From NCBI GenBank assembly GCA_012719445.1, contig JAAYAH010000109.1, positions 1 through 34,058 on the forward strand: a stretch of DNA of 34,058 bases, given 5' to 3'. How positions within the stretch are numbered: the first letter of the stretch is position 1; each line of letters opens with the position of its first letter. Below, piece by piece: positions 1-34,058 of the stretch. The notes below the pieces were generated by a model that was given only the letters and a program-made list of their open reading frames with translations, made no database searches and was not told the origin of the DNA. Made by a program: the position numbers and the translations under genes. The DNA is from Actinomycetales bacterium (GTDB taxonomy: Bacteria > Actinomycetota > Actinomycetes > Actinomycetales > Kineosporiaceae).

Positions 1-308
1 CCGCGGAAGATGTCCGCGAAGCGCGTCGAGAGCACGGCCCGGAAGCCGTAGTCCTTGAGCGCCCACACGGCGTGCTCGCGCGAGGAGCCCGTCCCGAAGT
101 CGGGGCCCGCGACGAGCACGGAGCCGGCCTTGTAGGCGTCCTTGTTGAGCACGAAGTCGGGGTCGCCGCGCCACGCGGCGAACAGCGCGTCCTCGAAGCC
201 CGTGCGCGTGACCCGCTTGAGGTAGACGGCGGGGATGATCTGGTCGGTGTCGACGTTGGAGCGACGCAGCGGGACGCCGACCCCGGTGTGCACGGTGAAC
301 TTCTCCAT
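1..308 (-). CDS. leuD: 3-isopropylmalate dehydratase small subunit, 3' part missing
   Basis: This is the N-terminal ~102 residues of the small (swivel-domain) subunit of isopropylmalate isomerase, which with LeuC converts 2- to 3-isopropylmalate in leucine synthesis. The frame opens [22 protein letters not shown] and contains the family-typical segments [13 protein letters not shown] and [17 protein letters not shown]. The gene runs off the left edge of the window, so its C-terminal half is not seen. The ATG is at 306-308, with a GAGGA-type ribosome site about ten bases upstream. It lies 33 bases downstream of leuC on the same strand, so the two are surely one transcript. Identification is from conserved family segments and the leuC neighbour. 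Confidence 0.95.
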
Positions 309-341
309 GACGAGGGTGTCCTCTCGGGTGTGGGGTCGGGC

Positions 342-1769
342 TCAGCGGGCCGCGACGAGGTCGGCGGGGTCGAGATCGGCCGGGCTGGACAGCGTCCCGC
401 GGACCGCCGTCGCGGCCGCGACCAGCGGAGAGACCAGGTGGGTCCGCCCACCCCGGCCCTGCCGGCCCTCGAAGTTGCGGTTCGAGGTCGAGGCGCTGCG
501 CTCCCCCGGGGCCAACTGGTCGGGGTTCATCCCCAGGCACATGGAGCACCCGGCGTTGCGCCACTCGGCCCCGAAGTCGACGAAGACCTTGTCCAGCCCC
601 TCGGCCTCGGCCTGGGCGCGCACCCGCTCCGACCCGGGGACGACCAGCACCCGGACGCCGTCCGCCTTCACCCGGCCGGCGACGACGGACGCCGCGGCCC
701 GGAGGTCCTCGATCCGGCCGTTGGTGCACGAGCCGATGAACACCGTGTCCACCCCGACCTCCCGCAGCGGGGTGCCCGGGGTCAGCGCCATGTACTCCAG
801 CGCCCGTTGCGCCGAGGCCCTGGCCACGGGATCGTCCATGGTCTCGGGGTCGGGGACGGACGCCGAGAGTGGCAGGCCCTGCCCGGGGTTGGTGCCCCAG
901 GTGACGAACGGCTGGATCTCCGCGGCGTCCAGCACCACCTCGGCGTCGAAGACGGCGTCGTCGTCGGTGCGCAGGGTGCGCCAGTAGGCCACGGCCTCGT
1001 CCCAGGCCGCGCCGGTCGGTGCGTGCGGCCGTCCCTCGAGGTAGGCGAACGTGGTCTCGTCCGGCGCGATCATCCCGGCCCGCGCGCCGGCCTCGATGGA
1101 CATGTTGCAGATCGTCATCCGGGCCTCCATGGACAGCTCCCGGATCGCCTGCCCGCGGTACTCCAGCACGTAGCCCTGCCCGCCGCCGGTCCCGATCCTG
1201 GCGATCACCGCGAGGATGATGTCCTTGGCCGTCGAGCCGGCGGGCAGGGTGCCCTCGACCGTGATCGCCATGGTCCGGAAGGGCTTGAGCGGCAGGGTCT
1301 GGGTCGCCAGCACGTGCTCGACCTCGCTGGTGCCGATGCCGAAGGCCAGCGCCCCGAAGGCGCCGTGCGTCGAGGTGTGCGAGTCACCGCAGACGACGGT
1401 CAGCCCCGGCTGGGTCAGCCCCAACTGGGGGCCGACGACGTGCACGATCCCCTGCTCGGCGTCGCCGAGGCTGTGCAGCCTGACCCCGAACTCGGCGCAG
1501 TTGCGACGCAGGGTCTCCACCTGGGTCCTGCTCACCGGGTCGGCGATCGGGGCCAGGACGTCGAGGGTCGGGACGTTGTGGTCCTCGGTCGCGATGGTGA
1601 GGTCCGGACGGCGTACCCGGCGACCGGTCAGCCGGAGCCCCTCGAACGCCTGTGGGCTGGTCACCTCGTGGATGAGGTGGAGATCGATGTACAGCAGATC
1701 GGGTTCTCCGTCGACCCCGGCGCGCACCACGTGCGCGTCCCAGACCTTCTCGGCCAGCGTGCGTCCCAC
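342..1769 (-). CDS. leuC: 3-isopropylmalate dehydratase large subunit
   Basis: Aconitase-family large subunit (475 aa, normal length) that carries the 4Fe-4S cluster and, with LeuD, isomerises isopropylmalate in leucine synthesis. The three cluster cysteines are visible as Cys348 in FIGSCTNGR and Cys408/Cys411 in [12 protein letters not shown]. The substrate-side segments ATEDHNVPT and [13 protein letters not shown] are intact. I chose the GTG at 1767-1769 because GAGGAGGA lies just upstream and the protein then begins [13 protein letters not shown], as in relatives. An in-frame ATG further upstream (near 1847) would add about 26 basic, Gly-rich residues and is less likely. It is divergent from the IclR regulator, across a ~100-base region that also holds a GC hairpin at 1810-1825 in the leuC leader. 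Confidence 0.96.
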
Positions 1770-1833
1770 GAGTCCTCCTCGACGTCCTCGTCTGCCCGTC
1801 GCCGTCGGCGGCCGGGCACCCGGCCCGATGCAC

Positions 1834-1862
1834 TTGCGTCTCATCATTCGAGACGGCAGTAT
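1834..1862 (+). promoter_or_regulatory. Candidate promoter of the IclR regulator
   Basis: TTGCGT (1834-1839), a 17-base spacer and CAGTAT (1857-1862) lie 6 bases before the ATG at 1869. That spacing would give a leaderless or nearly leaderless mRNA, consistent with the lack of a Shine-Dalgarno. The -10 match is imperfect. The leuC/IclR dyad falls in the spacer, which would allow autorepression. Confidence 0.45.
1837..1855. promoter_or_regulatory. Operator-like dyad between leuC and the IclR regulator
   Basis: CGTCTC at 1837-1842 and GAGACG at 1850-1855 form a perfect 6-bp inverted repeat around a 7-base centre. It lies in the divergent leuC/IclR intergenic region, inside the spacer of the candidate regulator promoter. 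IclR-family regulators of leuCD (NdgR in Streptomyces, LtbR in Corynebacterium) are known to bind this intergenic region, so this is the best candidate site here. The assignment is inferred from position and symmetry. Confidence 0.6.
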
Positions 1863-1868
1863 CAAGCC

Positions 1869-2585
1869 ATGGACAAGGGTAGCGGAGTCGGCGTCCTCGA
1901 CAAGGCCTCGGCCGTCCTCGGCGCCCTCGAGGCGGGGCCGGCGACCCTCGCCCAGCTCGTCGCGGCGACCGGGCTGGCCAGACCGACCGTCCACCGGCTC
2001 GCCGTCGCCCTGGAACACCACCGGCTCGTCGGCCGGGACATGCAGGGTCGGTTCGTCCTCGGCCCCCGGCTCGCCGAACTCGCCGCCGCCGCCGGTGAGG
2101 ACCGGCTGCTCGCCGCGGCGGGGCTGGTGCTCACCGCGCTACGGGACCAGACCGGGGAGTCCGCCCAGCTCTACCGTCGCCAGGGCGACCTGAGGGTCTG
2201 CGTCGCCACGGCCGAGCGACCGATGGGCCTGCGCGACTCGATCCCGGTCGGCACCACCCTCACCATGCTCGCCGGCTCCGCGGCCCAGGTGCTGCTGGCC
2301 TGGGAGGAGCCCGACCGCCTCTACCGGGGCCTCACCGGGGCCAGGTTCACCGCGACGACGCTGTCGGCGGTCCGCAGGCGGGGCTGGGCGCAGAGCGTCG
2401 GCGAACGGGAACCCGGGGTGGCCTCCGTCTCCGCCCCGGTGCGCGGGCCGTCGTCCCGGATCCTCGCCGCCGTCTCCATCTCCGGCCCCATCGAGCGGCT
2501 GACCCGGCAGCCGGGGCGGCTGCACGGGGCCGCCGTCGCCGCAGCCGCCGACCGGCTCACCGAGGCCCTCCGCCGATCCGGCTGA
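1869..2585 (+). CDS. IclR-family transcriptional regulator (NdgR/LtbR type)
   Basis: A 238-residue IclR-family regulator. An N-terminal winged helix-turn-helix (about residues 8-60, [25 protein letters not shown]) is followed by the IclR effector domain (about 70-235, with [20 protein letters not shown] and [18 protein letters not shown]). In actinobacteria the IclR gene divergent from leuCD is NdgR/LtbR/AreB, a regulator of leucine and other amino acid genes. The conserved divergent position is the main reason for that subgroup call. The start is the ATG at 1869, where homology begins. The long in-frame extension upstream is antisense to leuC and is not coding. The effector cannot be read from sequence. 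Confidence 0.92.
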
Positions 2586-2667
2586 CGGCGAGCCGGCGGG
2601 ACGCGGGGATCTCTCCCCCATCTCGGGTGTCTCCCGCCGACCCCTCCCGGCGGTCCCCGTGGACGAC

Positions 2668-2699
2668 GAGAGCCCCCGGTCCGTGGACCGAGGGCTCTC
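2668..2699. terminator. Hairpin terminator between IclR gene and tRNA-Glu
   Basis: Fifteen-base arms (2668-2682 and 2685-2699) pair with a single C-A mismatch around a 2-base centre. There is no U-tract on either strand. It lies between the convergent IclR gene (plus) and the tRNAs (minus), so it may serve both as an actinobacterial hairpin-only terminator. Confidence 0.6.
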
Positions 2700-2704
2700 C
2701 GACG

Positions 2705-2777
2705 TAGCCCCGACGGGATTCGAACCCGCGCTACCGCCTTGAGAGGGCGGCGTGCTAGGCCGCTACACAACGGGGCC
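2705..2777 (-). tRNA. tRNA-Glu (anticodon CTC)
   Basis: A 73-nt cloverleaf on the minus strand. The acceptor stem GGCCCCG pairs with CGGGGCT (first pair G-U) and the discriminator is A. The D-arm contains TGTAGCGGCCTAGCA. The anticodon stem CCGCC/GGCGG closes the loop CTCTCAA (anticodon CTC, reading GAG), and the T-loop is GGTTCGAATCC. CCA is not encoded. It follows tRNA-Gln by 72 bases on the same strand and lies in the gltX neighbourhood, whose enzyme charges it. Confidence 0.97.
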
Positions 2778-2849
2778 GTGCCTGCACACAGTACCGCCCG
2801 GATTGTCGGGTGGAACGCCCGGGGCGGCAACCGACCCGGGCGGTGTGCG

Positions 2850-2921
2850 CTGGGGTACCAGGACTCGAACCTAGACTGACGGAACCAGAATCCGGCGTGC
2901 TGCCAATTACACCATACCCCA
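2850..2921 (-). tRNA. tRNA-Gln (anticodon CTG)
   Basis: A 72-nt minus-strand cloverleaf. The acceptor stem TGGGGTA/TACCCCA is fully paired and the discriminator is G. The anticodon loop TTCTGGT carries CTG (reading CAG), and the T-arm contains GGTTCGAGTCC. The outermost anticodon-stem pair (27-43) is not Watson-Crick. CCA is not encoded. Most actinobacteria lack GlnRS, so this tRNA is expected to be mischarged by the nearby GltX and then amidated by GatCAB. Confidence 0.96.
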
Positions 2922-2969
2922 ATGGGTATCTCGGCTCGATGTCGAACGCGAGCGACCCGAGCGATGACT

Positions 2970-3752
2970 CTAGCGGGCGGCCTGGTTCTCCCCCAAATCG
3001 GTTCCCGCCGGCGTCGCCCCGTTCCGGGACAGACCGAGCAACCGCGGCACCTCGGCGAGGGTACGGACGACGGCGACGTCCCCGGGCTCCAGACCGCTCC
3101 CGTGGCGGTCGAGCCAGATCCCCAACAGTCCCGCGTCCCGCGCTCCCCTCGCGTCGATGTCCAGTTCGTCACCGACGTACGCCGCCCGCTCCGGCGTGAC
3201 GCCCAGCAGCCGACAGGCGTGGTGGTAGATCTCCGCCCTGGGCTTGCCGTACCCGAGGTCGTCGAGGCAGCTCACCACCGGCAACCTGGTGGCGAGACCG
3301 ACCCGGGTGAGCTTGGCCACCTGGTAGTCCCGGTGGGAGTTGGTCACGGCCCCGACCCGGATCCCCGCCGCGTCGAGGGCGTCCAGCAGGTCGAGCGCGT
3401 CCGGGGTCAGCCGCCACAGCTCCTGGATCAGCGCCTCGTACCGTGCGGACCAGTCGGCCAGCTCCGCGCGGGAGAGCTCGGGGCCGCCGAAGGCCGCGTG
3501 CAGGTCGACGATCCTGGCCCGACGCTGGGACTCCATGTCGATCTCACCGCGGGTGTATGCCCGGAAGTGCCCGCCCGGGTCCTGCGCCCAACGCAGCAGC
3601 GCGGCCTCCCGCGCCTCGGCGTCGAGGTGGGGCAGCCACGTCCCCAGCAGCACGAACAGGGCACCCCGGAACGCCCCCCGGGTGTCGACCAGCGTGTCGT
3701 CGATGTCCAGCAGGACGACGTGGACCCCGGCGGGGCTGTCGGCGCGACTCAC
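2970..3752 (-). CDS. HAD-superfamily hydrolase (phosphatase)
   Basis: A 260-residue haloacid-dehalogenase-fold hydrolase with all four motifs: I LLDIDDTLVDT (nucleophile and acid Asp), II AVTNSHRD, III the Lys of GYGKPRAEIY, and IV YVGDELDIDARGARDAG. The cap insert after motif I is C1-type. Such proteins are typically small-molecule phosphatases; the substrate cannot be inferred. The GTG at 3750-3752 overlaps the stop of the upstream CPBP gene in a GTGA junction, so the two are translationally coupled. An open frame continues far upstream, but it is only an alternate reading of the CPBP gene. The stop lies 48 bases before tRNA-Gln on the same strand. Confidence 0.9.
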   Translation of the reverse strand: MSRADSPAGVHVVLLDIDDTLVDTRGAFRGALFVLLGTWLPHLDAEAREAALLRWAQDPGGHFRAYTRGEIDMESQRRARIVDLHAAFGGPELSRAELADWSARYEALIQELWRLTPDALDLLDALDAAGIRVGAVTNSHRDYQVAKLTRVGLATRLPVVSCLDDLGYGKPRAEIYHHACRLLGVTPERAAYVGDELDIDARGARDAGLLGIWLDRHGSGLEPGDVAVVRTLAEVPRLLGLSRNGATPAGTDLGENQAAR

Positions 3753-5284
3753 TCCGGCCGCTCCGTACGCTCCGGGCCCCCGTCCCGTTCGGTGAGCGGC
3801 GGCACCGCCGGTTCCGTGACCGGGAGGGCGGGCGGACCGGCCGCCGGGGCCCCTGCGCCGTCCATCGGTGGCTCCTGCGGCGACGGTTCCGCCTGGGGCG
3901 GCGACGGCGCGGTTCCGGGCGGCCAGGGCACGGCCCCCTGCGGCCAGGGCGCTGCTCCCTGCTGCCAGGCACCTCCGTACTGCCAGGGCACGGCCCCCTG
4001 CGGCCAGGCGGAGCCCTGCTGCCCGACACCTCCGTACTGCCCGACACCTCCGTACTGCCCGGCGACGCCCTGCTGCCAGGCGGAGCCCTGCTGCCCGACA
4101 CCTCCGTACTGCCCGGCGACGCCCTGCTGCCAGGCGGAGCCCTGCTGCCCGGCGCCTCCGTACTGCCCGGCGACGCCCTGCTGCCATGGTCCGGGCTGCG
4201 GCTCTCCGGAACCGGCCTGCCCGACACCCTCCTGTCCCCATCCCCATCCGACCGCCGGGGGCGAGGGCTGGCCGGCGGGACCGGGAGCGAGCCCGGCCGC
4301 GTACGGCGGCACGGCGACGGCCGGTCCGGGGTACGGGGGCGGCACGAAGACCCGCGCGACCTTCCGGTGGACGCCGAGACCGACGAGCAGTCCCGTGGAG
4401 ATCCCGGTCAGCCCGAGGCTGATCAACAGGGCGAAGGGGTCGGACTCCGTCGCCGAGAGCGAGTCGGAGAAGGTTCCGGTGAGGATCGCCGGGATCATGA
4501 CGGTGACGTTGTTCACCCCGTGTAGGGCGATGCCGGCCTCCAGGCCACCGGTCGCCCACGCCAGCCAGCCCGCGAGCGCCCCGAAGATGAACCGGTCGCT
4601 GAACAGCCACAGGTCCTGCTCGCCGTGGGCGATGGCGAAGACCGTCGCCGAGCAGGCACCCGAGATGAGCGCGGCCGGGACGCCCCGGGGGATCAGGGAC
4701 CCGACGGACTGGGTGATCCAGCCTCGGAACAGGTACTCCTCTCCCGCGGACTGCAGCGGGGTGGTGAACACCACGATGAGGATCAGCCACACCGCGCCGG
4801 GCTCCGGATCCAGCTCGGCTCCGCCGAGCAGGTACAGCCCGCCGGTGAGCGGGAGGTAGACCGCCAGCGCCGCGAGGGCGCAGGTCAGCATCCACCGCCA
4901 GCGGATCCCTCCGGACACCGACGCGATCCACCGGGGCCGCCACCCGTGCCCGGCCCACACGGCGGCCATGGCCACCGGAACCAGCGACGCGAGCACGAGG
5001 TTCATCGTCAGCATGCCGGCGGGGTCGAGGGACAGCTCCTCGGCGGTCGCGGGATCCGTCACGGAGTCGTCCACGATCCCCCCGGCCTGCAGGACGGCCA
5101 TGCCGATCCCGAGGACGACCATCGTGGTCACCACGATGCCCAGGACGACGCCGAGCCCGACGAGCGGCCGCCACCACCGGTGGTTCGGCCCTCTGAGCAG
5201 GTGCGGGTACCGGCGGGGCTGCCAGGCCTCGACCGGCCCGGGGGGCTGTCCCGGCCAGGTCGACCAGGGCAGTACGGCCGTCAT
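3749..5284 (-). CDS. CPBP-family intramembrane metalloprotease with Gly/Gln-rich repeat tail
   Basis: A 511-residue membrane protein. Residues ~38-310 hold about eight hydrophobic helices and the CPBP (Abi/CAAX protease-like) motifs: GEEYLFRGW (Glu182, Glu183, Arg187), FAIAHG (His220) and LHGVNNV (His255, Asn259). These are the presumed metal ligands and catalytic residues of a Rce1-like intramembrane protease. From ~residue 315 the chain becomes Pro/Gly/Gln-rich and cytosolic-looking, with an 18-residue repeat (GSAWQQGVAGQYGGVGQQ) at about 370-430, then a Pro-rich end. The tail is not part of the family. The gene starts 35 bases after gltX and overlaps the HAD gene by four bases. Substrates are unknown. 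Confidence 0.9.
   Translation of the reverse strand: MTAVLPWSTWPGQPPGPVEAWQPRRYPHLLRGPNHRWWRPLVGLGVVLGIVVTTMVVLGIGMAVLQAGGIVDDSVTDPATAEELSLDPAGMLTMNLVLASLVPVAMAAVWAGHGWRPRWIASVSGGIRWRWMLTCALAALAVYLPLTGGLYLLGGAELDPEPGAVWLILIVVFTTPLQSAGEEYLFRGWITQSVGSLIPRGVPAALISGACSATVFAIAHGEQDLWLFSDRFIFGALAGWLAWATGGLEAGIALHGVNNVTVMIPAILTGTFSDSLSATESDPFALLISLGLTGISTGLLVGLGVHRKVARVFVPPPYPGPAVAVPPYAAGLAPGPAGQPSPPAVGWGWGQEGVGQAGSGEPQPGPWQQGVAGQYGGAGQQGSAWQQGVAGQYGGVGQQGSAWQQGVAGQYGGVGQYGGVGQQGSAWPQGAVPWQYGGAWQQGAAPWPQGAVPWPPGTAPSPPQAEPSPQEPPMDGAGAPAAGPPALPVTEPAVPPLTERDGGPERTERPE
4007..4186. repeat. 54-bp in-frame tandem repeat inside the CPBP gene
   Basis: Three consecutive units at 4007-4078, 4079-4132 and 4133-4186. 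The last two are 54 bp; the first is 72 bp because an 18-bp sub-block is duplicated. Each encodes the 18-residue GSAWQQGVAGQYGGVGQQ motif on the minus strand, so copy-number change would keep the frame. More diverged copies extend down to about 3890. Confidence 0.9.
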
Positions 5285-5318
5285 CGCTCGCGACCCGGGC
5301 TCGTGCCCGCGCGAGTGG

Positions 5319-6857
5319 TCACGAGGTCGCCGTCACGGCGAGCCGCGTGGCGAGCGCGGCCACCCTGGCGAGGGAGCTCCGCCTGCCGAGGATCTCCATG
5401 GACTCGAAGAGCGGTGGCGAGACCCGGCGCCCGGTGACCGCGACCCGGACCGGGGTGAAGGCGACCTTCGGCTTCCGCCCCAGTCCCTCCACCAGCGCCG
5501 ACCGCAGGGCGGACTCGATCGCCTCGGCCCGCCAGTCGGTCAGGTCCGCCAGCGCCGTCCCTGCCGCGGTGAGGACCTCCCGCGCGCCCTGGGCGTCCTT
5601 GGCGACGGCGGCCATGGCGTCCTCGGCCGGCACCAGGTCCTCGGCGGGATCGAACAGGAAACCGAGCATGCCCGGTGCCTCCGAGAGCACCTGGACCCGG
5701 GTCTGGATCAGCGGTGCGGCCGCCGCGAGCGCCTCGCGCTGGGACGGCGTGGGCTCGGCCGGCAGCACGTCCGCCGCCTGGAGGTACGGCACCAGCCGCT
5801 CCCGGAAGTCCTCCGGGGCCAGCCGGCGGAGGTGCTCGGCGTTGATCGCCTCGGCCTTGCGCAGGTCGAACCGGGCCGGGTTGGCGTTCACGTCGGAGAT
5901 GTCGAAGGCCGCGACCATCTCCTCCATGGTGAAGACGTCACGGTCCTCGGCGATCGCCCAGCCGAGCAGGGCCAGGTAGTTGAGCAGGCCCTCGGGGACG
6001 AAGCCCCTGGACCGGTGCAGGAACAGGTCGGAGGCCGGGTCCCGCTTGGACAGCTTCCGGTTGCCCTCGCCCATGACGTACGGGAGGTGCCCGAACCGCG
6101 GGACGTCCTTGGCCACCCCGATCTCCACCAGTGCCCGGTAGAGCGCGATCTGCCGGGGCGTCGAGGACAGCAGGTCCTCCCCCCTGAGCACGTGAGTGAT
6201 CTCCATCAGGGCGTCGTCGACCGGGTTGACCAGGGTGTACAGCGGGTCGCCGCCGGCGCGGACGACGACGTAGTCGGCGACGCTGCCCGCCCGGAAGGTG
6301 ACCTGGCCGCGGACCAGGTCATCGAAGGTGATGTCCTCGTCCGGCATCCGCAGCCGGAGCACCGGCAGGCGCCCCTCAGCCCGCAGCGCAGCCCGTTGCT
6401 CGGCGGTGAGGTCGCGGTCGGCGTTGTCGTAGCCCAGCTTCGGGTCCCGGCCGGCTGCCCGGTGCCGGGCCTCGATCTCCTCCGGGGTGGAGAACGACTC
6501 GTAGACAAGGCCGGCGGCCACCAGCCGGTCGACGACGTCCGCGTAGATGTCGCCCCGCTGGCTCTGCCGGTACGGCCCGTGCGGTCCCCCGACCTCGACC
6601 CCCTCGTCCCAGTCCAGGCCCAGCCAGCGCATGGCGTCCAGCAGTTGGAGGTAGCTCTCCTCGCTGTCCCGTGCGGCGTCGGTGTCCTCGATCCGGAAGA
6701 CGAAGGTTCCCCCGGTGTGCCGGGCGTGGGCCCAGTTGAACAGGGCGGTTCGGATGAGCCCGACGTGCGGGGTCCCGGTCGGTGACGGGCAGAACCGGAC
6801 CCGGACGGTGTCGCGGGGGGCCGGCGAGGGCGCGGAGGAGTCAGTGAGGGCAGTCAT
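5319..6857 (-). CDS. gltX: Glutamyl-tRNA synthetase, probably non-discriminating
   Basis: A 512-residue class I synthetase that attaches glutamate to tRNA-Glu and, in organisms lacking GlnRS, to tRNA-Gln. The HIGH-type signature is [12 protein letters not shown] (residues 23-34) and the KMSKS loop is KLSKR (268-272). The zinc-free GluRS catalytic core and the alpha-helical C-terminal anticodon domain are full length. The ATG at 6855-6857 has no clear Shine-Dalgarno; TAGGCT ends 9 bases upstream, suggesting a very short 5' leader. Both cognate tRNAs are encoded 2.5 kb downstream on the same strand. Non-discriminating activity is inferred from the lineage, not read from residues. Confidence 0.96.
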
Positions 6858-6866
6858 GGTGCGCCC

Positions 6867-6872
6867 AGCCTA
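6867..6872 (-). promoter_or_regulatory. -10-like element of gltX
   Basis: TAGGCT (minus strand) fits the actinobacterial TANNNT -10 pattern and ends 9 bases before the gltX ATG. No convincing -35 hexamer is visible. The same element recurs just before several other starts in this window. Confidence 0.45.
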
Positions 6873-7003
6873 GCCAGCGACCAGCGGCGGAGCCGTCCAC
6901 GGGACGGCGACGACAGGGAACGGGTTCCACTCACCCCGCGCCGCCGGGGACGCCACGGGCGTGAGCCGCCGGAGCGACGGACCGGACCGGTCGTCGCGCC
7001 CGC

Positions 7004-7783
7004 TCAGCCCCGGCGCAGGACCGGGTTGGCGAGGGTCCCGATCCCCTCGATCTCGACCTCGACCCGCTGCCCCGCCACCATCGGGCCCACCCCGTCCGGC
7101 GTGCCGGTGAGCACGACGTCACCGGGGAGCAGGGTCATCACCGAGGACACGAACGAGACAACGGCCGCGACGTCGTGGACCATGAGCGAGGTCCTGGAGT
7201 CCTGGACGGTCGTCCCGTCCAGCCGGGTGCGCAGCCGGAGGTCGGCGATGTCGAGCCCGGTGACCAGGTAGGGGCCCAACGGGCAGAAGGAGTCGAAGCC
7301 CTTGGCCCGCCACCACTGCCCGTCCGAGCGCTGGAGATCCCTTGCCGTGACGTCGTTGGCGCAGGTGTAACCGAGGACGACCTCGCCGACCCGGGCCGGG
7401 GGGACGTCCCGGCAGATCCGGCCGATGACCGCGGCGAGCTCGCCCTCGTAGTGGACCTCCGCCGACACCCTGGGCACGACGATCGGGTCGCCGGGGCCGA
7501 TCACCGAGGTGTTGGGCTTGAGGAAGATCTCCGGCTCCGCGGCGACCTCCCCGCCCATCTCCGACGCGTGCGCGGCGTAGTTGCGCGCCACGCCCAGCAC
7601 CTTGCTCCGCGGGATGACCGGGGCCAGCAGGCGGACCTGGTCGACGGGGACGCGCTCCCCGACGAACCGGATCGGGGTGTACAGCGGGTCTCCTGCGACG
7701 ACCGCGAGGACCTCCTCGCCCTCGCCGCCCTCGACGACCCCGAACCGGGGGTCGTCACCGGTGGTGAACCTCGCGATGCGCAC
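7004..7783 (-). CDS. Fumarylacetoacetate hydrolase (FAH) family protein
   Basis: A 259-residue FAH-fold enzyme. Family signatures are LKPNTSVIGPGDPI, the metal-binding acidic segment VHYEGELAAVIG, GYTCANDVTARDLQ and GDVVLTGTPDGVGPM. Members hydrolyse, isomerise or decarboxylate acylpyruvate or 2-hydroxy-dienedioate compounds, and many act as acylpyruvases or oxaloacetate decarboxylases; the exact substrate is not determinable. In mycobacteria the orthologous position next to gltX is held by such a gene. The GTG at 7781-7783 is preceded by TAGGCT and seven bases, so the message is probably leaderless. It lies 146 bases upstream of gltX on the same strand. Confidence 0.92.
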   Translation of the reverse strand: MRIARFTTGDDPRFGVVEGGEGEEVLAVVAGDPLYTPIRFVGERVPVDQVRLLAPVIPRSKVLGVARNYAAHASEMGGEVAAEPEIFLKPNTSVIGPGDPIVVPRVSAEVHYEGELAAVIGRICRDVPPARVGEVVLGYTCANDVTARDLQRSDGQWWRAKGFDSFCPLGPYLVTGLDIADLRLRTRLDGTTVQDSRTSLMVHDVAAVVSFVSSVMTLLPGDVVLTGTPDGVGPMVAGQRVEVEIEGIGTLANPVLRRG

Positions 7784-7790
7784 GACCGCG

Positions 7791-7796
7791 AGCCTA
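7791..7796 (-). promoter_or_regulatory. -10-like element of the FAH gene (leaderless)
   Basis: TAGGCT on the minus strand is followed by seven bases and then the GTG start. This is the typical geometry of a leaderless actinobacterial transcript. The -35 region is not recognisable. Confidence 0.5.
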
Positions 7797-7875
7797 TCCA
7801 CCGTGGTGGACGTCACCACCGTGCCGGGGTCCGTGGGAGCCACCTCACGAACCCCGGCACGACGTCTTCCGACCG

Positions 7876-8793
7876 CTACTTGCCGGCTCCCGCCGTCACC
7901 CCGCTGATCAGCTGGCGACGGCCGAACAGGTAGAGCAGGAGGATCGGCAGGCCCGACAGTACGACCGCTGCGAGCAGGGCCGGGAAGTCGGTGCCGAACT
8001 GCCCCTGGAACTTCCACAGGCCGAGGGTGAGCACCCGCTGGCTGTCGGACTGGGTCAGGATCAGCGGGAAGAGCAGACCGTTCCAGGCACCGATCGCGGT
8101 GTAGACCCCGACGGTCGTGATCGACGACCGGGACATCGGCAGCACCAGGGTGAACAGCAGCCTGGTCACCGTGGCGCCGTCCAGCGTCATCGCCTCGTAC
8201 AGCTCCCTGGGGATGTCCCGCAGGCTGCTGGTGAGCACGAGCACCGCGACCGGCAGCGAGAAGGCCGCCGTCGGCAGGATGATCCCGGTGAGCTTGTCGT
8301 ACTGGTCGATCCTCGTGATGATCAGGTACAGCGGGACGATGACCGCCTGTGCCGGGATGGCCAGGCCGAGCAGCATCATGCTGAATCCCCTGCCGACGAA
8401 CCTGCTCCGGCTCCTGGAGATCGCGTAGGCCGCCGGGATCGCCAGGACCAGCACGATCGCCACCGTGAAGACGGTGACGACGGCGGTGTTGAGCAGGTAC
8501 CGGTTGAAACCGCTGTCGAGGGCGGTCTGGTAGTTCTTCAGGGTCGGCCGGGTCGGCCAGGCGAGGAAGGTCTTGCTGAGGTAGTCGGACCGGGTCACCA
8601 GGCTGCTCTGGATGATGTAGTACAGCGGCACCGCGATGACGAACGCCCATGCCAGGGCGAGCAGTCCGGCGAGCAGGTTCGGCCGCTGGCGGGTGTTCCA
8701 CCCCACCCGGCGCAGAGCGGTGTGCGCGCGGGAGGACCGGCCCGCGGGGACGGCGTCCGTCGTGTCGTCCGGGGTCTTCACGTCCGTGGTCAT
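7876..8793 (-). CDS. ABC sugar transporter permease, MalG type
   Basis: A 305-residue inner-membrane permease with six predicted helices and the cytoplasmic EAA loop (EAMTLDGATVTRLLFTLVLPMSRS, about residues 205-230) that docks the ATPase. It belongs to the CUT1 carbohydrate-uptake family and matches the second permease (MalG/CebG/BxlG-like) of oligosaccharide importers. The ATG at 8791-8793 overlaps the upstream permease stop by one base (TGATG), so the two are translationally coupled. No ATPase gene is nearby. Actinobacterial CUT1 importers commonly share the distant multitask ATPase MsiK. A xylo-oligosaccharide or beta-glucoside substrate is inferred from the adjacent GH3 gene. Confidence 0.92.
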   Translation of the reverse strand: MTTDVKTPDDTTDAVPAGRSSRAHTALRRVGWNTRQRPNLLAGLLALAWAFVIAVPLYYIIQSSLVTRSDYLSKTFLAWPTRPTLKNYQTALDSGFNRYLLNTAVVTVFTVAIVLVLAIPAAYAISRSRSRFVGRGFSMMLLGLAIPAQAVIVPLYLIITRIDQYDKLTGIILPTAAFSLPVAVLVLTSSLRDIPRELYEAMTLDGATVTRLLFTLVLPMSRSSITTVGVYTAIGAWNGLLFPLILTQSDSQRVLTLGLWKFQGQFGTDFPALLAAVVLSGLPILLLYLFGRRQLISGVTAGAGK

Positions 8794-9683
8794 CACAACC
8801 CCTCCGATTGGCTCTGCATCGCGCGGAAGCCGGACAGCCGCACCGCGGCGAGGGACATCGCCGTCCCCAGCACGACGATGAGCACCGCGACGGCGCTCGC
8901 GTAGCCCATCTCGTATCCGGTGAAGCCCATGAAGTACATGTGCAGGGGCAGGATCCGGGTCGCTGTCCCCGGCCCGCCCTCGGTGAGCACGAGGATGGCG
9001 TCGAAGGTGGTCACCGAGCCGACGAGCATGAGGATCGTCGAGGTGACGATGGTGTAGCGGAGCTGGGGCAGGGTGATCGACCAGAACTGGCGCCAGCGAC
9101 CGGCGCCGTCGATCACGGACGCCTCGTAGAGCACCACGGGCACGCCCCTGGCCGCGCCCTGGTAGAGCAGGGTGTGGAACGGGATCCACTGCCAGCTCAT
9201 GACGAACACGGCGATCCAGATCGCCAGGTCGGGATTGCCCAGCAGATTGGTGTTGTCACCCAGGACGCCGCGCAGCGCGTTGGGGAGCCCGAAGCTGGCG
9301 TCGAGGAAGGTCCGCCACATCAGCGCGATCGCCGGGGTCGACAGCAGCAGCGGGACGAAGAAGAGGGCCGAGAGCACGGCCCGGTTGCGCTGCTTCCCGG
9401 CCGCCCAGACGCCGATCCCCAGCGCGATGGGGGTCTGCAGGGCCCAGGACGCCACCATCACCAGCAGGGTCCGCCACAGCGAGGCGACGAGTTCGTCGTC
9501 CTTCGCCAGCCGCTGCCAGTTCTCCATCCCCGCGGGCTGCGGGTCCCCGAGACCGTTCCAACTGGTGAAGCTCAGTACCAGCACCAGGACCATGGGCAGC
9601 ACGGCGAAGGCCGCGAAGAACAGGAAGGCCGGGAGCGCCCATACGGCTCCCGGTCGGCGATCGTGGTCGGACATCTGCAGCAC
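8793..9683 (-). CDS. ABC sugar transporter permease, MalF type
   Basis: A CUT1-family permease of about 296 residues with six helices (first ~GAVWALPAFLFFAAFAVLPMVLVL) and the EAA loop EASVIDGAGRWRQFWSITLPQLR. I chose the GTG at 9681-9683 because GGAGG lies five bases upstream. An ATG at 9672-9674 (MSDHDRRPG) is a close alternative. Starting at the ATG near 9842 would translate straight through a 34-base palindrome and is unlikely. It is the partner of the following MalG-type permease and of the upstream binding lipoprotein. It is equivalent to BxlF/CebF in streptomycete systems; the exact sugar is unproven. Confidence 0.9.
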   Translation of the reverse strand: MLQMSDHDRRPGAVWALPAFLFFAAFAVLPMVLVLVLSFTSWNGLGDPQPAGMENWQRLAKDDELVASLWRTLLVMVASWALQTPIALGIGVWAAGKQRNRAVLSALFFVPLLLSTPAIALMWRTFLDASFGLPNALRGVLGDNTNLLGNPDLAIWIAVFVMSWQWIPFHTLLYQGAARGVPVVLYEASVIDGAGRWRQFWSITLPQLRYTIVTSTILMLVGSVTTFDAILVLTEGGPGTATRILPLHMYFMGFTGYEMGYASAVAVLIVVLGTAMSLAAVRLSGFRAMQSQSEGL

Positions 9684-9791
9684 CGCTTCCTCCCGGTCGC
9701 CGACCGCGCGCCTGGCCGGGGACGGCGTGGGGTCGATGGCCGGGATCATCTCGTCGTCTCGTGGCGCCGTCGCCTGGCCCGGGACGGCACA

Positions 9792-9825
9792 GGGGGCCGG
9801 GCCGGGTCGACCCGGCCCGGCCCCC
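9792..9825. terminator. 34-bp perfect palindrome between binding protein and permease genes
   Basis: GGGGGCCGGGCCGGGTC (9792-9808) is followed directly by its exact reverse complement (9809-9825). It lies between the stop of the binding-protein gene (9867) and the MalF-type start, with no U-tract. Such a hairpin can protect the upstream message or terminate part of the transcripts, giving more binding protein than permease. That role is inference. Confidence 0.7.
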
Positions 9826-9866
9826 TTGTCTGTTCCGTTCACCCGAGGATCGGGCCTCGCCTCCGG

Positions 9867-11207
9867 CTACTGGGCCAGGGTGTCGGCGAACTCCTGCGGG
9901 GTCATCTCCTTGAGGAAGACCTTCTGCAGCGCGGTGAGCATCTTCTGCGCGTCGGCGGCAGGCAGGTCCTGGTCCCAGGAGAGGGCGAAGTGCTTCGAGT
10001 TGAGGGCCAGGTCGTAGACGAACATGGCGTGGTCGGCGTTGTCGGTCGCCTTCAGCTGCTCGGTGACCCCGGTGACCGCGGGGACGTCGCCGGCCTCGAT
10101 GAGAGCCTTGATGTACTCCGGGTCCTTCATCTGGGAGGCGACGAAGTCCTCGGCCGTCTGGCCGGCCTTGGACGTGGCCGACACCGCGTAGTAGTTGGTC
10201 GGGTTGCCGACCACGTTGCTCGGGTCACCCTTGCCGTTGGCGACCGAGGGGAACGCGATCCAGCCGAGGTTGCCGTCCTTGACGAACTTCTCGTTCTGGC
10301 CGAGCTGGTTGACGTACTCCCAGGAGCCCATGAGGTGGAACCCGGCCCGGTCCTGGTTGAGGATCGTCGAGGCGCCGCCGACGTCGTAGCCGACGGAGGC
10401 GTAGTCCTTGCCGAAGGCACCCTTGTCGACCAGGGTCTGGATCATCTCCATGGCGGTGACGACGGCCGGGTCCTTCCACCCGCTCTTGTCACCGGCCACG
10501 ATCTTGGCGAAGACCTCGGGCCCGCCCACGCGGTCGAGCAGGTACTCGGCCCACATGAGCTCGGTCCAGGCCTGGGAGCCGGCCAGTGCGATCGGGGTGA
10601 CCTTGGCGGCCTTGAGGCTGTCCACAGCGGCCAGCAGCTCGTCCCAGGTCGTCGGCGGGGTCACGCCCGCCTTGTCCAGGACCTTCTTGTTGTAGTACAG
10701 GAACACCGGCTGCATCCCGCGCATCGGGATGCCGTAGTACTTGCCGTTGATCTTGGCGCCGTCGAGCACGCTGGGGATGAAGGCCGACTTGACGTCGGGC
10801 TTGGCCTCCAGCATGGCCGTCAGGTCACGGACCTTGCCGGCGTCCACGTACTCCTTGAGGTTCCCGCCACCCCAGTTGAAGAAGACGTCGGGCGCCTGCG
10901 GCGAGCCGAGGGCCACCCGCAGCTTCTGCTTGTACGGGTCGTTGGCGAAGACCTCGAGGGTCCCCTTGCCGGTCGTGGACGAGGAGTTGAAGCGGTCCAC
11001 CGCTCCCTTCCACGCCGGCTGCATCGCCGCGTCCTGCAGCGCCCAGACCTTGAAGTCGCCCGTCCCTCCCGAGGTGCTCGCGCCGCCGTCGCCGTCGTCC
11101 CCGCCGGAGTCGCAGGCCGTGAGAAGGAGACCCGCGGTGGCTGCCATCGCCACCACGGCCAGGGCGCGCCGTCTCCGATTCCGATATGTGACACCACTCC
11201 CGATCAT
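9867..11207 (-). CDS. ABC sugar transporter substrate-binding lipoprotein
   Basis: A 446-residue extracellular solute-binding protein of family 1. The N-terminus has a basic patch (RNRRRR), a hydrophobic stretch and the lipobox LLTAC (acylated Cys32), then an acidic/Gly/Ser linker. The mature domain is typical of oligosaccharide binders, with FNWGGGNLKEYVDAGKV, PMRGMQPVFLYYNKKVLDKAG and FHLMGSWEYVNQLG. It is the first gene of a three-gene importer with the two permeases, and it is divergent from a LacI regulator. Relatives include BxlE/CebE-type proteins. The ATG at 11205-11207 has only a weak ribosome site (GGTAGGAC), but no better in-frame start precedes the signal peptide. Confidence 0.93.
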   Translation of the reverse strand: MIGSGVTYRNRRRRALAVVAMAATAGLLLTACDSGGDDGDGGASTSGGTGDFKVWALQDAAMQPAWKGAVDRFNSSSTTGKGTLEVFANDPYKQKLRVALGSPQAPDVFFNWGGGNLKEYVDAGKVRDLTAMLEAKPDVKSAFIPSVLDGAKINGKYYGIPMRGMQPVFLYYNKKVLDKAGVTPPTTWDELLAAVDSLKAAKVTPIALAGSQAWTELMWAEYLLDRVGGPEVFAKIVAGDKSGWKDPAVVTAMEMIQTLVDKGAFGKDYASVGYDVGGASTILNQDRAGFHLMGSWEYVNQLGQNEKFVKDGNLGWIAFPSVANGKGDPSNVVGNPTNYYAVSATSKAGQTAEDFVASQMKDPEYIKALIEAGDVPAVTGVTEQLKATDNADHAMFVYDLALNSKHFALSWDQDLPAADAQKMLTALQKVFLKEMTPQEFADTLAQ

Positions 11208-11247
11208 GTCCTACCCGCCTCTCGAGTACACCCTGCCACAGCAAGAG

Positions 11248-11264
11248 GTCGAAATGTTTTCGAC
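11248..11264. promoter_or_regulatory. Candidate LacI-family operator A (importer side)
   Basis: GTCGAAATGTTTTCGAC is a perfect 7+3+7 inverted repeat. It sits just downstream of the likely transcription start of the importer operon, where a bound repressor would block elongation. Its core (CGAAAACATTTCG on the other strand) is echoed by a second site in the LacI promoter. GAAA-n-TTTC dyads are, as I recall, linked to BxlR and xylanase control in streptomycetes. Confidence 0.65.
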
Positions 11265-11282
11265 ACTCTCGACCTCGCCCGT

Positions 11283-11312
11283 ACCGTAGGAGCGCTCGCC
11301 AAAACGCGTCAA
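11283..11312 (-). promoter_or_regulatory. Promoter of the sugar importer operon
   Basis: On the minus strand, TTGACG (11307-11312), an 18-base spacer and TACGGT (11283-11288) form a good actinobacterial housekeeping-type promoter. Transcription would start near 11276, leaving a leader of about 70 bases that contains operator A. Confidence 0.65.
11287..11300. promoter_or_regulatory. CebR-box-like dyad in the importer promoter spacer
   Basis: TAGGAGCGCTCGCC has the palindromic core GAGCGCTC with the central CG typical of LacI-family operators. By my comparison it matches 11 of 14 bases of the CebR operator TGGGAGCGCTCCCA. It lies between the -35 and -10 of the importer promoter. The CebR consensus is from memory of the Streptomyces literature. 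Confidence 0.45.
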
Positions 11313-11414
11313 GACCATGCCAGTTGCATCCCGATAACGGTCGTGACGCCGCTGACGCGTACCGGTACGAGACTTTGGTCACGCCGCGAAGGGGCTCCAG
11401 CACCCAAGTCGGTA

Positions 11415-11443
11415 TGGACGTGGCCGAAACATTTCCCGATAAT
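11415..11443 (+). promoter_or_regulatory. Promoter of the LacI-GH3 operon with internal operator B
   Basis: TGGACG (11415-11420), 17 bases and GATAAT (11438-11443) precede the LacI ATG by 29 bases. GAAACATTTC (11426-11435), a 4+2+4 dyad, lies in the spacer and resembles the reverse complement of operator A (shared ACATTTC). This suggests autoregulation by the LacI protein. Confidence 0.6.
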
Positions 11444-11472
11444 GAGTCGTCATCTCGTCCGAGGGAGAGCTC

Positions 11473-12651
11473 ATGGCACCCGGTCGACCCGAGAGGCGCG
11501 CCACCCTGGCCGTCGTCGCCCACGAGGCCGGGGTCTCTATGGCGACGGTCTCCAAAGTCGTCAACGGCCGAGCCGATGTCGCACCTGCCACGCGGGCCAG
11601 GATCGAACGGCTCCTCGTCCAGCACCGGTACGTCCCCGTCGGCGCCAGGAGGACCACGACCTCCGCCCTGGTCGACGTGGTGTTCAACGCGCTGGACAGC
11701 CCGTGGGCCATCGAGATCCTCCGCGGCGTCACCGCGGCCCTCGGCGAGGCGTCCACCCAGGCGGTGGTGTCCTCCATGCCGGACCCCGCGGACATCGGCT
11801 GGCCGAGGCGGCTCCTGCTGGCCGGTCGCAACGGCCTCATCGTGGTGACCTCCGACCTCACCGAACGACACCGGACGGAGCTGGCGACCGCCGGGCTGCC
11901 GCTCGTCGTCATCGACCCCGTCGACCTGCCGGGGGCGGACGTCGCCAGTGTGGGGACGACGAACTGGGCCGGCGGCCTGGCGGCGACCGAACACCTCATC
12001 TCGTTGGGACACCGCAGGATCGCCGCCATCAGCGGGCCGCCGCAGCTGCTGTGCAGCCGCGCCCGGCTGGACGGCTACCGGGCCGCCATCGACCAGCACG
12101 GCATCCGGGTCGACCAGGGGCTCATCCGGCACGGCGACTTCCACCACGAGGGCGGGTTCGTCCAGGCGCTCTCCCTGCTCGACTGCGAGGAGCCGCCGAC
12201 GGCGGTGTTCGCCGGCAGCGACCAGCAGGCTTTCGGGGTCATCGAGGCGGCCAGGGTCCGCGGCCTACGGGTTCCCCAGGACCTCAGCGTCGTCGGGTTC
12301 GACGACCTCCCCGTCGCCCGGTGGGCCTCCCCGCCGCTGACCACGGTGCGGCAGCCGCTCGCCGACATGGGCCGGATGGCGGCCCGGATGGTGCTCCGGA
12401 TCGCCGCCGGCTCGCGGCTGGACAGCAACCGGGTGGAACTGGCCACCGGGCTCGTGGTGCGGGAGTCCACGGCTCCCCCACCCCGCCGCTCGTCGCCCCG
12501 TCGGTCACCGGCCGGGGGCCAGCAGCCCGCGCGCGGGCCCCAGCCCTCTGCCGACACCCCCAAGACCCCCGAGCAGCAGGCCGCCGCTCCCGGCGGGCCG
12601 TCATCGGACGCTGCCGGTACCACCACCCCCCCGATGCGAGGATCTGCATGA
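11473..12651 (+). CDS. LacI-family transcriptional regulator
   Basis: A 392-residue LacI/GalR regulator. The N-terminal helix-turn-helix (about residues 10-57) contains VSMATVSKVVNGRADVAPATRARIE, followed by a periplasmic-binding-protein-like sugar sensor (about 63-335) with GHRRIAAISGP, TAVFAGSDQQAFGVIEAA and LSVVGFDDLPVARWASPPLTTVRQP. The family usually ends near residue 340; the extra ~50 residues here are Pro/Ser/Ala-rich and look disordered. Translation starts at 11473 after GAGGGAGAG. The stop overlaps the GH3 start (ATGA), so the sensor and enzyme are coupled. The divergent importer and the paired dyads between them fit a BxlR/CebR-like repressor relieved by an oligosaccharide; the ligand is inferred. 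Confidence 0.93.
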   Translation: MAPGRPERRATLAVVAHEAGVSMATVSKVVNGRADVAPATRARIERLLVQHRYVPVGARRTTTSALVDVVFNALDSPWAIEILRGVTAALGEASTQAVVSSMPDPADIGWPRRLLLAGRNGLIVVTSDLTERHRTELATAGLPLVVIDPVDLPGADVASVGTTNWAGGLAATEHLISLGHRRIAAISGPPQLLCSRARLDGYRAAIDQHGIRVDQGLIRHGDFHHEGGFVQALSLLDCEEPPTAVFAGSDQQAFGVIEAARVRGLRVPQDLSVVGFDDLPVARWASPPLTTVRQPLADMGRMAARMVLRIAAGSRLDSNRVELATGLVVRESTAPPPRRSSPRRSPAGGQQPARGPQPSADTPKTPEQQAAAPGGPSSDAAGTTTPPMRGSA

Positions 12652-15062
12652 GCCACGACCCCTGCCGCGATGATCTCCGCCCCGTGACCGGCGGCTGGGC
12701 CGACCCGACTCTCCGTACGGAGGAACGGGTCGAGGCACTCCTCGCCGTGATGACGCTGGAGGAGAAGCTCGCCCAGCTGACCGGTGTGTGGGTCGCCGTC
12801 GAGAACGGCGCCGACGGCGGGCACGAGGTCGCGCCGCACCAGCACGACATGAGCGACGACCGGAGCTTCGACGAGATCATCTGCAACGGCATCGGGCAGC
12901 TCACCCGGGTGTACGGCAGCCGGCCCGTCGAGCCGGTCGACGGCGCGCGGGCCCTCGCCGAGACCCAGCGCCTGCTCCGGGAGCGGACCCGCCTCGGCAT
13001 CCCCGCGATGGTGCACGAGGAGTGCCTCGCCGGCCTGACCGCCTACCGGGCTGCCGCCTTCCCGACCCCGCTGGCCCTCGCCGCCACCTTCGACCCCACC
13101 TCCGTCCAGGAGATGACCTCGCTCATCGGTGAGGACATGCGCCTGCTCGGCGTCCACCAGGGGTTGGCTCCGGTGCTCGACGTGATCCGGGACAGCCGTT
13201 GGGGGCGCGCGGAGGAGACCCTCGGCGAGGACCCCCACCTGGTGTCGGTCATGGCCACCGCCTACGTCCGGGGGCTCGAGGACGCCGGGGTGATCGCGAC
13301 GCTCAAGCACTTCGCCGGGTACTCCGCCTCCCGGGCCGGGCGGAACCTCGCCCCGGTCAGCGTCGGTCCGCGGGAGTTCGCCGACGTCCTGCTGCCGCCG
13401 TTCGAGGCCGCGCTGCGGGAGGGCGGTGCGCGGTCGGTGATGCACTCCTACACCGACGTGGACGGCGTGCCGTCGGTCGCCGACCGCAGGCTGCTCACCG
13501 AGCTGCTGCGGGAGGAGTGGGGGTTCGACGGCGTCGTCGTCGCCGACTACTTCGGCATCGCCTTCCTGGAGACACTGCACCGGCTGGCCGCCTCCCCCGG
13601 GGAGGCCGCCGCGCTCGCCCTGCGTGCCGGGGTCGACGTCGAACTGCCGACGGTGCGCTGCTACGGGGAGCCGCTGGCCGACCAGGTGCGCTCGGGCAGG
13701 GTCGGGATCGACCTGGTGGACCGGTCGGTCCGCCGGGTCCTCCGGCAGAAGATCGACCTGGGACTGCTGGACCCGTCCTGGACGCCGGAGCCTCCCGTGC
13801 TCAGCGATCGGCCGGACATCGAGCTGGACTCCGTGCGGCACCGGGCGGTGGCCCGGCGGCTCGCGGAGCGGTCCGTCGTCCTGCTCGCCAACGACGGCAC
13901 GCTCCCGCTCTCCCCCGCAGTGCGGAGCGTGGCCGTCGTCGGCCCGTGCGCGGACGATCCGCTGACCTTCCTCGGCTGCTACTCCTTCGCCAACCACGTC
14001 GGCGCCAACCACCCCGAGGCCGGGCTGGGCATCGACGTGCCGACCGTGCTCTCCGCCCTGCGCGCCCAGCTCCCCGACCTGTCCGTCGAGCACGTGCGCG
14101 GCTGCGCGGTGGACGGCGCCGACCGGTCGGAGTTCCCGGACGCGCTGGCCGCGGCCGCGCGGGCCGACCTGTGCCTCGCCGTCCTCGGCGACCGGGCAGG
14201 CCTCTTCGGCGACGGGACCTCCGGTGAGGGCTGCGACGTCCTCGACCTGTCCCTGCCCGGCGTCCAGGGCGAACTGCTGGAGCAGCTGGTCGGCACCGGC
14301 ACCCCGGTGGTGCTGGTGACGGTGACCGGCCGCCCGTACGCCGTCGGGGCGTGGAGCGACCGGCTGGCCGCGCACGTGCAGGCATTCTTCCCCGGCGAGG
14401 AGGGCGGGACGGCCCTGGCCGCGGTGCTCAGCGGTGAGGTGTCGCCGTCGGGCCGGCTGCCGGTGCAGTTCCCCCGCGGCGCCGGCGGCCAGCCCGCCGG
14501 GTACCTGCACGCCCCGCTCGGCGGCAGGAGCGAGGTCAGCGCCGCCGACCCCACGCCGCTGTACGCCTTCGGCCACGGGCTGAGCTACACGTCGTTCGCC
14601 TACTCCGAGCTGGGGATCGCCGATCCGAGCCTGGACACGGCAGGGGAGACCACGCTGAGCTGTGTGCTGACCAACACCGGGGAACGCAACGGGACCGAGG
14701 TGGTACAGCTCTACCTCACCGACCCGGTGGCGCAGGTCACCCGGCCGGTGCAGCAACTGGCTGGCTTCACGCGGGTCACCCTGGATCCCGGTGACTCGGC
14801 CCGGGTCACCTTCCGGCTGCACACCGACCGGACGGCCTTCACCGGCCGGTCGATGCACAAGATCGTCGAACCGGGCACCCTCGAGGTGAGGATCGGGTCC
14901 TCGGCCTGCGACCTGCCGCTGCACGGCACGATCGAGCTCACCGGGCAGGTCCGTCAGGTCGGTCACGACCGGGTGCTGCTGACCCCGGTCGAGGTCGAGC
15001 CGCTCACCAGGGAACCGGTTGCCGCGGCGGAGGGCTCCCTCGGGATGGGCCTGCTCAGCTGA
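12648..15062 (+). CDS. Glycoside hydrolase family 3 (beta-xylosidase/beta-glucosidase-like), cytoplasmic
   Basis: An 804-residue GH3 enzyme with no signal peptide, so it should act on imported oligosaccharides. The N-terminal TIM-barrel carries WGRAEETLGEDPHL, ATLKHFAGYSASRAGRN (Lys220-His221) and the nucleophile motif GVVVADYFGI with Asp300. An alpha/beta sandwich domain follows (about 400-620, LPLSPAVRSVAVVGP, GEGCDVLDLSLPGVQ), then a fibronectin-III-like C-terminal domain (about 660-740). Length and layout match BxlA-type beta-xylosidases. Beta-glucosidase or alpha-arabinofuranosidase activity cannot be excluded. The ATG at 12648 overlaps the LacI stop and has GAGGA upstream. Open frame continuing left of this start is antisense to the transporter genes and is not coding. 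Confidence 0.93.
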   Translation: MSHDPCRDDLRPVTGGWADPTLRTEERVEALLAVMTLEEKLAQLTGVWVAVENGADGGHEVAPHQHDMSDDRSFDEIICNGIGQLTRVYGSRPVEPVDGARALAETQRLLRERTRLGIPAMVHEECLAGLTAYRAAAFPTPLALAATFDPTSVQEMTSLIGEDMRLLGVHQGLAPVLDVIRDSRWGRAEETLGEDPHLVSVMATAYVRGLEDAGVIATLKHFAGYSASRAGRNLAPVSVGPREFADVLLPPFEAALREGGARSVMHSYTDVDGVPSVADRRLLTELLREEWGFDGVVVADYFGIAFLETLHRLAASPGEAAALALRAGVDVELPTVRCYGEPLADQVRSGRVGIDLVDRSVRRVLRQKIDLGLLDPSWTPEPPVLSDRPDIELDSVRHRAVARRLAERSVVLLANDGTLPLSPAVRSVAVVGPCADDPLTFLGCYSFANHVGANHPEAGLGIDVPTVLSALRAQLPDLSVEHVRGCAVDGADRSEFPDALAAAARADLCLAVLGDRAGLFGDGTSGEGCDVLDLSLPGVQGELLEQLVGTGTPVVLVTVTGRPYAVGAWSDRLAAHVQAFFPGEEGGTALAAVLSGEVSPSGRLPVQFPRGAGGQPAGYLHAPLGGRSEVSAADPTPLYAFGHGLSYTSFAYSELGIADPSLDTAGETTLSCVLTNTGERNGTEVVQLYLTDPVAQVTRPVQQLAGFTRVTLDPGDSARVTFRLHTDRTAFTGRSMHKIVEPGTLEVRIGSSACDLPLHGTIELTGQVRQVGHDRVLLTPVEVEPLTREPVAAAEGSLGMGLLS

Positions 15063-15106
15063 CCCGGTCCGCGGCCCCGGACCGCAGACCGGCGCCGGAG
15101 ACCCAC

Positions 15107-15137
15107 GAGGGGGCGCACTCGTCGAGTGCGCCCCCTC
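15107..15137. terminator. Bidirectional hairpin terminator after the GH3 gene
   Basis: Perfect 15-base arms (15107-15121 and 15123-15137) surround one central base, with no U-tract. It lies between the convergent GH3 gene and the four-helix membrane protein gene, so it can serve both. Confidence 0.75.
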
Positions 15138-15179
15138 GCCGTCCGGGGTGTCTCTGTCCGGGCTGTCGGCGTCCGGATG

Positions 15180-15677
15180 TCACTCGGGCGCCGCGGACGA
15201 CTCCGCCGGATGCCTCACCTGCATGCGGCTGAGTCGCCGAACACCGAACACGGCGATGATCAGCCCGACCGTCCCCCCGGCGACGAAGGACAACCCGAAT
15301 GCGGATCCCGGCTCCAGGGCACAGAAGAGGCCGACGAGGCAGGCGATCGTCGGGAGAATCTGGGCGACGATACGCACACCGCTCAGATCCTCCGTCGACC
15401 ACGGGTTCACCCCCTTCGCCACCGCATAGCCGATGGGGAGGTACATGCCTGCGATGACGAGGAGGAACAGGGCGACCGCATAGGGAATGGCCTCCCGCCC
15501 GCCCACGAACAACATCACGGCCGCCATGAGCTGCCCGACCCAGGCGAGGACGACGAGCGAGAACGCCGCACCCTCGTTCCAGACGTCGCGCTGACGTTCC
15601 TCGGTGTAAAAGGGATGCCCGAAGTCCGCGACGACCGCCGCGAACCGGACGTAACGACTCTCTGTCACGCTACTCAC
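15180..15677 (-). CDS. Four-helix membrane protein paired with an XRE regulator
   Basis: A 165-residue protein of a family I do not recognise with certainty. It has four predicted membrane helices (about 37-59, 62-87, 102-121, 126-147) between a polar N-terminus (SRYVRFAAVVADFGHPFYTEERQRDVWNEG) and a basic tail. The GTG at 15675-15677 overlaps the stop of the upstream XRE gene in a GTGA junction, so the two are made together. Small XRE-plus-multi-helix membrane protein pairs (for example YozG/YoaS with DUF2975, or DUF2178 pairs) are widespread and mostly unstudied. Family membership here is by organisation only. Confidence 0.82.
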   Translation of the reverse strand: MSSVTESRYVRFAAVVADFGHPFYTEERQRDVWNEGAAFSLVVLAWVGQLMAAVMLFVGGREAIPYAVALFLLVIAGMYLPIGYAVAKGVNPWSTEDLSGVRIVAQILPTIACLVGLFCALEPGSAFGLSFVAGGTVGLIIAVFGVRRLSRMQVRHPAESSAAPE

Positions 15678-15952
15678 TTCTCCTCGTGTCGGCCCCGGGC
15701 GTCAGCGGTCTTCCGGTCGTCGCTGGTCTTCCGGTCGTTCGGCTCGGCGAACAGTGCCTCGACGGTCTCACCGAGCGCCTCCGCGAGCCTCAGCGCCAGA
15801 TAGACCGACGGCGCGTAGTCACCGGCCTCGACAGCCACCATCGTCTGCCGGCTCACGCCGATCTCGGCCGCGAGCTGGGCCTGGGTCTTCCCGGTCAGGA
15901 CCCGCGCCGGACGCACGCGGTTCCCGCGCCCTCCTGCTGTCGTCTTCACCAC
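15674..15952 (-). CDS. Small XRE-family (Cro/CI-type) transcriptional regulator
   Basis: A 92-residue DNA-binding protein. Its single helix-turn-helix domain (about residues 20-70) reads KTQAQLAAEIGVSRQTMVAVEAGDYAPSVYLALRLAEAL and is followed by a short charged tail (NDRKTSDDRKTADARGRHEEK). There is no ribosome site, but a consensus promoter places its start point at or next to the GTG at 15950-15952, so the message should be leaderless. A perfect 48-bp inverted repeat covering the -35 is the obvious autoregulatory operator. It is coupled to the membrane protein downstream; the signal sensed is unknown. Confidence 0.92.
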   Translation of the reverse strand: MVKTTAGGRGNRVRPARVLTGKTQAQLAAEIGVSRQTMVAVEAGDYAPSVYLALRLAEALGETVEALFAEPNDRKTSDDRKTADARGRHEEK

Positions 15953-15958
15953 GAGGGA

Positions 15959-15987
15959 AATGTATGGTCAACTAGACATCGTGTCAA
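15959..15987 (-). promoter_or_regulatory. Promoter of the XRE/membrane-protein pair
   Basis: On the minus strand, TTGACA (15982-15987) matches the -35 consensus perfectly. A 17-base spacer leads to TACATT (15959-15964), and the GTG follows six bases later. The expected start point is at or next to the GTG, hence a leaderless message. Confidence 0.8.
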
Positions 15988-16014
15988 GTTTAGTAGACAC
16001 GATGTCTAGTTGAC
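15967..16014. promoter_or_regulatory. 48-bp inverted-repeat operator of the XRE regulator
   Basis: GTCAACTAGACATCGTGTC (15967-15985) and its exact complement (15996-16014) flank a 10-base AT-rich centre. Each arm contributes to a smaller dyad of the form TAGACA-n3-TGTCTA (15973-15987, one mismatch, and 15994-16008, perfect). Their centres are 21 bp apart, two helical turns. The first overlaps the -35 of the XRE promoter. This layout suits two regulator dimers bound on one face of the DNA. Confidence 0.85.
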
Positions 16015-16063
16015 CTGACACGTCGACCTCGGGAGACAGGCACCCATCTCCCGGGATGACGGC

Positions 16064-17650
16064 TCAGCGGGTCGGCACGCCCTCACGGAACAGGCCGTAG
16101 ACCAGCCCGTCGCACAGCGCCTGCCAGGACGCCTCGACGATGTTCGCCCCCACACCGACGGTCTGCCAGGTGGTCTCGGCGTCCGCGGTCTCGATGAGCA
16201 CCCGGGTCACCGCGTCGGTGCCCTGAGAGGCGTCGAGGATGCGGACCTTGTAGTCGACGAGGGTGAACCGCTCGAGCTCCGGGTACACCGGCAGCAGGGC
16301 CAGGCGCAGGGCGTGGTCGAGGGCGTTCACCGGGCCGTTGCCCTCGCCGGTCGCCACCTGGCGGGCCTGGCTGGTCAGCAGCTTCACCGTGGCCTCGGAC
16401 AGCGCGCCGCCGGGCTGCACGGGGTTGGACTCCGTGATCACCCGCCAGCTCTCGACGGTGAAGTAGCTGGGCCGGGCGCCGTCCACCTCCTCGCGGACGA
16501 GCAGCTCGAACGACGCGTCCGCCGCCTCGAAGGTGTACCCGGTTGCCTCCAGCTCCTTGACCCGCTCGGTGATCCGGGTCAGCGCCGCCTTGTCCCCGGC
16601 GAGGTCGAGACCCAGCTCGCGGCCCTTGAGCTCGACCGAGGCCCGCCCCGCCATGTCCGAGACGAGCATCCGCATGTCGTTGCCGACCGTCATCGGGTCG
16701 GTGTGCTGGTAGAGGTCCGGGTCGACCCGGATGGCGCTGGCGTGCAGGCCGGCCTTGTGGGCGAAGGCGCTGGCCCCGACGTAGGGCTGCCGGGAGTACG
16801 GCGGGACGTTGGTGATCTCGCTGACCGCGTGCGCGATCCGGGTGGCGTCGGTGAGCTTGCCCCCGGTCAGCACGGTGCGGCCGAGCTTCAGCTCCAGGTT
16901 GGCGACCAGCGTGATCAGGTTGGCGTTGCCGGTCCGCTCGCCGTACCCGTTGAGGGTTCCCTGGACGTGCATGGCACCCGCGTCCACAGCCGCGAGGGAG
17001 TTGGCGACGGCGCACCCGGTGTCGTTGTGGCAGTGGATGCCCAGCGCGGCCGAGGAGCGGTCCCGCACCACGGCGACGACGTCGGCGATCTGCGGCGGCA
17101 GCATCCCGCCGTTGGTGTCGCACAGGGCGACGATCTCGGCCCCGGCCTCGGCGGCGGTGCGGACCACCTCGACGGCGTAGTCGGGGTCGTGCCGGTACCC
17201 GTCGAAGAAGTGCTCGGCGTCCAGGAACACCCGGCGGCCCTCGGCGCGGAGGTGGGCGACGGTGTCCCGGATCATGTCGAGGTTCTCCTCCGGCGTGGTC
17301 CGCAGGGCCTTGAGGACGTGCCGGACGTCGCTCTTGGCGACCAGGGTGACCACCGGGGCTCCGGAGTCCACCAGCGCCCGCACCTGCTGGTCGTCGGCCG
17401 CGGCCACACCGGCCCTGCGGGTGGACCCGAAGGCCGCGAGGACCGCGTGACGCAGCCCGAGTTCTTCCGCCGCGCGCCGGAAGAACTCGGTGTCCTTGGG
17501 GATGGCACCCGGCCAGCCGCCCTCGATGTAGCTGACGCCGAGATCGTCGAGGTGCCGGGCAATGGCGAGCTTGTCCTGCACCGTGAGGGACAGGCCCTCC
17601 TGCTGCGCCCCGTCGCGCAGGGTCGTGTCGTAGACGTGGAACTCGCTCAT
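16064..17650 (-). CDS. cimA: Citramalate synthase
   Basis: A 528-residue HMGL/DRE-TIM enzyme that condenses pyruvate with acetyl-CoA to (R)-citramalate, the threonine-independent entry into isoleucine synthesis. The barrel has the catalytic YDTTLRDGAQQEGLSLT, metal-site HCHNDTG and GTLNGYGERTGNANL. The C-terminal ~200 residues form the LeuA-type allosteric dimerisation domain. YIEGGWPGAIPKDTEFF is characteristic of the CimA subgroup rather than LeuA or homocitrate synthase. The ATG at 17648-17650 follows GGAAGG at normal spacing. Its mRNA begins with an Ile-codon leader peptide and terminator, so isoleucine-responsive attenuation is expected. ilvE, leuB and serA lie upstream on the same strand but behind a strong hairpin. 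Confidence 0.94.
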   Translation of the reverse strand: MSEFHVYDTTLRDGAQQEGLSLTVQDKLAIARHLDDLGVSYIEGGWPGAIPKDTEFFRRAAEELGLRHAVLAAFGSTRRAGVAAADDQQVRALVDSGAPVVTLVAKSDVRHVLKALRTTPEENLDMIRDTVAHLRAEGRRVFLDAEHFFDGYRHDPDYAVEVVRTAAEAGAEIVALCDTNGGMLPPQIADVVAVVRDRSSAALGIHCHNDTGCAVANSLAAVDAGAMHVQGTLNGYGERTGNANLITLVANLELKLGRTVLTGGKLTDATRIAHAVSEITNVPPYSRQPYVGASAFAHKAGLHASAIRVDPDLYQHTDPMTVGNDMRMLVSDMAGRASVELKGRELGLDLAGDKAALTRITERVKELEATGYTFEAADASFELLVREEVDGARPSYFTVESWRVITESNPVQPGGALSEATVKLLTSQARQVATGEGNGPVNALDHALRLALLPVYPELERFTLVDYKVRILDASQGTDAVTRVLIETADAETTWQTVGVGANIVEASWQALCDGLVYGLFREGVPTR

Positions 17651-17693
17651 CGTGTGCCTTCCATCAGCTCGGGTCCTGCGCACCCCCGACACG

Positions 17694-17721
17694 AAAAAGA
17701 CCCCTCGCTCCGCGAGAGGTC
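17694..17721 (-). terminator. Rho-independent terminator of the cimA attenuator
   Basis: In the minus-strand RNA, GACCUCUCGC pairs with GCGAGGGGUC (one G-U pair) around a GGA loop and is followed by UUUUU. It lies between the leader peptide (17755-17802) and cimA. A true U-tract is rare among the hairpins of this window and is shared with the ilvB leader. Confidence 0.88.
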
Positions 17722-17754
17722 TGCGCGTCGACGGTGTCGGGACGAGGTGCGTCC

Positions 17755-17802
17755 TCAGACGGTGCCGACGCGCCTGCCGATAATGATCACCGACGTACGC
17801 AT
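17755..17802 (-). CDS. cimA leader peptide with three consecutive Ile codons
   Basis: A 15-codon ORF, MRTSVIIIGRRVGTV, reading ATG CGT ACG TCG GTG ATC ATT ATC and so on, ending TGA. It is placed as expected for a ribosome-mediated attenuator: 33 bases before the terminator stem and 104 bases before cimA. Behind the Ile codons, GCGCGTCG in the coding part can pair with CGACGCGC immediately before the terminator (plus-strand 17766-17773 and 17723-17730), and GGACG/CGTCC forms a small hairpin at the stop codon. Starvation for Ile (product of the CimA route) would stall the ribosome here. There is no strong ribosome site; the ATG may be at or near the mRNA 5' end (a weak -10-like CACACT lies 9 bases upstream). 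Confidence 0.82.
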   Translation of the reverse strand: MRTSVIIIGRRVGTV

Positions 17803-17907
17803 GACCGAGCCAGTGTGCCACATCTCCGACCCCGCAGCCGCATCACCCCCTCACCCCGGCCAGCTCCCCCGACGGCCACCCCCGACCACTCCCCACCCGC
17901 GCACCCC

Positions 17908-17962
17908 CACCGGTGGCGAAGTGGGCTCATTCTTCGAGAATGAGCCCACTTCGCCACCGGTG
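17908..17962. terminator. 26-bp perfect stem-loop downstream of ilvE
   Basis: Arms at 17908-17933 and 17937-17962 are exact reverse complements around the loop TCG. No U-tract follows. It lies 26 bases after the ilvE stop and upstream of the cimA leader promoter, so it isolates cimA from ilvE transcription. The rest of the 17803-17988 spacer is C-rich with no gene. Confidence 0.8.
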
Positions 17963-17988
17963 ACCGTTGAGGGGAGCCGGCGGGAGGG

Positions 17989-19086
17989 TCAGGCCAGGCG
18001 GCGCATCCAGCCGTGGGCGTCGGCGGCGCGGCCGTACTGGATGTCGACCAGGGCCTGGCGCAGCCGCATGGTGACCTCCCCCGCACCGCCGTCACCCATG
18101 GCCAGTTCACCGCCGTCCCACCGCAGGCACCCGACCGGGGTGATCACGGCGGCGGTGCCGCAGGCGAAGACCTCCGCGATCTCCCCGGAGCCCACGCCGT
18201 CACGCCACTCGTCGATGCCCACCCGCCGTTCCTCGACGTCGAACCCGAGCTCCTTGGCGAGCTCCAGCACCGAGGAACGGGTGACCCCCTCGAGGATGGT
18301 CCCGGTCAGCTCGGGGGTGACCAGCCTGCCGTCCCGGCGCACGAAGTAGAGGTTCATGCCACCCAGCTCCTCGACCCAGTGCCGGTCGACGGCGTCGAGG
18401 AAGCAGACCTGCTGGCAGCCGTGGGCCGACGCCTCGAGCTGGGCGGCGAGGCTCGCGGCGTAGTTACCGCCGCACTTCGCGGCCCCGGTGCCGCCCCGGG
18501 CGGCCCGGGTGTACGCGGTGGACAGCCAGATCGACACCGGCTTGACCCCGCCGGCGAAGTACGAGCCGACCGGGCAGGCGATGAGCAGGTACCGGATCTC
18601 CGCGGCCGGCCGGACCCCCAGGAACGGCTCCGAGGCGAACATGAACGGCCGGAGGTAGAGCGAGGTCTCCTCCCCCGACGGAACCCAGGCGAGGTCGGTC
18701 CGGACCAGCAGGTCGATGGAGGCGAGGAAGTCCTCCACGGGGAACGCGGGCAGGGCCAGCCGCCGGGCCGAGTGCATGAAGCGCTCGCCGTTCGCCTCCG
18801 TCCGGAAGCCCCACACCGAGCCGTCGGCGTGCCGGTAGGCCTTCAGCCCTTCGAAGATCTCCTGGCCGTAGTGCAGGACGGCGGCCGCCGGGTCGAGGGT
18901 GAGCGGGCCGTACGGCTCGAGCTTCGCGTCGTGCCACCCCTCGTCCCTCGTCCAGGTCGCGGAGACCATGTGGTCGGTGAAGTACCTGCCGAACCCGGGG
19001 TCGGCCAGGATGGCCTGCCGCGCCTCGGGCGGGGTGGGGTTGGGGTTGCGGTGCTCGGCGAACCGAAGTGACGGGTTACCGGTCAT
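17989..19086 (-). CDS. ilvE: Branched-chain amino acid aminotransferase
   Basis: A 365-residue fold-type IV PLP enzyme for the last step of Ile, Val and Leu synthesis, using glutamate as amino donor. The PLP lysine is Lys204 in GAAKCGGNYAASLAAQ. Other family segments are HYGQEIFEGLKAYRHADG, SLYLRPFMFASE and EELGGMNLYFV, with GTAAVITPVG near the C-terminus. Length is normal for the large (eukaryote/actinobacterial) IlvE type. The ATG at 19084-19086 has AAGGAG upstream. A 26-bp hairpin follows the stop and a GC hairpin separates it from leuB. Confidence 0.96.
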   Translation of the reverse strand: MTGNPSLRFAEHRNPNPTPPEARQAILADPGFGRYFTDHMVSATWTRDEGWHDAKLEPYGPLTLDPAAAVLHYGQEIFEGLKAYRHADGSVWGFRTEANGERFMHSARRLALPAFPVEDFLASIDLLVRTDLAWVPSGEETSLYLRPFMFASEPFLGVRPAAEIRYLLIACPVGSYFAGGVKPVSIWLSTAYTRAARGGTGAAKCGGNYAASLAAQLEASAHGCQQVCFLDAVDRHWVEELGGMNLYFVRRDGRLVTPELTGTILEGVTRSSVLELAKELGFDVEERRVGIDEWRDGVGSGEIAEVFACGTAAVITPVGCLRWDGGELAMGDGGAGEVTMRLRQALVDIQYGRAADAHGWMRRLA

Positions 19087-19238
19087 GGCTGAGTGCTCCT
19101 TGCGCATCCCCCGACGGCGCCGGAGCCGCCGGGCGGCACCGTGACGTCCGCACGGCACCGAGGTCTGTTGGGGACCGTACCAGCGGAGGTGGGGGTCGCC
19201 GGGCGGGGCACGACTGTTGGACGTGCACGCCCGGTGGA

Positions 19239-19261
19239 ACCGGCCCGGGGTGCGGGCCGGT
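19239..19261. terminator. GC hairpin after leuB
   Basis: ACCGGCCCG (19239-19247) and CGGGCCGGT (19253-19261) form a 9-bp stem with a 5-base loop, starting 7 bases after the leuB stop. There is no U-tract. It is probably the leuB terminator, ahead of ilvE. Confidence 0.6.
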
Positions 19262-19267
19262 CGTGCG

Positions 19268-20323
19268 TCAGCCCGCGACGCGGGCTGCGATGGCGTCCCC
19301 GATCTCCGCTGTGCGGCGGGGTACTCGGGGGCCTTCCGGACCGCAGCGCTCGGCCAGGTCCGTTGCGACGGCCTGCTCGATCCGTCGCGCCGCCTTGTCC
19401 TGGCCGACGTGCTCCAGCAGCAGCGCCACCGAGAGGACGGTCGCCGTCGGGTCGGCCTTGCCCTGGCCCGCAATGTCGGGGGCGGAACCGTGAACCGGCT
19501 CGAACATGCTCGGCGTCGTCCGGTCCGGGTTGATGTTGCCGGACGCGGCGAGGCCGATGCCACCGCACACCGCGGCCGCCAGGTCGGTGATGATGTCGCC
19601 GAAGAGGTTGTCGGTGACGATGACGTCGAACCGCGCCGGGTCGGTGACCATGAAGATCGTCGCCGCGTCGACGTGCTGGTAGTTGACCGAGACCTCGGGG
19701 AACTCGGGGTGGACCCGCTCGACGGTGCGCCGCCACAGGTGACCGGCATGCGTGAGCACGTTGTGCTTGTGCACCAGGGTGAGACTCCGGCGGGGCCGGG
19801 AGACCGCCCGGCGGAACGCGTCCCGGACGACGCGCTCGACGCCGAAGGCGGTGTTGACGCTGACCTCGGTGGCGATCTCGTGCGGGGTGCCGACCCGCAC
19901 CGCACCGCCGTTGCCGACGTACGGCCCCTCGGTGCCCTCGCGCACGACGACGAAGTCCACGTCGCCGGGGTCGGCCAGCGGGGAGCGCACACCGGGGAAC
20001 AGCCGGCCCGGCCGCAGGTTGACGTAGTGGTCCAGCTCGAACCGCAGCCGCAGCAGCAGGCCCCGCTCCAGGACCCCGCTCGGCACCCCGGGGTCGCCGA
20101 CGGCACCCAGCAGGATCGCGTCGTGCTGGCGGAGCTCGGCGAGGACGCTGTCCGGGAGGGTCTCGCCGGTGGCGTGCCAGCGGCGGGCCCCGAGGTCGAA
20201 CCCGGTGGTCTCGACGGCCACCTCGCCGTCGACGGCCGCGTTGAGGACCTTCAGGCCCTCGGCGACCACCTCGGGACCGATCCCGTCACCGGGGATGACG
20301 GCGAGACGCAGCGACTCGGTCAT
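19268..20323 (-). CDS. leuB: 3-isopropylmalate dehydrogenase
   Basis: A 351-residue isocitrate/isopropylmalate dehydrogenase-family enzyme that oxidatively decarboxylates 3-isopropylmalate in leucine synthesis. Signatures are [15 protein letters not shown], the substrate-binding Arg/Lys segments ([21 protein letters not shown]), [12 protein letters not shown], the metal site [14 protein letters not shown] and the NAD-binding [18 protein letters not shown]. This is the shorter actinobacterial type. The ATG at 20321-20323 has no ribosome site but sits six bases after TAGCCT, implying a leaderless message. It follows serA on the same strand by 175 bases that contain its own promoter-like elements. 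Confidence 0.95.
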
Positions 20324-20329
20324 GCCGCA

Positions 20330-20360
20330 AGGCTAGCCCCAACGTCCGGATGCCGGTCAA
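20330..20360 (-). promoter_or_regulatory. Candidate leaderless promoter of leuB
   Basis: TTGACC (20355-20360), a 19-base spacer and TAGCCT (20330-20335) are followed by six bases and the leuB ATG. The spacer is slightly long but both hexamers are recognisable. Confidence 0.55.
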
Positions 20361-20498
20361 CTCGTCTCGCCATGTGGACACGGGGCGAGGTTCGGCGGAG
20401 ATCGGACGACTCGTCCCCCGCGCGACGCCGGACCGACGCCGGACCGCTGCACCCGCTCGCGTCCGGCGCCGGTCGCCGACGTCGTGTTCCGCCCCGGG

Positions 20499-22088
20499 TC
20501 ACTCCTCCAGGTCGATCACCCGGACCGAGGTCGCCCCCGCCTCGCGGGCGACGTCGCCGAGCAGCTCGACCGGCGGTGCCGAGTCGAGGGTGAGCACGCT
20601 CAGCGCGTCCCCGCCCTCGGCGTTCCGGGCCACCTGCATGGATGCGATGTTGACCCCGGCGTCGCCGAGGATCCTCCCCAGCGCACCGATCACCCCGGGA
20701 CGGTCTGTGTAGCGCAGCACGAGCATGTGGGCCGTCAGCGGCACCTCGAGGTCGAGGCCGTCGATCCCGACCAGCTTCTCCACCTGCTTCGGGCCGGTCA
20801 GGGTGCCGTCGACGGCCACCTGGGTGCCGTCGGCGAGGGTCCCCCTCAGGGTGATCACGTTGCGGAACTCCGGGCTCTCCGCCGTGGTCAGCAGCCGTAC
20901 CTCGATGCAGCGGTCGGCGGCGAGCACGGGGGCGTTCACGTAGGTGACCTTCTCCTCGACGATGTCGGTGAACAGGCCCTTGAGCGCGGCGACCTGGAGC
21001 ACCGACACGTCGTACTGGCTGATCTCGCCCCTGATCTTGACGTCGAACTGCACCGGCGCCGAGCCGGCGAGCGCGGTGAACACCCGGCCGAGCTTCTCGA
21101 CCAGCGGGATCCCCGGCCGGACGTCCTCGGCGACGACACCGCTGGGGGCGTTGACGGCGTCCGGCACCAGCTCCCCGGACAGGGCGAGCCGGACGGACCT
21201 GGCCACCGCGACGCCCGCCTTCTCCTGCGCCTCGGCGGTCGAGGCGCCCAGGTGCGGGGTGACCACGACGTTGTCCAGCTCGAACAGCGGCGAGGAGGTG
21301 CACGGCTCCTTGGCGAACACGTCGAGGCCCGCGCCGGCGACCCGGCCGTCCACGAGCGCGCGGTACAGCGCGTCCTCGTCGACGATGCCGCCCCTGGCCG
21401 CGTTGACGATGCGGACGGTCGGCTTGACCTTGTGCAGCTCCTCGTCGCCGATGAGCCCGATGGTCTCCGGTGTCTTGGGCAGGTGGACGGTGATGAAGTC
21501 GCTCTGTTCGAGCAGCTCGTCCAGGCTGACCAGCTTCGCCCCGAGCTGCCCTGCCCTGGCGCTGGAGACGTAGGGGTCGTAGGCGATGAGCCGCACGTCG
21601 AAGCCGCCGAGGCGCTGGGCGACGAGCTGGCCGATCCGGCCGAGCCCGACGACGCCGACGGTCTTGTCGAGCAGCTCGACCCCGGAGTACTTCGACCGCT
21701 TCCACTGCCCCGCCTTGAGCGCGGCACCCGCCTGGGGGACGTTGCGGGCCGAGGCCAGCAGCAGGGCGATGGACAGCTCGGCAGCGGAGGTGATGTTCGA
21801 GGTCGGGGCGTTGACCACCATGACCCCCGCCTGGGTCGCGGCCTTGACGTCGACGTTGTCGAGCCCGACCCCCGCCCTGGCGACGACGCGCAGCCTCCTG
21901 GCTGCGGCCAGGGCCTCGGCGTCGACCTTGGTGGCCGAACGGACCAGGATCGCGTCGACGTCGACGATGGCAGTCAGCAGCTGACCCCGGTCGGAGCCAT
22001 CACAGGAGCGGATCTCGAAGTCGGGCCCGAGGGCCTCGATGGTCGCCGGCGAGAGCTCCTCTGCGATGAGCACGACTGGCCTGGTCAC
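20499..22088 (-). CDS. serA: D-3-phosphoglycerate dehydrogenase
   Basis: First enzyme of serine synthesis, 529 residues, the long form found in actinobacteria. Order: substrate and NAD domains (about 1-315) with the Rossmann motif GVVGLGRIGQLVAQRL, the catalytic Arg in NAARGGIVDEDALYRAL and His in PHLGASTAEAQEKA. Then comes the intervening ASB domain (about 320-450), and a C-terminal ACT domain (about 455-529, RYTDRPGVIGALGRILGDAGVNIASMQV) that binds serine for feedback control in relatives. I chose the GTG at 22086-22088 (MTRPVVLIAEELSP) because GGAGGAA lies just upstream and homologues start there. The ATG at 22100 would use the ribosome site as coding sequence. The frameshifted SDR gene lies directly upstream. 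Confidence 0.95.
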   Translation of the reverse strand: MTRPVVLIAEELSPATIEALGPDFEIRSCDGSDRGQLLTAIVDVDAILVRSATKVDAEALAAARRLRVVARAGVGLDNVDVKAATQAGVMVVNAPTSNITSAAELSIALLLASARNVPQAGAALKAGQWKRSKYSGVELLDKTVGVVGLGRIGQLVAQRLGGFDVRLIAYDPYVSSARAGQLGAKLVSLDELLEQSDFITVHLPKTPETIGLIGDEELHKVKPTVRIVNAARGGIVDEDALYRALVDGRVAGAGLDVFAKEPCTSSPLFELDNVVVTPHLGASTAEAQEKAGVAVARSVRLALSGELVPDAVNAPSGVVAEDVRPGIPLVEKLGRVFTALAGSAPVQFDVKIRGEISQYDVSVLQVAALKGLFTDIVEEKVTYVNAPVLAADRCIEVRLLTTAESPEFRNVITLRGTLADGTQVAVDGTLTGPKQVEKLVGIDGLDLEVPLTAHMLVLRYTDRPGVIGALGRILGDAGVNIASMQVARNAEGGDALSVLTLDSAPPVELLGDVAREAGATSVRVIDLEE

Positions 22089-22157
22089 AACTTCCTCCAT
22101 ACGGACGGACGGTCCCCGGTGGACACCGGTGGAGTCTACGAGGGCTTGTGAAGGCCC

Positions 22158-23079
22158 TCACGAGCCGCCGTCGGTGAGATCCGGCACGCTCGGGCGCGGA
22201 TAGGGAAGCAGTCCGAGCGCCCTGGCCCGGAGGAGGTCGAAGCAGGGGGTCGGCAGCCAGCGGAACGCCGTCCGCAGTGCCCGCGACCCCGGTCCCACCG
22301 GGTAGCGGGTCCTGGGACGCCGCCGGGTCATGGCGGCGAGGACCACGCGCGCCACGACCTCGGGATCGGCCCCGGCCCGCTCGTGCCGCCCGGCGCGAGC
22401 CGCCATGGCGCGCAGGGCCGACGCGTACCGGACCCTGCCCTCGTCCGACATCCCCTCGACGAGGGTCACGATCGCGGCCTCGAGCTCGTCGAGCCGGGGA
22501 GCGGACGGTCCCCGGCTCGACGAGCACCACCGGGAGGCCCCACGGGCGCAGCTCCATCCGCAGGGCATCGGAGAGCGAGCGCAGGGCGTGCTTGGACGCG
22601 CACAGTGCGCCGCCGAAGGGCAGGGTGACCCAGCTCCCGACGGATCCGATGGAGACGATCCGACCGCCGCCTGCCCGCAGCAGCGGAAGCACGGCCTGGG
22701 TGACGGCCACCTGTCCGATGACGTTGACCTCGAACTGGCGCCGCAGCTCCTCGAGCGGGACCAGTTCGACCGGACCCGGGACGCCGATCCCGGCGTTGTT
22801 CACCAGGCCCGCGAGCCCGGACGGCGCGTCGGCGACCTCCGCGGCGAGCTCGGCGGCGACGGCCGCGATCAGGGCGGGGTCGGTGACGTCGAGCCGCACG
22901 GGCCGGACCCGCCCCGTCGGGTCCGCCGCGGCGACCCGCTCGCCGTCGGCGAGGTCCCTGACCCCGGCGTGCACCAGGAACCCGGCCTCGGCCAGGGCCA
23001 GCGCGCTCGCCCTTCCGATTCCCGTCGACGCCCCGGTGACCAGCACCCGACCCCTGACAGCACCGACCGCACCAGCCAT
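22158..23079 (-). pseudogene. Short-chain dehydrogenase/reductase, frameshifted
   Basis: Two frames together give one SDR of about 306 residues. The first part (from the ATG at 23077-23079) has VLVTGASTGIGRASALALAEAG, LVNNAGIGVPGPVE, the catalytic-Ser segment IVSIGSVGS and LRPWGLPVVLVEPGT. The reading then shifts near 22510 to the frame LDELEAAIVTLVEGMSDEG, which runs through RRRPRTRYPVGPGSRAL to a stop at 22158. The shift (one extra base or two missing) falls in a 16-bp perfect inverted repeat. The catalytic Tyr of YxxxK is Leu here (ALCASKHAL), which argues for a decayed or non-catalytic gene rather than a simple read error. A small hairpin (22140-22159) overlaps the stop. The substrate is unknown. 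Confidence 0.82.
22485..22524. repeat. 16-bp inverted repeat at the SDR frameshift
   Basis: CTCGTCGAGCCGGGGA (22485-22500) and its exact complement (22509-22524) flank GCGGACGG. The reading-frame change of the SDR gene lies in this element. Confidence 0.9.
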
Positions 23080-23158
23080 GGCCGCTCTCCCGATGGTCCC
23101 TGCCCCGGTCAGGGGCTCGAACAGGACGTTTTCCGGTGATCGTAACGGGATGTCCTCC

Positions 23159-23172
23159 ACGTGTGGTCACGT
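23159..23172. promoter_or_regulatory. ACGTG-n4-CACGT dyad between SDR and epimerase genes
   Basis: A perfect 5-bp inverted repeat with a 4-base centre in the divergent spacer between the SDR gene (minus) and the epimerase gene (plus). It could be a regulator site. There is no other support. Confidence 0.3.
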
Positions 23173-23227
23173 TCTGGTATCGGTGCGTGGCGATGAGCGA
23201 AACCTCCCCCGGGTCCGCACGGTCCCC

Positions 23228-23233
23228 TAGGCT
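23228..23233 (+). promoter_or_regulatory. -10-like element of the epimerase gene (leaderless)
   Basis: TAGGCT is followed by seven bases and the GTG at 23241, the same geometry as in front of the FAH gene. No clear -35 is visible. Confidence 0.5.
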
Positions 23234-23240
23234 TCCCCCC

Positions 23241-24272
23241 GTGAGGGTGCTCCACGTCGGTGGTACGGGTCTGCTCAGTTCCGCGTGCGCCGACGCCGGG
23301 ATCAGGGCGGGCCACGAGGTGTGGCTGCTCAACCGGGGCAGGACCAGGAACGTGCCGGTCCCGGACGGCGTCCATCGGCTGGTCGCCGACGCCCGCTCCC
23401 CCGCCGCGGTCGCCGCGGCGGTGACCGGGACGACCTTCGACGTCGTGGTGCAGTGGATCGGGTTCACCCCGGACCAGGTGCGCGCGGATCTCGATCTGTT
23501 CGCCGGGGTCGGCCAGTACGTCTTCGTCAGCTCGGCGAGCGTGTACCGGAAACCGCCGGCGCACTACCTGGTCCGCGAGTCCAGCACCCCGCTGGAGAAC
23601 CCGTTCTGGCAGTACGCCCGGGACAAGATCGCGTGCGAACTGCTGCTCAGCGAGGCCCATCGCCGCACCGGCTTCCCTGTCACCGTCGTGCGGCCGTCGC
23701 TCACCTACGGTCCGAGCCAGATCCCGGTGTGCGTCGGCAGTTGGGAGCGGCCGTGGACGATCGTCGACCGGATGCGCAGGGGCGCCGAGGTCATCGTCCC
23801 CGGCGACGGGACGAGCCTGTGGACCGTCACCCATGCCGACGACCTCGCGACCGGGCTGGTCGGGCTGCTCGGCAACCCGCGGGCGATCGGCGAGGCCGTG
23901 CACATCACCTCCGACGAGGTCCTCACCTGGAACGACATCTACCGGGAGGTCGGCAGGGCCGCTGGGGTCGAGCCGCGGTTGTTGCACGTGCCGACGGACG
24001 CCCTGGTCGCGGCGGACCCGGAGCTGGAGGGAACGCTGCTGGGCGACAAGGTGCACAGCACGGTCTTCGACAACAGCAGGCTGCGCGACCTGGTCCCCGG
24101 CTTCACCGCAACGGTCCCCTTCACCGAGGGCATCCGGTCCACGATCGCCTGGTTCGAGGCCGACGTCACCCGCAGGCTGGTGGACCGGGAGGCCGACGCG
24201 CTGTGGGACCGGATCGCGGAGGTCTACACCACCGCGCTCGCCCGCGTCGTCCCGCCGCCGATCGAACGCTGA
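23241..24272 (+). CDS. NAD-dependent epimerase/dehydratase family protein
   Basis: A 343-residue extended-SDR protein. The N-terminal nucleotide-binding segment is [31 protein letters not shown] (GGTGxxS in place of the usual GGTGFIG). The active-site pair is the YxxxK of [14 protein letters not shown], preceded by [11 protein letters not shown]. It resembles the CSP41/isoflavone-reductase-like members that are often annotated only as epimerases; the substrate is unknown. I chose the GTG at 23241 because TAGGCT precedes it at leaderless spacing and the Rossmann fold begins immediately. An ATG at 23193 would add 16 unlikely residues. A 23-bp tandem repeat straddles the stop codon. Confidence 0.88.
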
Positions 24273-24326
24273 CCCCGCCGCCGATCGCGGGCTGTCCCCG
24301 GCACCGATCGCACGCTGCTCCCGGCA
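24258..24326. repeat. Three-copy 23-bp tandem repeat across the epimerase stop
   Basis: Copies begin at 24258, 24281 and 24304 with the shared core CCGATCG-n3-GCTG-n2-CCCGG. The first copy is coding (ends PPPIER, stop). The rest of the 24273-24468 spacer holds only the catalase control region. Confidence 0.75.
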
Positions 24327-24392
24327 CCGGGGCGCCACCGCCCCGATGCCCCACCCCATCGGGTATCCGGGTCCGCTCGTTCCGCTGAGGCA

Positions 24393-24406
24393 TTCCATGA
24401 ATGGAA
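24393..24406. promoter_or_regulatory. Operator-like dyad upstream of the catalase gene
   Basis: TTCCATGAATGGAA is a perfect 6+2+6 inverted repeat, 63 bases before the catalase ATG. A wider pair GCATTCC (24390-24396) / GGAATGC (24414-24420) surrounds it. Catalases of actinobacteria are commonly controlled by Fur-family peroxide sensors (CatR, FurA) that bind such AT-richer dyads; the regulator is not in the window. Confidence 0.55.
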
Positions 24407-24468
24407 GCCGTCCGGAATGCGTGCGAGGGTCGTCCCGAGAGACCCGCAGGGAAGAGAGGGGACCACCC

Positions 24469-26121
24469 ATGACCGACGTGCCGCCGGCACCGGCGTCCGG
24501 GGACCGCCAGGTGCTGACCGACCGTCAGGGACATCCGATCCACGACAACCAGAACCAGCGCACCGTCGGTGCCCGCGGGCCGGCGACGCTGGAGAACTAC
24601 CACTTCCTCGAGAAGATCAGCCACTTCGACCGGGAGCGGATCCCGGAACGGGTGGTGCACGCCCGCGGGGTCACCGCCTACGGGTACTTCGAGTCCTACG
24701 GCCGCTGGGGGGACCAGCCGATCGGCTCCCTCACCCGGGCGAGGCTCTTCCAGGAGGAGGGCCGACGCACCGACGTCGCCGTGCGGTTCTCCACGGTCAT
24801 CGGCGGCCGCGACTCCGCGGAGACAGCGCGCGACCCGCGGGGCTTCGCGGTGAAGTTCTACACCGAGGACGGGAACTGGGACCTCGTCGGCAACAACCTC
24901 GCGGTGTTCTTCATCCGCGACGCGATCAAGTTCCCGGACGTCATCCACGCGCTCAAACCGGACCCGGTGACCTTCCGCCAGGAGGCCGCACGGATCTTCG
25001 ACTTCATGTCGCAGACCCCGGAGAGCATGCACATGCTCGTCAACCTGTTCAGCCCGCGCGGGATCCCGGCGGACTACCGGCACATGCAGGGCTTCGGGGT
25101 CAACACCTACAAGTGGGTCAACGCCGCGGGTGACACGAAGCTGGTCAAGTACCACTGGATGCCGAGGCAGGGGGTGCGCAGCCTCACCGCGGCCGACGCC
25201 GCCGTCGTCCAGGCGGGCGATCTCGGCCACGCCACCAGGGACCTCTACGACGCCGTGGCCCGCGGCGAGTACCCGGAGTGGGAGCTGCGCGTCCAACTGA
25301 TGGACGACCACGACCACCCCGAACTCGACTTCGACCCGCTCGACGACACCAAGGTGTGGCCGGAGAACACGTTCCCTGCCCGCCCGGTGGGTCGGATGGT
25401 GCTCGACCGGATGCCGGCCGACTTCTTCACCGGGAACGAGCAGATCGCCTTCGGCACCGGCGTGCTCGTCGACGGGCTGGACTTCTCCGACGACAAGATG
25501 CTCGTCGGGCGCACGTTCTCCTACAGCGACACCCAGCGGTACCGGGTCGGGCCGAACTACCTCCAACTGCCCGTCAACCAGGCCCGGAACGCCTCTGTCG
25601 CCACCAACCAGCGCGACGGCCAGATGGCCTACCACGTGGACGGCACCGGGGAGAACCCGCACGTCAACTACGAGCCCTCGATCACCGGCGGGCTGTCCGA
25701 GGCCCCGAGACCGGCCCACGACGAGCAGGGTCCCGTGATCGAGGGCAGGCTCACCCGGCGACGGATCCCACGGACCGACGACTACACCCAGGCGGGGCAG
25801 CGGTTCCGGCTGATGGCGGAGTGGGAGCGGGACGACCTGGTGGTCAACCTGGTCGACCAGCTCTCCCAGTGCCCCCGACCGATCCAGGAACGGATGGTCT
25901 GGCACTTCCTGCTGGTGGAGGACGAGCTGGGCCTGCGTGTCGGTGCGGGCATCGGGATCGGTCCGGACGACGTGCGCCACCTGCCGCCGCTGCCGGGTCA
26001 GACCCTCACCGAGGAGGACAGGGCCCGGCTGGAGACCCTCGGCGAGAACGGGCCCCGCGACGTCACCGGGCTGGAGATGACGCACTGCGTCCCGAACGAG
26101 CGGGTCGTGCCGGCCGGCTGA
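24469..26121 (+). CDS. Monofunctional heme catalase
   Basis: A 550-residue catalase that dismutates hydrogen peroxide in the cytoplasm. The distal His64 is in [15 protein letters not shown] and the distal Asn136 in [14 protein letters not shown]. The proximal heme-ligand Tyr352 is in [23 protein letters not shown], and [12 protein letters not shown] is intact. The C-terminal ~60 residues exceed the core fold but lack the flavodoxin-like domain of large-subunit catalases, so this is a small-subunit enzyme. The ATG at 24469 is preceded by GAAGAGAGGGG. An operator-like dyad lies upstream and a 20-bp perfect hairpin follows. It stands alone between metabolic genes and has no functional link to them that I can see. 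Confidence 0.96.
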
Positions 26122-26130
26122 TCGCCGGAG

Positions 26131-26174
26131 CCTCGTGGGCCCCGGGGAGGTCGTCCTCCCCGGGGCCCACGAGG
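26131..26174. terminator. 20-bp perfect hairpin after the catalase gene
   Basis: Arms at 26131-26150 and 26155-26174 are exact complements with the loop TCGT, starting 9 bases after the catalase stop. There is no U-tract. It lies between the convergent catalase and ilvC and could act for both. Confidence 0.8.
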
Positions 26175-26196
26175 TCACCATGGCTCACCGACGCAT

Positions 26197-26244
26197 CACC
26201 CGGCACGGGTGCCGACCCGACCACCCGGCACGGGTGCCGACCCG
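26197..26244. repeat. Duplicated small hairpin downstream of ilvC
   Basis: A 23-base sequence occurs at 26197-26219 and again at 26222-26244. Each copy contains the 6-bp hairpin CACCCG-GCA-CGGGTG. The pair ends 6 bases after the ilvC stop and may terminate or stabilise the ilvC transcript. Confidence 0.8.
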
Positions 26245-26250
26245 GCGCGG

Positions 26251-27351
<1,101 letters not shown>

Positions 27352-27428
27352 TCACTCGTCCCCGAGGTCACCGCTCATCGCTCACCGCGATGCCGAGATC
27401 GCTCGGGTCGGAGGTCGTTCGGTGGAGC

Positions 27429-27461
27429 GCGGACGGCACGATTCCACACCGTGCCGTCCGC
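27429..27461. terminator. 12-bp perfect hairpin between ilvN and ilvC
   Basis: GCGGACGGCACG (27429-27440) and CGTGCCGTCCGC (27450-27461) pair perfectly around a 9-base loop, 22 bases after the ilvN stop. There is no U-tract. It could terminate part of the ilvBN message or mark a processing point before ilvC. Confidence 0.6.
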
Positions 27462-27483
27462 ACCCCGTGCGCCGGGTCGGCGA

Positions 27484-27996
27484 TCAGGCGCTGCGCAGTG
27501 CCCTGTCGGTGATCGACCGGTTGCCCCGGCCGATCCCGACGAGGCCCGACTGGACGAGCTCCCTGATCCCGAAGGGCTCGAGGACCCGGAGCAGGGAGTC
27601 GAGCTTGTCCGGGTTCCCGGTGGCCTCGATCGTGATGGTGTCCGGGGCCACGTCGACGACCCTGGCCTTGAACATCTGCGCGGTCTCGAACACGTTGGAG
27701 CGCGACTGCTGGTCCGCCCGCACCTTGACCAGCAGCAGCTCCCGCTGCACCGAGGCGCTCGTCTCCAGTTCGACGATCTTGATGACGCTGACCAGCTTGT
27801 TGAGCTGCTTGGTCACCTGTTCCAACGGCAGCTCGTCGACGTCGACGACGACGGTGATCCGGGACACCTCGGGGTGCTCCGTCGGACCGACCGCCAGGGA
27901 GTGGATGTTGAACCCGCGCCGGGCGAACAGACCGGCGACCCTGGTCAGGACCCCGGGACGGTTCTCGACCAGGACGGACAGGGTGTGCTTGCTCAT
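27484..27996 (-). CDS. ilvN: Acetolactate synthase small (regulatory) subunit
   Basis: A 170-residue regulatory subunit that binds IlvB and confers valine feedback inhibition. The N-terminal ACT domain reads HTLSVLVENRPGVLTRVAGLFARRGFNIHSLAVG and the C-terminal IlvN domain contains ELLLVKVRADQQSR and DTITIEATGNPDKLDSLLRVLEPFGIRELVQSG. The ATG at 27994-27996 follows GAGGG; an in-frame upstream ATG (28035) would overlap the end of ilvB and lacks homology. It lies 28 bases after ilvB and is co-transcribed with it. Confidence 0.96.
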   Translation of the reverse strand: MSKHTLSVLVENRPGVLTRVAGLFARRGFNIHSLAVGPTEHPEVSRITVVVDVDELPLEQVTKQLNKLVSVIKIVELETSASVQRELLLVKVRADQQSRSNVFETAQMFKARVVDVAPDTITIEATGNPDKLDSLLRVLEPFGIRELVQSGLVGIGRGNRSITDRALRSA

Positions 27997-28024
27997 GGTC
28001 TGACCCTCACTCCTCACTGTCCGC

Positions 28025-29824
28025 TCAGTCCTCACGGTCCCAGGTCGGGCTCATCCCGCGGGCGACCTGGATGTCGTCGTTGCTCACCCCGGCGGGGACC
28101 ATCGGCCACACCATGGCGTCGCGGTGCACGACGAAGTCGACCACGACCGGCAGGTCGTTGATGGACATCGCCTTCTCGATGGTGGCGTCCACGTCCTCCG
28201 GACGCTCGCAGCGCAGGCCGACCGCGCCGTAGGCCTCGGCCAGCTTGACGAAGTCGGGGATCCGGCTGCCGACCGAGGTGTGCAGGTCGGTGTTGGAGTA
28301 CCGCTCGTTGTAGAAGAGCGTCTGCCACTGCCGGACCATACCGAGGCTGGAGTTGTTGATGATCCCGACCTTGATCGGGATGTCGTTGATGACGCAGGTG
28401 GCCAGCTCCTGGTTCGTCATCTGGAAGCAGCCGTCACCGTCGATGGCCCACACCGTCGCGTCCGGCCGGCCGACCTTGGCACCCATCGCGGCGGGCACGC
28501 CGAAGCCCATGGTGCCCAGCCCTCCGGAGTTGATCCAGGTGTTCGGCCGCTCGTAGCGGATGACCTGGGAGGCCCACATCTGGTGCTGGCCGACGCCGGA
28601 GACGTAGACGCCGTCCGGCCCGGTGATCTCACCGATCCGCTGGATCACCCGCTGCGGGGAGACCTCGCCGTCCGGCGGGTCGGCGTAGCCGATCGGGTAG
28701 GTGGTCCGCCAGGTGTCCAACTGCTGCCACCAGCCGGCCAGGTCGGCGCTGCGACCGGCGGCGTGCTCGGCCTGGATCGCCGTCACCAGGTCGGCGATGA
28801 CCTCCTTGGCGTCACCGACGATGGGCACGTCGGCCACCCGGTTCTTGGAGATCTCGGCCGGGTCGATGTCGGCGTGCACGATGGTCGCCCCCGGCGCGAA
28901 GGTCGACAGCTTGCCGGTGACCCGGTCGTCGAAACGGGCACCGAGGCTGACGATGAGGTCGGCCTTCTGCAACGCCGTGACCGCGGCGACGGTGCCGTGC
29001 ATGCCCGGCATCCCGAGCTGCGCCGGGTGCGAGTCCGGCAGGGCACCGCGGGCCATGAGGGTGGTCACCACCGGGGCGCCGGTGAGGTCGACCAGCCGCC
29101 GCAGCTGCTCGCTGGCCCTGGCCCTGATCACCCCGCCGCCGACGTAGAGCACCGGCCGCCGCGACTCGACCAGCAGCCGGGCCGCCTCGCGCACCTGCTT
29201 GCCGTGCGGCCGGGACACCGGCCGGTACCCCGGCAGGTCGATCCGCTCCGGCCAGGAGAAGGTCGTCTTGGCCTGCATGGCGTCCTTGGCCACGTCGACG
29301 AGGACCGGGCCCGGACGGCCGGTGCCGGCGATGTGGAAGGCCTCGGCGATGGTCCTGGGGATGTCCGCGGGATCGGTCACCAGGTAGTTGTGCTTGGTGA
29401 TCGGGATGGTGATCCCGGAGATGTCGGCCTCCTGGAACCCGTCCGTCCCGATGAGCGGGCTGGCCACCTGGCCGGTGATGGCGACCATCGGCACCGAGTC
29501 CATGTAGGCGTCGGCGATCGGGGTCACCAGGTTCGTCGCGCCGGGGCCCGAGGTGGCGATGCACACCCCGACCCGCCCGGTGGCGTGCGCGTAGCCCTCG
29601 GCCGCGTGACCGGCGCCCTGCTCGTGCCGAACCAGGATGTGCCGGACGCCCTTGGAGTCCATGAGCGGGTCGTAGGCGGGGAGGATGGCGCCTCCGGGGA
29701 TGCCGAACACGACGTCCACACCGACCGACTCCAGCGACCGGACGAGGCTCTCGGCCCCGGTCATCGGTTGCCCGGGCGGGGCCACGGGACGTGGGTGGTC
29801 GGGACTGGGGCGCTGGCCTGACAT
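28025..29824 (-). CDS. ilvB: Acetolactate synthase large (catalytic) subunit
   Basis: A 599-residue thiamin-diphosphate enzyme joining two pyruvates, or pyruvate and 2-ketobutyrate, as the first common step of Val/Leu and Ile synthesis. The catalytic Glu is in [17 protein letters not shown], the FAD-binding middle domain includes [16 protein letters not shown] and [13 protein letters not shown], and the ThDP motif runs from [13 protein letters not shown] to [14 protein letters not shown]. The ATG at 29822-29824 has GGAGAGG upstream. A leader peptide and U-tailed terminator precede it, so transcription is under attenuation. ilvN follows by 28 bases. Confidence 0.97.
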
Positions 29825-29930
29825 CTCGGCCTCTCCTCGATCGACTCGGCAGAACTGGGGTCTCCGGCCGAGAAGGTCGGCCGGGCATCGCTGGTGCCGC
29901 GCTCCGGCGGCTGAACCTGGTCTGGTCACG

Positions 29931-29966
29931 AAAAGACCCCTCGGCCCGGTGGGCAGGCGAGGGGTC
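29931..29966 (-). terminator. Rho-independent terminator of the ilvB attenuator
   Basis: In the minus-strand RNA, GACCCCUCG (plus 29958-29966) pairs with CGAGGGGUC (29935-29943), capped by an inner GCCC/GGGC stem with a GGU-complement loop and a 3-base bulge, followed by UUUU. It lies between the leader peptide and ilvB. Confidence 0.88.
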
Positions 29967-29990
29967 GCGCGCTCGGCGGTCCGTGGGGAC

Positions 29991-30029
29991 TCAGCCGGCG
30001 CGCCGTCCGACTACGAGGGAGCGCAGCAT
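29991..30029 (-). CDS. ilvBN leader peptide (Leu/Val codons)
   Basis: A 12-codon [15 protein letters not shown], with codons ATG CTG CGC TCC CTC GTA GTC and so on, ending TGA at 29991-29993. Leu and Val codons just before a U-tailed terminator are the hallmark of ribosome-mediated attenuation of ilv operons. Attenuation of actinobacterial ilvB is established (Corynebacterium ilvBNC, comparative studies of actinobacterial leaders). GGCGCGCC at 29997-30004 can compete with GCGCGC at 29967-29972 next to the terminator, and GTCC/GGAC forms a small hairpin after the stop. The promoter spacing puts the mRNA start at or beside the ATG, so the peptide is probably leaderless. Confidence 0.85.
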
Positions 30030-30036
30030 GAGCCTC

Positions 30037-30065
30037 ACGGTCCTCCGCACCGGGAGAGCTGTCAA
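30037..30065 (-). promoter_or_regulatory. Promoter of the ilvBN leader
   Basis: TTGACA (30060-30065, perfect consensus), 17 bases and GACCGT (30037-30042) are followed by seven bases and the leader ATG. The -10 match is weak but the geometry is ideal. Confidence 0.65.
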
Positions 30066-30100
30066 ACCGTATGCCACCCCGTCTCGCGATGTGAGACCGG

Positions 30101-32746
30101 TCAGCCCTGCCACCTGCTCCGCGCCCAGCTCTCCCACTGCTGCGTGACCAGGGACTTCTCCGGTCGGCTCGGCAGGATCCCGCGCAGAGGCCGGGTCCGG
30201 AACCCGTCGAGGTCCAGCGCGGACTCCTCCAGCAGCGCGAGCATCTCCGCGGGACCGAGGGCGGGCGACAGCGCGAACCCCTGCCCCGCCCACGCCCCCA
30301 GGTCGCGGAGCAGCCGGGCCGCCGAGAGGTCCTCGATCCCCTCGGCGACGACGAGCTGACCGAGAGACCTGGCCACGCCGACGATCGCGCGCACCAGGGT
30401 GGTCGCCCTGGGGTCGTCGCCCACGCCGTCCAGCAGCGTCCGGTCGATCTTGAGGATGCGGGTGGGCAGGTGCCTCAGGTAGGCGAGGGAGGAGTAGCCG
30501 GTCCCGAAGTCGTCGATGGCGAGCACGACGTCGTCGGACTGCAGCCCGTCCAGCACCTCCACCGCCCCGCCGGCGTACCCGGCGAGCTGGCTCTCGGTGA
30601 TCTCCAGGATGAGCCGGTCCGGCGGCAGCAGCGCGGCGGCCAGGACCCGGGTGACCGACTCCCGGAAGTCCTCGGTCAACAGCTGCGCGACCGAGATGTT
30701 CACCGCGACGGTGAGGTCGTGCCCCCTGGTCCGCCACTCGGCCACCTGACGGGTCGCCGCAGCCAGCACCCAGTGCCCCATCTCGGCAATGACGCCGGTG
30801 TCCTCGGCGACCTCCACCAGCTCGGCCGGACTCACCACGTCGGCCAGCTCCCCCAGGGCACCCGGAGCCCGGTCTCCCCCCGGCACCCGGAGCAGCGCCT
30901 CCACGGCGACGACCATGCCGTCGGCGAGCCGGACGATGGGCTGGTAGGCGATGTCGAGGTGCCCGGTGTCCAGGGCACGGCGGAGCCCGATGGCGATGTC
31001 CACCCGCCGCTGCGCGCGGGTGTCCAGCGCGGCGTCCCAGCCGGCGACCCGGCCGTGTCCGGTCTCCTTGGCGGCGAACATGGCCAGGTCGGCCCGGTGC
31101 ACCAGTTCGGCTGCGCCCGTCGCGCCGGGACCGCAGCCGGAGCCCTCGACGCTGTCCGCGACGCCGACGCTCATCCCGAGGACCACCGCGCGGTCCCGGA
31201 CCCGGAACGGCTGGCGGACGGCAGTCACCACGTGCTCGGCGACCCCGCGCACCAGGGACCGTTGGCCGCCCCTCAGCACCAGCACGAACTCGTCCCCGCC
31301 GATCCGGGCGGCCATCCCCTCCACCGCCGGGGCGTGCCGGACCACCCGGGACAGCCGCTCGGCGACCTCGACCAGCACGGCGTCACCCGCGAGATGCCCG
31401 AACCGGTCGTTGACCGCCTTGAACCCGTCGAGGTCGCCGTACAGGACGGTCACCAGGCTGTCGGAGTCCAGCCACCTGGCGACGACGTCGAGCAGGTGTG
31501 TCCGGTTGGCCAGCCCGGTCATCTGGTCGAACCGGGCCATGCGCTCCAGCCGCCCGCGCAGCTCGACGGCGTCGGTCACGTCGTGCAGGTTGACCACGGC
31601 CCCGTCCGGGACGGCGCGCAGCCGGAGCTCGGCGGTCCCGGTCGCCGGCGGGGCAAGGCGCAACTCCACCCGCGCCGTGGGCCGGAACCCGCCCGCGACG
31701 GCGCTGACCACCTCGTCGACGGCCGCGGCCTCCTCCGAACGGGCCAGGTCGCTCACCCTCCGGCCGGCCACCGCGCCGGGGGACACGTGGAGCAGCCGGG
31801 AGGTGGCGGCGTTCGCGGTGAGGACCCGGCCGTCCCGGTCCAGCCGCATGATGACGTCGCTGGTGTTCTCGATGAGGGCGGCCAGCCGCTGTCCCGACGC
31901 CTCCAGGTCGGCCAGCAGGGCGGTGTTCTCCCGCAGCGCCAGCGCCTGGACGGCGACAAGGCCGCCGACGACCAGCCCCACCAGCAGCACCGGCACCGGG
32001 CCCGTTCCCGAGGCGAAGCCCCTGGCACCCGCGGCGATCAGCGCACAGGCCACCAGCGCGTACGGGATCACCCGGCTGGTCCTGGACGGCCTGCCGCGGT
32101 GCGCCCTGCCGGAGCGGGGGACCCACGGGACGACGGCTGCGGCGAGGTACCCGGCGGCCCCTGCGGACACCGCGAGCTCCGCAGGCAGCCGGACGCCGAG
32201 CCGGGTCAGGGTGTCGAGACCGTCGCCGACGGCCAGCAGCGAGGCGGCCAGCGCCCCGGTGACCAGCCGACCGTGGAACCCGCCGTCGACGACGAGGGAC
32301 GGCGAGACGACGGGCAGCCGGACGATGAGCACGACCACCCCGACGTCGACCAGGGTGAGCAGCAGCGACAACGTCGCCGCCCAGGGCAGGTGGACGGGAG
32401 GGTCGGTGACCGCCCAGACGATGGTGACCACGGCGCTGCCGACCAGGACCGCCTCGGCCACCGCGGGTTCGAGCCGGCCGGAGACCCGCACGAAACGCAC
32501 GATCCCGCCGACGCCGACCAGGGCCGCCACCGCGGCCAGGGTGAGCAGCACCCCGGTCAGGTGCGCCATGGCGGCACCGGTGCCGAGGGCGGAGACGCCG
32601 AAGGCGAGGGCGGACAGCACGGCCCAGCCGAGGACCGCCGCGGCAGACCGGCGCGGGAACGGCCGGCCGATCCGCACCGCGTTCCCCCACGAGAGAGCCG
32701 TCAGCACGGCGCATGCCACGCATACCCACGCCAGGACGACTTTCAC
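30101..32746 (-). CDS. Membrane PAS-GGDEF-EAL cyclic-di-GMP protein
   Basis: An 881-residue c-di-GMP turnover protein. Residues ~1-275 form about eight to nine membrane helices and a PAS-like domain follows (about 285-400, LIENTSDVIMRLDRDGRVLTANAATSRLL). The GGDEF domain (about 415-575) has an intact GGDEF at 483-487, so cyclase activity is plausible; the RxxD inhibitory site five residues earlier is absent (VEGMAA). The EAL domain (about 590-850) has EALLR at 616-620, NISVAQL, LEITES, DDFGTGYSSLAYL and KIDRTLL, consistent with phosphodiesterase activity. The GTG at 32744-32746 follows TAGCCT by six bases (leaderless). The gene ends 36 bases before the ilvB leader promoter without a clear terminator. 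Confidence 0.93.
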   Translation of the reverse strand: MKVVLAWVCVACAVLTALSWGNAVRIGRPFPRRSAAAVLGWAVLSALAFGVSALGTGAAMAHLTGVLLTLAAVAALVGVGGIVRFVRVSGRLEPAVAEAVLVGSAVVTIVWAVTDPPVHLPWAATLSLLLTLVDVGVVVLIVRLPVVSPSLVVDGGFHGRLVTGALAASLLAVGDGLDTLTRLGVRLPAELAVSAGAAGYLAAAVVPWVPRSGRAHRGRPSRTSRVIPYALVACALIAAGARGFASGTGPVPVLLVGLVVGGLVAVQALALRENTALLADLEASGQRLAALIENTSDVIMRLDRDGRVLTANAATSRLLHVSPGAVAGRRVSDLARSEEAAAVDEVVSAVAGGFRPTARVELRLAPPATGTAELRLRAVPDGAVVNLHDVTDAVELRGRLERMARFDQMTGLANRTHLLDVVARWLDSDSLVTVLYGDLDGFKAVNDRFGHLAGDAVLVEVAERLSRVVRHAPAVEGMAARIGGDEFVLVLRGGQRSLVRGVAEHVVTAVRQPFRVRDRAVVLGMSVGVADSVEGSGCGPGATGAAELVHRADLAMFAAKETGHGRVAGWDAALDTRAQRRVDIAIGLRRALDTGHLDIAYQPIVRLADGMVVAVEALLRVPGGDRAPGALGELADVVSPAELVEVAEDTGVIAEMGHWVLAAATRQVAEWRTRGHDLTVAVNISVAQLLTEDFRESVTRVLAAALLPPDRLILEITESQLAGYAGGAVEVLDGLQSDDVVLAIDDFGTGYSSLAYLRHLPTRILKIDRTLLDGVGDDPRATTLVRAIVGVARSLGQLVVAEGIEDLSAARLLRDLGAWAGQGFALSPALGPAEMLALLEESALDLDGFRTRPLRGILPSRPEKSLVTQQWESWARSRWQG

Positions 32747-32752
32747 GGCGCG

Positions 32753-32758
32753 AGGCTA
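32753..32758 (-). promoter_or_regulatory. -10-like element of the GGDEF-EAL gene (leaderless)
   Basis: TAGCCT on the minus strand lies six bases before the GTG start, as for leuB. No clear -35 is visible. Confidence 0.45.
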
Positions 32759-32815
32759 GCCTGCCGGCCGGGACCGGGGCAGGTCGCGGGGGGATCCGGG
32801 ACGCGCGGATCCCGG

Positions 32816-33862
32816 TCAGCGCATCGGATCCCAGCCGTCGACCCCGGCGAGGTAGGCCCGTGGTGTCGCCGACGCGGCCTCCTCGACGCCGAGCTGCGGC
32901 CGGTCCGGGGTGACCACGGCGCCGGCACCGACGTTGCGGTACTCGGCGAACCGCGCGTCCCGCCACGAGAACCCCGACATGTCGGTCCACGCGTCCGGAC
33001 GCACGTGCCCGTCGATCCGGGACTCCCGGACGAGCACCTGCGGCGAGGCGGTCACGTCCCCGCCCGGGTGCCACGGCCGCCCGAGGTGGACGGTCCCGGG
33101 CGGGGCCGACCCGGTCAGCACGCTGTGGACGATGAGGAAGCCGTGCGGGTTGTCCCCTGCCGTGCTGGGCGCCGTCAGGTAGCCGTTGTTCGTCGTCGAG
33201 CCCCGGTCGAGGGAGTGCAGCTCGCACCGGTCGAGGACGGCGGTGGCCCGACCGAAGATGACGTCGACGTCGCCCTCGACGTAGCACCGGTGCAGGTACA
33301 CCCGGCTGACCGTGGTGACGGCGGGGCTGTTGAGGTACAGCGTGTCCTGGTTGCCGAGGAACCGGACCCGGTCGAACACGATCCGGTCGCCCTTGGTGAG
33401 GACGGCGACGGCCTGCCGGTTGGTGATCTCCGGATGCGCGGCCTCGTCGAAGTCGTTGGCGACGGTGAGGTTCCTGACCGTGACGTCGTTCGCGGAGATC
33501 GTCATCGTCGCGCTGCCGGAGGTGCCGTAGGGCGTGCCGTCCTGTCGGAGGGTCCCGTTCGCCCGGTCGTCCACGACGACCACCCGCGACGGGTCCCTGC
33601 CCAGGCCGACGAAGGTGATCGGGGGCTTGCCCTCGGGGACGGTCACGGCCCCCCGGTAGGTCCCCGGCCTGATCCTGATCGTGTAGGGGGCCGAGGTGCC
33701 GGAGGGGACGACGTCGACGGCCTCCTGCACCCCGGTGACGTCGCCGCGGCCGTCCGCGGCCACGGTCACGGTCGCCGGGGGCGGGCACGCGCCGGCCGGT
33801 CCGCCGGGGACTGCCGCCAGGACGGTGCAGGCGACGAGGGGGACGATAGTGATCACTCGCAC
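32816..33862 (-). CDS. Secreted pectinesterase (pectin methylesterase)
   Basis: A 348-residue carbohydrate esterase family 8 protein that removes methyl esters from homogalacturonan outside the cell. A signal peptide (VITIVPLVACTVLAAVPGGPAGA, cleavage near residue 25) precedes a right-handed beta-helix. Catalytic signatures are Gln150 in RQAVAV, Gln172/Asp173 in FLGNQDTLYL, Asp200 in YVEGDVDVIFG and Arg262 in LGRPWHPGG. The GTG at 33860-33862 has GGAGG four to five bases upstream. It is monocistronic as far as seen, 69 bases upstream of the GGDEF-EAL gene. Together with the GH3 and importer cassette it suggests use of plant cell-wall material. Confidence 0.94.
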   Translation of the reverse strand: MRVITIVPLVACTVLAAVPGGPAGACPPPATVTVAADGRGDVTGVQEAVDVVPSGTSAPYTIRIRPGTYRGAVTVPEGKPPITFVGLGRDPSRVVVVDDRANGTLRQDGTPYGTSGSATMTISANDVTVRNLTVANDFDEAAHPEITNRQAVAVLTKGDRIVFDRVRFLGNQDTLYLNSPAVTTVSRVYLHRCYVEGDVDVIFGRATAVLDRCELHSLDRGSTTNNGYLTAPSTAGDNPHGFLIVHSVLTGSAPPGTVHLGRPWHPGGDVTASPQVLVRESRIDGHVRPDAWTDMSGFSWRDARFAEYRNVGAGAVVTPDRPQLGVEEAASATPRAYLAGVDGWDPMR

Positions 33863-34013
33863 GGGACCTCCAGCTCCGACCGCCGGTGACGGGATTCACC
33901 CCGACCGGGTCGCGGGACGCTCGGTCCGGTCACGCCACCCCGAGGAAAGCCCTTTCCGTCGCCCCGAACGCTACGACCGAGGGGACACCTCGGGCAAGAC
34001 CCCCGACCCCCTG

Positions 34014-34058
34014 TGGTTCCCGTCAGCCGGTGGTTCCCGTCGGCCGGTCGTTCCCGTC
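34014..34058. repeat. 17-bp tandem repeat at the right edge
   Basis: Units begin at 34014, 34031 and 34048 (TGGTTCCCGTCAGCCGG and variants); the last is cut by the window end. No gene is visible in 33863-34058 otherwise. Confidence 0.8.

Follow-up and report, generated by a model that had tools for sequence, protein, structure and literature searches.

A putative isoleucine-codon attenuator with back-to-back hairpins upstream of cimA in Actinomycetes

Leader elements have been described for several amino acid genes of Actinobacteria. Seliverstov et al. (2005) reported trp, cys, ilvB, leuS, leuA and ileS elements in this group, and cimA is not described in the accessible part of that report (PMC1262725). 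In the ilvB1 leader of M. tuberculosis, replacement of LVVI by AAAA abolished induction and removal of the terminator eased the phenotype, according to the available portion of PMC13236596. For the S. coelicolor ilvB leader, codon changes are reported to have been without effect on regulation (PMC1262725, same part). The accessible sections of PMC11857589 describe antiterminator and terminator hairpins in C. glutamicum whose bases are adjacent, with 3 nt in common, and the ilvB-II motif is described in the available part of PMC10272879. A transcriptome-based list for S. lividans names eight leader peptides, none of them at cimA in the portion of the source available (PMC8079986), and neither cimA nor citramalate occurs in the accessible text of PMC11109978. 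A search of the open-licence literature found no attenuator for cimA or citramalate, in agreement with the preliminary description of this DNA, which had suggested that an attenuator before cimA may be new.

The DNA analysed here, referred to as the window, is a stretch of 34,058 nucleotides from a member of the Kineosporiaceae (Actinomycetales). It carries a leader element in front of cimA and a sister element in front of ilvB. The features discussed are as follows.

17812..17822, minus strand: promoter-like -10 stretch TGTGGCACACT, with the hexamer CACACT at 17817-17812
17802-17694, minus strand: cimA leader element, consisting of mini-ORF, hairpin A and terminator, then cimA
17755..17802, minus strand: leader mini-ORF MRTSVIIIGRRVGTV and stop, with the ATG at 17802-17800 and the end at 17755
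17779..17787, minus strand: sensor box, the three consecutive Ile codons ATC ATT ATC
17723..17773, minus strand: hairpin A, GCGCGTCGGC...GTCGACGCGC, its 5' arm within the mini-ORF
17694..17722, minus strand: intrinsic terminator, AGACCTCTCGC-GGA-GCGAGGGGTCT plus TTTT, with zero gap to hairpin A
16064..17650, minus strand: cimA, the presumed target of regulation, encoding citramalate synthase (528 aa)
29931..30029, minus strand: sister attenuator before ilvB (mini-ORF 30029-29991), its sensor reading LVV; hairpin A GCGCGCCGGC...GCCGAGCGCGC, abutting terminator GACCCCTCG...CGAGGGGTC TTTT

The codons of the mini-ORF before cimA are ATG CGT ACG TCG GTG ATC ATT ATC GGC AGG CGC GTC GGC ACC GTC TGA, and the three consecutive isoleucine codons that the preliminary description had placed in a minus-strand leader are indeed present at 17787-17779. 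Its naming of the downstream gene also held, the product matching the TIGR00977 equivalog at 639 bits against a cut-off of 450. Hairpin A ends at 17723 and the terminator starts at 17722, leaving the two stems back to back. The terminator stem (17722-17698) contains 11 pairs, 7 of them G-C, and a 3-nt loop followed by TTTT. A single U-tailed stem of 10 bp had been claimed at this position; the U tail was correct, the length was one pair short, and hairpin A had been overlooked. A consensus promoter scan of 17300-18300 returned no site. The -10-like stretch is separated from the ATG of the mini-ORF by 9 nt, and 19 of 30 loci of the order show the same pattern, in each case 6-10 nt ahead of the mini-ORF. 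In S. lividans the distance from the -10 element to the transcript start averages 6.3 nt, according to the accessible part of PMC8079986. With its 9-nt spacing, the cimA mini-ORF is therefore probably leaderless or nearly so.

Two features flank this region. A perfect inverted repeat with 26-base arms, a 3-base loop and no U-tract lies behind ilvE at 17908-17962 (minus), upstream of the cimA promoter. Downstream of cimA, 15180-15952 (minus) encodes a helix-turn-helix protein (HTH_3) together with an ORF lacking a Pfam match, and a promoter-like site, TTGACA-N17-TACATT, is located at 15987-15959 in company with this HTH_3 gene region.

Several measures indicate that the two stems exceed chance. 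The leader (117 nt) folds at -55.8 kcal/mol with z = -3.35, and none of 200 shuffles folded as well. Among 20 relatives, 93.8% of the cells of the two stems form pairs versus 42-56% when slid, and doubly changed cells number 35 versus 1-11 in the slid versions. Pairs changed on both sides amount to 8 of 20 over the two stems in these relatives, including 5 of the 10 in hairpin A. Five measures were compared against 500 shuffles; three were reached by none of them, whereas pairs changed on both sides were reached by 17 of 500 and further pair types by 243 of 500. A terminator scan found one site in 17300-18300 where 0.1 was expected, although it proves little alone, because the same scan gave 3 sites against 3.3 expected over 15000-34058. 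A scan for strong abutting hairpin pairs recovered 50 of 69 model-positive cimA regions, none of 21 model-negative regions and 7 of 345 shuffles.

An Rfam search of the window returned only two tRNA genes at the gathering score (2705-2777 and 2850-2921, both minus) and nothing at the leader element, where a permissive threshold yielded a chance miRNA match only. Twelve related loci gave no Rfam match at the gathering score. A T-box riboswitch was rejected on the lack of a T-box covariance model match, and other riboswitches or named RNAs were rejected on the lack of a credible Rfam family at the element or in the 12 relatives.

The preliminary description had proposed looking for Ile-rich mini-ORFs and U-tailed hairpins before cimA in relatives. 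Among 30 loci drawn from the order, the window's family included, 27 carry such an element before cimA, with mini-ORFs read in all 27, and 69 of 90 further cimA loci match covariance model R1. Of these 90 loci, 7 belong to the same order and 83 represent 64 genera elsewhere in the class; cimA itself was detected in 156 of 197 class genomes. In a named set of 80 loci, which may have species in common with the order and class sets, 33 have a match no more than about 300 nt ahead of cimA, and another five have one at a greater distance, ahead of leuB. Genera matched in this set include Cellulomonas, Cellulosimicrobium, Isoptericola, Nonomuraea, Planotetraspora, Acrocarpospora, Amycolatopsis, Kutzneria, Lentzea, Pseudonocardia, Motilibacter, Pedococcus, Nocardioides and Demequina. 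Presence was counted by the covariance model because five genuine cases (L068, L106, L113, L115 and L157) escaped a simple pattern scanner. The element is not universal before cimA, being absent from 3 of the 30 order loci and 21 of the 90 further loci; inspection by eye of these 21 model-negative loci revealed no such element, and ilvE lies directly upstream in 8 of them (L110, L119, L128, L139, L143, L152, L154 and L155). Outside the class, one of 16 sampled cimA loci matched (L171, where the hairpins are 4 nt apart by eye).

The chassis is not restricted to cimA. In the window's own genome, a model built from cimA leaders only gave two matches at E < 0.01, namely the cimA leader (74 bits) and, second best, the ilvB leader (29931-30023, 22.7 bits). 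The preliminary description had named the cimA leader alone and did not mention this sister element. Across the phylum, 68 of 396 genomes contain a model match at E 0.01 or better. The downstream gene was checked for 51 matches (the window's own two, 29 loci and 20 additionally fetched) and proved to be ilvB in 30, cimA in 15 and leuA in 2, with 4 unassigned (L056, L063, L232 and L242). The two leuA loci lie outside the class and read LLL on the same chassis (MSQNLLLT in L064 and MKVHHRNGLLLR in L239); both proteins are LeuA by NCBIfam, scoring above the cut-off of the 2-isopropylmalate synthase model. In five loci from metagenome-assembled genomes (L295, L308, L316, L318 and L323; three carry the label Acidimicrobiaceae, two 'Actinomycetes bacterium') the element stands ahead of a leuB-(ilvE)-cimA row rather than cimA itself, and the four peptides read there all contain isoleucine (VIMD, VIIIS, VIIIA and IIISIS). 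The cimA and ilvB leaders have in common the hairpin and the peptide frame GRRVG/GRRAG, and the gap between hairpin and terminator in ilvB leaders is 0 in 33 of 49 and at most 1 in 46 of 49. Genus g37 possesses cimA leaders such as MLSFAMIIGSRRAGPQ; in two of its genomes (L222 and L223) the ilvB leader MRTRILVLGKRVG is identical to S. lividans IlvL, and g37 was therefore taken as Streptomyces. A conserved small ORF of about 90 aa follows the attenuator in L056, L063, L224, L225, L228 and L229, with ilvB next in four of the six; the L063 copy had no Pfam match.

The codons ahead of hairpin A differ according to the gene downstream. In the 24 nt preceding hairpin A, at least two consecutive Ile codons were found in 56 of 69 class cimA leaders versus 1 of 48 ilvB leaders and 56 of 1800 background 24-mers. 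Runs of at least three Leu/Val codons showed the reverse, with 2 of 69 cimA leaders, 37 of 48 ilvB leaders and 64 of 1800 background 24-mers. The covariance model contains ATT positions and biases the sensor windows in this contrast, but no more than 21 of the 90 loci fell outside the model, and inspection by eye revealed the element in none of them. The 27 order windows were excluded from the contrast because they had been picked by ATT. In the ilvB set, 2 of 50 regions lacked a hairpin pair and 48 were kept, including one whose hairpin pair is far from the gene and probably spurious (L213) and several in which the called hairpin start looks too far upstream. Isoleucine is encoded as ATT in 37 of 57 leader codons from 27 relatives versus 2 of 129 Ile codons in seven genes of the window, and the ATT share within cimA itself is 22 of 450 Ile codons in 24 relatives. 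The proposal of the preliminary description that isoleucine is the sensible signal for cimA agrees with these results, as consecutive Ile codons track cimA and Leu/Val runs track ilvB. Because these runs follow the downstream gene, an actinobacterial BCAA attenuator appears to have been retuned to isoleucine for cimA.

The Ile run is not invariable: 13 of the 69 class leaders and 3 of the 27 order leaders lack a pair of adjacent Ile codons. Nor is a lone Ile codon before hairpin A diagnostic of a cimA leader, as 28 of the 48 ilvB windows contain an Ile trinucleotide in one frame or another and 20 contain ATT. Three cimA leaders (L025, L027 and L030) encode a basic peptide with a single Ile codon (e.g. 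MTRTRQHRHRRCPIS and stop), yet retain two abutting hairpins.

The geometry of the element is tightly kept. A scan succeeded for all but one of 96 cimA leaders (L121), and the gap between hairpin A and the terminator is 0 in 27 of 27 order leaders and, overall, 0 in 82 of 95 and 1 in 11 of 95. The last Ile codon starts 6-9 nt before hairpin A in 83 of the 93 leaders scored (L075 and L102 gave no register) and exactly 8 nt before it in 50, the commonest register and that of the window. Its distance to hairpin A has a standard deviation of 1.3 nt versus 9.6 nt for the stop codon in the same 93 leaders; the search for the sensor codon was confined to the 24 nt next to hairpin A, which limits the first of these two spreads.

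Folding with a 12-nt ribosome footprint was used to compare ribosome states. When ATT occupies the A site, hairpin A keeps a probability of 0.83-1.00 in 11 of 27 leaders and 0.25-0.79 in the remaining 16; with the ribosome at the stop codon it drops to 0.00-0.01 in 24 of 27 and to 0.23-0.43 in three. Antitermination was assessed as occupancy of the terminator 5' arm before its 3' arm is made. Medians for the 27 cimA leaders were 0.06 with the ribosome at the first Ile codon, 0.18 at the last and 0.27 at the stop (up to 0.54), whereas the E. coli thrL, trpL and leuL controls gave 0.60-0.82 when stalled and 0.00-0.01 at the stop. The ilvB leader of the window, a Streptomyces-like one and four that read LVVI or nearly so, six in all, gave 0.00-0.15 stalled and 0.11-0.35 at the stop. 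The pattern of the cimA leaders, low on stalling and higher at the stop, is the opposite of the E. coli controls, and no classical antiterminator is therefore predicted; one sharing bases with the terminator was rejected in the 27 cimA leaders, and the same procedure shows one in all three controls. The full-length terminator probability is 0.92-0.99 in all ribosome states of the cimA leaders, a value that does not discriminate because the controls also give 0.95-1.00. Accordingly, the term attenuator used in the preliminary description holds in its broad sense and not in its classical form, as the base-sharing antiterminator was not found.

Taken as a sequence-based reading, it is highly probable that the element is a real and widely conserved leader-peptide attenuator by which cimA would respond to isoleucine. 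In the mechanism we propose, RNA polymerase would start at or beside the ATG of the mini-ORF and a ribosome would translate at once. When charged Ile-tRNA is short, the ribosome would halt while an Ile codon occupies its A site. At about 8 nt beyond the A-site codon, a duplex is expected to remain closed. With the last Ile codon 8 nt from hairpin A, the waiting ribosome would about meet the duplex without opening it, and hairpin A would remain shut. As shut hairpin A abuts the base of the terminator, the terminator would not be able to close properly, and transcription would read through into cimA. When isoleucine is plentiful, the ribosome would enter the 5' arm of hairpin A and open it, upon which the terminator would fold and transcription would stop. 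We infer translation, stalling, the sign of the response and the blocking of the terminator by the abutting hairpin; the sign (starvation leading to readthrough) is drawn from pathway logic and the ilvB experiments. A search of the open-licence literature yielded no report on the position of the ribosomal helicase and no precedent for an abutting hairpin that blocks a terminator without base sharing. Points in favour include the M. tuberculosis ilvB1 results and the adjoining hairpins of C. glutamicum; points against include the lack of effect reported for codon changes in S. coelicolor ilvB, the reversed occupancy pattern relative to E. coli, the class leaders short of two adjacent Ile codons, the ATT found in some ilvB windows and the cimA loci devoid of the element. 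A counterpoint to blocking is that, in 16 of the 27 leaders folded, hairpin A is predicted to be weakened as soon as the ribosome sits on ATT. Hairpin A could also reform if the ribosome leaves quickly, and fed cells would thus need good timing. Taken as a whole, the mechanism in which a stalled ribosome leaves hairpin A shut and the shut hairpin blocks the terminator stands at even chances or slightly better. A broader generalization can be offered only tentatively, and we would sooner doubt it than assume it: that Actinomycetota possess a modular attenuator in which an abutting, non-sharing hairpin would act as antiterminator by steric or stacking exclusion, with the sensor codon fixed about 8 nt before it and codon swaps retuning the response (Ile for cimA, Leu/Val(/Ile) for ilvB, Leu for leuA).

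The live rival to blocking assigns hairpin A the opposite role. Stacked on the terminator base, it would aid termination by stacking or pausing; a ribosome at the last Ile codon would hold its foot open and permit readthrough, and after the ribosome is gone both hairpins would close. The lowering of hairpin A to 0.25-0.79 with ATT in the A site suits this arrangement, the strict abutment suits stacking as well, and ribosome-free RNA folds with both hairpins closed, which would make OFF the default. Nevertheless, hairpin A is opened still further once the ribosome reaches the stop (0.00-0.01 in 24 of 27), so that fed and starved cells would differ only after release, and the C. glutamicum hairpin adjoining the terminator is an antiterminator according to the available part of PMC11857589. 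We regard the opposite role as unlikely, though deserving of attention. It is considerably less probable that a classical antiterminator involving a pseudoknot or a distant segment escaped the nearest-neighbour folding. A pseudoknot has been proposed for actinobacterial leuA leaders (the LEU element, in the accessible part of PMC1262725), and in the window's family the loop of hairpin A is long enough that it could accommodate a partner; the shortest leaders, however, leave almost no room for one, as in L026 with 88 nt in total and a tiny hairpin A loop.

Two further alternatives concern the sensor rather than the switch. As a legacy of the ilvB leader, the cimA leader could respond to branched-chain amino acids in general, its Ile codons being drift and not specificity. 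The common GRRVG/GRRAG frame and hairpin, the retention of Leu or Val before the Ile codons in some cimA leaders (e.g. SVLIID) and the presence of some Ile trinucleotide in 28 of 48 ilvB windows all point that way; against these, cimA leaders across the class keep consecutive Ile codons and lose Leu/Val runs, and the rare ATT is favoured in the leaders. We consider such an unspecific signal improbable. Least credible of all is an arrangement with no sensor, in which a conserved terminator pair or protein-binding RNA lies between ilvE and cimA and the ORF is incidental. Each stem does covary on its own, and the full-length terminator fold is independent of the ribosome state, but the codon content follows the downstream gene, the sensor register is fixed, and Rfam offers no credible family at the element and none at the gathering score in the 12 related loci.

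If the isoleucine-responsive reading is right, the attenuator would put a feedback signal on the entry to the threonine-independent isoleucine route in many actinomycetes, and would give strain engineering a defined site for relieving isoleucine feedback. Carriers include the Streptomyces-like group, though cimA is omitted from the S. lividans leader-peptide list in the available portion of PMC8079986. The cimA (Ile) and ilvB (Leu/Val) copies lie side by side as a natural codon-swap experiment on one chassis. The element may also help to reconcile the discordant outcomes of ilvB codon mutation in S. coelicolor and M. tuberculosis. The abutting, non-overlapping hairpins raise the question of whether a neighbouring hairpin can stop a terminator without competition for bases.

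Comparison with known systems places the cimA leader at some distance from the textbook case. The trp, thr and leu attenuators of E. coli resemble it in their cognate codons, in a terminator before the gene and in ribosome position as the presumed signal, and a cognate codon run in the leader ORF, one of the features of classical trp-type attenuators, is present before cimA; folding predicts an antiterminator that shares terminator bases for all three E. coli leaders and for none of the 27 cimA leaders. On the folding models, then, the cimA chassis would depart from textbook attenuation. The actinobacterial leuA LEU element and ileS T-box likewise exert RNA-level control of BCAA-related genes; in the accessible part of PMC1262725 the former is a proposed pseudoknot and ileS T-boxes act on translation start, whereas the cimA leader has no T-box match. 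Another parallel is the three-hairpin 'fast' attenuator of C. glutamicum ilvBNC, or ilvB-II, with a leaderless BCAA mini-ORF and control codons near the antiterminator foot (PMC11857589 and PMC10272879, available parts). Its hairpins share a GCC trinucleotide, while no shared bases are predicted for the cimA hairpins, and the minimum-energy fold of a C. ulcerans construct leaves its two stems 10 nt apart.

The closest likeness is to the actinobacterial ilvB leader, represented by S. lividans IlvL and M. tuberculosis ilvB1 (LVVI). As in the cimA leader, a mini-ORF contains BCAA codons, the stretch coding for G(K/R)RVG forms the 5' arm of hairpin A, and in the ilvB loci analysed a U-tailed terminator abuts or nearly abuts hairpin A; ilvB leaders with LVVI or near it have this same layout, with a gap of 0 in three of the four folded and 2 in one. 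The S. lividans ilvB leader is leaderless, and the cimA mini-ORF is probably so or nearly so. For M. tuberculosis, the published model has hairpins that exclude one another (PMC13236596, accessible part), while those of cimA are predicted not to overlap. What distinguishes the cimA leader from the ilvB leader is its target and its isoleucine sensor codons; the BCAA-codon ORF next to a promoter-like stretch, the abutting U-tailed terminator and the homology are those of an ilvB-type leader. The Ile-tuned attenuator of cimA, apparently unreported until now, thus apparently belongs with the ilvB leaders of Actinobacteria.
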